DNA from: Methanomassiliicoccaceae archaeon
GTDB taxonomy: Archaea; Thermoplasmatota; Thermoplasmata; Methanomassiliicoccales; Methanomethylophilaceae
Direction of reading: 5' to 3'
Length of the DNA stretch: 64,000 bases
Assembly (NCBI GenBank): GCA_003560875.1
Contig: PWJQ01000057.1
Span: 1-64,000, forward strand
The notes under the pieces were generated by a model that saw nothing but the letters and a program-made list of their open reading frames with translations, was not told where the DNA came from and made no database searches. Positions 1 to 64,000 of the stretch are shown one piece after another. Numbering within the stretch: position 1 is the stretch's first letter; every line of letters starts with the position of its first letter. The position numbers and the translations under genes are program-made.

Positions 1-2
1 GG

Positions 3-2282
3 ACCGTCAACGCCCAAAGGGACAACTGGCTGCGGATGATGGACTGTGATGCACTCATCGCAGAGAAGGAACATGCCGATACATTCCCCGTGGACGGGAA
101 GGAGAGACTCTCCGAACTGCGCAAGCGCAGGGAGGGTCTGATCGACGACATCAGGGCACTGCGGCAGGACAAGGAGGCGGTGGGGATCAAGATGGACCGA
201 CTGGTCATCAATCCTGACATCATCAATGAGTCCGAGGAGATAAAGGACCTCAGCGCCCAGGTGCCGTTGCGGGCGAGGACCCTGGAGGACATCAGCCGCC
301 TGCAGGCGTCCATCCGTTCCAAGGAGGAGGGTCTGCGCAAGGAGCGGCAACGGCTCGACTGGGACGATGAGGACATAATGGCCGCCGACGTCTCCCTTTC
401 GCTGATCGACTCCTCCATCAGGACGGAGGAACGCATCAGCGACCTCAGGGAGAGGTTGCGATTGGCCGAGGACCGTCAACATGGCCTGGAGGCCACGATC
501 TCCGATGTCGAGGACGCTGAGACCATCGAGGAGGTCCCTTACGAGGACGCTAGGCCCGCACTGCGGAAGGCCCAATCCTTGTTGCGGGAACTGGAACTTC
601 TCCGTATGAAACGGGACCCCGTCCCGGTGTCCTTGGCATTCCTGTCCTTGGGGATACTCTTGCCCGTCGCTGTCTTGACCGCTTTCCTGACCGGTGTTTT
701 CGATGTGGTGATATCAGCGATCGTCATGGCCGCCCCCGCCCCCGTCCTGATAGCCATTGGTTTGAAGAAGAGGTCTCAGGAGTTAGTGGCGGTCAAGGAG
801 GCGGACGCATCCGTCGAAAGGACGGAGAGGTCCTTGGAGGAGTGCATGCCTTCGGACCTGGACCGTGACTGGAACGGCATCCGGGCCTGGGAGGACAGGG
901 AGGCAGAGAGACGTGATGCCGTGCAGCGGTCACAGACGCTGGCGCGTATACAACAAGAGAACAGGGCCCGGATCGAGAAGGACAGGTCGCGTTTGGCGGG
1001 GATGACGGAGGAGATAGACTCCCTGCGGGAGTCCTTGGGAGAGACTGAAGAGGGATGGGAGACCCTGCTGCGGGAGAAGGGATGGCCACATAGGGAGGAG
1101 CCGGAGTTGGTGCGGGAGACTATAAGGATAGTGTCCAGCGTGCGCTCTCTCGGTGGGGAGATAGCGGCCATGAATGATGAGTCGGATGCAAAGACCGATG
1201 CCGTCAAGGACCTCGATGCCCGAATGGAGGCCCTCTTGCAGAGGCTGGGGATGGAGTTCACCGGGTTCAACCATGCCGCCTACCTTCTTGACGAGTCCCT
1301 GCGTGACAGCATCGCCTCCCGTCTCAAATCCGAGGGTTATCAGGAGAGGCTCATCGAGATGAAGGGAGCGCTCACCGACCTCGAGGACCGGCTTTCCGCC
1401 GTCGAGGCCGAGATGAACACCCTTCTGGAACCGTACGGTGATGTGCAAACGTTCCTGACGGTGGCGGAGGACCGGCATCAGCTCATTGAAGCGAGGCGGG
1501 AGAGGGAGGTGCTGCGGGCGACACTGATGTCCTCAGCAGGTAACCCCGAGGCCTACGAGAGGCTACTGGAGACCATGTCGGGGATGGACCGCAACGAGGT
1601 CGATGAGGAGATCTCATCCTTGGAAGTGACACTGAAGGGATTGACTGACGAGAGGGACAGGATGCAACGTGAGCTCGGCGGCATAGACGAAAGCGTCACA
1701 TCGATGAGCACCGACGACCTCCTCTCACGGAAGAGGCAGGAACTGTCCGATGCCGAAGCCTCCATGGACGAGACCATCAGGAGATGGTCGATGCTGCAGA
1801 TGGCCCGCAGGATCCTCGACGAGGCCACGGCGGAATTCGAGAAGGAGAAACAGCCCGAGGTGGTCAGGAGGGCCGAGGGCCATCTGAGGACCATGACCGG
1901 TCGCGACTACACCCTGATGACCGATCTGGGCAAAGGGACCATGATGGTGTTGGACCAGGACCTTCGCAAAGAGGAGGACATGTGGTCCAGCGGACTGGGG
2001 GACCAGGTGAACCTGTCGTTGCGTCTGGCCCTGGCCCGGGCGATGGGCAATCCGGAGCCTTTGCCAATCATACTGGACGACATACTGGTTCGTTTCGACC
2101 CCTCACGGAGATTGGGGGCGGCGAAGGCCATAGCGGAGGTCGCTGAGGAACAGCAGGTGTTGTTCTTCACCTGCGACCCTGCCGTGGGGGACTCGTTCCG
2201 CAGGATAGGAGCGGACGCGACGCATATGCGATTGCAGTCCGGACGCCTCCTCCTCGAGGGCGGCGAGGAGGTCATCGGTTGA
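3..2282 (+). CDS. Rad50/SMC/YhaN-like coiled-coil ATPase, C-terminal part (5' end outside window)
   Basis: Frame is open from the window start; long coiled coil with central hydrophobic hairpin; C-terminal ABC-type signature and Walker B (LSLRLALARA, LPIILDDILVRFD). Confidence 0.75.
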   Translation, partial: TVNAQRDNWLRMMDCDALIAEKEHADTFPVDGKERLSELRKRREGLIDDIRALRQDKEAVGIKMDRLVINPDIINESEEIKDLSAQVPLRARTLEDISRLQASIRSKEEGLRKERQRLDWDDEDIMAADVSLSLIDSSIRTEERISDLRERLRLAEDRQHGLEATISDVEDAETIEEVPYEDARPALRKAQSLLRELELLRMKRDPVPVSLAFLSLGILLPVAVLTAFLTGVFDVVISAIVMAAPAPVLIAIGLKKRSQELVAVKEADASVERTERSLEECMPSDLDRDWNGIRAWEDREAERRDAVQRSQTLARIQQENRARIEKDRSRLAGMTEEIDSLRESLGETEEGWETLLREKGWPHREEPELVRETIRIVSSVRSLGGEIAAMNDESDAKTDAVKDLDARMEALLQRLGMEFTGFNHAAYLLDESLRDSIASRLKSEGYQERLIEMKGALTDLEDRLSAVEAEMNTLLEPYGDVQTFLTVAEDRHQLIEARREREVLRATLMSSAGNPEAYERLLETMSGMDRNEVDEEISSLEVTLKGLTDERDRMQRELGGIDESVTSMSTDDLLSRKRQELSDAEASMDETIRRWSMLQMARRILDEATAEFEKEKQPEVVRRAEGHLRTMTGRDYTLMTDLGKGTMMVLDQDLRKEEDMWSSGLGDQVNLSLRLALARAMGNPEPLPIILDDILVRFDPSRRLGAAKAIAEVAEEQQVLFFTCDPAVGDSFRRIGADATHMRLQSGRLLLEGGEEVIG

Positions 2283-2593
2283 TAAGTACCAGGAAAACAG
2301 TAGAAAAATGGTGATTTTTTACCAGTTTAAGACCGTTTAAATAGTCAAATCAACAAAAGTTATATATCTGTTCTGTACAATCGGCTTGTCAACGGGAATG
2401 ACAACCCGATTCACTAATCATCAAGATCACTATCATCTGACCTATCAGATATAATGAAGGAATAGAAATGGCCGGCAGGCGACGATAGCACTGCCGGACA
2501 GTGAGTGTATAGAAAACCGGAAGGCAGAAAGTCGTCTCGGTCAATTCAATTGGTGAATCGTAGATTGTTCCCGACACCAGAGAGGGTGTTCGT

Positions 2594-4030
2594 ATGAACA
2601 TAGATCCCAGTACTACTAAATACATGGTCAAGGCCCGTATAAACGCCGACGGCATCGTAGAGAAGCCGGACGTCGTGGGTGCGATTTTCGGACAGACTGA
2701 AGGACTGCTCGGTGACGAGTTGGATCTGCGCGACCTGCAGAAATCAGGCCGCATAGGTCGCATCGAGGTGGAGATAACCTCCAAGAGCGGCAAGTCCGAT
2801 GGAATAGTCCACATCCCATCCAGCCTAGACCAGGTCGAGACCGTCATATTGGCCTCCGCATTGGAGACCATCGACCGTGTCGGCCCCTGCAAAGCCGGAA
2901 TAAAGATACTATCCATCGAGGATGTCCGCATAACCAAGCGTGAGAAGATCATCGAGCGTGCCAAGGAGCTGCTCAATGAGCTCATGTCACATTCCAACCA
3001 GACCGGCATCGACCTCACCGACTCCGTACGCCAGAGCGTGCAGATGGAGGAGATAATCCACTTCGGTAAGGAGCGTCTGCCCGCGGGACCGAATGTGAAG
3101 GAGTCCGACGCCATAATCGTGGTCGAAGGCAGGTCTGACGTCCTGAACCTCCTGCGCTCGGGGATAAAGAACGCCATTGCCGTGGAAGGCACCAACATCC
3201 CCAAGACAGTCATGGACCTCTCCAAGGAACGCGTAATAACCGCCTTCGTCGACGGTGACCGCGGCGGAGAGCTGATCCTGCGTGAACTGTTCCAGGTGGC
3301 GGAGGTCGACTTCGTCGCCCGTGCGCCGCGTCCCTTGGAGGTCGAGGAGCTAACCCAGAAACAGATCACAAAGTCCCTGCGCAACAAGATACCCGCCGAG
3401 CAGTACATCGAGATGTACGGCATATCCGATGCCCTCAACGGTAAGAAGAAGGACGACAAGGAGGAGGAGAGACCCCGTCGATCCGAGAGGCCGCCCAAAG
3501 AGGAGAAGGATAACCGTGGCGGTAAGGATGACAAGAGCAGCAAGGACGACCGCGGCGGTAAGGATGACAAGAGCAGCAAGGACGACCGCGGCGCTAAGGA
3601 TGATAAGAACGGTAAGGACGAGAGGCCGAAGAAGCGTGAGAGCCGATTCGACACCGAGGCCGCCGAGCGCTTCAAGAAGAAGGAACCCCGTGAGAAGAGG
3701 GAACCGAGAGCGGCTCCCAAGGTCGAGAAGAACCTCAGTGAGCAGCAGATCTACTATCGCGACATGATCATGGACATGAGCACCAGCCACAACGCCAAGC
3801 TCATAGTCGACGGGGAGATCAAGTACGAGACAACCGTCAAGGAGCTGGTGGAGACCCTCAAGAAGAACGAGGACAAGTTGGACGCCATCGTCTTCGACGG
3901 CGTGATATCCCAACGCATACTGGACATCGTGGCCGACAAGGACATACCGGTGGTCGTCGGCGCCAAGATGGGCAGCGTCACCAAGCAGCCCAGCGGCGTC
4001 GAGATATGGACCAAGGAAGACCTGATCTGA
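2594..4030 (+). CDS. dnaG: Archaeal DnaG-like primase (Toprim domain)
   Basis: Toprim motifs [15 protein letters not shown] and [19 protein letters not shown]; archaeal DnaG N-terminus ([35 protein letters not shown]). Confidence 0.95.
3518..3625 (+). repeat. 36-bp in-frame tandem repeat inside dnaG (two perfect copies plus one degenerate copy)
   Basis: ggcggtaaggatgacaagagcagcaaggacgaccgc at 3518-3553 and 3554-3589, degenerate third copy after; encodes [12 protein letters not shown] x2 then [12 protein letters not shown]. Confidence 0.95.
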
Positions 4031-5547
4031 TGGTTGAAAGAACCCCCTGGGACTCCGTCCCCGATCTCCAGAGCACCGCCGACGTGCACATACCCTCGGA
4101 CCCTCTGGCAAGGGTCATCGGTCAGGAGGAGGCCATAGACCTGGCGAGACTGGCGGCCACCCAGCGGAGGCATCTCCTGCTGGTCGGCCCCCCGGGAACG
4201 GGGAAGTCCATGATCGCCCAGGCACTCGCCCTCCATCTACCCGTCCCTCGCCATGAGGTCAGGGTGGTCCATAACCCCGAGAACCCGGAGAGGCCGATGG
4301 TGGAGGTCATGACCGAGGAGGAGGTGGAGTCCGAGAGCGTCAGCCGCCTATCGGCGGCCGGCGACCTCATAGATCCCAAGGATGCGCCTGGCAACGTGGC
4401 TCAGAGACTGGGTTACAGATGCGGATCCTGCAGCGCCTTGTCATCCTACACCGAGAGGTCCTGTCCGCAGTGCGGAGTATCGAAACTGGACATGGACCGC
4501 AACAACAACCCCTTCGGGGACCTTCTCGGCGGTATGCTGGAATCGGCCATGAGCGTCATTCCGCAGACCCCGGTGGGCAAGGAGAAGGTCACCACCACCC
4601 GCATGCGCGGAAACAAGGAGGAGGTCGTGGTGTTCGAGAGGGCCGGCGACCACATCCGTGTACTCGACCAGAAGTCCCTGGAGAAGAAGAGGGAGCTCGA
4701 GAAGACGTCCAACCGCAAGGTGATCGTCCCTCTGAAACGCAACCCCTTCGTTCTCGCCACCGGTGCGTCGGAGACTGAACTGCTCGGTGATGTCAGGCAC
4801 GACCCCTACGGCGGCCATCAGGGCCTGGGCACTCCCCCCTATGAAAGGGTGGTGTCCGGTTCCATACACGAGGCCCACGAAGGCGTGCTGTTCATCGATG
4901 AGATCTCCCACCTGGGACAGACCCAACGTTACATCCTGTCCGCCATGCAGGAGAAGTACTTCCCCATAACCGGGCATAACCCGCAGAGCGCCGGGGCATC
5001 GGTCCGTGTGGACTCCGTCCCCTGTGATTTCATACTCGTGGCCGCCTGTAACATCCAGGACCTGGAGAACATACTTTCCCCTCTGCGTTCGAGGATAGCG
5101 GGAGGAGGGTACGAGCTCCTGATGGACACCGGGATGCCCGACAACGACGAGAACCGTGCCAAATACCTACAGTTCATAGCCCAGGAGATCCAGATGGACG
5201 GTCGCATCCCGCACGCCAATATGGATGTGGTCAGAGGTCTGGTGAAAGAAGGCCGTCGTCGCGCACAGGAATGGGACGACCACAGCAACCAATTGACACT
5301 CCGTCTAAGGGAGATGGGCGGACTCATCCGCGCCGCCGGGGACCAGGCCACCAAGGAGAGTTCGGAGATCATAGAGCACGAACATCTGGAGAAGGCCCTG
5401 AAGCGCGCCCGCACGGTCGAGGAGCAGATACGGGCCCGCTACGGCTCGTACATGAAAGGACTGTCCAAGGACGTCTCCGACTCCCAGAAGGAGAAATCAC
5501 CCTACTACATGCAGAACCAGCATATGGGCGATCAGATGTTCCACTGA
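4030..5547 (+). CDS. AAA+ ATPase (Lon/Mg-chelatase-like) with zinc-ribbon insertion
   Basis: Walker A LLLVGPPGTGKSMIAQ, Walker B GVLFIDEISHL, CGSC...CPQCG insertion; start overlaps dnaG stop (TGATG). Confidence 0.8.
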   Translation: MVERTPWDSVPDLQSTADVHIPSDPLARVIGQEEAIDLARLAATQRRHLLLVGPPGTGKSMIAQALALHLPVPRHEVRVVHNPENPERPMVEVMTEEEVESESVSRLSAAGDLIDPKDAPGNVAQRLGYRCGSCSALSSYTERSCPQCGVSKLDMDRNNNPFGDLLGGMLESAMSVIPQTPVGKEKVTTTRMRGNKEEVVVFERAGDHIRVLDQKSLEKKRELEKTSNRKVIVPLKRNPFVLATGASETELLGDVRHDPYGGHQGLGTPPYERVVSGSIHEAHEGVLFIDEISHLGQTQRYILSAMQEKYFPITGHNPQSAGASVRVDSVPCDFILVAACNIQDLENILSPLRSRIAGGGYELLMDTGMPDNDENRAKYLQFIAQEIQMDGRIPHANMDVVRGLVKEGRRRAQEWDDHSNQLTLRLREMGGLIRAAGDQATKESSEIIEHEHLEKALKRARTVEEQIRARYGSYMKGLSKDVSDSQKEKSPYYMQNQHMGDQMFH

Positions 5548-6008
5548 ATGGGCTTGGACATCAGGATGCCGTCCTCCCCGTCACTGTAATAGAGGGGAAG
5601 GACACCTTCGACCAAGAATCCCAGACGACGGTAGAACTCCAACAACCGGGTTTTCGAGTATCTCAGTTCCAGGCATATGCGTTTGGAACCACCGACCGCG
5701 GCACGGGTCTCGAAATCCCTTATCAATCGGACACCGATGCCCAATCCGCGCATCATCGGAGTCACCGCGACCAGCATTATCCTGCACTGACCGTTCTCGG
5801 CCATGACACCGAAGATGAATCCCAGGATCCTCCCCTCCGGGGACTGGACGACCAACTGACCCTGCGGCCAGGCATTGTGGAAATGGAGAAACGTCTCCGG
5901 CCGGTATTGTTCATCGAAGACTGTGGAGGCCAGGTTGAACACCTGTTCCAGGTCTGTTTCCTTGAACTCCCTCAACAGCACAGGATGTCGAAACACCTCC
6001 TGGGACAT
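5532..6008 (-). CDS. GNAT family N-acetyltransferase (RimI-like)
   Basis: VAVTPMMRGLGIGVRLI acetyl-CoA binding motif, LEFYRRLGF. Confidence 0.85.
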   Translation of the reverse strand: MSQEVFRHPVLLREFKETDLEQVFNLASTVFDEQYRPETFLHFHNAWPQGQLVVQSPEGRILGFIFGVMAENGQCRIMLVAVTPMMRGLGIGVRLIRDFETRAAVGGSKRICLELRYSKTRLLEFYRRLGFLVEGVLPLYYSDGEDGILMSKPIQWNI

Positions 6009-6071
6009 AACTGCTTTGGAGAGCGAATACGTTTTTATCCTCGCATATACAGATATCCCCGAGGTTATGAA

Positions 6072-6395
6072 ATGCCGAGGACGAGATTAGCTAGAGTAGA
6101 GGACGTGCCCGAGAACGGCACCTTGGGTGTGAAGACCGACGGCGGCAACTACCTGATAAGCAAGATGGATGGGGAGATCAACGTCTTCGAGGGACGATGC
6201 ACGCATATGAAGGGACCACTGCGCTTCGGAAAGGTCATCGACGGCTCCGTCAAATGCCCGATCCATGGTTCACGTTTCGACCTCCTCACCGGTGAGGTGA
6301 CGAAACAGGTCGTCATACCGTTGATAGGCAAGGCCAAGGATCTGAAGAAATTCCCCGTGACCATTCAAGACGGTGAGATTTACGTCAAGGAGTGA
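6072..6395 (+). CDS. Rieske-type [2Fe-2S] ferredoxin
   Basis: CTHMKGPLRFG and CPIHGSRFDLLTGE; about 107 aa from ATG at 6072. Confidence 0.85.
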   Translation: MPRTRLARVEDVPENGTLGVKTDGGNYLISKMDGEINVFEGRCTHMKGPLRFGKVIDGSVKCPIHGSRFDLLTGEVTKQVVIPLIGKAKDLKKFPVTIQDGEIYVKE

Positions 6396-8352
6396 CCTCC
6401 TCCCGCAACGACCTCAACATGGTTCGGGCCCGCAGCATCGCCAAGAGGAGGAATACCCCGGCTAGAGGTAGGTAGCTCAGACCGATGCCCTCCTCAGTAG
6501 CCTCCACTTCCATGACGAAGGTCAGGTCATCGTGATTGCCTTCAGCATCAACCACTCGCAGGGTGCAGTTCCATACACCCTCCCTGGCGACATGCAGCAG
6601 ATGGCTCCCCTCCCTGTCGAAGACCCCGTCGCCGTCGAGGTCCCATAGATAGCTCTCTATGCCGACGTTGTCATGGGAACGGTTGGCCATCAGGAGGACG
6701 GTCTCCCCGGCGCGGTAGCTACGCTCCTCCCAGTCCAGTACCGCCACCGGCGGGTAGGGGTCTATCGACCAATCCTCCCGGAAGATAGCGGCGAAGCCCT
6801 CGGCCAGTTCCATTGAACGAATCAGGAATGCCACCTCCCTGTTCCTCTCGAACGACGCGTCCACCCAGTTATACGTGGATACCACGACGGTGTCGTCGAT
6901 GACCATGCCCTTGTTGTGTTGCAGGGTGTAAGGCCTCCCTCCGTCCCAAAGCCTCCCTTGACATCCGTCCCAGACCTCGAAGGAGGCCGCCACCATCGTG
7001 TTCCTCCCCTGGGAATCGCCCATGAAGGTGGAGTCCAGGAGCAGACGGGAATCGACCCCGCGGGCGCCGGCATCCCTCATCCACCGCAGAGGGCTTTCGC
7101 CATGCACCCATGCGGGCTGCACATAGAACTGCTGGGAATAGGCACGTTCCTCGGCGCCGTCCATCAAGGTCTGTAACCAAACGTTACCGTGGTCGGGACC
7201 GATGACCGGCGACACCATGGCCATCTGCGTGCTCACGGCCTGGTCGAAAACGGGTACGAATGGAATGAGCGTTTGCGGTTGCAGGTATGAGTAATAGGTG
7301 CGCAGACAATGGGAATCATGCCTATCGGCATCCCGGTCCGATCGGAACAGTTCCATCATCAACGCCGCCAACGATGTGCTGTACGTCACCGCGCCCCAAC
7401 CGCGGTTGGACTCGAATGCCGATGTCCTCCAGTTCTCTGAGGTCACCATCACCTTGACATCATCTATGACGGCGTACTTGGCATGCATGTAATCGTATCT
7501 CTTGTAGCCGTCGGCACTGCGGAGAAGGCGTATGTCGCAACCGGCCTCCGCCATGGCCATGAGACGGGATGCCGTCCTCTCATTTATGCCCCCTACGGGT
7601 GCGCCTTCGATGAGCACCTCCACACTCACACCGGAACGGGCCATATCGGCCAGTAAGGCCATGACGCTCATGTTGTCCAGATAGTACAAGGAGACGGATA
7701 TGCTGTGCTTGGCCGAGAGCAGTTCCCTCATTATGGTGGTGAAACCGTCCTCCGGGAAAGTGAATCCATACACCTCGGCGAGATGTTCAGTCCGTGGGAA
7801 ATCCGAGCGACCGGGGACGGAGACATACCAATCATGCCATGTATCCGTGTCCACCCCCGGCGTCCTGACCGCCATGGAACAGCGGCCGATCTTCGGGAAT
7901 GGAGGGCCGTCCCAGCCCGGGAGCAGGCGGTCGACGTCGCCGTACACGAAGGTGTCCAGGACCACGTCGCCGTCGATGACATGGACCCAATCCCCCCTGT
8001 CGGCCAGGATGAAACTTCCGCGCCGTTCCATGTCGGTGATCAATATGAGCTGCCTACCCTCCATGTCCAGGAAGGTCTGTTCCCCGCTAGCTATGACCAG
8101 CTCCCCCCCCGGTGACAGAGTGGTCCCCATGGGTATGGTCAGGAATCCCTCACCATCCGTGACCGTGAGGCCGCTCAGGTCATGGACGCTGTCGCCGACG
8201 TTGGTTATTATGACGAACTCCGAACTATGCACCGGCATGACGGCGGTGATCAGGATGTCACCCATGAGATCGCTGCCCTCCTCCGGGACGGAGGCGGCGC
8301 TGAAGGAGGGTATCAGCAGTAGGACAATGAGGAATGATGAAAAGGCCCGCAT
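6385..8352 (-). CDS. Secreted/membrane-anchored phospholipase D-like protein with lamin-tail-like and PKD-like domains
   Basis: Signal peptide; two HKD motifs (HAKYAVIDDVKVMVTSEN, HNKGMVIDDTVVVSTYN); N-terminal LTD-like segment; C-terminal PKD (YLWDLDGDGVFD) and TM helix. Confidence 0.8.
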   Translation of the reverse strand: MRAFSSFLIVLLLIPSFSAASVPEEGSDLMGDILITAVMPVHSSEFVIITNVGDSVHDLSGLTVTDGEGFLTIPMGTTLSPGGELVIASGEQTFLDMEGRQLILITDMERRGSFILADRGDWVHVIDGDVVLDTFVYGDVDRLLPGWDGPPFPKIGRCSMAVRTPGVDTDTWHDWYVSVPGRSDFPRTEHLAEVYGFTFPEDGFTTIMRELLSAKHSISVSLYYLDNMSVMALLADMARSGVSVEVLIEGAPVGGINERTASRLMAMAEAGCDIRLLRSADGYKRYDYMHAKYAVIDDVKVMVTSENWRTSAFESNRGWGAVTYSTSLAALMMELFRSDRDADRHDSHCLRTYYSYLQPQTLIPFVPVFDQAVSTQMAMVSPVIGPDHGNVWLQTLMDGAEERAYSQQFYVQPAWVHGESPLRWMRDAGARGVDSRLLLDSTFMGDSQGRNTMVAASFEVWDGCQGRLWDGGRPYTLQHNKGMVIDDTVVVSTYNWVDASFERNREVAFLIRSMELAEGFAAIFREDWSIDPYPPVAVLDWEERSYRAGETVLLMANRSHDNVGIESYLWDLDGDGVFDREGSHLLHVAREGVWNCTLRVVDAEGNHDDLTFVMEVEATEEGIGLSYLPLAGVFLLLAMLRARTMLRSLREEVTP

Positions 8353-8401
8353 CCCTCATCCATGCCCCAGAGGGCATATCAGGGCGGGCATTACCTGCAG
8401 T

Positions 8402-9079
8402 TTAAATCCTCGAGACCAGTCCGAGCAGGGCCTCACGGGGGTCCTTGTGCTTGACCACACCGGATGCCAGGAGTACTCCCGAAGCCCCCAGTTCGAGGGC
8501 TGTGCTCACGTCCTCCCCGGTCTTGACACCGGCTCCGCAGAGGACGGCGACGCCTTTGTCCACCGACCGCACAGCGTCCACGGCATCGGAGACGACCTCC
8601 GGGCTGGCAGTGGTGACGGATATGTCTCCGCCTATCAGCTCCGGCGGCTCGACCGCGATGAAGTCAGGACGATAGAATGCCGCCGCGCCGGATGATTCGA
8701 CGGAGTCCGTGCATACCACGGTCAACAGTGACGAGTCCCGGCACATGGACACGGCGTCCTTGATGTCGGAGAGCACCATGCGGTGCTCGGAATGGTTTAT
8801 CAGAGAGCCTATGGCCCCGGAGGCGGCGACCATGGACGGTGTTACCCATCCGGTGGCGGAGCCCGGCTTGCGGGGGTCGACATGCTGTGACAGTACTGGA
8901 ATGTCGACCGACCTCGCGACGGCCCCCAGCTCCGCCATGGGCGGGCTGACTGCGATGGATACGCCGGTCTCCTCGGCCACGGCCGAGCATATCTCGGCCA
9001 TCTGTGACGCTGACAGGCCGTCCACCTCGGTGTAGGCCTTGAAGTTCACTATGACCGCGGGTAGACGTATCTCAGTCAA
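8402..9079 (-). CDS. tpiA: Triosephosphate isomerase (archaeal type)
   Basis: VNFKAY, SLINHSEHR, VEPPELIGG, LCGAGVKTGEDV. Confidence 0.95.
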   Translation of the reverse strand: MTEIRLPAVIVNFKAYTEVDGLSASQMAEICSAVAEETGVSIAVSPPMAELGAVARSVDIPVLSQHVDPRKPGSATGWVTPSMVAASGAIGSLINHSEHRMVLSDIKDAVSMCRDSSLLTVVCTDSVESSGAAAFYRPDFIAVEPPELIGGDISVTTASPEVVSDAVDAVRSVDKGVAVLCGAGVKTGEDVSTALELGASGVLLASGVVKHKDPREALLGLVSRI

Positions 9080-10211
9080 GGCGCGTGCACCTTTCCTTCA
9101 ACGCATCGAGCACCGCAGGGCGGCTGGTGTACTCCATCTCATCAGGACCGAGGATTGCGGGCATGAACGGTCCGTGACCGCGCATCATCATGCTGGCCTT
9201 GACAGAGTTCTGGCGGACCTCGTCCCAGACATCTCCGGCGAAGAAGTCGATGGGCGTGCGGTCCCCGGCGGGAGCGTCGTACGACTCCAGACCCTGGAAG
9301 CGACCGTTGTTGAGTTGGAAACCTATGCAGGCGATACGCGGCGGGCCGTCGAAGTAGGTGGGATCGGAATCCTCCACCGCACAGGGGTAGAAGGCGCCGT
9401 AGTGGGAGCCGCGCATCCATCCTGCCACCAGCATGGTGTTCATGTAGGGCTGGAGGTACTCGCCGACTGCCGGTAGTCCACTCTGACACCTGCATATGCA
9501 GACCGGGTCGTCCTTACCGACGTACTTACCGGCGGTGAGGTTCAGCTTGTCGGTGCTGACCACGGCGGCGGTCCCGGCACCGGCACGGCTCTCGACCCTC
9601 TTGATGGCGTAACGGGTTGTGTCACCGAGGAGGGTGAGCATGCTGTAAGTCTCCTCCGGGGAGGACATGGTCACCTTCTTGGAGTCCACCACGTCATGGA
9701 TCTCCATATCGAAACCCTTCGTTGCCCGGGGGTCGATCACCAGTCCGGTGGTCGTGAAGGGATCCAGGAATACACGGGACAAAGGAAGCGAGTAGGCCGA
9801 GGGCTCGGTCTTGTCGGCCATGAAGAACAGCATCGGTTCGGAGCCCCTCTCCTCGAATGTCATCTCGGCGGCACCGGGGCCGGCGCCCTTGATGTTACCG
9901 CTGAAGGCATCACAGAGGATGTCCTGACCGGCGGCGTAAAGCTTCATCTTCTTGGCGATTTCCGTAGCGGCCATGAAGGATTCCCATGCCAGCTCGTGAA
10001 CGTCGCAGTTGCCCTCTCCCTTATAGTGGGACATAAGCAGGTTGATATCATCTCCGACGCGGGTGACGTAGAAATCCTCGAGGCACCCGGTCTTCACCCC
10101 TTCTGCCAGGATTTCTTTGGCGGCTTCCATCATGGAGGGGTGCGGCCGGGAGTGTCCCACGACGGAACCCACATCGGCCTTTATCACTGAAACAGTAATT
10201 TTATCTGTCAT
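9072..10211 (-). CDS. fbp: Fructose-1,6-bisphosphate aldolase/phosphatase (archaeal bifunctional)
   Basis: ITVSVIKADVGSVVGHSRPHP N-terminus, DDINLLMSH, GNIKGAGPG. Confidence 0.95.
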   Translation of the reverse strand: MTDKITVSVIKADVGSVVGHSRPHPSMMEAAKEILAEGVKTGCLEDFYVTRVGDDINLLMSHYKGEGNCDVHELAWESFMAATEIAKKMKLYAAGQDILCDAFSGNIKGAGPGAAEMTFEERGSEPMLFFMADKTEPSAYSLPLSRVFLDPFTTTGLVIDPRATKGFDMEIHDVVDSKKVTMSSPEETYSMLTLLGDTTRYAIKRVESRAGAGTAAVVSTDKLNLTAGKYVGKDDPVCICRCQSGLPAVGEYLQPYMNTMLVAGWMRGSHYGAFYPCAVEDSDPTYFDGPPRIACIGFQLNNGRFQGLESYDAPAGDRTPIDFFAGDVWDEVRQNSVKASMMMRGHGPFMPAILGPDEMEYTSRPAVLDALKERCTRLD

Positions 10212-10343
10212 ATTAAATCCACTCAGCGTTATGAATTGGAATTGTCAATGCATGGATATTATAAAAGGTTTGATACATGGCCATTGGCCAGTATTGTAAA
10301 GCGGACAGAGTGGGTAATATATTTGTGATGATATTCCATAATC

Positions 10344-11759
10344 ATGAAGATGCTCATCGGAGGGGCATGGTCGGAGGGTTCCGGCGGAGATGTCATCAAG
10401 GTCACAAACCCCAGTGACCTGACCACGGTGGACACCGTGCCTTCCGGGGATGCCGACGACATATCGGCAGCGGTCGATGCCGCCCAGGACGCGTTCGTGG
10501 AATGGTCGGCCGTTCCGGCACGGGAAAGAGGGATGGTCCTCCGCCTGGTAGCGGAACGCGTCAGGGCCTCCGTGGATGAGCTCGCCACCCTTTTGACCAG
10601 GGAACAGGGCAAACCCTTTCTGGAGTCGAAGGGCGAGTTCTTGGGATTCGCCAACGTCCTCGATTATCACGCATCCGTATCGGGGACCTTACACGGTAAG
10701 ACCCTTGAGCTCCAGGGCATAGGGGACGGTTTGACCTTGCGGGAGCCGTTGGGCGTCTGCGGAGCGATAATACCGTGGAACATGCCCGTCCTCATAATGG
10801 CCTGGAAGGCCGCTCCCGCCCTGGTGACCGGGAATACCTTGGTGATTAAGCCCGCCAGCGACGCCCCGCTGTCCTGTCTCCGCCTAGCGTCCATACTTCA
10901 GGATTCGGGCGTTCCGGACGGTGCGATCAACATTGTCACCGGCGGAGGGATCGAGGCCGGGGAACCGTTGGCATTCCATCCCGGGGTGCGGAAACTCTCA
11001 TTCACCGGCGCATCATCCACCGGGAAGCGGGTGGCGAGCGTCGCGGCGCCGACGCTGAAAAGGATGACCCTCGAATTGGGAGGGAGCGACCCGGCCATCG
11101 TCTGCAGCGATGCGGACATCGAAAAGACCGCAGAGGGGATAATTGCCGCCCGTTTCTACAACTGCGGACAGGCCTGCACCTCCTTGAAGAGGTTGTATGT
11201 GATGGATGAGGTGGCCGACACTCTGGCGAAGAGGCTGGTCGACAAAGCCTCGTCATTGAAGATGGACGATGGCCTGCGGGAGGGAACGAGGCTCGGACCA
11301 TTGGTCAACGCCTCGCAACAGGAGGCGATGGGGAGGTTCATGAAGGACCTCGGCGATAGGGATCAAGGTACCGTCCTCTGCGGAGGCGAAGCCCCCGAGA
11401 GGATGGGTCACTTCTTCCCGGCGACGGTCGTGGATCATACCGATCCCGATTCCAGGATGATGCGCGAAGAGCTTTTCGGTCCGATCCTGCCCATCGTGAG
11501 GGTGGGCGACCTCGACGAGGCTTTGGAGATGGCCAACCGGAGCCCCTACGGATTGGGAGCGTCCATCTGGTCCCAGGACCTGAGGACGGTGCGCAGGTGC
11601 ATCAAGGAGTTCCGGACGGGGATGGTGTGGGTGAACACCCACCTGCGCGTGCCGGTGGAGGCTCCCTTCGGCGGTGTCGGCGACAGCGGCCTGGGCCGTG
11701 AGAACGGCACCGAGTCTTTGGATTCCTATCTGGAATGGAAGACCGTCATCCTGGGCTGA
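10344..11759 (+). CDS. Aldehyde dehydrogenase superfamily protein
   Basis: LTREQGKP, IPWNMPVLIMAWKAAPAL, FTGASSTGKRVA, LELGGSDPAIV, NCGQACTS. Confidence 0.92.
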   Translation: MKMLIGGAWSEGSGGDVIKVTNPSDLTTVDTVPSGDADDISAAVDAAQDAFVEWSAVPARERGMVLRLVAERVRASVDELATLLTREQGKPFLESKGEFLGFANVLDYHASVSGTLHGKTLELQGIGDGLTLREPLGVCGAIIPWNMPVLIMAWKAAPALVTGNTLVIKPASDAPLSCLRLASILQDSGVPDGAINIVTGGGIEAGEPLAFHPGVRKLSFTGASSTGKRVASVAAPTLKRMTLELGGSDPAIVCSDADIEKTAEGIIAARFYNCGQACTSLKRLYVMDEVADTLAKRLVDKASSLKMDDGLREGTRLGPLVNASQQEAMGRFMKDLGDRDQGTVLCGGEAPERMGHFFPATVVDHTDPDSRMMREELFGPILPIVRVGDLDEALEMANRSPYGLGASIWSQDLRTVRRCIKEFRTGMVWVNTHLRVPVEAPFGGVGDSGLGRENGTESLDSYLEWKTVILG

Positions 11760-11802
11760 CCATCATTTTTTTATGTTGGTTGACTATAGTCGCGGCGGTA
11801 AC

Positions 11803-13110
11803 ATGGCCTTCCCAGTTAGAGACACCGCGACCATATGCATAGAGGACGGCGAAGTGACCGTCAAGGGTTGGATACAGGAGATAAGGAACCTCGGCGGGAT
11901 ATCCTTCATCGTCATACGCGACCGCTGCGGCACTTTGCAGGTCACCGCTCCCAAGAAGAAGGTGGACCCGGCTCTGTTCGAGGAGCTCACCACCCTACCC
12001 CGGGAAACGGTGGTCTCGGTGAGCGGGGAGGTCAAGGCGAGCAACCAGACCGACCTCGGTCTGGAGCTGATACCTTCGGCCTTGGAGGTACACTCCATCG
12101 CCGGAACCCCTTTGCCTTTGGGAGTCGTCGACAAGGTAAACGTGGAGTTCGACACCCGCCTCAACAGCCGTTTCATGGACCTGCGTAAACCGGAGGTCAG
12201 GGCGGTGTTCGCATTGAAATCAATGTTGTGCGAACTCATCGCCGAGGCCATGAGGATGTATGGCTTCAGTGAGGTCCATACCCCCAAGATGGTCGCATCC
12301 GGTGCCGAGGGCGGTGCCACTCTCTTCCCGGTGGAATACTTCGGCAAAAAGGCCTACTTGGCACAGAGCCCGCAGCTGTACAAGCAGATGCTCATGTCCA
12401 CCGGCATGGACCGCGTGTGGGAGATGGCCCCTGCGTTCCGGGCCGAGCACTCCAACACCGTCAGGCATGTTTCCGAGTTCATATCATTCGACGGCGAGAT
12501 GGCTTGGATAGACGACCAGAAGGATGTCATGGAGGTCATGGAGGCCGTCATGCAGCACACCATAGCCGGCATGATGGAACGTGGACGCCCCTTACTTGAG
12601 ATCCTGCAGAAGGAGATAACCCTTCCCAAGACACCGTATCCGGTGCTGACTTATTCGGACTGCATTGGAAGACTGCAGAAGGAGGGTATGGAGATATCCG
12701 AAGGCGACGACCTCGGTACCGAGGGTGAGAGGGTCATCGGCGAGATGATGGCCGCCGAAGGATATGACATGTACTGGATCATCGAGTACCCCACTGTGGA
12801 GAAGCCGTTCTACATCATGGAGAAGGACGGTACGCCCTACTCGCACTCCTTCGACCTCGACTACCGCGGACAGGAGATCTCATCCGGAGGCCAGAGGGAG
12901 CACCGCTATGACGTGCTCGTCTCCCGACTGGAGGAGAAGGGCCTGGACCCCGATTCATTCTCGTCCTATCTGGACGCGTTCCGCTACGGTATGCCTCCGC
13001 ACGGAGGATGGGGTATCGGAGTGGAGAGGCTCCTGGTGAAGATGCTGGGCCTAGGCAACATCCGGGAGGCCATACTGTTCCCGCGTGACATGCATCGTCT
13101 GTCACCCTGA
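11803..13110 (+). CDS. aspS: Aspartyl-tRNA synthetase (archaeal type)
   Basis: GWIQEIRNLGGISFIVIRDRCGTLQVT, class II motifs FRAEHSNTVRHVSEF and GIGVERLL; ATG at 11803 preferred over ORF start. Confidence 0.95.
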   Translation: MAFPVRDTATICIEDGEVTVKGWIQEIRNLGGISFIVIRDRCGTLQVTAPKKKVDPALFEELTTLPRETVVSVSGEVKASNQTDLGLELIPSALEVHSIAGTPLPLGVVDKVNVEFDTRLNSRFMDLRKPEVRAVFALKSMLCELIAEAMRMYGFSEVHTPKMVASGAEGGATLFPVEYFGKKAYLAQSPQLYKQMLMSTGMDRVWEMAPAFRAEHSNTVRHVSEFISFDGEMAWIDDQKDVMEVMEAVMQHTIAGMMERGRPLLEILQKEITLPKTPYPVLTYSDCIGRLQKEGMEISEGDDLGTEGERVIGEMMAAEGYDMYWIIEYPTVEKPFYIMEKDGTPYSHSFDLDYRGQEISSGGQREHRYDVLVSRLEEKGLDPDSFSSYLDAFRYGMPPHGGWGIGVERLLVKMLGLGNIREAILFPRDMHRLSP

Positions 13111-13166
13111 ACACTTTCAGCTCACCCAGGGTCAAGGATATTTAATCGCTACTACGTTCCAGTGGC

Positions 13167-13691
13167 ATGGGAGATAACTACGAGCGTGAGCTCAAGAGCA
13201 TCCTCGGCGCTGACGAAAAGGCGTTGCTCAGGATGCTGAAGAGCTGCTCGTCGGAGGAGCGGGACGGTTATTCATCGATCAGTAAGAACCCTTTCATGGT
13301 CGTTCGCGCGGCCGGTTCTCTAGGCTCGGACCTGGTGGCCATGCGTTGGGACATATCATTCCCCATCGAGGTCAAATCCTCCATCCATGACGTCCTCCGC
13401 TTCAGTCAGGGCCCGCAGCTCATGGAGCAGGCCGACCGGATGTCCGAGGCCTGCGCCAAGGCGGGTCTGATACCGGTGTACGCCTTTCGACTCAAGGGTT
13501 TCCGCGGAGACCCCTGGCGTCTGTTCTCACTACCGCTTGACAACGGCCTCAAGGGTCGGCACGCACTGATCTCCCGCCACATACCGGAAATGGAGAAAAA
13601 CGGGAACGGCAATTACATAATGCGTTGGAAGGACGGGATGAAACTATCGTCCTTCATATCCTACCTGGAGTTCCTGCGGACGGAGGAGTGA
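13167..13691 (+). CDS. Holliday-junction resolvase-like (Hjc family) nuclease
   Basis: NYEREL, VVRAAGSLGSDLVAM, PIEVKSS resembles the Hjc active site. Confidence 0.65.
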   Translation: MGDNYERELKSILGADEKALLRMLKSCSSEERDGYSSISKNPFMVVRAAGSLGSDLVAMRWDISFPIEVKSSIHDVLRFSQGPQLMEQADRMSEACAKAGLIPVYAFRLKGFRGDPWRLFSLPLDNGLKGRHALISRHIPEMEKNGNGNYIMRWKDGMKLSSFISYLEFLRTEE

Positions 13692-13826
13692 GGGGCCGTC
13701 AGCACTCATAGGGCTCATCATCTGTCAGCCGAGTTTCTCCTCATCCGGCCTCCTCAGCTCTCCAGAGGATGCGGTTGATTAAAGCTTTACCCTCTACTTT
13801 AAGAGTCGACGACCTATTCACAAACG

Positions 13827-14447
13827 ATGATAGAAGCCGCCTTCCTGTTCCTGGTGATGGTCGTTCTGATATCACTCAGCGGAGTTCTGATGCCGGGGCC
13901 TAATATGGCAGTGGTCATCGGCAGGGGCGTTGGGGACCGTTTCGCAGGGGCGAGGGTGTCAGTAGGACATGCGATGGTGGAGGTGCCTCTCATCGTCGCC
14001 TTGTTCCTCGGTTTTGACTCCCTCCGCAACACCGACGTGATAACCGTCATCGCGATATTGGGCGGGTCGTTGCTGATCATCACCGGACTACAGGCCCTGC
14101 GCGACCGCCATCAGGTATTACGGGTGGCCGCCTCCCGAGGCGGTTCGACCGTTGCCCTCGGAGTAATCACCAGCGTGTCCAACCCTTATTGGTGGCTGTG
14201 GTGGGCGACGATCGGTGCGGCACTGATCGCCTCCGGCACCGCGTTCGGGACGTGGATGCTCCCCGCCTTCATCATAGCCCACTTGGGAGTCGATCTGGTA
14301 TGCTTACAGGGAATATCGATGACCATGTCGGCCACCGCTGACCGGTTGGATCCCGGATGGTTGAAGTGGGCGGCCATGGTGTCCGGCAGCATAATGCTGT
14401 TCTTCGGCGCCTACTTCCTCAGCGACGGTCTGCTATCGCTCATCTGA
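13827..14447 (+). CDS. LysE/RhtB-family transporter
   Basis: MPGPNMAVVIGRGVGDRFAGARVSVGHA and multiple TM helices. Confidence 0.85.
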   Translation: MIEAAFLFLVMVVLISLSGVLMPGPNMAVVIGRGVGDRFAGARVSVGHAMVEVPLIVALFLGFDSLRNTDVITVIAILGGSLLIITGLQALRDRHQVLRVAASRGGSTVALGVITSVSNPYWWLWWATIGAALIASGTAFGTWMLPAFIIAHLGVDLVCLQGISMTMSATADRLDPGWLKWAAMVSGSIMLFFGAYFLSDGLLSLI

Positions 14448-15336
14448 GCGATATCATCCTCTCCAAGGGACGGCGGGCGGCCTCGATGACCTCATCATCC
14501 AGCAGCAGCTCGGGGCCCTCGTTCTCGAGTGCCTTCAGCACCGACCTCGTGTCGGTCATCTTCATCGGCGGGCAGACGGCGACGTCGGGGACATGGAACT
14601 TCTTCAGTGGACTGTCCCGGCGCAGACGGTATAACAGCCCGCGCTCGGTGAGTACGATGAACTCCTTAGCCTTGGAATCAGCGGCATAATCCAGCATCTG
14701 GGAGGTGGAACCGACCATATCGGCCATCTCCAGGACCTCAGGACGGCACTCCGGATGGGCCATGACGACCGCGGAAGGGAATTCCGCCCTCATATCCTCG
14801 ACCATCTGCAGAGTGAAAGCCTGATGGGTGGGGCAGAAGCCCTCCCAGAGACGAATCGTTACGCCGGTCTTTCCAGCCACGTAAGCCCCGAGGTTCTGAT
14901 CGGGCACGAATATGACCTCCTCACCCTTCAAGGACTCTATCACCTTGACAGCGTTCGCGGAAGTGCAGCAGATGTCCATCTTGGCCTTGGCGGCGGCGCT
15001 GGTGTTCACGTAACCGACCACCTTGGCGCTCGGTGTCGCCTTCTTGGCCTCCTCCAACTGCGATGGACTGCACATGTTGGCCATCGGGCACACTGCATCC
15101 GCCTCGGGCATTATGACCTTCTTTTCAGGGTTGAGGATCTTGGCGCTCTCCGCCATGAACGTGACACCGCAGAAGATTATGATGGGCTCGGTGACCTCTG
15201 AGGCCTTTATGGCCAGGCCCAATGAGTCTCCGACGAAATCCGCAATCTCCTGCACCTCGTCGAGGCAATAATTGTGGGCTAGTACCACAGCTCCCTTCTC
15301 CTCCTTGAGCTGTTGAATGCGGTCTCTGACGTTCAT
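14440..15336 (-). CDS. nadA: Quinolinate synthase A
   Basis: VLAHNYCLDEVQEIADFVGDSLGLA, FCGVTFMAESAKILNPEKKV, MAHPECRPEV. Confidence 0.95.
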   Translation of the reverse strand: MNVRDRIQQLKEEKGAVVLAHNYCLDEVQEIADFVGDSLGLAIKASEVTEPIIIFCGVTFMAESAKILNPEKKVIMPEADAVCPMANMCSPSQLEEAKKATPSAKVVGYVNTSAAAKAKMDICCTSANAVKVIESLKGEEVIFVPDQNLGAYVAGKTGVTIRLWEGFCPTHQAFTLQMVEDMRAEFPSAVVMAHPECRPEVLEMADMVGSTSQMLDYAADSKAKEFIVLTERGLLYRLRRDSPLKKFHVPDVAVCPPMKMTDTRSVLKALENEGPELLLDDEVIEAARRPLERMISLR

Positions 15337-15510
15337 CAGACTCCTCAGAGGATGAATCGTTTAAAAAAGTTTTGAGATTGTCGCCACCGATGTGTTGACC
15401 ACTGGCTCACAAAAAACGGATAGTTGACGACCTCCAGATGATTTATTTCTTCTAGATGGGGCTGTCAACTATTATATAGTTTGAGATTTGTGAATTACTT
15501 AGGTGTTCCT

Positions 15511-16497
15511 ATGATACTCAATAGAAAATTACTGACGAAGGTGTCGATCTTGGCCATAGCGGCCCTGATGATCAGTGCCTTCGTGGTCACGGTACCGATG
15601 AGTTCCGAGGCCAGCTACAACGACGGAGGTTCGGGGACGGAAGTGGATCCGTACATCATAAAAACGATTGAAGAACTGCAGGCAATGAACGACGACCTGT
15701 CAGCGTATTATGAGTTGGGCGGCTTCATCCTTGCTGAAGGTGAGGCGTTCACACCGATCGGTAACGAGACCCATCCGTTCACAGGTTCGTTCGATGGCAG
15801 TGGCTATCTGATATTGAATGTATCCATCAGCTCCACTGAGGATTATGTCGGCCTCTTCGGCCATGTGGGAGCGGACGCGGTCATCAAGGAAGTGGGTCTG
15901 GAGATGATCAATGTCACTGCTGAGGACAATGCTAAGGTCGGTGGTCTCGTCGGCCATAACTCCGGTACCATATCGGAGTCCTTCGTGACCGGCTTGGTCG
16001 GCGGTAACGAATCCGTGGGCGGTCTCGTGGGTTGGAATGAGGGCGTAATCATCAACTGCTTCTCACTGGCCGTTGTCGGCGGATATGATACCGTCGGAGG
16101 TCTCGTGGGTTGGAACGGTGGTGAGGTGAACAGGACCTATGCCGCTGGAGAAGTCATAAACTACAGCAACGGTGGCGGCTTGATCGGCATGGATGTCGGG
16201 GGCGACGTCGTAGCATCCTATTACGACAACGAGACCACGAATCTCACCGTCTCTGACGGCGGATACGGAAGGAACACCACCGAGATGATGAACGAAACAA
16301 CCTTCGTGGATTGGGACTTCGAGGACGTATGGAGGATCAATGAGGGAGAATCCTATCCCCGTCTTAAGGCTCTGCTGACCCTCGGCGACATCGAGGACGT
16401 TATTAAGGGCATCCTGGATGATGTCTGTAACTCGGCCGGTGTGATACTCTTCATAGGCGGTGTGGCTATAGTCAGCTCCCGCAGGAAGAAGGCCTGA
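15511..16497 (+). CDS. Secreted, C-terminally anchored GLUG-repeat surface protein
   Basis: Signal peptide; repeated VGGLVGxNxG units; C-terminal TM followed by SRRKKA; GGTG upstream of ATG 15511. Confidence 0.75.
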   Translation: MILNRKLLTKVSILAIAALMISAFVVTVPMSSEASYNDGGSGTEVDPYIIKTIEELQAMNDDLSAYYELGGFILAEGEAFTPIGNETHPFTGSFDGSGYLILNVSISSTEDYVGLFGHVGADAVIKEVGLEMINVTAEDNAKVGGLVGHNSGTISESFVTGLVGGNESVGGLVGWNEGVIINCFSLAVVGGYDTVGGLVGWNGGEVNRTYAAGEVINYSNGGGLIGMDVGGDVVASYYDNETTNLTVSDGGYGRNTTEMMNETTFVDWDFEDVWRINEGESYPRLKALLTLGDIEDVIKGILDDVCNSAGVILFIGGVAIVSSRRKKA

Positions 16498-16506
16498 AAC
16501 CACAAC

Positions 16507-16541
16507 ACCCGTCCTTGCGGACGGGTTGACTCATTTTTTTT
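16507..16541 (+). terminator. Hairpin plus T-run after the GLUG gene
   Basis: ACCCGTCC-TTGC-GGACGGGT (8-bp stem) followed closely by TTTTTTTT. Confidence 0.75.
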
Positions 16542-16599
16542 CCATCACTCCTGCCTATAGACAAATCGTTTTTCTATTAACAGGTGATATCCAGGAGCG

Positions 16600-16986
16600 A
16601 TGAGCGAAAAAGAGGGGAGGGCGGATTCATACTTTCGATGCACCGAAAGCGAAAGGGCCGCCTTCGAGGCTGGGATCAAGTTAGCCACCGTGTACCATCA
16701 ATTCGTAGGCACCCCGTTCAACATGAGTAGCGTTGACAACTTGGAGAGGGCCATAGAGTCTGCGGTCGGTGTTCAGCCCTATGTGGAGAGCGTGAAGGTC
16801 GGTATAGACCGTGATTCTATCCCGGTAGGCGACGATGTTTTCGCATACTCATCGTTGACCGGGGAGATGCTGACGATCGAATTGAGAATGAGGTTCAAGG
16901 GCACCAGGCTTACTGCGGGGATGAGATACATTCCCGAACTGGATTATCCTCTCATGTTCATCAAGGATGTTGAATCGGGTGAATGA
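16600..16986 (+). CDS. mptD: MptD-like archaeal dihydroneopterin aldolase family protein
   Basis: YFRCTESERAAFEAGIKLATVYHQFVGTPF resembles the MJ1585/MptD family. Confidence 0.65.
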   Translation: MSEKEGRADSYFRCTESERAAFEAGIKLATVYHQFVGTPFNMSSVDNLERAIESAVGVQPYVESVKVGIDRDSIPVGDDVFAYSSLTGEMLTIELRMRFKGTRLTAGMRYIPELDYPLMFIKDVESGE

Positions 16987-17068
16987 CCGGTTCGAAGTTC
17001 TAATCCATGATTTTATTAATCAATAACTATATTCGGTATAACACGATATTGAATGTTTTCTATGTACG

Positions 17069-17623
17069 GTGGAGATGATGGTCGCTAACAACAAGATTGG
17101 TATAACTGGGCTTCCGGGAGCGGGCAAGACCCATGCATTGATGAGGGTCATGGAGATGCTTGCGGAGGAGGAGTTGACTATCGGCGGCATGATCACTGAG
17201 CCAATCGTCGACGGTCGGAGGCGAATCGGTTTCACGGTGAAGGATTGGCTGACCTCCGAGACCAGTATCTTCGCCCACGTTGATATCGAGAGCAAGATAA
17301 TGGTCGGAAAATTGGGCATTGACCTCAAACGATTGGAGGATGTGGGGGTGAAAGCCATATTGCGCGCCTGTGATGAGACGGATGTCATAGTCATCGACGA
17401 GGTGGGCAAGATGGAGGTTGAGAGCCAGGCATTCATAGATGCCGTAAAAAAGGCCCTCGATACCGAGAAACCCATGCTGCTGACTCTGCACAAAAAATCT
17501 CGTAACCCTCTTCTCCAGGACATCAGGAGACGCGATGATGTACGTATCCTCGAGGTCACACCGACCAACAGGAACCTTCTTCCCTACAAGATAATCAGAC
17601 TCATGAACGGAGAAATCATGTGA
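17069..17623 (+). CDS. THEP1-type nucleoside-triphosphatase
   Basis: ITGLPGAGKTHALMR, VIVIDEVGKMEVESQAF. Confidence 0.85.
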   Translation: MEMMVANNKIGITGLPGAGKTHALMRVMEMLAEEELTIGGMITEPIVDGRRRIGFTVKDWLTSETSIFAHVDIESKIMVGKLGIDLKRLEDVGVKAILRACDETDVIVIDEVGKMEVESQAFIDAVKKALDTEKPMLLTLHKKSRNPLLQDIRRRDDVRILEVTPTNRNLLPYKIIRLMNGEIM

Positions 17624-18723
17624 CGTCCCATGTCGTCATAAAGGAAGGTCCGACTCATCTCGCAGTGCCGTCATTGCATTCAAGCGGCGGCCCCGGCACC
17701 AAAGGCCTCGATGTCTTTTACAACCGTCAGATGGCCTTCAACCGTGACGTCTCCATAATGTTCCTGCGTGCCCTGGGGTCAGGACTGAAGGTCGCTGACT
17801 GCATGGCCGCCACCGGCTCGAGGTCAGCGAGGATGGCCAACGAGGTTCCCGACATAGAGGTGGTCGCCAACGACATCGACCCTCGGTCGGGGGATTTCAT
17901 ACGGAAGAACATCGAACTCAACGGCCTGGACAACCTGAGGGTTAACAACCAGGACCTGGCATGTCTGCTCTCCGAGGAACGTTTCGATTACGTCGACATC
18001 GACCCTTTCGGATCGCCCATCCCCTACCTCCACTCCGCCATCAAGGGCGTGAGCCGCAACGGCATACTGGCCCTGACGGCCACTGACACCGCCCCCCTGG
18101 CCGGAGCGAGACGCGACAAGTGCGAGCGGAGATATCTGGCCCGCCCTTTGAAGTGGCCCTGCCACCATGAGTCGGGACTACGGATACTATTGGGGACGGT
18201 GGCCAGGGACCTGGCCCGTTTCGACAAGGGCATGGAGCCATTGCTGTCATTCTATTGCGACCACTACTTCCGTGTCTATGTGAGAGTAACTAAGGGCGCT
18301 GAGAGGGCGGACCGTACCCTGGCCCAGGTGGGTCATATGGCATACGACCGTCAAAGCCTGGTCAGGAGTGTGTCCCCCGATGCGCAGGGTCATCCCTACG
18401 GACCTTTGTGGTTAGGGCCCCTGCACGACCGTGGGCTGCTGGCGGATATGGAAGTCGGTCCGTCCCTGCAGGAGGCGGGAAGATGCTCCAAAATGCTCGC
18501 CCTGTGGAGGGAGGAGCTCGACACCCCCCTCTGTTATGAGGTGGCGGAAATCTCCTCGTACCTCAAGGTCTCACCGCCACGGATGGAGAAGCTACTGCAT
18601 TCCCTCTCCCGGAGAGGCCCCGCGAGCCGCAGTCACGTCTCCCCGACATGTTTCCGCACCGATCTTCCCTTGGAAGAGGTGTTGGATTCCTATCTTGAAG
18701 CCGCTCAAATTGACAACCTTTAA
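17620..18723 (+). CDS. trm1: tRNA (guanine26-N2)-dimethyltransferase Trm1
   Basis: VFYNRQMAFNRDVSI, ANDIDPRSGDFIRKN, DYVDIDPFGSPIPYL; GTG start overlaps previous TGA. Confidence 0.92.
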   Translation: MTSHVVIKEGPTHLAVPSLHSSGGPGTKGLDVFYNRQMAFNRDVSIMFLRALGSGLKVADCMAATGSRSARMANEVPDIEVVANDIDPRSGDFIRKNIELNGLDNLRVNNQDLACLLSEERFDYVDIDPFGSPIPYLHSAIKGVSRNGILALTATDTAPLAGARRDKCERRYLARPLKWPCHHESGLRILLGTVARDLARFDKGMEPLLSFYCDHYFRVYVRVTKGAERADRTLAQVGHMAYDRQSLVRSVSPDAQGHPYGPLWLGPLHDRGLLADMEVGPSLQEAGRCSKMLALWREELDTPLCYEVAEISSYLKVSPPRMEKLLHSLSRRGPASRSHVSPTCFRTDLPLEEVLDSYLEAAQIDNL

Positions 18724-18752
18724 TACCGTTGAATCAATCCCAAGTACCGAGC

Positions 18753-20057
18753 ATGAAAACACTCGCTATAATAGGTGCCCAGTGGGGTGACGAGGGCAAA
18801 GGGAAGATAACCGACTACCTGGCCCGGGACGCCGACACCATCGTGCGTTTCCAGGGGGGGAACAATGCCGGTCACACCATTCAGATAGATGACGAGGTGT
18901 TCAAGCTTCATCTTCTTCCCTCCGGAATCCTTAGGGGGGGCAAGACTGCTGTGATAGGCAACGGTGTCGTCGTAGACGCCGAAGGCCTACTGGAGGAGAT
19001 GCGCATCGTCGAGGAGTCCGGCAGGAGCCTCGACGGACTCCGTATATCGGACCGCGCCCATATCATCCTCAACTATCATCGGAAACTCGATGGCGCCGAG
19101 GAACGCCATCGCGGCGATAAGAGCGTGGGCACCACCAAACGGGGGATAGGACCTTGCTACCAGGACAAGATAGCGAGGAGCGGTTTCCGGACCTGTGACC
19201 TCCTGGAGGAGGATACCCTGCGTGAGAAGGTCCCCTCCGTGCTCAGAATGAAGAAGGAGCTCCTGGAGATGATGGGAGACTCCTGCGAATGCACCGACGA
19301 TATGTTGGTCGAGAGACTCCTGGGCTGGGGCGAGACCCTGGGACGGTATGTCTGCGATTCCTCCGTTCTGGTGAACGAGTCCATCGACAAGGGCGAGAAG
19401 GTCCTTTTCGAAGGGGCCCAGGGCATCATGCTGGACATCGATCACGGCACCTATCCTTTCGTAACATCATCCAACACCATCGGCGGGGCCATATGCACCG
19501 GCGCCGGCGTAGGGCCCAACCGCGTTTCCACTGTGCTCGGTTGCCTCAAGGCCTACATCACCCGTGTCGGTGAGGGGCCCATGCCCACCGAACTCTGCGA
19601 CGACATTGGCGCGTACATAATGAAGAAGGGAGGGGAGTTCGGCACCACCACCGGCCGCGGGCGACGCTGTGGATGGCTGGACCTCGTCATCGCCAAACAT
19701 GCAGTCCGCATCGGCGGCATAACATCCTGGGCGGTCACAAAGCTGGACGTGCTCAACGGGATGGAGACTCTGAAGGTCTGCACGCACTATGAGGTGGACG
19801 GGGAGCGCATCGATTATTTCCCCGCCTCATTGAGTAAACTCTCACGCCTGGAACCGGTCTACGTCGAGCTTCCAGGTTGGGAGGACTGGGGAGACTTCTC
19901 CGAGGATATTGCGGCTGCCGGTTACGACGGTCTGCCCAAGGAGCTCAAGGACTACGTCTCATTCATAGAAAAGGAGACCGCCCGACCCGCGGACATGATC
20001 AGCATAGGCAAGCGCCGTTCGGAGACCATAGACCGGCGTGGCGAATGGTGGGCCTAG
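18753..20057 (+). CDS. purA: Adenylosuccinate synthetase
   Basis: IIGAQWGDEGKGKITDYLA, QGGNNAGHT, TTGRGRRCGWLD; ATG 18753. Confidence 0.96.
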   Translation: MKTLAIIGAQWGDEGKGKITDYLARDADTIVRFQGGNNAGHTIQIDDEVFKLHLLPSGILRGGKTAVIGNGVVVDAEGLLEEMRIVEESGRSLDGLRISDRAHIILNYHRKLDGAEERHRGDKSVGTTKRGIGPCYQDKIARSGFRTCDLLEEDTLREKVPSVLRMKKELLEMMGDSCECTDDMLVERLLGWGETLGRYVCDSSVLVNESIDKGEKVLFEGAQGIMLDIDHGTYPFVTSSNTIGGAICTGAGVGPNRVSTVLGCLKAYITRVGEGPMPTELCDDIGAYIMKKGGEFGTTTGRGRRCGWLDLVIAKHAVRIGGITSWAVTKLDVLNGMETLKVCTHYEVDGERIDYFPASLSKLSRLEPVYVELPGWEDWGDFSEDIAAAGYDGLPKELKDYVSFIEKETARPADMISIGKRRSETIDRRGEWWA

Positions 20058-21346
20058 TCCAGGGTCGCGCGGCGGAAGAGATGTTCCTTACCCAAGGGCA
20101 TCGTTGCATCCACTCCTACCTTGTAGGTGGTGCCCTCCGCACTGGGATCCAGTGAAGAACCGGCGGAATCGGGTATCACAAGAAGGCGGTCGCCCTGGAA
20201 ACGGGTGGCCATCGCCCACTCCACCTGACGGTCATCGAATATGTCGATATCCTGGTCGACGATAATCACGTGTTTCATGGACGGGTGACCGCTGAAGGCG
20301 GCCATGATAGCGTTCACGCCATCACCCTCCTTGTTCTTACTGATGGAGACCACGCCGTTGAGCCAGCAGCATCCCCCTTCGGTGAGACGGACGGCGTGGG
20401 TGCGGGGCACGGTCTGCCGGACGGTGCGGAATATCACCGGCTCCCGGGGCATGCCCATCAGTAGGAAGTGCTCGTTGCCACCTGGCTGCAGGAGATGGAA
20501 CACCGCGTCGTCGACATGCATCATGCGGTCTATCTTGATGATCGGTTGCTTGCGGACATGGTCGTAGGTGCCGGTGATGTCCACGAACGGCCCCTCATCG
20601 GCCTCATCCATTGTGAGGCGGCCCTCGAAGACGAAATCACAGCTGGCGGGGACCAGGAGACCGTTGCTCCCTCTGGCCAGAACCATCGGTTCACCCAGGG
20701 CGGAGAGCCTCAGGGCCGAGGCCACCTCCAGCTCATCGACCTCATAGTCCAGTGAGCTCGCGGCGGCCAATAATGCACAGGGACAGAGCCCGACGCATAT
20801 CGATATCTTGAGTTCCTTCCCCGCGTATTTAGCGGCCTTGTGCATGGTGAAGAGATGACGGGGCACCAGCCTCACCGCCAGGGCGTCCTTCCCTATCACC
20901 ATCATGCGGTGGAAGGACATGTTCCTCTTACCCTCGTACTCCGCGATTATGACGCCGGAGGTGATGTACCGACCGCCGTCCTCAGGATAATAACGGGGTA
21001 TCGGTAGTCTGGTTAGATCGAAATCATCGGTGACGTTGGCCTCCCATTCGCCCTTCTCCACCACCTCGAAGGGTTGAGGGTCGGACATGGCGGACATCAT
21101 GTGTCCCATGAGCTCGTCGCTACTGATGCCGAGGAACCTCGCCATCTTGTCGCGGGTGGAGAACAGGTTCCCCACGGCCTTCCCGCCGTTTAGGTCGTTG
21201 ATCATGACGGTTCGGTCCTGGTCCTCGAGGAGCAGAGCGCTGACCTCACAGGAGTCGGGGTCGACTACCTTGTCGACATCGTAGGTGTCCTCTTTCATAC
21301 GGGTAAGAAAGGCCCTGATTGCCATGGCTGATAATCCCGTTCCCAT
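20054..21346 (-). CDS. UbiD-family decarboxylase; candidate anhydromevalonate phosphate decarboxylase
   Basis: UbiD-like LPIPRYYPEDGGRYITSGVIIAEYEGKRNMSFHRMMVIGKDALAVRLVPRHL. Confidence 0.85.
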   Translation of the reverse strand: MGTGLSAMAIRAFLTRMKEDTYDVDKVVDPDSCEVSALLLEDQDRTVMINDLNGGKAVGNLFSTRDKMARFLGISSDELMGHMMSAMSDPQPFEVVEKGEWEANVTDDFDLTRLPIPRYYPEDGGRYITSGVIIAEYEGKRNMSFHRMMVIGKDALAVRLVPRHLFTMHKAAKYAGKELKISICVGLCPCALLAAASSLDYEVDELEVASALRLSALGEPMVLARGSNGLLVPASCDFVFEGRLTMDEADEGPFVDITGTYDHVRKQPIIKIDRMMHVDDAVFHLLQPGGNEHFLLMGMPREPVIFRTVRQTVPRTHAVRLTEGGCCWLNGVVSISKNKEGDGVNAIMAAFSGHPSMKHVIIVDQDIDIFDDRQVEWAMATRFQGDRLLVIPDSAGSSLDPSAEGTTYKVGVDATMPLGKEHLFRRATLD

Positions 21347-21409
21347 CTATAATATTGATGGCCTTTTCCGAGCAATGCTATTATACGGAGGCGTTATTCA
21401 CTTGTTTCG

Positions 21410-23092
21410 ATGCTCGGAGAGGACGTCGAGAGGACCGTGAGGAAGTACGCGCTGCAGAATGCCATATTCTATAAGGGCCAGGCCAACCCTAAGGCGGTCG
21501 TCGGCAAGGTCATGGGAGAGTGCCCCGACCTGCGCAAGGAGTCCAAAGAGCTCATACCTCTGATTGAGGCCACCGTCGCCGAGGTCAACTCCTTGCCCCT
21601 GGAGAAGCAGACCTCTCTGCTACAGGAGATGGACTCATCCCTGATGACCAAGGAGAAGAAGGAGAAGAGGACCGACCTCCCGGAGCTCAGCACATCCAGC
21701 ATCGAAGGCCCCGTGGTGATGAGGATCGCCCCCGGACCATCTGGCCCACTACATCTCGGTCACTCCCGCGTGGCAGTATTGAACGACGAGTACGTCCGCC
21801 GTTACGATGGACGGTTGATCAACAGGTTCGAGGACACCAACCCCGAGAAGGTGGATCCCGAGGCCTATCGCATGATCCCTGAGGACCTGGATTGGCTGGG
21901 GGTAAAGGTTCACGACACCATAATCCAGAGCGACCGTTTCGAGCGTTATTACGACGTGATGCGGCAACTCACCGTTATGGGGCATGCCTACATCTGCATC
22001 TGCGACAGCGATGATTGGCGGAACGCCAAATCCGCATGTCGATGCTGCCCTTGCCGGGACCAGCCCGTGGAAGTGCAGTTGGAGAGGTTGGACCGCTTGA
22101 TGTCCTCCCATTACGGCGCCGGCGAAGCGGCGGCGGTGATAAAGACCGCCATAGACCATCCCAATCCCGCCCTCAGGGACTTCATCGCCCTCCGTCAGGT
22201 CGACCACCCTCATCCACGAACCGGTGACCGGTACAACATATACCCTATGATGAACCTCTCAGTGGCGATCGATGACCACGACCTCGGACTGACACACGTC
22301 CTCCGTGGCAAGGACCATATCAACAACACCTTCCGTCAGGAGTACATTTACGATTATCTCGGCTGGAGGAGGCCGACTTTCATGCACTACGGACTGGTGT
22401 CCATACCAGATACCGTCCTGAAGACCTCGGTCATCGGCCGGGGGATCAAGGAGGGACAGTTCACCGGATGGGATGATGTCCGCACCGGTACGCTCCGGGC
22501 ATTGGCCCGCAGGGGCATCAAGCCCGACGCCATCAGACGTTTCTGGGCGGATGTGGGCATAAAACAGGTGGATGTGCAGGTGTCCTGGGACAATCTGTTC
22601 GCCATGAACCGGGACATCATCGACCTCCAGGCGAGGCGTTTCTTCTTCGTCCCCGACCCGGTGGCCGTCGACGTTCGTTTCGACGGGGAGGCCGAATCAC
22701 ACTGCCCTCTGCACCCCGACCGTCCCGAACTGGGACAGAGGAAGCATGGCTTCAGCGGTGATTTCCAGGTCCACATATGCCCTGACGACATGCGGGAATT
22801 GCAGGACCGGGGTATGATCCGCCTCAAGGGACTCTGTAACATCAGCCACGGAGATGTCTGCCGACACGCCGGGGATGACATGGAAGTCACCCGTCAGGGT
22901 GTGAAGGTCATACAATGGGCGCCACCAGGGTCATTGCCGGCGGAGGTGTTGATGCCGGATGGAAATGTCGTAAAGGGTTTGGTCGAACCCATCTCCGTCG
23001 CCGCCGGCGAGATGGTCCAGTTCGAGCGTTTCGGCTTCGTCAGACTGGAGCAGGTCGGTTCGGTGGTCAAGGCGGTCTACGCTCACCGTTAG
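21410..23092 (+). CDS. gltX: Glutamyl-tRNA synthetase (archaeal type)
   Basis: APGPSGPLHLGHSR (HIGH region), RFEDTNPEKV, LKTSVI (KMSKS-equivalent region). Confidence 0.95.
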   Translation: MLGEDVERTVRKYALQNAIFYKGQANPKAVVGKVMGECPDLRKESKELIPLIEATVAEVNSLPLEKQTSLLQEMDSSLMTKEKKEKRTDLPELSTSSIEGPVVMRIAPGPSGPLHLGHSRVAVLNDEYVRRYDGRLINRFEDTNPEKVDPEAYRMIPEDLDWLGVKVHDTIIQSDRFERYYDVMRQLTVMGHAYICICDSDDWRNAKSACRCCPCRDQPVEVQLERLDRLMSSHYGAGEAAAVIKTAIDHPNPALRDFIALRQVDHPHPRTGDRYNIYPMMNLSVAIDDHDLGLTHVLRGKDHINNTFRQEYIYDYLGWRRPTFMHYGLVSIPDTVLKTSVIGRGIKEGQFTGWDDVRTGTLRALARRGIKPDAIRRFWADVGIKQVDVQVSWDNLFAMNRDIIDLQARRFFFVPDPVAVDVRFDGEAESHCPLHPDRPELGQRKHGFSGDFQVHICPDDMRELQDRGMIRLKGLCNISHGDVCRHAGDDMEVTRQGVKVIQWAPPGSLPAEVLMPDGNVVKGLVEPISVAAGEMVQFERFGFVRLEQVGSVVKAVYAHR

Positions 23093-25020
23093 ATCACGCT
23101 GAGCAGCAGGTTCACCGCCCCTCCGATTATCACGGCCGTGCATATCGAGGCGAAGCCGACCGCGAGCGCGTTCTTTACGCCAAGCTCCTTCATGAGTACG
23201 GCCCAGGCGGCCAGACACGGCATGTATATGGCCATCACTACGGCGAACACCACGAACTGCTGAGGCGTCATGTACAACGACAGCTCTGATATGGTCATGG
23301 CCGGTAACAGCGTCACCAGCATGCCCACCGCCAGCTCCTTGCGCAGGATCCCGACGATGAACGCTATGATCACCACCGCCGGCAGCCCGAGAATGCCCAC
23401 GGTCAGGAAGCTCATCGGATCGATGATAAAATCCAGCGCGTCATAGGACAGGAGTATCTCCACGATGATGCTCCCCACCAATAGGAAGGGGAAGGCTATC
23501 ATGAAGAAGTCCTTGCTGCGGGAGTAGGTCTTGAAAGCGACGTTGTGGAGGGTGGGCCTCCTCAACTCAGGGATCTCCATCGCCAGACATGTGGGCTCCT
23601 TGCGCAGCCAACGGTCCATGACGAATCCCAGGAAAAGCAGTAGACCCAGTAGCAGAACGAATATCGCCGCGGCGGCGCCTATGCCGACGAACCGTGATAC
23701 CAGACCGATGATGATGGCCATCTGCGCACCGCAAGGGACCGCCATCACGATGAGCGTGGAGAGTATCAGCCTCTCCCTCTTGGAGCCGGCGGTGCGGGTG
23801 GCGAGGATGGCGGGGACGCTGCAACCGATGCCCACCATCATCGGTATGACCGCCCTGCCATGCAGACCCACCTTGTGCATCACTCCGTCGAGCAGAGCGA
23901 CCGCCCGGGGCATGTAGCCGGAATCCTCCAGCAGAGCGAGTATGATGTACCAGACCATCACGAACGGTATGATGAGCACCACGATGGCCTCGAAACCCAT
24001 CGAGACGCCGGCGCCTATGGAGGCTCCCAGGTCACCGGCGAGGGATTCGCCGAGATCCACCAGTATGTCACCGACCACCAGGTCGAAGAGTTCCTCAAGC
24101 TCATGCTCCAGCCATTCTCCGAAAATTACAATGGATAGGAAGATGGTCGCCAGCACACCCATCAGTATGGGTACGCCGGTGATCGGGCGCATGGTGAGGT
24201 CCGATAGTTTGTCCTTGAATGTCACAGGACCTTTGCGAGGCACGAGTACCTCCTTACGGATCCGCCCCGCCTCGCCGTAACGGTCACGGGTGATGTGTAT
24301 GTTGATGGATTCCCCGTGAAGCTCACGGAACTCCTTTGTAGCAACATAGGCCGATTCGTTGGCCTTCTCGTCATAGAGGGAGGAGATGTATTCATTCCCT
24401 TCCAACATCTTCAGGATGGCCCCTCTGCGCGGATACCTGCTCTCAGGTATCAGTTCCTGCAGTGATGATAGGTAATCCTCGATATGGGAGTCATAGCTTA
24501 CTTTGAACGAGGACTGCGAAGCCTCGTCGTCGACGACGGCCTGGGCGAGTTCGTCGACACCCTCACCGACCACTGCGGTGACCGGGTATATGGGCACGCC
24601 GAGTATGTCCTGCAGCCTGTCCACATCGATCTCGTACCGCTTCAGGGCGATGTCCATCTGGTTGAGCGCGATGATCACGGGATGACCCAGCTCCATGACC
24701 TGGAAGGTCAGGACCAGGCTGCTCTCCAGACGGGAGGCGTCTGCCACCACGACCACGGCGTCGAAATCGTTCTCCGCCAACATGCGCAGGGCCACCAACT
24801 CGTCCTCGCTCTCTCCGGAGAGGGAGTATGCCCCGGGAAGGTCGTGGACGTTGACCTTCTTCCTGTCCCTCAGGAAGCTGCCTTCCTTGAACTCCACCGT
24901 GGTACCGGGGTAGTTCGAGGCCATAACCCCCACGCCTGTCAGTTTCGAGAACAGCGTGGACTTGCCGACGTTAGGGTTCCCTATAAGGGCTAATTCCATT
25001 GTTTTACGATCGATATTCAT
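23089..25020 (-). CDS. feoB: Ferrous iron transport protein B
   Basis: ALIGNPNVGKSTLFSKLTG, DLPGAYSL, NQMD, C-terminal membrane domain with GCSVPAILATRT. Confidence 0.96.
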   Translation of the reverse strand: MNIDRKTMELALIGNPNVGKSTLFSKLTGVGVMASNYPGTTVEFKEGSFLRDRKKVNVHDLPGAYSLSGESEDELVALRMLAENDFDAVVVVADASRLESSLVLTFQVMELGHPVIIALNQMDIALKRYEIDVDRLQDILGVPIYPVTAVVGEGVDELAQAVVDDEASQSSFKVSYDSHIEDYLSSLQELIPESRYPRRGAILKMLEGNEYISSLYDEKANESAYVATKEFRELHGESINIHITRDRYGEAGRIRKEVLVPRKGPVTFKDKLSDLTMRPITGVPILMGVLATIFLSIVIFGEWLEHELEELFDLVVGDILVDLGESLAGDLGASIGAGVSMGFEAIVVLIIPFVMVWYIILALLEDSGYMPRAVALLDGVMHKVGLHGRAVIPMMVGIGCSVPAILATRTAGSKRERLILSTLIVMAVPCGAQMAIIIGLVSRFVGIGAAAAIFVLLLGLLLFLGFVMDRWLRKEPTCLAMEIPELRRPTLHNVAFKTYSRSKDFFMIAFPFLLVGSIIVEILLSYDALDFIIDPMSFLTVGILGLPAVVIIAFIVGILRKELAVGMLVTLLPAMTISELSLYMTPQQFVVFAVVMAIYMPCLAAWAVLMKELGVKNALAVGFASICTAVIIGGAVNLLLSVI

Positions 25021-25670
25021 TCCTCCTTATCGACCATGACCAGAGAAGTGTAATCACGATCCAGCGCCACCAGGCTGTCCTCCACCTTGACCACGATGGG
25101 GCCGCGGAGCGGCATCCCTCCTTCGACCCGTACCACCCTGCCGGGCACCAGGCCCATGGCGATGAGCTTACGGACCTTCTCCGGACTGTCACAGATCAGA
25201 TGGGATATGCATGCGCTCTCGCCGCCTTTCAATTGCGATAGTGACGTCCCTCCCATCTTTTTGTTCGCGCAGAGGTCCTCACAGAGCTCATCACACTCAC
25301 ATTCGTCGGGGGATCCTATTATGCGGCATAGTTTGCGAGCGGCATCATCGGAGAAACTGTGCTCTATGCTGCAGGCACTGGAATGTGCACTGTCCACATC
25401 GCTCCCCAACACCTCCACGAAGAACTTCTCCATCAGACGGTGTTTGCGATGCATACGGTGTGCATGTCGGTATCCCTTACGGGTGAGATTCGCGCCCCGG
25501 TATTTCTCATAATCCACCAGGCCCTCTTCGGACAGCCTTTTGACCATCTCGCTAACGCTCGCCGGACTGACGTTCAATGCCTCGGCGAGGTCCGTGGTCT
25601 TGGCGGGACCGCCCTCTTTGTTGAGCCTGTATACCGCGAGGAGGTAATCCTCCATGTTCGCGCTGACCAT
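25017..25670 (-). CDS. DtxR/MntR-family metalloregulator with FeoA-like domain and Cys-rich insert
   Basis: MEDYLLAVYRL, SVSEMVKRLSEEGLV, LTRKGYRHA, C-terminal SH3-like/FeoA segment; overlaps feoB start. Confidence 0.9.
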   Translation of the reverse strand: MVSANMEDYLLAVYRLNKEGGPAKTTDLAEALNVSPASVSEMVKRLSEEGLVDYEKYRGANLTRKGYRHAHRMHRKHRLMEKFFVEVLGSDVDSAHSSACSIEHSFSDDAARKLCRIIGSPDECECDELCEDLCANKKMGGTSLSQLKGGESACISHLICDSPEKVRKLIAMGLVPGRVVRVEGGMPLRGPIVVKVEDSLVALDRDYTSLVMVDKEE

Positions 25671-25685
25671 GGAAGGCGGAACTGT

Positions 25686-25715
25686 TTGCCATTATATAAA
25701 ATTAGGCAAGGCTAA
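25686..25715. promoter_or_regulatory. Candidate metal-responsive operator and TATA box for the dtxR-feoB operon
   Basis: TTGCC-(TATA-containing spacer)-GGCAA and overlapping TTAGGCAAGGCTAA immediately upstream of the dtxR-like start. Confidence 0.5.
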
Positions 25716-26740
25716 AAATCTTTGAACGGCACCAGGTCGCAACACCCGCACTCGAAACACATGGTGCTGTATGTCCGCGTGTCAAGGCCGTGCTCCTCGA
25801 GGATACTCTTCTGCTCCCTGCCGAGGCGTATGAGTCGGTCCGCGTCCACGTCGTTCAAGGTTCCCAGGGCATTCTCCAAAACGGAACGATTGCTGTCGTT
25901 GACCTTCAAGGGTCGTAAGCCGGCGGCACAGCCGATATCCGCCAGTCGACGGACCTCTTCGATGACCTGTTCGTCACTCTCCCCCAGACCGATGATGATG
26001 TTCGATGACACCTTGCCACGGCCGAATATGTCCACCGCCGCCTCTATCATGCGATGTATGTTGGCATGGTCCAATTCAGGGCACACCTTGGCGAAGATGT
26101 CGGCATCGGGGGTCTCGATGTTGATCTTCATCTCGTCGGCCCCGGCGTCACGGAGGTCCCAGAGTTGCTCCTCGTTCTCGACATAGGGCTCCACACCTAT
26201 GGTCACCCACGGTATCCTCTCGCGGATGAGGGAGACGGTCCTGACCATCCTCTCCACGGTGGCCTCCACGCTTCCCACCACCCCGCTGGTCAACGCCACC
26301 GATACGAAATCGTCACGTTCGGACGCCTCCGCCACCATATCGGATATGCTCTCCGGCGTCAGGTTCTTGGTGGCCTCGGTACCGAGTGACGGTGAAGTGC
26401 AGAACAGGCAATGGTAGTCGCAACGCTGGTCGAGGTTGAAGAACGCCTGCCCCGGTGAATGGTAAATGACCGGCTCTATCTCCACGGGATCGATGAACAC
26501 CTCGCCGTCACGTAGGATGCGCAGGCCGCCATCGTACGGTTGCAACTCGAATTCACCGTCCTCGCTGCTTATGGGCTTCTTGACCCTCATACCCGAGAAT
26601 CTGAACACCAGTCCCCTGGTCCCGGCGCCAGGGCCGGCGGTGGACCTCGATATTCGCACCGGAGGCCTCCAGTCCTGCGGTGTGCGCACAGCGCCACCTA
26701 GTATGAGTTCCGCCTTGCGACGGATCATATCCTCTTCCAT
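25712..26740 (-). CDS. Radical SAM protein of uncertain function
   Basis: CDYHCLFC (CX3CX2C), NIIIGLGESDEQVIEEV, C-terminal CFECGCC; overlaps the cysS 3' end. Confidence 0.8.
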   Translation of the reverse strand: MEEDMIRRKAELILGGAVRTPQDWRPPVRISRSTAGPGAGTRGLVFRFSGMRVKKPISSEDGEFELQPYDGGLRILRDGEVFIDPVEIEPVIYHSPGQAFFNLDQRCDYHCLFCTSPSLGTEATKNLTPESISDMVAEASERDDFVSVALTSGVVGSVEATVERMVRTVSLIRERIPWVTIGVEPYVENEEQLWDLRDAGADEMKINIETPDADIFAKVCPELDHANIHRMIEAAVDIFGRGKVSSNIIIGLGESDEQVIEEVRRLADIGCAAGLRPLKVNDSNRSVLENALGTLNDVDADRLIRLGREQKSILEEHGLDTRTYSTMCFECGCCDLVPFKDF

Positions 26741-28131
26741 CTGACGCCCTCCGCACCGTCCTCGAGTTGTATCCCCGCCTCTTTGAGCCGGTCCCTGATA
26801 AGGTCGGAGAGGTCGAAGGCCTTGCGACCACGCAACTCCTGACGGACGTCGGCGAGTATGCCGATGATAATGTCCAGCTCGCCATCGCCATCGGTAACGG
26901 GCAGTATGCCGAGGACGGCGTCGGCACTCTCCAGCAGTTTCAACGCCTCCCCGGCACCCGTGGCCGATAACTCGCCGGATGCCATCATCCGGTTCATCTC
27001 CCGGGTGAGGTCGAACAGCGCCGATATGGCTCCGCGGGTGTTGAAATCATCGTCCATGTGCTCATGGAAGGTCTGCGACGCGGCATCGATGATACCGGAG
27101 GCGTGATCCGGACCGGAGGCGGTGCGCAGATGGGACTGCAGGCTGCGGTAGGCGTTCCACAGCCGGCGCAACGAGGACTTGGACTCTTCCAGCGAGCCCT
27201 CGCTGTAGACCAACGGACCGCGGTAGTGGGTGTTGAGCAGATAGAAACGCAGGGTCTGGGCGTCGTGCTCCCGGAGTAGATCGCTCACACGGAAGAAGTT
27301 GCCCAGGGATTTGCTCATCTTCTCATCCTTGACCTGTAGCATCCCGTTGTGCATCCAGTAACGTGCCAGGGTGCCACCGGTCACGGCCTCGGTCTGCAGG
27401 ATCTCATTCTCATGATGCGGGAATATGAGGTCGTTACCGCCGCCATGGATGTCTATGAGGTCACCGAGACGGTCGCGTATCATCGCCGAGCACTCTATGT
27501 GCCAACCGGGACGGCCGTCACCCCAGGGCGAGGGCCAGGCCACCTCTCCATCCTTGGCGGCCTTCCAGACCGCAAAGTCCATGGGATTCCTCTTCTGCGG
27601 GTCCTGCATGACGTCCCGTGACCCGGCGACCATATCCTCCAACCGCTGGTTGGTGAGACGGCCGTAGTCCTTGATGCGGTCGATGCTGAAGTAGACGTTC
27701 CCGTCCTCGGTGGCGTAGCCGTAACCGTTGTCTATGATGTCCTGCACCATCCTCACGATGGCGTCCATGGACTCGCTGGCCTTGGGATAGATGTCGGCCC
27801 GCTTCACTTCGAGGGAGTCGACCTCGGCGAAGTAGCGGTCGATGTACCGTGCCGAGAGTTCCAAGGGGTCTATCCCCTCCTCGTTGGCACGGTTGATTAT
27901 CTTGTCATCGACATCGGTGAAATTGGTGACATGCGTGACGTCGTAACCCTTGTGACGCAGATAACGGTTGACCATGTCGAAGACCACGATGGAACGGGCG
28001 TGGCCGAGGTGTATGTCGTCGTACACGGTCACGCCGCAGACGTACATCGATACCTTACCCTCCTCCAAGGGCACGAAATCCTCCTTGCTGTTGGTCAGTG
28101 TGTTGTATATCCTAAGGGTCAAGAGAGTCAC
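26725..28131 (-). CDS. cysS: Cysteinyl-tRNA synthetase
   Basis: MYVCGVTVYDDIHLGHARS, WPSPWGDGRPGWHIECSAM, KMSKSLGNF. Confidence 0.97.
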   Translation of the reverse strand: MTLLTLRIYNTLTNSKEDFVPLEEGKVSMYVCGVTVYDDIHLGHARSIVVFDMVNRYLRHKGYDVTHVTNFTDVDDKIINRANEEGIDPLELSARYIDRYFAEVDSLEVKRADIYPKASESMDAIVRMVQDIIDNGYGYATEDGNVYFSIDRIKDYGRLTNQRLEDMVAGSRDVMQDPQKRNPMDFAVWKAAKDGEVAWPSPWGDGRPGWHIECSAMIRDRLGDLIDIHGGGNDLIFPHHENEILQTEAVTGGTLARYWMHNGMLQVKDEKMSKSLGNFFRVSDLLREHDAQTLRFYLLNTHYRGPLVYSEGSLEESKSSLRRLWNAYRSLQSHLRTASGPDHASGIIDAASQTFHEHMDDDFNTRGAISALFDLTREMNRMMASGELSATGAGEALKLLESADAVLGILPVTDGDGELDIIIGILADVRQELRGRKAFDLSDLIRDRLKEAGIQLEDGAEGVRWKRI

Positions 28132-28162
28132 GCCTCGTCTTCAAGAAACCGGAGTATGTATA

Positions 28163-28810
28163 TCACTTTTGCCCGTCCTCTAGGCGTTCCACCTTCTCCT
28201 TCAACAAGGTCAACTGGTCGGCCATCTCCTGCAGGGCCTCCTTCACCGGGTCGGGAAGGTCGTCGTGCTTCAACACCTCATCGATCCTCACCCCGCCCAT
28301 CTTGATGACCTTACCCGGTATGCCCACCACGGTGGAGTTGGGTGGGACGCCCTTGACGACCACCGACCCCGCGCCGATACGGGTGTTGGCTCCGATGACG
28401 ATGTCGCCGAGCACGGTGGCATTGGCGCCGATGACCACGTTCTCCTCGATGGTGGGATGCCTCTTGCCCTTCTGTGACGATACGCCGCCCAAGGTCACAC
28501 CCTGGAAGATGCACACATGGTCATTGATGACCGCCGTCTCTCCGATGACAACGCCGCTGGCGTGGTCGATGAACACATCCTCACCTATGGTGGCGCCAGG
28601 GTGGATGTCGGCGCCGGTGAGGATCCGACCCATATAGTTCAGCAAACGGGCGCGGCGATAGTTACCGCGGCGCCAATGGGCATTGCTGTGACGATGGAAA
28701 CGGATGGCGTGATAACCCTGACTGAACCATTTGGCATCCTTCTCGTCCCTGACCGCGGGATCGCGGTCCAAGACCGCTTTCAGATCGCGTTCCTTACTCA
28801 TCCTCATCAT
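28163..28810 (-). CDS. cysE: Serine O-acetyltransferase
   Basis: Left-handed beta-helix hexapeptide repeats; DIHPGATIGEDVFIDHASGVVIGETA. Confidence 0.92.
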   Translation of the reverse strand: MMRMSKERDLKAVLDRDPAVRDEKDAKWFSQGYHAIRFHRHSNAHWRRGNYRRARLLNYMGRILTGADIHPGATIGEDVFIDHASGVVIGETAVINDHVCIFQGVTLGGVSSQKGKRHPTIEENVVIGANATVLGDIVIGANTRIGAGSVVVKGVPPNSTVVGIPGKVIKMGGVRIDEVLKHDDLPDPVKEALQEMADQLTLLKEKVERLEDGQK

Positions 28811-29714
28811 CTCCGAATATACCGGTGCTCATGTAACGATCCCCGCCATCAGGAAGCACCGCCAAAACATTACCGGATCCCATCGCCTCGGCCAGGGCCA
28901 AAGCGGCGTGCACCGCGGCACCCGAGGAGGGGCCGACGAAGAGTCCCTCGTCACGGACCAATCTCCTCAGCGTTCCCCTGGCCTCCTCGAACGACACCGT
29001 GTAAACCTCATCGATGACGCTGCGGTCCAGGAGCTCAGGGATGAAATTAGCGCCGATGCCTTCGATCCTGTGCGGACCGGAGCGGCCCTCGCTTATCAAG
29101 GGGCTCTCAGCGGGCTCCACAGCCACGATGCGGACCGTGGGCTTGAAATTGCTCATCGCCCGGCCCACGCCGGTTATGGTGCCGCCGGTGCCCATACCCA
29201 TCACTATGGCGTCGACCTCAGGAAGGTCGTGGAGTATCTCCGCCGCCGTGCTGGAGTAATGGGCCAGGGCATTGGCGGGGTTCGAGAACTGGCTGGGCAT
29301 GAAGGCGTTCTGTTCTTTTACCATGTCCTCCGCCCTGCTCAGGGACCCGGCCATTCCTTCTGTGGACGGGGTGAGTACGAGCTCAGCCCCCAAGGCCTTG
29401 AGGAGTTGACGCCTCTCCCGGCTCATGGATTCGGGCATGACTATGGCCAGACGGTAACCTTTTACCGCCGCGACCATGGCCAGACCTATGCCGGTGTTGC
29501 CCGAGGTCGCCTCCACTATGAGCCCTCCGGGCGCCAGGAGTCCCCGGGCCTCGGCGTCCTCGACCATGGCGAGGGCAGCGCGGTCCTTGATGGAGCCCAT
29601 GGGGTTCATGGACTCCAGTTTGACGAATAGTTCCGCATCACCTCTGGGACGCACGCGGTTCAGACGTATCACCGGCGTTGCGCCGATGCACTTCAGCACG
29701 TTGTCCATGGGCAT
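28794..29714 (-). CDS. cysK: Cysteine synthase / O-acetylserine sulfhydrylase
   Basis: KLESMNPMGSIKDRAA, VEATSGNTGIGLA, GMGTGGTITGVG. Confidence 0.93.
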   Translation of the reverse strand: MPMDNVLKCIGATPVIRLNRVRPRGDAELFVKLESMNPMGSIKDRAALAMVEDAEARGLLAPGGLIVEATSGNTGIGLAMVAAVKGYRLAIVMPESMSRERRQLLKALGAELVLTPSTEGMAGSLSRAEDMVKEQNAFMPSQFSNPANALAHYSSTAAEILHDLPEVDAIVMGMGTGGTITGVGRAMSNFKPTVRIVAVEPAESPLISEGRSGPHRIEGIGANFIPELLDRSVIDEVYTVSFEEARGTLRRLVRDEGLFVGPSSGAAVHAALALAEAMGSGNVLAVLPDGGDRYMSTGIFGDDEDE

Positions 29715-29727
29715 TGTCGGATGGATA

Positions 29728-30276
29728 TCAGCGCATCAGACCCGCGGCGCGGAGTTCTGCGGCTATCCGGTCCACAGCCCTGACCACGTCATTGGGGACC
29801 TTGGCGCCGGTGCAGACCATCTTACCGCTGCCGAACAGGAGCACGACGACCTTGGGGTCGTCAAGACGATAGACGAGTCCCGGGAACTGTTCCGGCTCGT
29901 ACTCCACCTTCTCCAGGCCGAGGGTTATGGCCACGGTGTTGAGGTTGATCTCCTGTTCCAGATCGGAAGAGGCGACGATGTTCTGAACCTCGATGTTGGG
30001 TTCGATAGAAATGAAGATGCCGGCCTTCTCGATGTGTTTGGCGACCTTGCCGATGGCTACTTTCACATCGTCGAGACTCTTGGCACCGGTGCAAACGACC
30101 TTGCCGCTTCGGAATAGGAGTGTCGCGGTCTTGGGCTCCTTGAGCCTATATACTAATCCCGGGAATTGCTGGGGGTTGTACTCGGCTCCGTCGAGGGCAA
30201 GCTCTATCGCCCGGAGGTCGAGTTCCTGACCGAGGGACGTTGATGCTACTACGTTCTCAATTTTCATCTTTGCCAT
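29728..30276 (-). CDS. tbp: TATA-box binding protein
   Basis: Two direct TBP repeats: QFPGLVYRLKEPKTATLLFRSGKVVCTGAKS and QFPGLVYRLDDPKVVVLLFGSGKMVCTGAKV. Confidence 0.97.
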   Translation of the reverse strand: MAKMKIENVVASTSLGQELDLRAIELALDGAEYNPQQFPGLVYRLKEPKTATLLFRSGKVVCTGAKSLDDVKVAIGKVAKHIEKAGIFISIEPNIEVQNIVASSDLEQEINLNTVAITLGLEKVEYEPEQFPGLVYRLDDPKVVVLLFGSGKMVCTGAKVPNDVVRAVDRIAAELRAAGLMR

Positions 30277-30371
30277 CAGTTCACCTTTCCCGGTGTATTT
30301 ATAAGGGTATTTAAAAAGGTTTGTTAATTCCGCATGTGTGGCTCATAATGGGCCCTTTGACGTCTTAGGGG

Positions 30372-31622
30372 TCATCGGCGCAGGCCTTGCAGGCTACGGT
30401 CCAGAAGTCTGAGGGTCCCATCCAGGCCGAGGAGCGGGTCCCGGCGTATGTTCACAGAGACCAGTCCGGGAGGGTCTATGTCCACCGCATTGAAGGCCGA
30501 ACCTGTGGCCAGGACATTGGCGGCGGTGTTGCCATCGGCGACGACCAGGTCGGCGGGACAGGAGAGCAGGTCCGTACTGGCTTCCCCGCAGCCTATCTCC
30601 TTCAGATAGTCCTCGGCGGCATCGGCACATGGACCTCCCTCGGTCAGATTGACCGCCACCGGGACCATGCCCAGATATCCGTTTAAGGTTTTCAGTATCG
30701 GAAGGGTCAATGACGGCCGCCCCTGAAGGGAGAAACTGGCACCGCGGGGCAGACCGTGATATTGGTCCAGACGGGTTATCTCCTTTCTCGCCCGCGACCT
30801 CGCCTCTTTGATCAGCGTCAATGCCGGTGACGGATCCGCTCCCAGGCGCTCACAGATGCCTTCTACCCAGGCCCGCAGCGGAGCGAATCCCAACGGGGCG
30901 CCCTGAGGGGAGCGGAAGAAGGGCGTCCCGTAGGTATCCTCATACCATCTGGCAGTGCGCAGGCAACGCTCATCATGAACGGCGACGTTCAAAGCGACCG
31001 TCCCGGAACGTTTCACCTCCTCCACGGAGCTATCGGCACCGGGGGCGCAGGTGACCTTGACGCCGCATGAGAACAGGAGCTTGCACAGGTCCTCGACGCT
31101 ATCCTCCCACCCGGTGTCGGCGACGGATATGCCCAACAGATTCACGGTCTTTCCCTCGTGCTCCCCATCGTCAGGCCTGAGGGCCTGCAGCACAGCCAGT
31201 ATGGCGGTCTCGTATCCCTCCGAGAAACTGCTGGAAGGGAGCGGACTCTCCATCGTGGCAGTGGGGATGTCCGAACTGAACCCGAACTCCTCACCTATCA
31301 ACGAGGCGCCGGGGGAGTTTATGAGACATATCAGCGACGGATTCCTGTTAAAGCTGTCGTTCCAGAGCTCCGTCATCCGGGCCTTGCATCCGGACACGTA
31401 GTCGTTGCTGTCCATATAGGTGCATGGAAGACGGGACTGGCCGAGATAGAATCGGGAGTCGTGCATCATGGGGTTGAAACCCCCGCGACGGGTCATCGCC
31501 TCCGCCAATGATGCCGGATAGTACTTGCAGCCGGTGGGGCCGTTCATGGCCGTTATGGAGCCTTTGAAGCCCTCGAAGGCCATGATGCTGCCCACGAGCC
31601 CCTCGGGGCCAAGGTCAGTCAT
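30372..31622 (-). CDS. Nitrogenase component 1-like protein, stand-alone subunit
   Basis: ITAMNGPTGCKYYPASL, SRLPCTYMDSNDYVSGC, LICLINSPGASLIGEE; ATG 31622 (SD-like ggagggaagagg) overlaps the upstream stop as ATGACTGA. Confidence 0.75.
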   Translation of the reverse strand: MTDLGPEGLVGSIMAFEGFKGSITAMNGPTGCKYYPASLAEAMTRRGGFNPMMHDSRFYLGQSRLPCTYMDSNDYVSGCKARMTELWNDSFNRNPSLICLINSPGASLIGEEFGFSSDIPTATMESPLPSSSFSEGYETAILAVLQALRPDDGEHEGKTVNLLGISVADTGWEDSVEDLCKLLFSCGVKVTCAPGADSSVEEVKRSGTVALNVAVHDERCLRTARWYEDTYGTPFFRSPQGAPLGFAPLRAWVEGICERLGADPSPALTLIKEARSRARKEITRLDQYHGLPRGASFSLQGRPSLTLPILKTLNGYLGMVPVAVNLTEGGPCADAAEDYLKEIGCGEASTDLLSCPADLVVADGNTAANVLATGSAFNAVDIDPPGLVSVNIRRDPLLGLDGTLRLLDRSLQGLRR

Positions 31623-33765
31623 CCTCTTCCCTCCATCCCTCGACACGGGGAGCTTTCAGGGCCAATGCCCAGTGCCGGGCCATCTCCAAAGGTGCTAGGT
31701 GCCCGATGTCGGGGACCATGGGGATCCTCTCCTGCACCACGCCCTCACGGTCGGTGACTGGATAGGTGCTGAGAAGGATGTCCGGCGATAATCGTAATGA
31801 TTCGTTGACCACATAGTCAATCACGTAGTCCTCGAGTAACTCGATCCTCTGTGAATGACGGTTGCCGACATGATAGTCCATCAGATGGTCGGAACGGTCC
31901 ACCACCACGGCACGGCGCAGTTCGATGCCCAGGTCGTCAATGAGGTCTATCAGCCAATCGATGTCCTTGTGCATGCTGATTATGCATGCCGACCTGCCCT
32001 CCAGCTCTTTGCGCAACGGTATGAGACCGGTACGGTACTCCGTCCCAAGTTCCGCGAGCAATCGTTCCACCTCGACGCCGCCCAGCGCCGCCAGCTCCCT
32101 TACCCAGGCCTCGGTGCCCACGATGCCGGCCGTCAGGGGCCTCTCCATCACCTTCACGCCGTGTTCATCGATCAGGAAGCTAGCCAGCATCCGGGTGAAA
32201 CGGTCGGTGTTGGCCAGGATGCTGACCTTGGCCTTTTTGAAACCCTCTATGCTGGTGACATCGGTACCGCCGATGAAACGGCAGTTGACGGACATCCCCA
32301 TCCTCCCCAGGATGGACGCCAAGAAGCTCATGTTACGCTCATTGTTAGTGGCTATGGGTTTGATCCCCACCACGTTGACCATCCCCTTGACCGGTGCAAG
32401 GTCTTGATCGATGAGATGATCGGCAAGTGCCACGCAGGCATCGATCACCCCTTGCATATGATCCCCGGCGGCATTTCCGTCCTCTATCATGGGAACTATC
32501 TTGGCGTCCGGGAACTCCGCCGACATCCTACGGACGGTCTCGACGACGTCATCACCGATGATGCCCGACGGACAGGAGCTGACCACAGCGATCCTTCCAC
32601 TGACGGAGGCCGCCTTGCGGATGGCTTCCTCCAGCAGGCCCTTGGCCCCGAAGACCATGGCGGGATCGTCCATGGATGTGCAGTGGGAACTGGGTTCCAG
32701 GAATGAGGGTATGGATATGCCTTCGCGCAGATACGCCCTCCTGGCGGCGTTCTGGGCCATCTGGCATGAGAGGTGGGCGCAGCTGTCCGGAGAGTGCATC
32801 ACCGTCTGCAGGCCCTGTACGGAAAGACATGTGACCACCGCCCCGGTGAACGCACAGCCGTGCAGGACCTCATGACGGTCGACGTTCCTCGATGTGTACA
32901 CCGGCGCGGATCGGGGGCGTCCGTTCGCCACCTTGGTAGCATTGACCATGACCTCGGCCTTACCGGCCTTCTCCTTTCCGAGAACGATCCTCTCCAGATC
33001 CTCATCGCTCAGGGGTTCCGCCTCACTGACGTCCCCCTCCAACATCATTGCCGCCAGTCGGTGGAAACAATCCGTGAGCTCGGTGGCGGGGAAGGTCTCG
33101 ACAACCGTCTTACCTCTCCTCTCGCCCTCCAGGAACAGGGGCGACCGCGGTATCTCCGCAACTATGGGGAGCCCTACGGCGGTTGCGAACGCGTGTACGC
33201 GGTCACGTTCCTCCTCCTCCCCGCGGCTGTTGAATATTATGCCTCCTATGCGCAGCGGGTCGTAGTTCCGCACCCCGCGCAGGATGTTGTTTGCGGCGTA
33301 GATGGCCATGAACTCCCCGGATGTGACGATGAACACCTTTTCAGCATAGTCGTTGCGCAGTGGCACCGCGAAACCGCCACAGACCACGTCGCCGAGAACA
33401 TCGTATATGGTGACATCAGCCTCCAAACGTTCCATGCCCAGCTCATCGAGGAGATCGAAGGTTGATAGTATGCCCCTGCCCGCACAACCGACACCGGGTT
33501 CAGGACCCCCCGCCTCCACGCACATGGAGCGGCCGTAGCCCTGCGCCACCACATCGAAGAGGGACATGTCCTCCTTGCGGGTGTTGCGGATGTAATCCAT
33601 GACTGTGGGGGGCTCCCTGCCGTCCAGAAGGAGCCGGGTGGAATCGTGCTTTGGGTCGCAGCCTATCTGCAGAACCTTTAGACCACGGGCGGACATGGCC
33701 GCGGTTATGTTCGCAGATATCGTCGATTTGCCTATGCCGCCTTTACCGTATATTGCGATCCGCAT
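31615..33765 (-). CDS. Fused NifH-like ATPase + nitrogenase component 1 (NifD/E)-like protein
   Basis: N-terminus MRIAIYGKGGIGKSTISAN, GVGCAGRGI, DVLGDVVCGGFAVP (NifH-type); C-terminal half HGCAFTGAVVTCLSVQGLQTVMHSPDSCAHLSC, SSCPSGIIGDDV (component 1-type). Confidence 0.85.
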   Translation of the reverse strand: MRIAIYGKGGIGKSTISANITAAMSARGLKVLQIGCDPKHDSTRLLLDGREPPTVMDYIRNTRKEDMSLFDVVAQGYGRSMCVEAGGPEPGVGCAGRGILSTFDLLDELGMERLEADVTIYDVLGDVVCGGFAVPLRNDYAEKVFIVTSGEFMAIYAANNILRGVRNYDPLRIGGIIFNSRGEEEERDRVHAFATAVGLPIVAEIPRSPLFLEGERRGKTVVETFPATELTDCFHRLAAMMLEGDVSEAEPLSDEDLERIVLGKEKAGKAEVMVNATKVANGRPRSAPVYTSRNVDRHEVLHGCAFTGAVVTCLSVQGLQTVMHSPDSCAHLSCQMAQNAARRAYLREGISIPSFLEPSSHCTSMDDPAMVFGAKGLLEEAIRKAASVSGRIAVVSSCPSGIIGDDVVETVRRMSAEFPDAKIVPMIEDGNAAGDHMQGVIDACVALADHLIDQDLAPVKGMVNVVGIKPIATNNERNMSFLASILGRMGMSVNCRFIGGTDVTSIEGFKKAKVSILANTDRFTRMLASFLIDEHGVKVMERPLTAGIVGTEAWVRELAALGGVEVERLLAELGTEYRTGLIPLRKELEGRSACIISMHKDIDWLIDLIDDLGIELRRAVVVDRSDHLMDYHVGNRHSQRIELLEDYVIDYVVNESLRLSPDILLSTYPVTDREGVVQERIPMVPDIGHLAPLEMARHWALALKAPRVEGWREEDD

Positions 33766-33778
33766 CCTATCGCTCCGT

Positions 33779-33795
33779 TTGGATTAATAATCCAA
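33779..33795. promoter_or_regulatory. Perfect 17-bp inverted repeat upstream of the nitrogenase-like operon
   Basis: TTGGATTA-A-TAATCCAA; lies about 25 bp downstream of a minus-strand TATA-like TTTTTTATAC and 14 bp upstream of the start codon. Confidence 0.65.
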
Positions 33796-33861
33796 CCATT
33801 CCCCGAATCGGTGGGTTCGTATAAAAAATGTGTTCAGTATCGATGACCGGATAGGAAAGTA

Positions 33862-33935
33862 TGGGGCCGGGAGGGAGATTTGAACTCCCGTCTGCGGATC
33901 TGCAGTCCGCCACATGGCCTCTATGTTACCCCGGC
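33862..33935 (-). tRNA. tRNA-Cys (GCA)
   Basis: Minus strand folds as cloverleaf: acceptor GCCGGGG/TCCCGGC, anticodon stem GCGGA/TCCGC with loop CTGCAGA, T-arm GGGAG-TTCAAAT-CTCCC; followed by C-CCA. Confidence 0.95.
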
Positions 33936-34049
33936 TTCATTACTCGCTAACATGGATACCATATATCTTACTTTCGCTGACACCAGTATCCCTCAGCGGT
34001 ACTGGCGTGCGTATCAATCTTTATCAACGAACATGACGTTCGCGCCTCT

Positions 34050-34895
34050 ATGTTGCCGGGACACTGCAAGGACGTTTCCTTGCGAGAAGTGGAGCACGAA
34101 CTCACCGTCGGGGCCATCGCAGAGGGTATGAAGGGACGCAAGGCGTACACCAGGACGGATTACATGGTCCTCAGGAACGGCGATGCCCACGCGGTCATAG
34201 CTCTGCGTAAGAAGAGGGGCAAGGATCTATTCCAAGCGGTGGTCGGTCATGATGTCCTCTCACTGCCCTCCGACACGGTTTTCGTTCATGACCCGGGGTT
34301 GGACGTGATAAACCCCTCGTCACTGCTGCGTTTGGCCAACAGACATCCCGGCAAGACCGTGGTGGTGGAGGGGATGTTCAATCATCTTAATTTCGTACAT
34401 GAACTCCAAGGACTCCCCCTGCGGGTTATCGATGATGTGCCGCCCAACCCCTCCAAACTCTCGGTCTTGGCGGAGAAGGCCCTGACATCAGGATTCCTCG
34501 ATCTGCCGATAGTGCCCGAGGTCGTGGACCTGGATATCGCATCCTACATCAAGGATGTCGCCACCGAGGCGGTTATGTTCCCTTGTCGCGTATCGGGTAT
34601 AGAAGCGGACATACCGGTGTACTTCCTGGACGAGAACCCGGAACTGAGGCATGAGGTGACATTGATAGGATGCCATCTCTCCAAGAGGATATTCGAGTCA
34701 CTCTACCGTCGGGAGCCGGCCTTCATAAACGTCTGCCCTCAGGACCATGTTCCTGACGATGGAGTTCCAACCGTTATCAAATGCTGCAAGATCAAGAACG
34801 GCTTCAAGGCCGAGGGGCATCTGCGTTCAGTCCCCTGGGGGGCCACTGTGCCCGAGGTCGCCGAGGCCATCAGGTCCTTCTACCCCTCAGCGTAG
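34050..34895 (+). CDS. Conserved-looking hypothetical protein (possible archaeal uncharacterised family)
   Basis: Long ORF with normal coding character, several Cys in the C-terminal half; family not recognised. Confidence 0.6.
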   Translation: MLPGHCKDVSLREVEHELTVGAIAEGMKGRKAYTRTDYMVLRNGDAHAVIALRKKRGKDLFQAVVGHDVLSLPSDTVFVHDPGLDVINPSSLLRLANRHPGKTVVVEGMFNHLNFVHELQGLPLRVIDDVPPNPSKLSVLAEKALTSGFLDLPIVPEVVDLDIASYIKDVATEAVMFPCRVSGIEADIPVYFLDENPELRHEVTLIGCHLSKRIFESLYRREPAFINVCPQDHVPDDGVPTVIKCCKIKNGFKAEGHLRSVPWGATVPEVAEAIRSFYPSA

Positions 34896-35294
34896 GCCGC
34901 GACCTCGTTTCAGGGCCCGGTAACCGTCATCGGTCCTTCCCACCCTGCATAATATCTCGCCCAAGGCATACCAGGCCTCACCATCCTCCGGTTCATGCTC
35001 TAGGTGCCTCTGCAGATAGGATACCGCTTTCTCAGGATCATCATCCGCGATCTCCCTTCCTATCGGCGCCCCCCGCCTCTCATGTGCCAGGGTCGTCGCC
35101 ATCTCCTTGACGGCGGATGCCATCATCACGTCCAGGGACCTCTCGTTCAGCCAGGGGTAACGCGACGCCATCAGGTCACGGAAGGTCTGCTCCTCCACAG
35201 GGTCCAATGAGCCGTCCTCGCGGAACATCTGACGGGGGACGGAGACCCTGAGCTTGCCGTGGTTGACCTCGATATAGTGTTTTCCTTTACTCAC
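34887..35294 (-). CDS. TPR-containing hypothetical protein
   Basis: KAVSYLQRHLEHEPEDGEAWYALGEILCRVGRTDDGYRAL resembles a TPR unit. Confidence 0.6.
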   Translation of the reverse strand: MSKGKHYIEVNHGKLRVSVPRQMFREDGSLDPVEEQTFRDLMASRYPWLNERSLDVMMASAVKEMATTLAHERRGAPIGREIADDDPEKAVSYLQRHLEHEPEDGEAWYALGEILCRVGRTDDGYRALKRGRGLR

Positions 35295-35704
35295 GGGACC
35301 ATCAACACCGGTTTATGGCTGTGGCGGAGCACGTATTCAGCGACGCCTCCGAACAGTACCTCGCTGATCGTGCGGCCGGTCATGCCCTTGTAACCCATCA
35401 CTATGGCATCGTACTTGGCGGACATGTCTATGATTATCTCCTTGGGGTTGCCTATCTGGATGGAGATGGCGTAATCCACAACCAAGTCCTCAAGGATCTT
35501 GATGGCGGGGGCTATCTTGCTCTCGGAATCATACTCATCTTCGGCAAGGTCACGCGGATAGTCGGCCACCTCCTCCTCGTTGAGGACCAGCAGCAGGGTC
35601 ACCGTGGCGTCCAACTCCTTTGCTATGTCGCCGATGAAACCGGCGGCGCGGAATGAGTTCTGCGAACCGTCCACGCATAATAGGAAAAGCTTGTCATCGG
35701 TCAT
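35291..35704 (-). CDS. Universal stress protein (UspA family)
   Basis: KLFLLCVDGSQNSFRAA, DAIVMGYKGMTGRTISEVLFGGVAEYVLRHSHKPVLMVP; start at 35704, not the longer ORF. Confidence 0.92.
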   Translation of the reverse strand: MTDDKLFLLCVDGSQNSFRAAGFIGDIAKELDATVTLLLVLNEEEVADYPRDLAEDEYDSESKIAPAIKILEDLVVDYAISIQIGNPKEIIIDMSAKYDAIVMGYKGMTGRTISEVLFGGVAEYVLRHSHKPVLMVP

Positions 35705-35831
35705 ATCTGGTACACCTTGAGGATTGTTCGGTTTATGTTGATGCGCCTTGATAAACATAATGGAACAATGCGACCTGAATACGATGGTTGTCTGAGAAAG
35801 ACTAATAACTCCCTCAACGTTCCGAAGGCAC

Positions 35832-37001
35832 ATGCTCAGCAATTGTCCATACAACCGACCGTTGAAGGCCGGTGATGTGACGATATACGATTCAACCCTT
35901 CGAGACGGGGAACAGATGCCCGGTGTGGCCTTCAACCATGATGACAAGGTGGAGATAGCCAGGTTGTTGGACGATGCCGGCGTTCCCGAGATCGAGGCGG
36001 GCTTCGCGGCCGTGTCCCGCAATGAGATGGAGGCCATCCGCGACATATCCCGCCTGGGTCTGGACGCGAGTATACTCAGCCTCTGCAGGTCGAGAGTGCA
36101 GGACATCGATTGCGCTTTGGAGGCAGAGGTGGACACGGTACTGATATTCGCAGGCACCTCGGACATCCACAGGCTGTACAAGTACAGCTCTGAGGTCGCA
36201 GTGGAGACCTTGGAAAGTTACGCCACCGAGGCCATAGATCACGCCAAGGCCCATGGGCTGAGGGTCAGCTTCAGTTGTGAGGACGGCACCCGGACGTCCT
36301 TGGAGGTGCTGATGAGGATGTACCGTACCGTGGACGCCCTGAAGGTGGACAGGCTGGGTATAACCGACACCTTGGGATGTGCCACTCCCGAGGCCATCAC
36401 CTATCTGGTGGAGAAGGTCAGATCGGAGTTCAAGACTCCAATCTCGGTTCATCTCCACAACGATTTCGGCCTGGCCAACGCCAACGCCCTGGCGGCGGTT
36501 TCGGCGGGGGCGAACGCCATAACCACCACCGTCAACGGCATGGGGGAGCGCTGCGGCAACGTGCCGTTGGAGCAGTTCGTGGCCGCCCTCAAGTTCCTCT
36601 ACGACTACGACATCGGGGTGGACTGCAGCAAGCTGACACCGCTGTCGAGGAGGGTCGCTGCCATGTCACGCTATCAATGCTCGATCAATCATCCCATTAC
36701 TGGCGAGAACGCCTTCTCCCATGAGTCGGGGATCCATGTGGCGGCGATACTGAACTGTCCTGCCACCTACGAGTACATCGACCCTGAGTCAGTGGGCAAT
36801 GTCCGTCACCTCCGCCTCGGGAAGCATTCCGGAGCCCATATACTGGAGAGCCGCCTGAAATCGATGGGCCTGGAATACACCCGCTCGCAACTGAACATGA
36901 TGCTGGATGAGGTGAAGAGACTGGGGGAGGCCCAGGGCCGTGTAACCGATGAGGAGTTCGACCGGATAGCGAAACGCTGCCTCGGTCTAGATCCCTATTA
37001 A
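35832..37001 (+). CDS. Homocitrate synthase / isopropylmalate synthase family (AksA/NifV-like)
   Basis: [61 protein letters not shown]. Confidence 0.85.
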
Positions 37002-37754
37002 TCGTCCGGCGGGGTCCCTCTTGCGGCGTCCGAACTCCGGAAGCAGCCTCAACCGCCCGGAGTCGAAGACCGGGCCATCGACACATACCCTCTCACGGCC
37101 CAGCATGCAAGAGCCGCAGATGCCCACGGCGCATTTCATGTATCGCTCCAAGGAAAGTTGCACGGGTATGCCGCGACGTTCGCAGGCTTGGAAAAGATAG
37201 TAGAGCATTATCTCCGGTCCGCAGGCGATCACCTGCTCGTAACCGCCTTTCTCCATAAGGGTCTCGGCCAACTGCACCGCGTTACCGTGGAAGCCTTGGC
37301 TGCCGTCGTCGGTGGATATCTCGATGACGTTGCAGTAGCGGGACGCCTCCTCCTCGAAGAGTATCTCGTCCGCACTGCGGGCACCGATCACCAGGTCGGC
37401 GTATATCGTCCGCAGCACGGGCATCAGGGGCGCCATCCCCACCCCGCCGCCGACGACCAGGGTCTTCGACCCGTTGAGGTCGAAACCGTTCCCATAGGGT
37501 CCGCGGACAGCGAACCTTTCCCCCGGTCGGAGAGACTGGAGGGCGGAGCTGGCCTCACCGGCCTTGCGGACGGTTATCGACTTCTCCGATCCTATCGAGG
37601 AGACGGACATCGGTATCTCGTCCAGACCGGGCATCCATACCATCAGGAACTGTCCCGGCGACACGTGGACGTCCCAATCGAATGTCAATGTCACGGTGTC
37701 CTTGGATTCCGATCTCCTGTCCTTCACTATGACCGCATCACTCATGGGCGGCAC
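36987..37754 (-). CDS. pyrK: Dihydroorotate dehydrogenase electron transfer subunit
   Basis: VRGPYGNGFDLNG, VVGGGVGMAPLMP, KCAVGICGSCMLGRERVCVDGPVF. Confidence 0.9.
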   Translation of the reverse strand: MPPMSDAVIVKDRRSESKDTVTLTFDWDVHVSPGQFLMVWMPGLDEIPMSVSSIGSEKSITVRKAGEASSALQSLRPGERFAVRGPYGNGFDLNGSKTLVVGGGVGMAPLMPVLRTIYADLVIGARSADEILFEEEASRYCNVIEISTDDGSQGFHGNAVQLAETLMEKGGYEQVIACGPEIMLYYLFQACERRGIPVQLSLERYMKCAVGICGSCMLGRERVCVDGPVFDSGRLRLLPEFGRRKRDPAGRLIGI

Positions 37755-38655
37755 CTCTCATGCTCCCTATATCAGGATATCCGTAAGAACTCATGAAACG
37801 AAGCAGACCGGCGGTTATGTCCGTGAACACCTCCGGTCCGACACGCCCCACCGCGCTACCGACCTGGAAGCATGACGCACCGGCCATGATGTACTCGGCA
37901 GCATCCTTCCAGTCCTCGATACCGCCCACGCCCACGATGGGGATGTCCAATGATGCGTAGAGGTCGTACACCGCCCTGACACCGACCGGTTTTATGGCCG
38001 GACCGGAGAGGCCGCCGTAACGGTTGGATAGCACCGGTCGGGCGAACTCCGGGGAGATGACCATGGCCTTGAGGGTGTTGATGGCGACCACCGCGTCCCC
38101 GCCGGCGTCCTGCACGGCCTTACCGATGCTGACGATATCGGCGGTGTTGGGCGTTAGTTTGGCCATTACCGGGACCTTGACGGCATCCTTCACAGCGGCG
38201 ACTATCTTGTGCACGGACCTTGGGTCGGTCCCCACCTACATGCCGTAGCCGGAAGCGTGCGGACAGCTGAGGTTGAGCTCGATGCCCGCGGCACCGGCCG
38301 CCTCCATCCGGGATGCGATGACGGCGAAGTCCTCAGCGGAGGCGGCGTATATCGATGCCACCACCGGAGCCGGGCAGGGCATCACGGAGGACAGCTCGTC
38401 GGCGAACTCCTCCATGCCGGGGTTGGGGAGGCCCATGGCGTTCACGTATCCGGTCGGAGTCTCCACGATACAGGGGTTCCTGTGGCCATCGTGCGCCGCG
38501 ATACCAATGGACTTGGTCACCACGGCCCCGGCGCCGGCCTCCATCATACGGAGCAGGGATTCCCCGGTCTCATCAAGTATGCCTGAGGCTAGAATCGAGG
38601 GGTTGGCCATCTCTATGGATGCAATTCTGACAGTGAGGTCGGTCATCGTCATCAC
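37738..38655 (-). CDS. pyrD: Dihydroorotate dehydrogenase interrupted by one in-frame TAG codon (38236-38238)
   Basis: Upstream part ends ...ELNLSCPHASGYGM, then TAG, then VGTDPRSVHKIVAAVKDAVKVPVMAKLTPN... in the same frame; both parts are PyrD. Confidence 0.85.
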
Positions 38656-38657
38656 GT

Positions 38658-39818
38658 CTATGCAGTCGTCGCATTAAACCGCTTTCCTTCCCTGAGGTTT
38701 GAAATGACGGTCGGCAGCATTTCGAGGACGTAATCCACGTCCGCCTCCGTGGTGTGATGGGAGAGGCCGAGACGCAGGGATGACTCCGCCTGGTTCCAGG
38801 TGAGTCCCATCGCAGTGAGCACATGGGAGGGGGAGGGACTGCTGGCGCTACAGGCGGATGCGGTGGACGCGGCGATGCCCAGGTCACTGAGTTTCAACAC
38901 CAGTTCGGTGCCGTTGACCGCATCGATGCGGAAGTGGGCGTTGTTCGCCAGCCGCGGGGAGCGGTGGCCGTTGAGGTGCACACCGTCCATGGTCAGTAAT
39001 TCGTCGATGAGTCTGTCCCTGAGTAATGCCATACGCCCGTCGGCATCCCTCATCCGGGCATCGGCCGCCAAGGCCGCCTTACCCAATCCCACGATGCCGG
39101 GGACGTTCTCCGTGGATGGTCTCATGCCGCCCTCCTGACCGCCGCCGAAGGTCAGGGGCGCCACGGGAGTGCCTTCACGGATGAAGAGCGCTCCGACACC
39201 TTTCGGACCGTGGATCTTGTGGGCGGAGACGGACAGCAGGTCGGCCTTCAGCGTCCTCAGGTCCAATGGCATGCGGCAGAAGCCTTGGACGGCATCGGTG
39301 TGGAACAGGGCCCCGTGGGCATGGCTTATATCTATCAGTTCCTGAAGAGGTTGTATGGTCCCGACGACGTTGTTGGCGGCCATGATGGACACCAGCACCA
39401 CATCATCCCCCATGGCTTTCTGTAACTCCTCAGGATCCACCAGTCCACCCTCGTCCACCGGCAGCACTGTCAGTGGGTGCCCCTCGTCATGTAGGGCGTG
39501 ACAGACATCGAGGACGGCGGAATGCTCCACCGCCGTGGTCACCACCCTCCCCTTCCGGGCGGAGGCCTTCATGCAACCGATGATGGCCATGTTGTCGGCC
39601 TCGGTGCCTCCCGAGGTGAAGAACAATTCGCTGGGATAGCATCTCAGGACGGATGCCAACTCCTTTCTGGCGAGGGTCATCGCAGCCGCCGCCTCATCAC
39701 CCAACCAATGGAGGCTGCTGGGATTGCCGTAGCTCTCCCTCATGTAAGGGAGCATGTGATCCAGAACCTCGGGGTCGAGACATGTGGTCGCATTGTTGTC
39801 CAGGTAGACCCGTCGCAT
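38658..39818 (-). CDS. Cysteine desulfurase (NifS/IscS-like)
   Basis: VYLDNNATTCLDPEV, FTSGGTEADN, SVSAHKIHGPKGVGALF, ASTASACSASSPSPSHVL. Confidence 0.92.
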   Translation of the reverse strand: MRRVYLDNNATTCLDPEVLDHMLPYMRESYGNPSSLHWLGDEAAAAMTLARKELASVLRCYPSELFFTSGGTEADNMAIIGCMKASARKGRVVTTAVEHSAVLDVCHALHDEGHPLTVLPVDEGGLVDPEELQKAMGDDVVLVSIMAANNVVGTIQPLQELIDISHAHGALFHTDAVQGFCRMPLDLRTLKADLLSVSAHKIHGPKGVGALFIREGTPVAPLTFGGGQEGGMRPSTENVPGIVGLGKAALAADARMRDADGRMALLRDRLIDELLTMDGVHLNGHRSPRLANNAHFRIDAVNGTELVLKLSDLGIAASTASACSASSPSPSHVLTAMGLTWNQAESSLRLGLSHHTTEADVDYVLEMLPTVISNLREGKRFNATTA

Positions 39819-39893
39819 ACCATGGTCATCGTAACCACGGTAATTATTGCTTATGGGGGAAACTTCAATAAACGGCAACGGAATTGAGGCCAC

Positions 39894-41093
39894 ATGGACG
39901 TCAGGCGCATCCGTGAGGATTTCCCCATTCTGAGGAAAGGGGACATCGTGTACATGGACAGTGCCTGTCAGAGTCTTAAACCCGACCGCGTCATGGCGGC
40001 CATGGATCTCTACAACAACGAGTTCCCCGCCTGTGGAGGGCGCAGTGTGCACCGCCTTGCGAACCGGGTGTCCATCGCCGTTGACGAAGCGAGGGAGCGT
40101 CTCGCAACGCTCATTGGCTCCACCTCTGCCGAGAACGTCATATTCACCAAGAACTGCACCGAGGCGCTGAACACGATCGCCAACGGCCTCGGTCTACGGG
40201 AAGGGGACAAGGTCATCACCACGGACATCGAGCATAACTCCAATCACGTCCCATGGCTGAGATTGAAGGATAGGGGGGTGGGAAGGGCTTTCGCCCCCAC
40301 TGTCGATGGTGTTCTGGACCTCGATGCGTTCCAGGAGATGTTGGACCCTTCGGTCAAGGTCGTCTCCATGGTGCACACCTCCAACGTGACCGGCACCACT
40401 GTCCCGGCGAAGGAGGTCATAAGCATGGCGCATGACAACGGGTCGCTGGTCGTTCTGGACGGCGCACAGCATGTCGGTCACGCCCCTACGGACGTAACCG
40501 ACCTGGATGTCGACTTCTACACCGTATCGGTGCAGAAGATCCTGGGACCCACCGGGGTCGGTCTGCTGTATGGGAAGGAGGACCTCTTGAAGGAGCTGAG
40601 CCCTCTCAGCGTGGGCGGCGGGACCGTGGGCTTGGCCGACTACGGGTCGGTCGAACTTCTGCCCCCGCCGGAGAGATTCGAGGCCGGACTTCTGAACTAC
40701 GCTGGCATAATCGGCGCCGGGGCCGCGGCGGATTATCTGCTGGAGATCGGACTCGATGAGGTGAGGGACCATGAGACCTCCTTGAACCGTAGATTGTGGA
40801 ACCGTTTGTCATCGATGCCCGAGGTGGATATCATCGGACCTGACGACCCCGGCCTCCGGGCGGGCATCACATCATTCAACGTCAAAACGATGGGATCGCA
40901 TGATGCGGCGATGATACTGGATGAGATGGCGGCGGTCCTCGTCAGATCGGGCATGCACTGCTGTCACCCCTGGTTCCAATCGCGCGGGATAGCGGGATGC
41001 GTACGCGCATCCATGCACATCTATAACGACGAGAGGGACGTGTCCAGGCTCAGCGATGCATTGGAGGACATGCTGTCTACCTTCTGCAGATGA
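39894..41093 (+). CDS. Cysteine desulfurase/aminotransferase class V (SufS/CsdA-like)
   Basis: YMDSACQSLKP, TKNCTEALN, VLDGAQHVGHAP, SVQKILGPTGVGLLYG, RSGMHCCHPW. Confidence 0.88.
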   Translation: MDVRRIREDFPILRKGDIVYMDSACQSLKPDRVMAAMDLYNNEFPACGGRSVHRLANRVSIAVDEARERLATLIGSTSAENVIFTKNCTEALNTIANGLGLREGDKVITTDIEHNSNHVPWLRLKDRGVGRAFAPTVDGVLDLDAFQEMLDPSVKVVSMVHTSNVTGTTVPAKEVISMAHDNGSLVVLDGAQHVGHAPTDVTDLDVDFYTVSVQKILGPTGVGLLYGKEDLLKELSPLSVGGGTVGLADYGSVELLPPPERFEAGLLNYAGIIGAGAAADYLLEIGLDEVRDHETSLNRRLWNRLSSMPEVDIIGPDDPGLRAGITSFNVKTMGSHDAAMILDEMAAVLVRSGMHCCHPWFQSRGIAGCVRASMHIYNDERDVSRLSDALEDMLSTFCR

Positions 41094-41461
41094 ACTTCCG
41101 TCACGCCGTTGTGTTCGGAAGAGTATATCAGAAAACGGGAGTCATGATCCAATTTTAGCGTCTGGCCTGCGAAGGGGGCCTTGAGCTCCCGTACGAACTC
41201 CCTGTCACCGTTGTCGAAAACCACCATCCCCGGTGACAACTCCACCGTCCAACCGCGCGGGACGATATCCGATCCCGACATCCATATCTCGGCCTCGGTC
41301 CTCGCCACTGAGGATAGGAGGGAATCGAAGGCGGCCGCCAATGTGGACGCCTCTGAGTCCAATCGTTGTTGGGAGTGCATATCCAAGTATGGCGCCAGGG
41401 AGGCGAGGAGCATCAGAGCACAGACGCTGACGGTCACCCGGGACAATGTGAATTCCATCAT
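41021..41461 (-). CDS. Small pilin-like/secreted membrane-anchored protein
   Basis: N-terminal hydrophobic segment; overlaps the next gene by 4 nt; 3' end overlaps the SufS-like gene. Confidence 0.5.
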   Translation of the reverse strand: MMEFTLSRVTVSVCALMLLASLAPYLDMHSQQRLDSEASTLAAAFDSLLSSVARTEAEIWMSGSDIVPRGWTVELSPGMVVFDNGDREFVRELKAPFAGQTLKLDHDSRFLIYSSEHNGVTEVHLQKVDSMSSNASLSLDTSLSSL

Positions 41462-41877
41462 ACTATCCGCACCATGACACCGTGGACACCATTCTTTTCG
41501 ACTGCCGTGAGTTCCACCACGTCGCCGTCGTTCAATGTGATCGGATGGTCTTGATGGAGTATGAAGGAGGGGTTCGTCGGTCTCAACGTGCCCATGGCAT
41601 TACCGTCATGCTCGATTATCAGTCCGCCCTCCATCACCGCCAGCGAGGCGGAGGGCGGCAGTGTCAAGGGGACGTGACGTGAGGAACCGTCGCCCTGGAA
41701 GTAAACGACCGTCGCCGCATCCAGAAGGGCTTCGGCCTGTATGCCGCACTCCCGGACGGCGACATCCCGCTCCTGCATCTGCAAGGCGGCATCGGCCACC
41801 GGTATGGAGAGCGACAGTATCAACAATGTCAGCGTGAGCCTCAGGGGCAGGTCTATGACGGCGCGTCTGCACATCAT
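41458..41877 (-). CDS. Small pilin-like/secreted membrane-anchored protein
   Basis: MMCRRAVIDLPLRLTLTLLILSLSIPVADA; 4-nt overlaps with both neighbours. Confidence 0.55.
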   Translation of the reverse strand: MMCRRAVIDLPLRLTLTLLILSLSIPVADAALQMQERDVAVRECGIQAEALLDAATVVYFQGDGSSRHVPLTLPPSASLAVMEGGLIIEHDGNAMGTLRPTNPSFILHQDHPITLNDGDVVELTAVEKNGVHGVMVRIV

Positions 41878-42350
41878 ATCAGAAGCCCCCGGGCCTCGGA
41901 GTTGCTGCCGTATCCGCTCTTACTCACGGTGACGTCGATCTCCCCCATACTCCCTGTGGTCTGCATACTGAGGGAACTGAAACGGGCGATGCCATCAGAC
42001 CCGGTCAGCGCGTAGACCGCGGAACTGTTGCCGTCGGAAACGCTGCAACCGCTCAGGACCACTGCGGCACCGGACACCGGGTCGCCCATCCTATCGTATA
42101 CTGCGACCTCCAGAGAGACGCCCTCAGCGTAACGAACGCCGTTCTCACCTTCACCCAATAACACATGACCGGGCTCCACTGTGACGGTGGATATGCCGTT
42201 GGGGACGTCTATGGAACCCATCCAGCCTACGATCACGGTGGTGGCCAGACCGGCTATTATCACCAATATCATCAGTTGCAGCGGCAATCCTTCGATGGCC
42301 GCCCGTCTATCTTCACGCAGACACTTCCCGCCAAAAGGAAAACGTTCCAT
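41874..42350 (-). CDS. Archaeal type IV pilin-like protein with Ig-like domain
   Basis: Short basic N-terminus then RRAAIEGLPLQLMILVIIAGLATTVIVGWM; Ig-like VSLEVAVYDRMGDPVSGAAVVLSG. Confidence 0.6.
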   Translation of the reverse strand: MERFPFGGKCLREDRRAAIEGLPLQLMILVIIAGLATTVIVGWMGSIDVPNGISTVTVEPGHVLLGEGENGVRYAEGVSLEVAVYDRMGDPVSGAAVVLSGCSVSDGNSSAVYALTGSDGIARFSSLSMQTTGSMGEIDVTVSKSGYGSNSEARGLLI

Positions 42351-42394
42351 GACGCAAACAGCCCCTGCAGGGATTAAATCGCTGACAGGTACAT

Positions 42395-42949
42395 CTACAC
42401 TACCTGTCGACCCTCCTCCAGAATCGCGGTGTGAACGACGGTATGCCTCGCCCCCGCCGAGGTCAACAGGCTGCTCTTCAGCTTCACCTCGGCGACGCGC
42501 TGGTTGCCCAGGTCCTCCGGGAGGTCATCGAAGCGCTCCATCAGCCCCGGAATGGGCTGACGTAGCCTTGCCAGAGTGAGGTGGGGGCGGAAGACGCGTG
42601 TCTCGGCCTTGAAGCCGAGAGCGGATGTACCCTTCTCCAGCCTTTCCGATATGGTCTTCAGTATCCCGCCGTCCTCGACGCCCGCCCACACCACGCGAGG
42701 ACGGGAGGGGTCGGGGAAGCATCCGATCGAACGCAACCTCATCGTGAAGGGTTCTATCCCGGCGACGGAGCGGTCCAAGACCTTGCACAGTGACGGGACC
42801 ATCGCCTCTTCGGCCTCACCGATGAATTTCAGAGTGATGTGCAGACCGTCAGGGGCTAGGACCTTGGCACCCTGCACCCCCTTGAGACGGTCGAGCACCT
42901 GCAACAATCCAGGTCCCGCGGGGACGTCCACCGCGTAGAAGAGCCTCAT
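42395..42949 (-). CDS. thpR: RNA 2',3'-cyclic phosphodiesterase (2'-5' RNA ligase family)
   Basis: MRLFYAVDVP, DGLHITLKFIGE and FRPHLTLARLR (two HxT motifs); start 42949. Confidence 0.93.
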   Translation of the reverse strand: MRLFYAVDVPAGPGLLQVLDRLKGVQGAKVLAPDGLHITLKFIGEAEEAMVPSLCKVLDRSVAGIEPFTMRLRSIGCFPDPSRPRVVWAGVEDGGILKTISERLEKGTSALGFKAETRVFRPHLTLARLRQPIPGLMERFDDLPEDLGNQRVAEVKLKSSLLTSAGARHTVVHTAILEEGRQVV

Positions 42950-43025
42950 GGAAGTCAATCGACGACGGCGGACATAATGTTGACTGTTCGAATCCCTTTT
43001 ATATGCCTCTTCGAATCCCATCACC

Positions 43026-43946
43026 ATGGGATTGGTGAGACAGTTCGCCAGCCATGCCGGCTGGTGGATAGGGTGCAAACTGGGCTTCAAGAAGCCTTTG
43101 GTCACCACGATGATAATACATTACGCCTGCAACCTCAACTGCCGCCATTGCAGCATCCAGGGGAATCTTGAACTGCTTCCCCCGAAAAGGAAACTGAGCT
43201 ATTCTGAGCTGGAGGAGGAGATGAGGGGACAGTACCGCCGCGGGGCGCGTATCCTCTATTTCGAGGGCGGTGAGCCCACCATGTGGGAGGACGAGGGGAG
43301 GGACCTCGGTGACCTCATACGCCTCGGCAGGGAGATCGGTTTTTTCAACATCGGTTACACCACCAACGGGACGAACGGCTATCACACCGAATCGGATGTT
43401 ATCTCCATAAGCCTCGACGGTCCGCGGGAGATCCATGACGCCATTCGCAGCGAGGGGGTCTACGACCGCCTCATGGAAGGCTTGAAGACATTGGACCATC
43501 CGGCGGTTTTCGCCAACATGGTGGTGCAGCGGGACAACCTCCACACCGTGAGGGAGGTGGCGGAGATAGCGCAGGACAACCCTTCCATCCGCGGGATAAT
43601 ATTCAATTTCATCACCCCGCCGCCCGACGACCTCAGCTTGACCTTGGAGGAGAAGGCCGCCGTCATCCATGAGATACTGTTGCTCAAGAAGGAGGGTTTC
43701 CCAGTGCTCAACTCCAAGAAGGCCCTCAGGCTGCTCCTGGAGGAGGATTTCTCCAAGAAGTGCCCCTATCACGTATCCGCCTTCGTGCTCCCGGACGGTT
43801 CTCACGCCCAAGGATGCCCGATGGCGGGTACCGAATCCTGCCGCAAGTGTGGGTTCGATGCCGTGCGGGAATACTATCTGGTGAACCGTGGGGACCCTTT
43901 CACCATCACAGAGATGTCAGGAATGTTCGCGCTGACAAAGCGATGA
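43026..43946 (+). CDS. Radical SAM protein with C-terminal Cys cluster
   Basis: YACNLNCRHCSIQG, FEGGEPTMW, C-terminal CPYHVSAFVLPDGSHAQGCPMAGTESCRKCGFD. Confidence 0.85.
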   Translation: MGLVRQFASHAGWWIGCKLGFKKPLVTTMIIHYACNLNCRHCSIQGNLELLPPKRKLSYSELEEEMRGQYRRGARILYFEGGEPTMWEDEGRDLGDLIRLGREIGFFNIGYTTNGTNGYHTESDVISISLDGPREIHDAIRSEGVYDRLMEGLKTLDHPAVFANMVVQRDNLHTVREVAEIAQDNPSIRGIIFNFITPPPDDLSLTLEEKAAVIHEILLLKKEGFPVLNSKKALRLLLEEDFSKKCPYHVSAFVLPDGSHAQGCPMAGTESCRKCGFDAVREYYLVNRGDPFTITEMSGMFALTKR

Positions 43947-44874
43947 TGTAAAGGACCATCGTCAGCAGGCTGACGCCGAAGTACTGCGGAGCGATACGGA
44001 CGTACCACAGTTCCTCCTTGGCATCCATCGTCCTCCAGGAACGGATTACCAACGGTATTGTCAGAAGCAGTATCACGTAGATTGGATGGAAGAGCTGCAT
44101 CGCCGCGAGCAGGACCACGAAGACTGCCTGAATGCCTTTGATCACCGGAACCGCCTGTTCCCGCCCCCCCATCCTGACGGCCAGGTCCTTCTCGCCGTGT
44201 TTCAGGTGCGATTCGTATCCCGACATGGCGTCGACGACCCTCATCAGACCGACGGCCAGGCCGATGGCGAGGGAGAACACGAAGATCTCCCAGCTGAACA
44301 CACCGGACAGGACGTAGTGGGAGAAGAACACCAGCATGAAGAACGATATGCCGACGTTCAGTTCCCCCAGGCCACGGGCGCCCATGTTAACGGGCGGGGC
44401 GGTGTAGAAGTATGCCAGGAGAAGGCCTGCCACCCCAAGGATGATTACTAGGGTTCCGCCGTGCAGCAGTATGGGGACGGCGAGCAGCAGGGACATGAGC
44501 ACCAGGAAGGCCATGACCATCCGCCCCTGCTCCACGCTTATCAGGCCCTGCTCGAACTGGTTGCCGTCCCAATAGACCTTCTTCAGCAACTCGTTGTCCT
44601 TGAAGACCGGAGACTCCTCCAACTTCTCGAAACGCTCCTTCCCGACCTCGACATCGACACCGCTGACGAAGTCGAAGTAGTCGTTGGAGAAATTCACGAA
44701 CATGGCCAGGAACAGCACGTCCAATGGTATCAGCAGGGCGATCAGGTACTCGTTGCTGTAGCGCAGTCCGTAGGCCACACCGCAGATGGAGGCCAGAACG
44801 AAGGGCAGTGTGTAGCTGAACCTCATCACGAGGTTGAGCCTGCGGATGATGCCGATCCCATGGGCTGCGGCCAT
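43906..44874 (-). CDS. UbiA-family prenyltransferase
   Basis: NFSNDYFDFVSGVD, multiple TM helices, FYTAPPVNMGARGLGELNV. Confidence 0.88.
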   Translation of the reverse strand: MAAAHGIGIIRRLNLVMRFSYTLPFVLASICGVAYGLRYSNEYLIALLIPLDVLFLAMFVNFSNDYFDFVSGVDVEVGKERFEKLEESPVFKDNELLKKVYWDGNQFEQGLISVEQGRMVMAFLVLMSLLLAVPILLHGGTLVIILGVAGLLLAYFYTAPPVNMGARGLGELNVGISFFMLVFFSHYVLSGVFSWEIFVFSLAIGLAVGLMRVVDAMSGYESHLKHGEKDLAVRMGGREQAVPVIKGIQAVFVVLLAAMQLFHPIYVILLLTIPLVIRSWRTMDAKEELWYVRIAPQYFGVSLLTMVLYIIALSARTFLTSL

Positions 44875-44911
44875 GAGGCTTGAACGTCCGGAGGATATAT
44901 TAAAATCACCT

Positions 44912-45904
44912 TTAACGGGAAGGGAAATGGGCCAACTGGGTGTAGAGCTTCGTCCTCAACTCCTCACATCCCGGCGTTATGAACTCGTGGGTCACGTGCG
45001 TCGGGGCCGCCCGGGCTACCAGGGCGGCGCAGGCGGCGGTCCGGAACGGCATATGCCAATCCATGCGACCGAAGTGGGGGTAGGCGATGTTCAGTTTGCC
45101 CTCGATGTCCGCATCGAGGTACTCGTTGCTCTCGCCGGCGGCCATCGTCTCGGCCTGGTAGTCCGCCGACAGACTCATATGCAGATGCATGGAACATATA
45201 CGGTCCACGGAGTCATCACCGATGCGGTCCAGAGCTTTCAGGGCGGACTCCACGGCACCCTCCTCGTCCCTGCAGTCGCGCAACGCGTTCATCAGATGAC
45301 CGGTATCGAGGCATATCCCCCAATCATCGAACTCCAATCTATCCTCCAGGATACGTACCTCGGTGCGGTCCAACAGCCTCAATCCCGGCCACCAAAGGTT
45401 CTCCAGGGCCAATTTGTAAGGTGGCCTCTGACCGGGCATCCCGGCCACGGCGTCGTTCAACAACTCAGCGAAGGCCTCGAGTACCTCACGGTCGCTGAAG
45501 CCGTTGTCCTGGGAGAACACCTTGCGGAGGTTGGGGCTTCCGGCGTGGACAACGCCGTAGGCCGGTTCCAAGGGAGCCGCGTTGAGGATCATCGAACGCA
45601 CTGTCATGACCATCTGCTCCCGGTCCCTGCCGTAGCACAGGAAGGCCAGCTGGGTGTCGTCGATGCCGTCGAGGTCATGCAGGCCCTTCCATCCGGAGTA
45701 CCAATCCACGGCATAAGGGAGGTGCACGCCACGGACCAATCCCTTGAACTCCACAGGGGCGGGGAAATGCCCAGTCAGCATCTCGATGCCATCAAGTCGT
45801 TGGGATGTCACCATCCTCTCTATTCCCTGACCACCGCCGAGACGTTCGAGGTCGAAATCGTAGGCTGAGATGTTGAAGAGATGCTCGGGGCCGCTCACGC
45901 CCAT
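44912..45904 (-). CDS. Sugar phosphate isomerase/epimerase-like TIM barrel protein
   Basis: GVVHAGSPN, LALENLWWPG, DDWGICLDTGHLMNA pattern of xylose isomerase-like TIM barrels. Confidence 0.65.
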   Translation of the reverse strand: MGVSGPEHLFNISAYDFDLERLGGGQGIERMVTSQRLDGIEMLTGHFPAPVEFKGLVRGVHLPYAVDWYSGWKGLHDLDGIDDTQLAFLCYGRDREQMVMTVRSMILNAAPLEPAYGVVHAGSPNLRKVFSQDNGFSDREVLEAFAELLNDAVAGMPGQRPPYKLALENLWWPGLRLLDRTEVRILEDRLEFDDWGICLDTGHLMNALRDCRDEEGAVESALKALDRIGDDSVDRICSMHLHMSLSADYQAETMAAGESNEYLDADIEGKLNIAYPHFGRMDWHMPFRTAACAALVARAAPTHVTHEFITPGCEELRTKLYTQLAHFPSR

Positions 45905-45935
45905 GAATCCCCGAACAAATAGAAAACAGGAACGG

Positions 45936-46520
45936 TCAGAACAACTCGAATGCCGCCATCAATGCGCCGTTGACGGCTCCCATGCGTTCAAAGGCCCCAC
46001 CGACTATTATGACGTCCCCGTCCTCCATCTCCTCTATAGAACGTATGGTGCTGGCCAGAGCCGGTCTGTTCACATCGAGGTCCCAATCGGGGGGCATCAG
46101 CAGCTTCCCGTCCCTGTAGAGGATGGTGGTGCAGCCCTCCGAACCGGCCCTTATGCCGGCATCGCGCTGCTGCATGCCGTTCTCGATCTTTTCAGCCACC
46201 CCCTTCACCAGTATCGCCTGCTGATGGTCGCCCACCACCAGGTCACCGATGTTTATGTCCAGCACCTTCAACGGAAGCTCGAAGAGGAAACCGAATCCCT
46301 CACGGGTTATCTTGATGCCGGTCTGCTTTATGTCGATCATCTCCCACTCCCGGAGGGTGTTGATGATCCTCCTCATACTCCCCTCACCTATGCCGACCAT
46401 GTCGGAGAGCTTCTTCCTGCCCATCCTCTTTCCTCCGGAGAGCAGGTGGAGCGTCCAATACACATGGTGGTCTTTGAAACGGAACATCGGTCCGTACTGG
46501 GGTACCTCTATGATCTTCAT
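45936..46520 (-). CDS. HTH transcriptional regulator (DUF4443-like)
   Basis: N-terminal winged-helix GRKKLSDMVGIGEGSMRRIINTLREWEMIDI; C-terminal ligand-type domain. Confidence 0.65.
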   Translation of the reverse strand: MKIIEVPQYGPMFRFKDHHVYWTLHLLSGGKRMGRKKLSDMVGIGEGSMRRIINTLREWEMIDIKQTGIKITREGFGFLFELPLKVLDINIGDLVVGDHQQAILVKGVAEKIENGMQQRDAGIRAGSEGCTTILYRDGKLLMPPDWDLDVNRPALASTIRSIEEMEDGDVIIVGGAFERMGAVNGALMAAFELF

Positions 46521-46524
46521 GGTG

Positions 46525-47730
46525 TCAGAATGTCGTCACTTTGCCTTCGATTATCATGTCCGAGACTTTATCGATGTTGTCAAGCCATTGGTACGCGATG
46601 TCCTCCGCGTCCTTACTGTAACGGGAAACGACCGCGTCATCCATGGAAACCAACTGTATACTGGCGTTTAAAGGCTGCGATATCGGTTTCCCAATCTGTG
46701 AGAGTAAACGAACACGTACCTCGGCCTCATCCGGGAGTTCCTTGGCTATATCCTCGGCTATTATCCGAGAGAGTATGTTATAAATCTTTCCGATGTGGGT
46801 GATCGGGTTCTTACCGGATGTCGCCTCCATGCTCATAGGGCGATAAGGGGTTATCAACCCGTTGGCGCGATTGCCCCTGCCCACCGAACCGTCGTCCCCC
46901 ATCTCCTGGGACAGCCCGGTGCAGGTGAGGTAATAGACACCGCGGTCATAGTCGTCGCCGGTGTTGACATCCATATTCACATCGAGGTCGGTGTGCTTCA
47001 GGACGTGGTCCATGGTGCGGGAGCGGAGCTCCTGTACTGCGGATATGTAGTGGTCGGCATCATCCAGGTGCCTGTCCACCATGGCGCAGGCAACGGTGAA
47101 TGTGAGCTCTTCACCCACCCGGGAGGCCATCACCTTGACGTCGTGACCGGTTTCCGGCATGCTGCCCTTCAGTGGGCCGTTTATGAACCTCTCCGCCTCC
47201 AGAACGGCTTTCTCGGTCTGACTGTAAGGAGCGTAACCCACGCCGAAAGAGGTGTCGTTGGCCAGGAACTTCGACGTCTCGTAAACACCCATGAGGTCAT
47301 CCGAACCCTGACCCAATCTAGCCTCCATGATCATGTCATGCTCGGTGTCGAGGTCCTTGAATGTACGTTTCATGTATTCCTTGGCAGCCCGTAGTGCCAC
47401 CGCCCTGCATGGTAGCGTGCGTATGTCGCCGTTCTCCTTGATGAAGGAGGTCGACCTTCCCACCAGCAGAATGTATGTGGGGTCTATGATGTAGCCGCCA
47501 CCGAAACGAGGGGCGGAGGATCCGGCCACGATCTGCGCCTCATCGGTGTTGTGATGGAGGACGTGTCCGAACTCATCCTTGTACATCTTGCAGAGAGCTC
47601 TGCTCACGGTCTCCGCCAATCCATCGGCGACGCTGTCGGGATGGCCTATACCTTTCCTCTCGCAGAGCTCCACCCTGCGCATGTGCAGGGGCAGATCCTT
47701 TATCTCTTCGACATAAATATTCTTGGACAT
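46525..47730 (-). CDS. mat: S-adenosylmethionine synthetase (archaeal type)
   Basis: ERKGIGHPDSVADGLAE, HHNTDEAQIVAGSSAPRFGGG, GRGNRANGLITPYRPMSMEA; SD ggggaggaattcacgATG at 47730. Confidence 0.96.
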   Translation of the reverse strand: MSKNIYVEEIKDLPLHMRRVELCERKGIGHPDSVADGLAETVSRALCKMYKDEFGHVLHHNTDEAQIVAGSSAPRFGGGYIIDPTYILLVGRSTSFIKENGDIRTLPCRAVALRAAKEYMKRTFKDLDTEHDMIMEARLGQGSDDLMGVYETSKFLANDTSFGVGYAPYSQTEKAVLEAERFINGPLKGSMPETGHDVKVMASRVGEELTFTVACAMVDRHLDDADHYISAVQELRSRTMDHVLKHTDLDVNMDVNTGDDYDRGVYYLTCTGLSQEMGDDGSVGRGNRANGLITPYRPMSMEATSGKNPITHIGKIYNILSRIIAEDIAKELPDEAEVRVRLLSQIGKPISQPLNASIQLVSMDDAVVSRYSKDAEDIAYQWLDNIDKVSDMIIEGKVTTF

Positions 47731-47817
47731 CGTGAATTCCTCCCCTAAAAAACCGTCATCGTGACAATCCAGTGTTAATCTTGTAGTTTTTGGTGATTTA
47801 TAAAAACCATTGATACA

Positions 47818-47837
47818 ATTATTCATATAGGAATAAT
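47818..47837. promoter_or_regulatory. Inverted repeat in the divergent mat / HTH-CBS promoter
   Basis: ATTATTC-ATATAG-GAATAAT, with TTTATAAAAA at about 47797-47806. Confidence 0.5.
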
Positions 47838-47850
47838 ATACTCTAGGTCC

Positions 47851-48414
47851 ATGAGATTCCCGCCTGCCTCCGACATCCGCAAACTACGTAAGGTATTGGA
47901 TGTCACCCAAGCGGAGCTGGCCAAACGATCGGGCATCAGCCAGAGCGCCATTGCGAAGATCGAGAGGGAGAACATATCCCCCAGCTACGACACGGTCGTC
48001 AAATTGTTCGAGACTCTGGAGAACATGAGTAGGAATGATGACAACCACAAGACCGCCGTGGATGTGGCCAGCAAGGGCGTTGTCACCATACAGTGCACCG
48101 AGAAGGTCAGGGCGGCCTCCGACCTGATGAAGACCACCGGATTCTCGCAACTACCGGTCCTCAAGGGAGAGGTACCGGTAGGGAGCATATCGGAGAGGAC
48201 CATACTGGAACTCATCCGACAAGGCAAGACCATGGATGAGCTGAGCGGGATGAGTGTCGCCCGCGTGATGGGCGACATGTTCCCAGTGGTGAATGAGAAC
48301 ACCCCCATGGACACCGTCACCACCCTCATGGGCAATGCCAATGCGGTCCTGGTCGCCAGGAAGGGGAAGATAATCGGAGTCCTCACCTCGGCGGACCTGC
48401 TCAAGTTGATCTGA
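47851..48414 (+). CDS. HTH (XRE-type) regulator with tandem CBS domains
   Basis: LRKVLDVTQAELAKRSGISQSAIAKIERENISPSYDTVVKL plus two CBS motifs. Confidence 0.92.
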   Translation: MRFPPASDIRKLRKVLDVTQAELAKRSGISQSAIAKIERENISPSYDTVVKLFETLENMSRNDDNHKTAVDVASKGVVTIQCTEKVRAASDLMKTTGFSQLPVLKGEVPVGSISERTILELIRQGKTMDELSGMSVARVMGDMFPVVNENTPMDTVTTLMGNANAVLVARKGKIIGVLTSADLLKLI

Positions 48415-48417
48415 GCG

Positions 48418-49332
48418 TCATTCGGGATACTCGATGCGGAGGCTGTCGAAGTCCTGCGCGACCACGACGTTCCTGGTGCCGATGACCTCTGACGCCTCCC
48501 TCTCCAGTGTCAAAGCGTCATCTATCCGGGGGCTTATATGGGTGAGGACCAGGGTCGACACCTCCGCCTGCTTGGCCACCTCGGCGGCCTGACGGGCGGT
48601 GCTGTGTCCGCTCTCCGCTGCCCGGTCTATGGAGTCATCGGCGAAAGTTGCCTCGTGAACCATGAGGTCCACCCCTCTGCTGGCCTCGATGAATGCCACG
48701 CATGGCCGGGTGTCGCCTGAATACGAGAATGACCTGCCGCGACGCGGCGGTCCCATGACCTCTTCGGGGCTGACCACACGTCCTTCTATCTCCACCGCGA
48801 CACCGTTCTGCAGATCGGAGAACAGCGGACCCTCCGCGACACCGAGTCCCCTGGCGGCCTCGGCATCGAACCTGCCGCTACGGGGCGGCTCCCTCAGCAC
48901 ATAGCCCAGTGAGGGTATGCTATGGTCGGTGCCCACGGCAAGGACGGTCATACCATCCGATTCGAAGGAATCGCCAGGAGCGAGGTCCCTCACTTCCACC
49001 TTGTAACAGGGTTCTGCGTCGTGGTTGGAGAACCTCCTATCCATCATGGCGACGGTGCCCGTAGGACCGAACACCCTCAGTGGACGCTGGCGTGAGAAGA
49101 GTGACATCGTCTGCAACAGACCGGGGACGCCTGTGACATGATCCCCGTGATGATGTGATATGAGGATGCAGTCCACCGCCATCATTGACAGTGGCGACAT
49201 CATCAGCTGCCTCTGAGAGCCTTCGCCACAATCGAACAGCATCACACTGCCGTTGCGTTTCAAGGCGGTGCAGGGTAGTGACCGGGCCGGGGATGGGACA
49301 CCTCCCGCCGTACCGAGGAAATGGACCTCCAT
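48418..49332 (-). CDS. rnz: Ribonuclease Z
   Basis: FLGTAGGVPSPARS, ISHHHGDHVTGVPGLLQTM, YSGDTRPC, HEATFADD. Confidence 0.95.
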   Translation of the reverse strand: MEVHFLGTAGGVPSPARSLPCTALKRNGSVMLFDCGEGSQRQLMMSPLSMMAVDCILISHHHGDHVTGVPGLLQTMSLFSRQRPLRVFGPTGTVAMMDRRFSNHDAEPCYKVEVRDLAPGDSFESDGMTVLAVGTDHSIPSLGYVLREPPRSGRFDAEAARGLGVAEGPLFSDLQNGVAVEIEGRVVSPEEVMGPPRRGRSFSYSGDTRPCVAFIEASRGVDLMVHEATFADDSIDRAAESGHSTARQAAEVAKQAEVSTLVLTHISPRIDDALTLEREASEVIGTRNVVVAQDFDSLRIEYPE

Positions 49333-49339
49333 GGTGCCA

Positions 49340-49549
49340 CTATCGGCCTATGCTCTCCAGCACTCGGTCCTTCTTGGTCAGCTTCTTGTATTCCTTGTAG
49401 TGCTCCTTACAGAGCCCGGCCTTCCTGCCGGCATCCTCCCCGACGTCGAGACCAGACTCCTCGACCTTCTTGAATGCCAACGACCTCTCGACATCCTTGC
49501 CGCAGCCAATAACCGAGCAAGTCCTGGACGCTTCCGTTCTATCGGCCAT
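49340..49549 (-). CDS. Small Cys/His protein, possible zinc-binding
   Basis: CSVIGCGKD...LCKEHYKEYKK; about 69 aa from ATG 49549. Confidence 0.6.
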   Translation of the reverse strand: MADRTEASRTCSVIGCGKDVERSLAFKKVEESGLDVGEDAGRKAGLCKEHYKEYKKLTKKDRVLESIGR

Positions 49550-49632
49550 GACCTGATTATACCGCAAGGGGATATTATTCTTTTCTGGCGTCTGCGAAAA
49601 TATGAAGAACAAAACGGACCTTACAAGAAGGG

Positions 49633-50292
49633 ATGATAAAGATCTCCCCCTCCATGCTATCCGCCGACGCTTCGAATCTTGGCGAGGGTCTGCTACAACT
49701 GGAGCGATGCGGTGCGGATTGGGCCCATATCGATGTCATGGACGGGGTGTTCGTCCCCAACATCACCATAGGTCAGCACGTGGTCAGGGCACTCAGGCCT
49801 GTGAGTGACATGCCCTTCGACGTCCACCTGATGATAGTGAACCCCATCAAGCATGTTCCCGATTTCCTTTCCGCCGGCTCGGACATGATAACATTGCATG
49901 TGGAGACCACCGAGGACGTCGAAAAATCGCTGACGGTGATAAAGGACGGCGGTGCCAAAGCCGGCCTCAGCCTCAACCCCGGGACGCCCATCGATTCCAT
50001 CATGCCGTACCTGGATATGCTCGACCTGGTGTTGATCATGAGCGTACAACCGGGATTCGGGGGACAGTCGTTCCAGGAACACTGTCTGGACAAGATCAGC
50101 GCGATACGTAACGTGGTGGACGAAAGGAAACTCGCTGTGGATATATCGGTGGACGGGGGGATAAACCGTGGAACGGGACGACGTTGCGTCGAGGCCGGCG
50201 CTAGCGTATTGGCGGCCGGGTCGTCCTTGTTCGGGGCCGAGGACATGGCAGAAGAGATTAAATTGTGGAAGGGGTTCAGCAGGACGGGTTGA
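49633..50292 (+). CDS. rpe: Ribulose-phosphate 3-epimerase
   Basis: ISPSMLSADASNLGE, DWAHIDVMDGVFVPNIT, MSVQPGFGGQSF, DGGIN. Confidence 0.95.
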   Translation: MIKISPSMLSADASNLGEGLLQLERCGADWAHIDVMDGVFVPNITIGQHVVRALRPVSDMPFDVHLMIVNPIKHVPDFLSAGSDMITLHVETTEDVEKSLTVIKDGGAKAGLSLNPGTPIDSIMPYLDMLDLVLIMSVQPGFGGQSFQEHCLDKISAIRNVVDERKLAVDISVDGGINRGTGRRCVEAGASVLAAGSSLFGAEDMAEEIKLWKGFSRTG

Positions 50293-50297
50293 ACAGT

Positions 50298-50483
50298 ATG
50301 AGCCTTGCGAACGACAGATTGTTACAAGCGGCGGTTTTCCTGGTGATACCAGCGGCCATCCTTCTAGGGGCTTTGATGACTGATTCTAGCATCTGCATAG
50401 CCATGGTGATGCTGGTGTGGATCACAGTGGGGGTACTGCTATATTTCGTCCCCAACACCCCGGAGAGGGAAGACCGATCCTGA
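50298..50483 (+). CDS. Small two-TM protein
   Basis: Two hydrophobic segments; ATG 50298, tightly spaced before fen1. Confidence 0.5.
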   Translation: MSLANDRLLQAAVFLVIPAAILLGALMTDSSICIAMVMLVWITVGVLLYFVPNTPEREDRS

Positions 50484-50492
50484 GGCCGGGAA

Positions 50493-51524
50493 ATGGGCGT
50501 CAATCTGTCTGGGATCCTTGAGCCGCAAGAGCTGGAGTTGCGGGACCTCGCCAACCGGACACTGGCGGTGGACGCACACAACACCATCTATCAGTTCCTA
50601 TCCATAATCAGACAGCCCGACGGCACCCCGTTGATGGACCATGCCGGCAACGTGACCTCCCATCTGTCAGGACTCCTGTACCGCAACGTCAATCTTATGG
50701 AGCATGGTATCCGACCCTGCTATGTCTTCGACGGTAAGATACACGAACTGAAACTGGATACAGTCAAGGAGAGGAGGCAGAGGAGGGAGGCTGCCATGAA
50801 GGACTGGGAGACCGCTCTTGACGACGGCGACATGGAGAGGGCCTACAGCAAGGCCATGCAATCCTCACGGATGACGAAGGAGGTCCTGGAATCCTCACGG
50901 GAGCTGCTCGGCCTGATGGGGATCCCGGTCGTCGAAGCACCGATGGAGGGTGAGGCCCAAGCAGCACACATGTGCATCAAAGGTGATGTATGGGCCGTAT
51001 CCTCACAAGATTTTGACAGCCTTCTCTTCGGAGCACCTCGGCTCGTCAGGAACATCAACATCACAGGTAGACGCAAGATGCCCGGCAAGAACGTCTACCG
51101 CAATGTCAGGGTGGAGATGCTCGAATTGCCCAAGGTCCTGGAGTCCCTGGGGATAGAACGCGAGGAGCTGGTCCAGATGTGCGTCATGATGGGTACGGAC
51201 TTCAACACCGGTATCTCGGGAGTCGGTCCGAAGAGAGGTTTGGCCCTCATCCGCAAACACGGTGGCATAGAGGCGTCATTGCAGCATCTGGGCATGGAGA
51301 TGCCCGGTTACGACAGTGTGATGGACATATTCCTGAACGGCCCATACAGTGATGATTACGACCTCACGATGAGGGATATAGACCGTGAAGGCCTCATGGA
51401 ATTCCTCTGTGAGAAACACGACTTCTCACCGGAACGGGTCTCCTCCACGATAGATAAAATGCAACAGGGCAGGGAGGAGATCGAGAAGAGCGGTCGACAG
51501 AAGTCCCTGGACATGTTCTTTTGA
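50493..51524 (+). CDS. fen: Flap endonuclease 1
   Basis: LAVDAHNTIYQFL, EAPMEGEAQAAHM, SSQDFDSLLFGAPRLVRN, C-terminal PIP box QKSLDMFF. Confidence 0.96.
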   Translation: MGVNLSGILEPQELELRDLANRTLAVDAHNTIYQFLSIIRQPDGTPLMDHAGNVTSHLSGLLYRNVNLMEHGIRPCYVFDGKIHELKLDTVKERRQRREAAMKDWETALDDGDMERAYSKAMQSSRMTKEVLESSRELLGLMGIPVVEAPMEGEAQAAHMCIKGDVWAVSSQDFDSLLFGAPRLVRNINITGRRKMPGKNVYRNVRVEMLELPKVLESLGIEREELVQMCVMMGTDFNTGISGVGPKRGLALIRKHGGIEASLQHLGMEMPGYDSVMDIFLNGPYSDDYDLTMRDIDREGLMEFLCEKHDFSPERVSSTIDKMQQGREEIEKSGRQKSLDMFF

Positions 51525-51554
51525 ACAGACAATTGTTTATAAACGATGTGGATA

Positions 51555-51605
51555 ATCGCCATGTGGGAGGGCAAGACAGTCCCTCCCAGGAAGGGACATG
51601 GCGAT
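51555..51605. promoter_or_regulatory. Long inverted repeat spanning probable TSS, SD and start codon of ileS
   Basis: ATCGCCATGTGGGAGGG (51555-51571) pairs with CCCTCCC (51581-51587) and ACATGGCGAT (51596-51605), leaving AGGAAGGG as a bulge. Confidence 0.7.
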
Positions 51606-54600
51606 GATAAAGCAGGTCCGACCGAATTATGAACCCCAGAAGATGGAGTCCGAGGTCCAACGCCATTGGGACTCGAAGGAGATTTACACCAAGACCAAGA
51701 AGTTGAGGGAGGACGGACCGGATTTCTATTTCCTCGACGGCCCCCCTTACACCACCGGCTCCATTCACCTCGGAACCGCCGTCAACAAAACCATCAAGGA
51801 CGTCCTGATCCGCTACTGGCGGATGAACGGTCTCAACGTCAGGGACCAACCCGGTTTCGACATGCACGGCCTGCCGATAGAGGTCCAGGTGGAGAAAGAG
51901 GTCGGTGTGAGGTCGAAGCAGGAGATCGAGGAGTACGGTATCGACCGCTTCGTCGACATCTGCAAGAAGTTCGCCTTGAAACTGCACGGAAGCATGAGCG
52001 ACCAGTTCAAACAACTCGGGGTGTGGATGGACTGGGATAACCCTTACCTCACAATCAAACCGGAATACATCGAGGCCGCCTGGTGGACCATCGAACGGGC
52101 CGATAAACGTGAGCTTCTGGTGTCCGATGACCGTGTCCTGTCATGGTGCCCGCGTTGCGAGACGGCCCTGGCGGAGGCGGAGATAGAGTACTGGGACGAG
52201 GAGGACCCATCGATATTCGTCAAGTTCCCACTCTCCGATGACCCCACGACCTCGGTGGTCATATGGACCACCACCCCTTGGACCCTCCCTGCCAACATGG
52301 CGGTGGCCGTCCATCCGGAGATGACATACGCCCTGGTGGACATGTCCGACAAAGGTAGGATGGAGAGACTCATCATCGCCGAGTCGCAGGTCGAGGCCGT
52401 CGCCGAACTGGCCGGTTTCGATGGTTTCGAAGTGATGAAGACATTCAACGGCAAGGACCTGGAGGGCAGATTCTACAACCCTCCGTTCAAGATAGACGAA
52501 CAACATATCAAACACAGCGAATGGACGCACCGCATCGTCCTCGCCGATTACGTGGAGGATGCCAACACCGGCATCGTGCACACCGCACCCGGGCATGGTC
52601 CTGACGACTTCGAGACCGGTAAGCGCTACGGGCTGCAGCCCTTCTGTCCGGTGGACGAGTCGGGAAGGTTCACCACGGCCGTTCCCGAATACCAGGGACG
52701 CAAGGCGCGGGGGACCAACCAGGACATACTCCAATACCTGGAGGACCGTGGGATCCTATTGCACAACCACGGCACCGAGCACCGTTACGGCCATTGCTGG
52801 AGGTGCCGTTCCTCGGTCATATTCCGCAACACCAATCAATGGTTCATTAAGGTCGACGACATAAAGGAGAAGATGGTGTCAGAGATCTCCAGGGTCAAAT
52901 GGACCCCTGACTGGGCCGGAAGCTCCCGTCAGCTCAACTGGGTGGAGGGGGCGCGTGACTGGTGCATATCCCGTCAAAGATACTGGGGAATCCCCATACC
53001 GATCTGGGAGTGCTCCTGTGGCGAGAGGAAGGTCATCGGGACCTTCGATGAGCTCTCAGAGGGACGCGGTTATATCGAAGGCATAGAGCCCCACCGTCCC
53101 TGGATAGACACCATCACCTTCCCCTGCACCCGTTGCAGCGGCGAGATGCACCGCGTCCAGGATGTACTTGACGTCTGGTTCGACTCCGGTGTGGCCGCAT
53201 GGGCCTGTCTGAAATATCCCACCGACAAGAAACAGTTCGACCGATGGTTCCCGGGACGGTTCATAACCGAGGCCCACGATCAGACCAGGGGATGGTTCTA
53301 CTCACAGCTGGCATCAGGTGTCATATCGTTCGACCGCAGCCCCTACGAAGAAGTGCTGATGCACGGTTGGATATTGGATTCCAAAGGGCAGAAGATGAGT
53401 AAGAGCAAAGGCAACGTCATAGAGCCCTTGGAAGTGATAAACGAGCATGGGGCGGACGCGCTAAGGTTGTACATGCTCAAAGCCAACGCCCCCTGGGAGG
53501 ACACCGCTTTCCAGAAGGAGGGCCCCCGCAACGCGCGGAAGACCCTGAACACACTATGGAACGTCATCAACTTCGCCTCCACCTACATGAGCCTCGACTC
53601 CTACGAGCCCTACAAACAGTCCATGGGCGACATGGAGGCCCATTTACGCAACGAGGACCGGTGGATGATCTCCCGCACCGAAAGGATGCGCAAGGAGGTC
53701 AGTGAGAACATCGAGTCCCGGAACCTGCACAAGGCGGCCCGGGTCATCGAGGACTACATCCTCGAGGACCTGTCACGCTGGTATGTGAGGTTGATCAGGG
53801 ACAGGATGTGGAATGAGGAGGGCGACCACGACAAGCAGGCCGCCTACTTCACACTGCACTATTCGATAATGAGTGCCACCAGACTCCTGGCACCGTTCTG
53901 TCCCCATATAACCGAGGAGATATACACCCATATGGACGGGCGTCTGGAGAGCGTCCACATGACCGATTGGCCGAGTTTCAATGAATCGCTTATCGACGAC
54001 AGCATGGAACTCAGCATGAGCATGGTCCAGGAGATAGTGGAGCTCAGCGCCTCCGAGAGGCAGCGCCGTGGTGTCAAGTTGCGCTGGCCGATGAAGAGGA
54101 TGGTCGTGAAGGGGAGCACGGAGTTGGTGAACAGTTCCATAGAACTCTTCAGCGATGTCCTGATGCAACAGGCCAATGTCAAGGAGGTGTCCTTCGTTGA
54201 GCCTGACAAGGAGTGGGACGCCCTCGTACTGCGTGTGATACCCAACCCCGATGCCATAGGGAAGGTCTACCGGCAATGGTCGTCGAAGATAGCCAAACTG
54301 CTGGAGAGCCGGCCTGCCGCCATGGTCAAGAGCGCGGTCAGCAAGGGCACCTACGAGATAGGCATCGAGGGACAGTACCTGAAGATCGAGCCCAACATGG
54401 TTACCTTCAGGCTGGACCTTCCCGAGAGTGTCTCCTCCGCAGAGTTCTCTTCCGGTACGATCTACCTGGACTTCGAGATGACGCCGGAGATAGAGGCCGA
54501 GGGTTACACCCGAGAGCTCATCAGGCGTATCCAACAGATGCGCAAGGACTTGAAACTGGACGTCGAGGAGTACATCAAGACCGATGTCTCCGCGGAACAG

Positions 54601-55446
54601 CGTCTCCGCGCCTACTTCAACCAATGGCGCAACCACATCATGAAGGAGACCCGTTCCCGGTCCATCTCATTCAGCGAGGAACCTGCGGAGGGCTCCAAGT
54701 CATGGGACATACAAGGCAAGGACGTGCACATAAGCATCAAGGCGGTGCAGTTGTCACAGGTCAGCCAGGCGTTCTCAGAATGGTCCTTCCTCAGCAATGA
54801 CGACGTCATCGCGCTCAATCAGGCGGGCCACTACGACAGGGAGGGCCTGGAGGCACTCACCGGTAAGCAGATACTCAGCATCCCCGGCATCCGTATCGCG
54901 GAGGCGATGAAGATCGTGGAGCATCTTAAGAAATCGGAGGGTGTCAGCGTGAAACCGGTGGACACCGAGATGAAGAAGGCCGTACCCGTGCAGGAACAGA
55001 ATATCGAGCCGGGCAACGTCTACATGGCAGTGAACAAGACTGAGAAGGGTCAGGCCCTACTGCACACGGCGATCATCAAGGGCATGAAACCCCTGCTGAT
55101 AACCAGGACCCCGCCGGAGAAACTGGCGATCAGCAAGGAGCTCAACGATGACAGCGTCATATGGCTTTCCAGCATCTCCAAACCCAACTCCTTCAACCCC
55201 CGTGAGCTATATCGTCTGGAACAGTTGATATCGCTCAGCCTGGAAAGGGGCAAGGCGGCCATACTGGTCGAGGGGCTTGAGTACCTGATAACCAACAACG
55301 ACTTCCTCTCGGTGCTGAGAATGGTCCAGAACCTCAGGGACCAGGCGTCGGAAAGGGACGGTGTGCTGGTGTTCGATGTAAACGGCAGGGCCTTGGACGC
55401 CCACGAGCTCAGTCTGCTGGAGAAGGAGTCCGACATCCTCCTCTGA
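51598..55446 (+). CDS. ileS: Isoleucyl-tRNA synthetase with C-terminal HhH-like and DUF835 domains
   Basis: DGPPYTTGSIHLGTA, GFDMHGLPIEV, MSKSKGNVI; C-terminus VYMAVNKTEKGQALLHTAIIKGMKPLLITRTPPEKLAI...VIWLSSI...AAILVEGLEYLITNNDFLSVLRMVQNLRDQA matches the DUF835 pattern. Confidence 0.93.
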   Translation: MAMIKQVRPNYEPQKMESEVQRHWDSKEIYTKTKKLREDGPDFYFLDGPPYTTGSIHLGTAVNKTIKDVLIRYWRMNGLNVRDQPGFDMHGLPIEVQVEKEVGVRSKQEIEEYGIDRFVDICKKFALKLHGSMSDQFKQLGVWMDWDNPYLTIKPEYIEAAWWTIERADKRELLVSDDRVLSWCPRCETALAEAEIEYWDEEDPSIFVKFPLSDDPTTSVVIWTTTPWTLPANMAVAVHPEMTYALVDMSDKGRMERLIIAESQVEAVAELAGFDGFEVMKTFNGKDLEGRFYNPPFKIDEQHIKHSEWTHRIVLADYVEDANTGIVHTAPGHGPDDFETGKRYGLQPFCPVDESGRFTTAVPEYQGRKARGTNQDILQYLEDRGILLHNHGTEHRYGHCWRCRSSVIFRNTNQWFIKVDDIKEKMVSEISRVKWTPDWAGSSRQLNWVEGARDWCISRQRYWGIPIPIWECSCGERKVIGTFDELSEGRGYIEGIEPHRPWIDTITFPCTRCSGEMHRVQDVLDVWFDSGVAAWACLKYPTDKKQFDRWFPGRFITEAHDQTRGWFYSQLASGVISFDRSPYEEVLMHGWILDSKGQKMSKSKGNVIEPLEVINEHGADALRLYMLKANAPWEDTAFQKEGPRNARKTLNTLWNVINFASTYMSLDSYEPYKQSMGDMEAHLRNEDRWMISRTERMRKEVSENIESRNLHKAARVIEDYILEDLSRWYVRLIRDRMWNEEGDHDKQAAYFTLHYSIMSATRLLAPFCPHITEEIYTHMDGRLESVHMTDWPSFNESLIDDSMELSMSMVQEIVELSASERQRRGVKLRWPMKRMVVKGSTELVNSSIELFSDVLMQQANVKEVSFVEPDKEWDALVLRVIPNPDAIGKVYRQWSSKIAKLLESRPAAMVKSAVSKGTYEIGIEGQYLKIEPNMVTFRLDLPESVSSAEFSSGTIYLDFEMTPEIEAEGYTRELIRRIQQMRKDLKLDVEEYIKTDVSAEQRLRAYFNQWRNHIMKETRSRSISFSEEPAEGSKSWDIQGKDVHISIKAVQLSQVSQAFSEWSFLSNDDVIALNQAGHYDREGLEALTGKQILSIPGIRIAEAMKIVEHLKKSEGVSVKPVDTEMKKAVPVQEQNIEPGNVYMAVNKTEKGQALLHTAIIKGMKPLLITRTPPEKLAISKELNDDSVIWLSSISKPNSFNPRELYRLEQLISLSLERGKAAILVEGLEYLITNNDFLSVLRMVQNLRDQASERDGVLVFDVNGRALDAHELSLLEKESDILL

Positions 55447-56208
55447 TCAGAGTCCGAGACGCACCAGGACCTCGTTGAGACGGGGGACGGTGTCCATACC
55501 GGCCGAATCGGCCGGGCTGACCCAGCGGTAGTCGCAATGCTCCCAGTTCAGAGTGGGTTCGTCATCGGCCTCGAAGAGCACCGGATGGACCTTCCAGATG
55601 ATGCCGTCCCCGCGTATCAGGAAGGATCTACCGATAAGGGTCGGCCGGGCATCGATCTGCGTCTCCTCCAGTAGTTCCCTGCTGGCGGCGTCCTCCGGTC
55701 CCTCCCCTGCCTCCATGAGTCCGGAGGCCCCTCCCCACATGCGCGGGAAGTGGCTCTCCTCATCACTGCGACGCAACAACAGGATGTCGTCACCGCGTCT
55801 CACTATGCCGCTGACCACCTCTCGGAGTTCAAGGTCAGGGAGTTCCAGTGTGCCGGAGTCACCATCGATGATGGCACGGTCTCCGCTACGGAGGGCGTCG
55901 ATATCGATCCCGTCCACCAGAGGTATGTCCGCGATGACGGCGCCGGTGGTCACTATCGTCTCGGCCGTGGCATTGATTATGCCGGCAGGGGCGAGGTTTT
56001 TTGTTTTGAGGTCGAAGATAGTGTAAGAACCGACGGTCGAGCCCTTGCCGCGACGGAAAGCGAACATCCTCCCGGAGATGTTGCCTTCTCCTACGCGCAA
56101 CTCGCCGGTAGCGGTGTCCACTCCGCCGAGGAAACTGAAATCCTCGTTCAGGACGAGGACCTCGGCTTCAGCCCTACCGCTGGCTATCGCACGGCCGTTG
56201 ATGATCAC
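55447..56208 (-). CDS. Aconitase-X small subunit (DUF126; phosphomevalonate dehydratase small subunit-like) fused to Nudix hydrolase
   Basis: N-terminal GRAIASGRAEAEVLVLNEDFSFLGGVD...GRMFAFRRGKGSTVGSYTIFDLKTKNLAPAGIINA; C-terminal Nudix box GLMEAGEGPEDAASRELLEETQI; GTG start overlaps the previous stop. Confidence 0.85.
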   Translation of the reverse strand: MIINGRAIASGRAEAEVLVLNEDFSFLGGVDTATGELRVGEGNISGRMFAFRRGKGSTVGSYTIFDLKTKNLAPAGIINATAETIVTTGAVIADIPLVDGIDIDALRSGDRAIIDGDSGTLELPDLELREVVSGIVRRGDDILLLRRSDEESHFPRMWGGASGLMEAGEGPEDAASRELLEETQIDARPTLIGRSFLIRGDGIIWKVHPVLFEADDEPTLNWEHCDYRWVSPADSAGMDTVPRLNEVLVRLGL

Positions 56209-57374
56209 ATCACCACCTCCATAAGGGTCTGGAATGAATCGCAGCGTACCTTCTGTGAACAGAGCGTAGGGAGATAGTTGCAGGCCTTGGCCGAATCGCT
56301 GGCGGAACTCTCGTACAGCCCTTCCACCGGAGTGACGACCATACAGGTGTCCGCAAGGACCGTCCCGAACCTCTCCAGGGTGGCGACCTCCTTCGGCAGT
56401 GCGTCACGGACCTGGCGAGAGGTGCAGAACCAGACCTTGACATCGGACTTCTTCACCTTGCCCTCCAGATAGTATGCCATCTCCCTCACCTCACGCATTG
56501 AAAGATGGGGACAGCCGAAGGCTATCAACTCGACATCCTCGACCACACTGAGCGACTCATGGGCATCCTTCAGTTCATCATCGCCGATATTAATGACTTC
56601 CAGTCCTTCGGTTGAATGCTCGGATGATTCAGGCGTATGGTCTTCCACATGGAACATCGCCACGGCGCCGGAAGCGGCCATCGCAGCCGCCATTATCTTC
56701 GCCTCCTCCCAATCCGGCCTTATGCCGCGGAAGTAGGGTATGCCGTTGCCGATGCGTGAGCCGACCGCCTGTCCGAGTAATGAATGCGAGAACAGACTGC
56801 CATCGATGTCCGCCTCCACGACCACGGTGGGTGAACGGTTCTCCTTCAGATGCAGTCCGTAATTCGCGGTGCGGCCCACGATGGCGGCCGCCAAGGCACC
56901 GGGCCCACCTTCGCGGTTGGTGCGAGCACCGACCATGGAGTTGACCATGGACAGGGCCGAGGACTCGGCCCAGGCGACATGGTCGCCTTTACGCGGCACG
57001 TTCCCAGCCAGATATGGTGTGCAGGAACAGCTGGTCTCCACTCCCATGCTGCCATAGAGATCGATGATATGCAACTGTTTGGCGGCGAACTCCTCGCTGA
57101 CGCCCATCTCTCGCCATCGGACACTGTCCATGCCGGAGGGGTTGAGTGTGCTGGGGACGCGGACCTTGGCCCCTTGCGAGACGTGCTCGAGGTAAACGAT
57201 TCCGCCGTCGCCGATGGTCTTGTAGGAGACGCCGGAGAGATGAGCGGATGTGATGGGGACGAGGTCCTCGGCACCGTATATCTTACCCAAGGCAACGACC
57301 AGTTCCAAGGCCTTACGGGCGCCTTCGCCCTCTTCACCGTCGAGTATCCGCTGCTCCGCAGCACTGAGATTCAT
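56205..57374 (-). CDS. Aconitase-X catalytic subunit (phosphomevalonate dehydratase large subunit-like)
   Basis: MNLSAAEQRILDGEEGEGARKALELVVALGKIYGAEDLVPITSAHLSGVSYKTIGDGG, SCSCTPYL, AWAESSALSMVNSMVGARTNREGGPGALAAAIVGRT. Confidence 0.9.
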   Translation of the reverse strand: MNLSAAEQRILDGEEGEGARKALELVVALGKIYGAEDLVPITSAHLSGVSYKTIGDGGIVYLEHVSQGAKVRVPSTLNPSGMDSVRWREMGVSEEFAAKQLHIIDLYGSMGVETSCSCTPYLAGNVPRKGDHVAWAESSALSMVNSMVGARTNREGGPGALAAAIVGRTANYGLHLKENRSPTVVVEADIDGSLFSHSLLGQAVGSRIGNGIPYFRGIRPDWEEAKIMAAAMAASGAVAMFHVEDHTPESSEHSTEGLEVINIGDDELKDAHESLSVVEDVELIAFGCPHLSMREVREMAYYLEGKVKKSDVKVWFCTSRQVRDALPKEVATLERFGTVLADTCMVVTPVEGLYESSASDSAKACNYLPTLCSQKVRCDSFQTLMEVVM

Positions 57375-57417
57375 GTCAGGGGTTAGCGGTTGGGCCTTGA
57401 AAAGATTTGCCTAGTAT

Positions 57418-60400
57418 TCAGAAAGGCACACGGATGTCCCACAACATCCCGTCATCGTTGTGGTGTTCGATCGTGCCCTTGAGCTGACGGGTCACCAATT
57501 GGTTTATGAGACGGGTCCCGAGAGAACAGGAACCACCGATCTTCGAGTCATCCTGTACGCCGCACCCATTGTCCTTGACCACCAAGTTCAAGTATCCATC
57601 CTCTTGGTGAATCGTTAGGTCGATCTTAGGATGTTCGATGTCTCCGAAAGCGTGCAGCATACAGTTTATCACCAACTCGTTGACGGCTAGTCCCAACGGT
57701 ATCGCATATGTATCGGTCAGCTCCAGGCCGTTATCGATTTCGAAATTGACCTCGGTTTCTATGTCGAACAGATCGACGATCTTATGAACCAGCTTTTGGA
57801 AGAAATTGGATGCTTTTATGCTATCCAACCTCTCAACGCGATATAGTTCCTCGTGTATCGTTGAGAGGACGAATATCCTTGTCTCGGCCTCCTGGAGAGT
57901 CTTGATGACCAAAGGGTCCTTGGAGCCCATGCTCTGCATCGCCAGAAGACTGTTCACCGTTGCCAGGTTGCTCTTCACCCTGTGGTGGACCTCTTGCAAC
58001 ATGAGTGTCTTCTCATCCAGGGAGTCTTCCATGAATTTATGTTCCTCCATCTTGGATGTGATGTCCTGAAAGAGAATTATGTAACCAGTGTTGTCCTCTG
58101 CACGATCCCCCTTGACGATCGGCGACAATTCCATGGACATCCACCGCATACCTGTATCGTTGACAATCATGTCCGTATGGGGTCCGATCTCGACCTCGCG
58201 TTGCAAATGGATATCCTGTGCCATTCTATCTTGTAAAGCGTCTGAGAAGAGATCGTAATCGAAGATCGATTTTCCCGCTCTGATATCCTCAGGTTCCGTT
58301 AGGATACCCTCCATTGCGGGGTTCATGTTTATCACCCTTCCATCGACATCGGTGAACGCGGTGGGGATAGGAGTCTGTTCGAACAAACCCTGGAATCGTA
58401 TCTCACTATGTTTGAGACGGCTTATGTCAACGTAGGAAAGGACCGCGCCGGCAATCTGATTGGCATCGTCATAATATGGTAAGACCTTCTCAAGGTAATG
58501 GCTGCCTGAGTTGGTTTTGACCTCTCTCTCGCGGTTTTCGCCTGATTCCATTACCTCCATGATCCGTTCCATGAATTGGTCATCGGCCAGGTTGTACGTT
58601 ATATGGTTCACAGGACGTCCGATGTCCGTCTCTATTATGTTGAAGAGTTTCCTGACCTGAGGGGTGAATTTCCTTATATTCATGTCCTTACTGATGAATA
58701 TCAGGCCCACCTCCGTTGCCCTCATCATGTTGTTAAGGTCGTTGGTAAGGCTGGTGAGGGTCTTGATCCTTTCGTTGTTCTCGGTGTTCAAGGAGTACAA
58801 CTCCTCGTTCATGGAGTTCAATTCCTCATTCAAGGAGTTGAGTTCCTCGTTAGTGCTCTGCATCTCCTCGTTGGCGCTGAGTAGCTCCTCGTTACGGGCC
58901 TCGGACTCCTCCACGGTCTTCTGGAGCATCTCCTTGGATTCCTGCAGCTCCGCCTCCAACTGTATCATCCTGTCGTTCGCCCCTTCACTCAGCTCAGAGG
59001 TTCTAGTGGGAGGTGCCGTCCGGTCCTCATTGGTCTCGATCTTTATGAAATAATAATGATCCGCGGATTGTCTGGCGAGGGGAATGACGGTGATGTCGAG
59101 AAGATCATACTCGTTTATAGTGGATTTCACTCCTCTGAACATCATCCTTTTCCCTTCTTTCTTGGATTGAGATATCCCTGCTTTCATCGCAATGATGAGG
59201 TCCCCATCAACCATTGATGAAAGGTCATTACTAACTCTCCCGCTCCTCTGATGAAGAAAATCACCCGCCTTACCGAAAAGGTGGATCACCTGAAGCTCAC
59301 TGTTCACAAGTATGCCTCGCGGTATGAAGGAGGAAAGTAGCATGTCATATGCTTCCATGAGATCCTTATCAGACCTGGTTTTTGTCTCCACTATCCCGAC
59401 CTCTTTCTCACTGGAGAGAAGGGACGGGATCATATGGGACATCACAGATTTTGGGATCTTGATCATCTCCTTGGGCCTCTGGTATATCCTCCATTTATTG
59501 TCCAACTCTTGGAACTCCTTACCGATGGCTCCAGCAGTCTCGGACGCACCAAGGATCAGGTTCCCTCCGGGTTTGAGTGAGAACATGAACGATGCCAGTA
59601 CTCTCTGCTGTACATTGGCCTTGAGATAGATGAACAGGTTCCTACAGGAGATGAGGTCTATGTTGGTGAAGGGAGGATTGCTTATGACATCATGTCTCAA
59701 GAACACGACTGACTGTCTCACGCGGGGAATGACCTGAAAAATCTTTTCATCCATTTTGATGAAGTATTTCCGCAATATATCCTCCTCGATCCCCTCGACA
59801 TTGGAGTACATCCCGTTGGATGCGATTTCCAGGGAACGCTTGTGGATGTCTGAGGCGAATATCTTGAGGTTGGGTTGAATGCCGGTCTGATTGAAGGCCT
59901 CATGGAAGAGTATGGCTATAGTGTAAGCCTCCTCACCCGTTGCGCAGGCTGGCACCCATACCCTTATGTCATCCCCATCGGACTTGTTCGATACCAAGGG
60001 GATTATGGTATTCTCATAGAGCGTCTTGAAAGCATCCGGATCGCGGAAGAATGCAGTCACTCCTATGAGGATATCATGGAATAGGGCGTCCAGCTCCACC
60101 GGGTCCATCGACAGCCGGTCGAGATAATTCCGATAGTTATCGATTTCCAGGATGTTTAGGCGTCTTTGTATCCTACGTTTGATCGTGGGTTGCTTGTAAA
60201 GAGAGAAATCGATGTTGGATTCCTTGCGGAGTAGAAGAATGATGTCTTGATAAGGTATCTCTTTATCAGACTCCGAATCCAAGACCTCTTGTGATGGAGT
60301 ATTGATGAAACGGGTGATCTCATCGGCGATCTCAAGGGGGTCCAAAACGAAATCCACAAACCCGGTGGATATTGCCTCGAGAGGCATGCTATCAAACTTG

Positions 60401-60885
60401 GCGGATCGAGGGGACTGGGCCAACACCATACCTCCCAGATCACTGACCCTTTGTATGCCTTTTGAACCATCACCACCTGTTCCGGAAAGGACAATGGCCA
60501 TGCAGTTTGCTTTCATATCAGCTCCCATGGAGTTGAAGAAGGTGTTGATGGGCATGTTGATGACGGCTTCCCTATTATGGGCAAATAGGGTTCCGCCGCT
60601 CAATACCATTTCCTTACCGGGTTGGAGAAGATATATGGTATTAGGATTGATGACGATACTGTCCTTAACGGTCTCAATGACCATACCCGTGGACTTTTGG
60701 AGGATATCCGCCATATGACTATCGAAATCGGGAGAAAGGTGCTGTATCACCACGAAAGAGGCCCCGGTGTCATCAGGTATCGATGAGAATAGGGATTGTA
60801 TGGCTTCCAACCCCCCTGCTGATGCCCCGATACCAATAACTTTTCGAACACCCTTTGAAAGAGAATCGTTATTGATAGAGGACAT
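57418..60885 (-). CDS. CheB-CheR-PAS-histidine kinase fusion protein
   Basis: CheB: GIGASAGGLEAI, VVIQHLSPDF, SGTGGDGSKGI; CheR: ACATGEEAYTIAIL, ISCRNLFIYL; coiled coil NEELNSLNEELNSMNEELYSLN; HisKA_2-type HHRVKSNLATVNSLLAMQ and ATPase. Confidence 0.93.
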   Translation of the reverse strand: MSSINNDSLSKGVRKVIGIGASAGGLEAIQSLFSSIPDDTGASFVVIQHLSPDFDSHMADILQKSTGMVIETVKDSIVINPNTIYLLQPGKEMVLSGGTLFAHNREAVINMPINTFFNSMGADMKANCMAIVLSGTGGDGSKGIQRVSDLGGMVLAQSPRSAKFDSMPLEAISTGFVDFVLDPLEIADEITRFINTPSQEVLDSESDKEIPYQDIILLLRKESNIDFSLYKQPTIKRRIQRRLNILEIDNYRNYLDRLSMDPVELDALFHDILIGVTAFFRDPDAFKTLYENTIIPLVSNKSDGDDIRVWVPACATGEEAYTIAILFHEAFNQTGIQPNLKIFASDIHKRSLEIASNGMYSNVEGIEEDILRKYFIKMDEKIFQVIPRVRQSVVFLRHDVISNPPFTNIDLISCRNLFIYLKANVQQRVLASFMFSLKPGGNLILGASETAGAIGKEFQELDNKWRIYQRPKEMIKIPKSVMSHMIPSLLSSEKEVGIVETKTRSDKDLMEAYDMLLSSFIPRGILVNSELQVIHLFGKAGDFLHQRSGRVSNDLSSMVDGDLIIAMKAGISQSKKEGKRMMFRGVKSTINEYDLLDITVIPLARQSADHYYFIKIETNEDRTAPPTRTSELSEGANDRMIQLEAELQESKEMLQKTVEESEARNEELLSANEEMQSTNEELNSLNEELNSMNEELYSLNTENNERIKTLTSLTNDLNNMMRATEVGLIFISKDMNIRKFTPQVRKLFNIIETDIGRPVNHITYNLADDQFMERIMEVMESGENREREVKTNSGSHYLEKVLPYYDDANQIAGAVLSYVDISRLKHSEIRFQGLFEQTPIPTAFTDVDGRVINMNPAMEGILTEPEDIRAGKSIFDYDLFSDALQDRMAQDIHLQREVEIGPHTDMIVNDTGMRWMSMELSPIVKGDRAEDNTGYIILFQDITSKMEEHKFMEDSLDEKTLMLQEVHHRVKSNLATVNSLLAMQSMGSKDPLVIKTLQEAETRIFVLSTIHEELYRVERLDSIKASNFFQKLVHKIVDLFDIETEVNFEIDNGLELTDTYAIPLGLAVNELVINCMLHAFGDIEHPKIDLTIHQEDGYLNLVVKDNGCGVQDDSKIGGSCSLGTRLINQLVTRQLKGTIEHHNDDGMLWDIRVPF

Positions 60886-60976
60886 TAATAATGAAATATT
60901 ATTTTCTGATAAGTAATCTTCGATTGGATTTCACTGTCAATAAACAACTAATAATGGGTTAACGCATTAAAGACAC

Positions 60977-61690
60977 ATGACGGACACGGGTGCGGTGAAA
61001 ACTCTCCAGAAAGAGATAACCGAACATGTCAGAGACAACGGAGTGGACCTCGTCGGTTTCGGCCCGTTCGATGTACTGGATGATGTGGAGAGATTCGGAC
61101 CCGGGGATTTCGGCCTTCCCAACGCCATATGCATGGCTTCCGAGTTGCCTTTGGAGGTTGTGAAAGCCGCCCGGGACGGTCCTAGCGCAGACCTCAGGGA
61201 ATCCTACAAAATCGCGAACAAGAAGATGATGGGGGCGGCAGCGGGCATAGTGGAGAAGCTCAAGGAAGCAGGCTACAAGGGGCATGTGATACACCCGGCG
61301 GAGAGGATCGACCCCGAGAACCTTAGAGGTCCGGTTTCATTGAAATCAATCGCCAGGGTATGCGGCCTCGGGTGGATAGGGAAGAACGGACTCATGTTGA
61401 CCGATGAGTTCGGCCCAAGGCAGAGATTCCTGGCGATATTGACGGATATGCCTTTACTCGAGACTCCCGCGACCAGGGAGTGCGAGTGCGGGGATTGCAG
61501 GGAATGTATAGACAACTGTGCCATGAAGGTACTCAACGACCAGACTTTCAAGGACCACCCTCCCAGCCGGGACACCACGATAGATTGGCAGAGATGTGGC
61601 CGCTTCGAGATGAAACTCATCGGCGACGGCAGTAAACCGGAGAGGGCCTGCGGCAAGTGTATGGCCTACTGTCCCAAATCCTATCCTTGA
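60977..61690 (+). CDS. Ferredoxin-type 4Fe-4S protein related to epoxyqueuosine reductase (QueG-like)
   Basis: LGWIGKNGLMLTDEFGPRQRFLAILTD, CECGDCRECIDNCAMKVL, CGKCMAYCPKSYP. Confidence 0.8.
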   Translation: MTDTGAVKTLQKEITEHVRDNGVDLVGFGPFDVLDDVERFGPGDFGLPNAICMASELPLEVVKAARDGPSADLRESYKIANKKMMGAAAGIVEKLKEAGYKGHVIHPAERIDPENLRGPVSLKSIARVCGLGWIGKNGLMLTDEFGPRQRFLAILTDMPLLETPATRECECGDCRECIDNCAMKVLNDQTFKDHPPSRDTTIDWQRCGRFEMKLIGDGSKPERACGKCMAYCPKSYP

Positions 61691-62168
61691 GTGGCTACAC
61701 GGTCCCGGTGTTTCGAACTATCTTTGAGGCGCAGGTCAGTATCGCAGATTGGTCATTGTTCCGTCAATAATACGGTAAGCAAAAAAAAAGTCGTATTATG
61801 TGATAAGGGCGGTCGCAGAAACGAATCCCAAAGACCCTCCATCGTACAGACATCGGTTGAACCATCGAATCTCAGGATTCAAACCAGTGATTGAACTTAG
61901 GTGAAGGCGTTCGTGATTACGACCCGCGAATCCAGATTTCTTCATGAACGGAGGAGTCGGGGATACTAACGTGACTATGCTTCGAGTTAACGGTCGAAGA
62001 GAAATTTACCTTAGGATTGACGTCTAAGCGAAAAAATTTATTCACTACCGCATCTGAAGATAGTCTTAAAAACAATTATTCTTTGATTGTTTCTGATCGG
62101 CACCGAAAAAACTGTAACCATTAGAAACTGTGGTATAATCATTCGGAACGAAGGGAGTTGCTTGTAAC

Positions 62169-63002
62169 ATGGATATGAATACGATAATGCAGAGAGGATC
62201 AGTCAGGACCTATGACGACATGGATGTGAAAGAAGAGCATAAGGCCCGTATGCACTCCCTGCTTGAGAAGGCCAATTCCGAAAGAGGGCCTTTCGGAACC
62301 TCATATCGTATACAGGATCTTCCAATGGAAACATCTGCTGAGAAGGCTGTGAAGGTGGGCACATATGGCGTCATCAAGGGGCAGAAGGGATTCCTGGTTG
62401 GCATATGCGACCTATCCCGGGAATCATTGATAGACCTCGGAAAGGCTTTGCAGGAGATGGTGTTGGAATTGACATCCATGGGCATCGGGACCTGCTGGTT
62501 GGGCGGGACCTTCAAACGTTCCGACCTCGCCGGGCCGATCGATCTCAACGAAAGGGAGAATATCGCAGTGCTTATATCCTATGGCTATCCGGCCAAGAGG
62601 AAGAGGCTTGTGGAGGGATTGATGAAGGCCGCTGCTGGATCCAAGAACAGGAAGGAGCCGGGGGAACTGTTCTTCTCCGAGGGATTCAGCCCCTTGGAAG
62701 AGGAGATGCCATCCTATTTGGAAAACCTCCTTGAGGCCGTCAGACTAGCGCCTTCCGCTATGAACAAACAGCCTTGGAGAGTCATCGTGGCCGATGACGA
62801 ACTACTGCTTAACCTGCAGCGACCGACCAAGACAGATGGTCGCGCCATGAACATGAAGTACCTGGACATGGGCATCGCGATGGCCCATCTGGAAACTGCA
62901 TCCCGCTTGAACGAACTTGTTTCCGAATGGGAAACCGAGGGGACAGGCATCGTCAACGATGAGGGTCTGGAATTCATAGCCACGCTGAGACTGGACCACT
63001 GA
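62169..63002 (+). CDS. Nitroreductase family protein
   Basis: SVRTYDD, LTSMGIGTCWLGGTF, LEAVRLAPSAMNKQPWRVIV, YLDMGIAMAHL. Confidence 0.85.
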   Translation: MDMNTIMQRGSVRTYDDMDVKEEHKARMHSLLEKANSERGPFGTSYRIQDLPMETSAEKAVKVGTYGVIKGQKGFLVGICDLSRESLIDLGKALQEMVLELTSMGIGTCWLGGTFKRSDLAGPIDLNERENIAVLISYGYPAKRKRLVEGLMKAAAGSKNRKEPGELFFSEGFSPLEEEMPSYLENLLEAVRLAPSAMNKQPWRVIVADDELLLNLQRPTKTDGRAMNMKYLDMGIAMAHLETASRLNELVSEWETEGTGIVNDEGLEFIATLRLDH

Positions 63003-63231
63003 ATCCTTTCAAGCTCAATCCCTTAGTTAAAATGAGAGGCCCGTAATGGGATGATAGGAATGTGGTTTAACCACTTCCAGCGTTCCGGGGCCGTTGTCCT
63101 CGATGACTAGGGTAATTTGAAAGGGCTTTTTATCTGATACAGTCATCGGTAAGCGTTTTAAGAATGTATCCGAAGGTCTTATGTTTTCTATTGCAAGGTA
63201 TAAATAATGGTTAAAGATACTTTTGGATTAT

Positions 63232-64000
63232 ATGAAGGGAAAACGATGCCGTATCCTCTACGTCGATGACGAGGAACCGCTCCTGGAATTGGGAAAGACC
63301 TTCCTGGAGGATGTCGGCGGCTTCGAGGTCCAAACGGCATCGAGCGCCAAGGTTGCGATAGAACTTCTCGAGAACAACAAGTTCGACGCTGTGATCTCCG
63401 ATTATCAGATGCCCGTCATGGACGGACTGCAGTTCCTGAAGAGCCTACGTTCCCATGATCAAGACCTCCCTTTCATAATCTTCACCGGTAAAGGGAGGGA
63501 GGAGGTTGCTGTGGAAGCATTCATGTCCGGGGCAGACTTCTATCTCCAGAAAGGAGGTCAACCAAGTGCCCAGTTCGCTGAACTGATAAACATGGTCAAA
63601 CAGGCCTTCAAGCGGCATAAGAGTGAGAGGATGCTCATAGAGAGTGAGAGGACGCTGCGTTCTATCGTCGACGGAACTGATCAAGGAATGATCGTTCTCG
63701 ATTTCGATGGGAATGTGCTCTTCCACAACAAGAGTGCTAATGAACTCACGGGCGTCAAGGATGGGGATAGCCTTAATGACCTGGAGTTATTCGGACCGGA
63801 GGGTTTCAAAGTCAGGCTCAGTGACAATCGAGGACCTCTACCTCATATAGGATTGGACGTTGATTCCCAGGGCCTGGGAATTCAAAGACTTCATATGAAA
63901 AGGGATGATGGCGAGTGGATTCACCTTGAAGGTTTCCAGAACATCATAGATTTCAATGATACCAAAGCAGTTCTCATACTTTTCCGCGACATCACTTCGT
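63232..64000 (+). CDS. Response regulator receiver-PAS protein (3' end outside window)
   Basis: Own translation from ATG 63232: MKGKRCRILYVDDEEPLLELGK...DAVISDYQMPVMDGLQFLK...PFIIFTGKG; then PAS SIVDGTDQGMIVLDFDGNVLFHNKSANELTG. Confidence 0.88.
   Translation, partial: MKGKRCRILYVDDEEPLLELGKTFLEDVGGFEVQTASSAKVAIELLENNKFDAVISDYQMPVMDGLQFLKSLRSHDQDLPFIIFTGKGREEVAVEAFMSGADFYLQKGGQPSAQFAELINMVKQAFKRHKSERMLIESERTLRSIVDGTDQGMIVLDFDGNVLFHNKSANELTGVKDGDSLNDLELFGPEGFKVRLSDNRGPLPHIGLDVDSQGLGIQRLHMKRDDGEWIHLEGFQNIIDFNDTKAVLILFRDITS

What the first reader, a model, noticed from the sequence alone, without database searches (positions are those of the whole stretch)
30372..33765. Nitrogenase-like operon with a NifH-NifD/E gene fusion
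Seen directly: one uninterrupted 716-codon ORF starts with a NifH-type ATPase (GKGGIGKST and the two cluster-ligand contexts GCAGRGI and DVVCGG) and continues into a nitrogenase component 1-like domain with three P-cluster-like Cys contexts. A second, divergent component 1-like gene follows with an 8-nt ATGACTGA overlap. Known nitrogenase-like systems (Nif, Bch/Chl, CfbCD, Mar) normally keep the ATPase as a separate dimeric protein, so a covalent fusion changes the docking logic. I saw no obvious FeMo-cofactor Cys in the fused subunit and no adjacent nifEN or nifB. Inference: an uncharacterised reductase acting on a tetrapyrrole, sulfur compound or other small molecule, not dinitrogen fixation.
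Basis: partly seen in the sequence, partly recalled or inferred. Interest (0 to 1): 0.85.

Follow-up and report, generated by a model that had tools for sequence, protein, structure and literature searches.

The report
Fused nitrogenase-like reductase in methanogens
A methane-producing archaeon carries a nitrogenase-like enzyme whose electron-delivery protein is permanently fused to its catalytic subunit; it is not a nitrogen-fixing enzyme, and across related genomes it travels with a metal-inserting enzyme of the kind used to make chlorophyll and vitamin B12, so it most likely reduces a ring-shaped tetrapyrrole compound that nobody has identified yet.

Summary
One 716-codon ORF (31615-33765, minus) fuses a NifH ATPase (residues 1-262) by a floppy linker to a nitrogenase component-1 subunit (D half). 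An 8-nt overlap leads into a second component-1 gene (K, 30372-31622). It is not an assembly artefact: the fusion occurs in 33 of 61 Methanomassiliicoccales genomes searched, in two families. It is not CfbCD, which the same genome encodes separately, and it forms its own clade.

Predicted cluster: one [4Fe-4S] held by three Cys from D and one from K. FeMo-cofactor ligands are absent. K's closest solved structures are BchB, the protochlorophyllide reductase subunit.

New evidence: the orphan archaeal chelatase CobN occurs in 29 of 33 genomes with the fusion and 0 of 28 without (Fisher 3e-13). It does not track corrin synthesis. CobN, ChlI/D, CbiZ, CbiA and FecCD-type transporters recur beside the fusion in other genera. 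Best reading: an ATP-driven tetrapyrrole reductase paired with a class I chelatase; substrate unknown.

The fused architecture was reported in 2012, 2014 and 2024, without a function. This window's own genus has a cysteine context (tRNA-Cys, cysK, cysE, cysS), so a sulfur role is not excluded.

The parts
31615..33765 (-). NifH-NifD/E fusion gene (HD), 716 aa
   Evidence: ORF; Pfam PF00142 + PF00148; present in 33 of 61 genomes of the order searched
32980..33765 (-). NifH-type ATPase half (residues 1-262), P-loop GKGGIGKST, [4Fe-4S] ligands Cys94 and Cys129
   Evidence: model matches NifH structures, TMt about 0.9
32866..32979 (-). interdomain linker (residues 263-300), 19-50 aa across the family, predicted disordered
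   Evidence: pLDDT below 50 for residues 266-286; linker lengths
31618..32865 (-). component-1 alpha-like half (D, residues 301-716) with cluster ligands Cys304, Cys329, Cys398
   Evidence: ligand mapping to NifD C62/C88/C154 positions and BchN; closest profile match in the PDB is NifE
30372..31622 (-). component-1 beta-like partner (K), 416 aa from ATG 31622; one conserved cluster ligand, Cys32 (Cys40 counted from the upstream GTG at 31646)
   Evidence: model closest to BchB of DPOR
31615..31622 (-). 8-nt overlap ATGACTGA between the HD stop and the K start (translational coupling inferred)
33862..33935 (-). tRNA-Cys(GCA) just upstream of HD on the same strand; same position in g1, g8 and g10 relatives
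34050..34895 (+). divergent neighbour, XcbA family / DUF7714 (coenzyme M biosynthesis family); context, not shown to be part of the system
   Evidence: 238.7 bits, cut-off 150
29728..30276 (-). TATA-box-binding protein, downstream context in own genus
28794..29714 (-). cysteine synthase cysK, downstream context in own genus
   Evidence: TIGR01139 over cut-off
28163..28810 (-). serine O-acetyltransferase cysE/EpsC, context
26725..28131 (-). cysteinyl-tRNA synthetase cysS, named from its sequence and conserved synteny (no family search run), context

Best explanation
HD and K together form one ATP-dependent reductase of the nitrogenase-like type. The H domain takes low-potential electrons (presumably from ferredoxin) on its [4Fe-4S] cluster and, driven by MgATP hydrolysis, passes them to a [4Fe-4S] cluster at the D-K interface (three Cys from D, one from K). 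From there they go to an organic substrate bound directly in the D-K pocket, as in DPOR and COR, with no FeMo-type cofactor. The substrate is most likely a tetrapyrrole handled together with the CobN + ChlI/ChlD class I chelatase that the same genomes carry, either imported through FecCD-type transporters or built locally. Whether the chemical step is a ring C=C reduction or reduction of the bound metal is not resolved. Covalent fusion keeps one H per D at all times. The linker is flexible, and an (HD)2K2 unit holds only two H domains for two docking sites that would each need an H dimer, so I infer one H dimer per complex or swapping between complexes. SHOWN: architecture, conservation, cluster-ligand pattern, own clade, genomic association with CobN. 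INFERRED: electron path, [4Fe-4S] type, stoichiometry, substrate class.
For: Cluster ligands: D Cys304/329/398 conserved 34-35/35 and K Cys32 conserved 39/39 at the position of BchB Asp36 and NifK Cys95; other NifK-type ligands missing from K; FeMo-cofactor ligands missing. K fold: the 13 best PDB matches are all DPOR BchB, TM up to 0.82; a profile search also ranks BchB first. CobN (PF02514) in 29/33 fusion-bearing genomes and 0/28 without, Fisher 2.6e-13; of 9 genera with both states 8 agree, none disagrees, one ties; copy numbers correlate, Spearman 0.68. CobN is independent of corrin-ring synthesis: all 12 fusion genomes lacking CbiC have CobN, all 9 CbiC genomes lacking the fusion lack CobN. 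Neighbourhoods: CobN within 7 kb of 9/55 fusions (1.9 expected, P 9e-5) and CbiZ of 7/55 (0.96 expected, P 3.5e-5); operons BP2-FecCD-ABC-CbiZ-ChlI/D-HD-K in L046, L048 and L049, and CobN 81-127 bp upstream of HD in L099 and L105. In the window's own subclade: HD-K-CbiA-BP2-FecCD in L043, CbiA 57 bp upstream in L039, CobN end upstream in L041, divergent CobD-CbiB-CbiZ-CobS operon in L042. Own genome has a ChlI-ChlD-CobN operon on another contig.
Against: In the window's own genus the operon is not next to any tetrapyrrole gene; it lies between tRNA-Cys and tbp-cysK-cysE-cysS. Four fusion genomes (G009, G021, G022, G041) have no CobN, so CobN is not essential to it. The co-location and Fisher tests treat related genomes as independent. 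The D half is closer to NifE and NifD than to BchN. BP2/FecCD transporters also carry siderophores and other chelates. CobN occurs without the fusion in other Thermoplasmatota. No substrate, pocket model or complex model was obtained.
Confidence: 0.58

Rival explanations
1. A sulfur-compound reductase (sulfonate, thioether or coenzyme M related), working like isethionate reductase or methylthio-alkane reductase, feeding the cysteine genes next door.
For: In g1, g8 and g10 HD-K sits between tRNA-Cys and cysK-cysE-cysS, with a divergent XcbA (coenzyme M) family gene. Mar and Isr are group IV nitrogenase-like enzymes (PMC11423573).
Against: The cysteine context is confined to g1, g8 and g10 among the loci compared, and part of it is translation (tRNA-Cys, cysS). 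No radical-SAM B gene recurs next to the fusion, and the Cys275-type ligand that PMC3464626 associates with cysK-linked members is absent in 35/35. The CobN association is left unexplained.
Confidence: 0.14
2. A corrinoid-specific enzyme of cobamide salvage: ATP-driven reduction of Co(II) to Co(I) before adenosylation, or remodelling of an imported corrinoid. This is a narrower version of the best explanation.
For: CbiZ, CbiA, CbiB-CobS, CobN and BtuFCD-like transporter genes beside the fusion in several genera. CbiZ is present in all other g1 genomes.
Against: CobN has no established role in salvage; CbiZ is nearly universal in these genomes (38/39); relatives without the fusion are also expected to use corrinoids.
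Confidence: 0.2
3. A metallocofactor scaffold or maturase like NifEN, coupled to metal uptake, as suggested by Dos Santos 2012 for transporter-linked members.
For: D profile is closest to NifE and the 3+1 Cys pattern equals that of NifEN. FecCD transporters recur. nifB is present in 57/61 genomes.
Against: The NifE Cys that holds the L-cluster is not conserved. NifB occurrence does not follow the fusion. No recipient enzyme is linked to it.
Confidence: 0.07
4. A variant of the F430 enzyme CfbCD.
For: The H half scores best against the CfbC model among NCBI families (320.8 bits).
Against: The score is below that model's cut-off, as is the genome's own CfbC, so the score does not decide. The fusion H halves form one clade apart from CfbC; D and K form clades apart from CfbD. 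CfbD works without a K subunit. The genome has separate CfbC, CfbD and CfbB on contig C70.
Confidence: 0.02
5. A replacement for cobalt-precorrin-6A reductase (CbiJ) in corrin ring synthesis.
For: DPOR reduces a ring double bond, a similar chemical task (established knowledge); no tool result supports it.
Against: Own genus lacks CbiC as well as CbiJ in 5 of 6 genomes including a 97%-complete one, yet keeps the fusion; most other fusion genomes have CbiJ.
Confidence: 0.01

Closest known systems
Uncharacterised fused NifH-NifE followed by NifN-like gene (Dos Santos 2012 PMC3464626; Borrel 2014 PMC4153887; cluster 443 in PMC11237513)
   Same: Same gene architecture; same order (Methanomassiliicoccales) in the 2014 and 2024 papers
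   Different: The passages read give no clade, ligand pattern, context or function; the 2012 paper removed fused sequences from its tree
Dark-operative protochlorophyllide reductase, BchL-BchN-BchB
   Same: Three-part H/D/K logic, one interface [4Fe-4S], no FeMo-type cofactor; K fold closest to BchB; a CobN/BchH-type chelatase gene lies between bchB and bchL in Sulfitobacter (L071)
   Different: BchL is a separate protein; BchB uses Asp36 where K has Cys; sequence scores far below the BchB cut-off; this is a methanogen, not a phototroph
Chlorophyllide a reductase, BchX-BchY-BchZ
   Same: Acts on a tetrapyrrole; recalled from memory to use 3+1 Cys, as predicted here
   Different: Separate BchX; BchY/Z sequences were not compared here
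NifEN cofactor scaffold
   Same: 3 Cys from NifE + 1 from NifN at the same alignment positions; D profile closest to NifE
   Different: No conserved L-cluster Cys; H fused; no nif operon
CfbCD (F430 biosynthesis)
   Same: Group IV nitrogenase-like enzyme of methanogens acting on a tetrapyrrole
   Different: Unfused, CfbD without a K subunit; separate clade; encoded separately in this genome
Methylthio-alkane reductase MarHDK and isethionate reductase IsrHDK
   Same: Group IV H/D/K reductases
   Different: Unfused, come with a radical-SAM B protein; Mar uses nitrogenase-type metalloclusters (PMC12552129, abstract); the cofactor ligand is absent here

Membership tests
Nitrogenase (NifHDK) | FeMo-cofactor ligands Cys275 and His442 in D | tested here: not met
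   0/35 Cys, 3/35 His
Nitrogenase (NifHDK) | Six-Cys P-cluster site (three per subunit) | tested here: not met
   D has three, K has one
CfbCD | Separate ATPase, and catalytic CfbD without a K subunit | tested here: not met
   H fused to D, plus a K subunit
CfbCD | Groups with CfbC / CfbD in trees | tested here: not met
DPOR (BchLNB) | Three Cys from N and Asp from B at the interface cluster | tested here: not met
   Cys replaces Asp
DPOR (BchLNB) | Curated BchB score cut-off (490 bits) | tested here: not met
   28.2 bits
DPOR (BchLNB) | BchB-like fold of the K subunit | tested here: met
   top 13 PDB hits
DPOR (BchLNB) | Reduces a tetrapyrrole in vitro | not testable with these tools
   needs purified enzyme
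COR (BchXYZ) | 3+1 Cys interface cluster | tested here: inconclusive
   pattern present here, but that COR has it is from memory and no COR sequence was aligned
NifEN | 3 (NifE) + 1 (NifN) Cys cluster | tested here: met
NifEN | Conserved L-cluster Cys in NifE | tested here: not met
MarBHDK / IsrBHDK | Adjacent radical-SAM B gene | tested here: inconclusive
   no recurrent radical-SAM cluster among neighbours across genera; one rSAM gene lies six genes downstream of HD in g1 synteny (25712-26740)
MarBHDK | Cys275-type active-site ligand in D | tested here: not met
Fused NifHE + NifN-like (uncharacterised) | NifH fused to NifD/E in one ORF followed by a NifK/N-like gene | tested here: met

The most novel reading that the evidence does not exclude
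Methanomassiliicoccales use a previously unknown tetrapyrrole pathway, de novo or salvage, built on the logic of chlorophyll synthesis: a class I chelatase (CobN-ChlI-ChlD) sets or removes the metal and a covalently fused nitrogenase-like reductase reduces the ring. It would be neither cobalamin nor F430 synthesis and would give the orphan archaeal CobN homologues a role.
Probability: 0.3. Interest if true: 0.88.

Novelty: new variant of a known kind. Interest (0 to 1): 0.68.

Why it matters
Nitrogenase-like enzymes have repeatedly turned out to run unexpected reactions. Here a covalent H-D fusion changes how the ATPase can dock. [quoted passage not shown] The close link between CobN and this fusion inside one order of methanogens makes that open question directly testable.

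Tried and rejected
Assembly artefact: rejected, the fusion is in 33 of 61 genomes of the order. CfbCD: rejected by trees and by separate Cfb genes. CbiJ replacement: rejected. Nitrogen fixation: ligands absent. NifB as a discriminating marker: failed, since nifB is in 57/61 genomes. Foldseek of the fusion returned only NifH hits, so the D half was placed by sequence profile instead. CobB/CfbB co-location with the fusion is weak (P 0.02 at 3 kb, 0.09 at 7 kb). Paper searches for a link between a nitrogenase-like fusion and chelatase or tetrapyrrole genes in this order found none in the open library.

Full report
CHECK OF THE OBSERVATION. The ORF at 31615-33765 (minus) encodes 716 residues without interruption. 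Residues 1-262 are NifH (PF00142, E 1.8e-89), residues 304-669 are nitrogenase component 1 (PF00148, E 4.1e-48), and the next gene is a second component 1 (PF00148, E 3.6e-36). The sequence at the junction is ATGACTGA, an 8-nt overlap. The fusion is therefore real.

WHERE IT LIVES. The window is part of a 1.05-Mb, 81%-complete genome. The nearest named relatives are MAGs of Methanomassiliicoccaceae / Ca. Methanomethylophilaceae. Fusions occur in 33 of 61 genomes (own plus 60 relatives), counting genomes whose copy is split or truncated, in two families of the order, often in several copies. In a sample of 247 Thermoplasmatota genomes, full-length matches were confined to this order.

ANATOMY. 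Across 35 fusions the H half keeps the P-loop and both cluster ligands (Cys94, Cys129). The D half keeps Cys304, Cys329 and Cys398 (34-35/35). Aligned with Rhizobium NifDKEN, Sulfitobacter BchNB and CfbD, these three are the P-cluster / BchN positions. K keeps one Cys (39/39) at the position of BchB Asp36, NifK Cys95 and NifN Cys44, and lacks the other two NifK ligands. The FeMo-cofactor positions are not conserved. The expected cluster is one [4Fe-4S] with 3+1 Cys ligands; this is inferred from sequence. The AlphaFold model of HD has confident domains and a disordered linker (residues 266-286 below pLDDT 50; pTM 0.61). K is modelled well (pLDDT 91.9), and its 13 best PDB matches are all BchB of DPOR. 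D is closest to NifE by profile, and K is closest to BchB and MarK.

RELATIONSHIPS. In an ML tree of H domains all 35 fusions form one clade (94/99), apart from CfbC (98/93, including this genome's own CfbC) and from NifH. D halves form one clade and K partners another (SH-aLRT 99 each), with parallel subclades; CfbD is separate (quick tree, with long branches among the references). The same genome has CfbD (392.9 bits, cut-off 268.4), CfbC and CfbB on contig C70, so F430 synthesis is provided for elsewhere.

GENE CONTEXT. In the window's genus and two close genera the order is tRNA-Cys, HD, K, tbp, cysK, cysE, cysS, with a divergent XcbA-family gene. In other genera the neighbours are FecCD permease, its ATPase and binding protein, CbiZ, CobN, ChlI/ChlD, CbiA and CbiX. 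Examples: binding protein-FecCD-ATPase-CbiZ-ChlI-ChlD-HD-K in one direction (L046, L049); CobN 81 and 127 bp upstream of HD (L099, L105); and, in the window's own subclade, HD-K-CbiA-binding protein-FecCD-ATPase (L043), CbiA-HD (L039), CobN-x-HD-K (L041) and a divergent CobD-CbiB-CbiZ-CobS operon (L042). CobN lies within 7 kb of 9 of 55 fusions (1.9 expected) and CbiZ of 7 of 55 (0.96 expected); these P values ignore relatedness.

THE MAIN NEW RESULT. CobN (PF02514) is present in 29 of 33 genomes with the fusion and in 0 of 28 without it: Fisher 2.6e-13. In nine genera that contain both states, eight agree, none disagrees and one ties (sign test 0.008). Copy numbers correlate over 39 genomes (Spearman 0.68, P 2e-6). 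The counts of copies were made by hand from the search tables. CobN does not follow corrin-ring synthesis (CobN x CbiC P 0.20): all 12 fusion genomes without CbiC have CobN, and all 9 CbiC genomes without the fusion lack it. This genome carries ChlI-ChlD-CobN as an operon on contig C28 (CobN over the TIGR02257 cut-off). Outside the order CobN occurs without the fusion, so the link is a property of this order as far as tested.

MECHANISM. The best-supported reading is an ATP-driven reductase of DPOR/COR type, with H permanently tethered, acting on a tetrapyrrole handled with the CobN-ChlID chelatase. The architecture, ligand pattern and co-occurrence are shown. The electron path, cluster type, stoichiometry and substrate are inferred. 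CbiJ replacement was tested and rejected. A sulfur role is kept as a rival because of the cysteine context in this genus.

NOVELTY. The fused architecture is known: Dos Santos 2012, Borrel 2014 and the 2024 fusion survey. None of the passages read gives a function. The clade, ligand pattern and CobN association are, to the extent the open library was searched, not reported.

Noticed in passing
window 38236-38238 (minus): In-frame TAG splits a dihydroorotate-dehydrogenase-like ORF (37738-38655) where relatives have Glu; could be a pyrrolysine codon, a pseudogene or a sequencing error.
   Followed up: partly
L040 about 6956-9088 (-) and L096 about 6316-8397 (-): Fusion genes of G027 and G203 carry one in-frame TAG each; several CobN genes (G191, G029, G209, G236) carry one or two. 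Possible pyrrolysine readthrough in this order.
   Followed up: partly
L055:13929-16507 (-): A D-K pair without the H domain, between CobN and CbiZ, next to a complete HD-K in G008.
   Followed up: no
L108 / L091 (G021 contig C62): Operon of binding protein-FecCD-ATPase-separate NifH followed by two very divergent component-1-like ORFs: another unassigned nitrogenase-like system.
   Followed up: partly
L107 (G068): A Thermoplasmatota genome outside the order has NifH, two small ORFs, then D and K, like nifH-I1-I2-D-K; not verified as a nitrogenase.
   Followed up: no
L083, L084, L080: nifHDK with E/N-like genes in some Methanomassiliicoccales relatives (G056, G015, G059), distinct from the fusion.
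   Followed up: partly
window 23089-25670 and 38658-41093: FeoB with a DtxR/MntR-like regulator, and two cysteine desulfurases, near the operon.
   Followed up: no
61 genomes of the order: nifB is present in 57 of 61 genomes, including many with no nitrogenase found; consistent with a role outside nitrogen fixation.
   Followed up: partly

Follow-up and report, generated by a model that had tools for sequence, protein, structure and literature searches.

A conserved fusion of a predicted phosphomevalonate dehydratase small subunit to a Nudix domain in Thermoplasmata

The stretch of archaeal DNA analysed here (64,000 nucleotides, henceforth the window) carries on its minus strand a gene for a 253-residue protein, in which an aconitase X (AcnX) swivel domain, predicted to be the small subunit of phosphomevalonate dehydratase (PMDh), is joined to a Nudix domain. 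PMDh is the hallmark enzyme of the modified mevalonate pathway, by which most archaea make their membrane lipids, and to our knowledge little has been learned about the ties of this pathway to other metabolism. The features discussed below are:

55447..56208, minus strand: fusion gene, predicted AcnX swivel (PMDh small subunit) plus Nudix; 253 aa, GTG start
55840..56208, minus strand: swivel (DUF126) half, residues 1-123 (Pfam core 24-98); PF01989, match to the TkAcnX small subunit
56032..56043, minus strand: G-S-T-V, residues 56-59, equivalent of the TkAcnX Ser62/Thr63/Val64 catalytic loop in the alignment of 56 fusions
55456..55833, minus strand: Nudix half, residues 126-251; profile A2 E 2.4e-45, PF00293
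55654..55722, minus strand: Nudix box, residues 163-185, GLMEAGEGPEDAASRELLEETQI, read from the translation
56205..57374, minus strand: predicted AcnX large subunit of PMDh, 389 aa; PF04412, 7cnr_A E 1.9e-99
20054..21346, minus strand: UbiD-family decarboxylase; TIGR00148 E 7.8e-105, PF01977/PF20696

Scanning the protein against Pfam gives two matches over the curated cut-offs, AcnX_swivel at residues 24-98 (E 3.5e-22, 78.5 bits against a cut-off of 27) and NUDIX at residues 129-235 (E 1.3e-15, 58 bits). Together with the fold matches they bear out the architecture proposed in a preliminary description of this DNA, namely an N-terminal DUF126 swivel followed by a C-terminal Nudix domain. The reading frame lies directly downstream of the large-subunit gene (Pfam AcnX, E 1.7e-141), and the 4-nt overlap between the two that had been described there is confirmed. 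An AlphaFold2 model built with 56 fusion homologues as input is confident throughout (mean pLDDT 95, pTM 0.83), and consists of two folded domains with a very short linker between swivel and Nudix.

In the fold search the swivel half matches the small subunit of Thermococcus kodakarensis AcnX (TkAcnX; 7cnr_B) with 50% identity and an rmsd of 1.6 Å. The functional residues of that subunit, Ser62/Thr63/Val64 and Leu27 (PMC8184944), have their equivalents in S57, T58, V59 and L27 of the fusion; S57 and V59 are kept in 56/56 fusions and T58 in 55/56, and the set of four, L27 included, in 55-56 of the 56. As read from the alignment, the large subunit has G48-V49-S50, E137-S138-S139, K363 and Y367 in place, together with three candidate cluster cysteines (C118, C288 and C344), and the single change relative to the TkAcnX residues is from Asn53 to Thr. 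The assignment to PMDh made earlier is thus upheld by sequence, fold, catalytic residues and the large subunit, and on these comparisons it is well supported that the swivel half is the small subunit of an AcnX type II PMDh. It would close over the [4Fe-4S] large subunit encoded by the upstream gene and, judging from the conserved residues, would provide the catalytic serine loop for the conversion of mevalonate 5-phosphate to trans-anhydromevalonate phosphate. Though the T. kodakarensis enzyme (PDB IDs: 7CNR; 7CNS) shares the Ser-Thr-Val loop and Leu27 with the swivel half, its small subunit TK1248 stops after the swivel (134 aa), whereas the fusion has 130 further residues, the Nudix. The same genome also encodes a second, diverged AcnX large-subunit homologue (G000:C15:15962-16888, minus strand; 360-aa frame, 145 bits total).

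The fusion is not peculiar to this assembly. A search for further DUF126-Nudix fusions, suggested in the preliminary description, found them widely: a homologue turns up in 60 of 61 relatives, in nearly every case aligned over both halves and without internal stops, and among 300 sampled Thermoplasmata genomes there are full-length fusions in about 20 family-level groups, counts taken from collections with one genome per species and many incomplete MAGs, where absences are soft. The exact 4-nt overlap with the large-subunit gene recurs in 52 of the 60 fusion loci examined, and close pairs within the genus show purifying selection on both halves (window versus locus L004: swivel dN 0.079, dS 0.65; Nudix dN 0.112, dS 0.84). 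Since nearly all of these 60 homologues are full-length fusions without internal stops, the joined frame is due neither to chance nor to misassembly; a frameshift, stop loss or misassembly merging two adjacent genes has next to no probability given the same junction in dozens of independent assemblies, which also removes the possibility, raised at the outset, of a fusion unique to one assembly, and we found no observation in support of such an artefact. We conclude that the fusion is genuine, of long standing and broadly conserved in this archaeal class, the Methanomassiliicoccales methanogens included. It also seems so far undescribed, as judged from the open-licence literature on aconitase X, UPF0107 or Methanomassiliicoccales with Nudix, where we found no description of it.

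The Nudix box reads G163-LMEAG-E169-GPEDAAS-R177-E178-L179-L-E181-E182-T-Q-I, so that the earlier characterisation of it as canonical holds for the Gx5Ex7REUxEExGU pattern except at the final G, which is replaced by Q. Among 56 fusions E182 is invariant, E178 and E181 are each kept in 55, and the position of R177 is R or K in 54; R199, G163, E166 and E223 are also invariant. Conservation of these catalytic residues, with the purifying selection, makes the Nudix half look catalytically competent. One clade of 18 rows in the Nudix tree (L043, L017 and relatives, within the window's family) keeps the catalytic box and has shifted motifs elsewhere, VSG to AGK and WEH to KEN, which may reflect a changed substrate.

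The best solved relatives by PDB profile are Methanosarcina mazei MutT, NudI and CTP pyrophosphohydrolase, and the fold search likewise returns MutT/NudI/RppH-type enzymes. The nearest structures, the M. mazei MutT-related protein (PDB ID: 3GRN), NudI and BdRppH, have the fold and box in common with the Nudix half, but they are single-domain proteins, identity to the NTP pyrophosphohydrolases is only 20-26% with all NCBIfam equivalogs below cut-off, and WAGVSG, R199, HPFLF, WEH and TVPKL are motifs that set the archaeal Nudix family apart from them. Ap4A hydrolase and MTH1 also rank ahead of the plant enzymes AtNudx1 and rose NUDX1; the plant Nudx1-type match (E 3.5e-6) covers only profile positions 7-73 and stands behind many others, and rose NUDX1 has rank 32 by fold. 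AtNudx1/AtNudx3 and rose NUDX1 thus share the Nudix superfamily and an isoprenoid link with the fusion, but they match weakly and partially, belong to another subfamily and have no PMDh fusion. HVO_1934 offers a second case of an archaeal Nudix joined to a domain that resembles a metabolic enzyme, there an eIF2B/ribose-1,5-bisphosphate isomerase-like domain and not AcnX; its Nudix motifs may resemble those of the fusion. This Haloferax volcanii protein is described as a 'NUDIX family hydrolase/eIF-2B domain protein' (PMC8576121).

Across the remainder of the phylum DUF126 mostly has a free gene of about 130 aa, and it is common there to find, as a gene of its own, a Nudix that shared motifs place in the same subfamily. 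Family f54 (genomes G348 and G353) has DUF126, a 297-aa gene without a Pfam family and the Nudix on one strand and unfused, with the AcnX large subunit upstream of DUF126 in G353 and the genes overlapping or separated by small gaps; this arrangement of the PMDh operon is apparently the state before fusion. The Nudix would have joined the PMDh operon as a separate neighbouring gene and become fused later, with the probable consequence that it is produced 1:1 with PMDh. Elsewhere the free Nudix adjoins purQ (f46), a gene for a PIN/KH ATPase (f35, f58, f65) or a radical-SAM gene (f43, f50), and in a few loci GGGP synthase, UbiA prenyltransferase or an FAD oxidoreductase lies within a few kb. A single fusion event is not rejected by the Nudix tree (p-AU 0.32), though the alignment of 134 columns is too short for proof. 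The searches covered the genomes of the phylum and, beyond it, consisted of one low-sensitivity scan; plasmids, searched for free relatives, returned ordinary Nudix proteins only.

Separation after fusion can be seen as well. For instance, genome G097 has one copy with an intact swivel and a degenerate Nudix box (L072, 5950-6738, minus strand), while in the other (L071, 3507-4247, plus strand) it is the Nudix that is intact and the swivel that is eroded; as read from the two sequences, the pair is the product of complementary decay after duplication. A free DUF126 accompanies an eroded-swivel Nudix in G137 and G143. In G068, G125 and G089 there is no PF01989 match and no AcnX over the cut-off, the Nudix is kept on an eroded swivel, and a gene of the mevalonate-diphosphate-decarboxylase family (TIGR01240) is present; PMDh loss with survival of the Nudix on an eroded swivel is found in two genera within the class. 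Outside the class, G318 and G337 have the Nudix and TIGR01240 without PMDh, and a haloarchaea-type phosphomevalonate decarboxylase has been reported in Thermoplasmatota (PMC11052028). The eroded-swivel proteins most likely descend from the fusion, because aligning their profile with the fusions (columns 92-257, E 1e-57) pairs not only the Nudix domains but also the linker and the last part of the swivel; the Nudix tree places those of the f14 lineage inside a group of fusions (support 99/84). A fold search with the eroded-swivel model gave only Nudix-containing matches in the top 50, and the swivel ancestry is therefore argued from this alignment and from the order of the secondary-structure elements.

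The Nudix is free in sister lineages, fused here and persistent after PMDh loss, from which it follows that PMDh catalysis does not include the Nudix reaction as one of its steps. With the unfused operon on one side and the later separations on the other, a natural series surrounds this long-lived fusion, and it offers a way to ask about the role of the Nudix half and about any need for it to stay with the dehydratase.

The reading we tentatively prefer, at somewhat short of an even chance, is that the protein is bifunctional, a PMDh small subunit with an independent house-cleaning Nudix of nucleotide type. The Nudix half would be a competent pyrophosphohydrolase with a task of its own, most likely acting on a soluble compound of the nucleoside di- or triphosphate type. 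This is favoured because the Nudix survives the loss of PMDh and because its best solved relatives are MutT, NudI and CTP pyrophosphohydrolase. House-cleaning had been among the roles first suggested for it, and is the best fit given nearest relatives of the MutT/NudI/RppH type; the part of that suggestion which named pathway diphosphates as the substrate is unproven. The weak points of a nucleotide substrate, proposed as it is from sequence comparison, are that membership of a Nudix family is a poor predictor of substrate and that 20-26% identity is weak.

Possible, by analogy, but held with distinctly less confidence, is that the Nudix half cuts an isoprenoid diphosphate (IPP/DMAPP or GPP/GGPP) down to its monophosphate and so works against IPK, holding back flux from within the committed dehydratase of the pathway. 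The Nudix shares a chain or an operon with a pathway enzyme, and two-subunit AcnX is found in 105 of the 114 genomes that have the Nudix at a threshold of E <= 1e-20 (Fisher p 5e-36, a test that ignores phylogeny), so that its tracking of AcnX across the phylum may point to a role specific to the pathway. Lipid genes are found within a few kb of some free copies. The immediate neighbours of free copies are purQ or the PIN/KH ATPase gene, not IPK or IDI. AtNudx1 and AtNudx3 dephosphorylate IPP and DMAPP (PMC6779861). It was from the conversion of IPP to IP by plant Nudix enzymes that a balancing of the IP/IPP pool had first been put forward for the fusion; IPK is indeed present in every Nudix genome checked, those that keep the Nudix after PMDh loss included, but the parallel is one of analogy only, AtNudx1 and rose NUDX1 being weak matches and not the nearest relatives. 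Many genomes with IPK are without this Nudix (f18, f22, f41, f47, f55), and conversion of IPP to IP would form a futile cycle with IPK. We rejected the presence of IPK as a discriminator between the readings, as all 28 genomes tested have it (28/28), the Nudix-less among them included. Should the Nudix prove to use isoprenoid diphosphates, archaea would have their first described control point of this kind, to judge from the open-licence literature. A built-in flux valve, in which the dehydratase subunit's own phosphohydrolase for IPP/DMAPP (or a prenyl diphosphate) sets the IP:IPP ratio, is rather unlikely; if true, archaea of this class would set the ratio within the committed enzyme of the modified mevalonate pathway, an arrangement without a described counterpart.

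More doubtful is a sensory or structural role for the Nudix half, in which a diphosphate metabolite bound there sets dehydratase activity allosterically, or the domain simply stabilises the subunit. The very short linker and the confident two-domain model would suit such a role, ligand sensing is known for some Nudix domains (the fold matches to the second model, that of an eroded-swivel protein, include NrtR with ADP-ribose), and one clade of the window's family, described above, has shifted motifs outside the box. However, free-standing copies keep the catalytic glutamates, as do 55-56 of the 56 fusions, and the Nudix persists where PMDh has been lost.

The modified mevalonate pathway is, by gene content, complete in this genome. 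The UbiD-family gene at 20054-21346 (minus strand) is the only UbiD found there and is the probable anhydromevalonate phosphate decarboxylase, while IPK and type-2 IPP isomerase, which had been proposed as genes to look for, are both present and adjacent on another contig (C3:918-1673 and 1701-2705); each is over the cut-off in 20 of 21 relatives. With all three enzymes encoded no replacement isomerase is needed, and it is very improbable that the Nudix half supplies DMAPP as an IPP isomerase-like enzyme: type-1 IDI is itself a Nudix-fold enzyme, but the type-2 enzyme directly adjoins IPK here, and IDI1 is absent from the 60 best PDB profile matches and the 50 best fold matches. The isomerase-like role suggested earlier is therefore not called for.

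Several other arrangements were seen in the course of the work. In family f35 a free DUF126 directly adjoins IPK on the same strand (G319:C2:31818-32947, G346:C39:14182-15302). PF01989 lies within frames of about 580-630 aa in several f55 and f36 genomes, which suggests a single-chain AcnX, and f47, f55 and f36 are nearly all without the specialised Nudix. Within the window, a CheB-CheR-PAS-PAS-histidine kinase (57418-60885, minus strand, 1155 aa) lies directly upstream of the AcnX genes, and the isoleucyl-tRNA synthetase at 51598-55446 (plus strand, 1282 aa) has DUF5915 followed by a C-terminal DUF835 (residues 1146-1277, E 4.8e-28), a fusion unusual for a synthetase.
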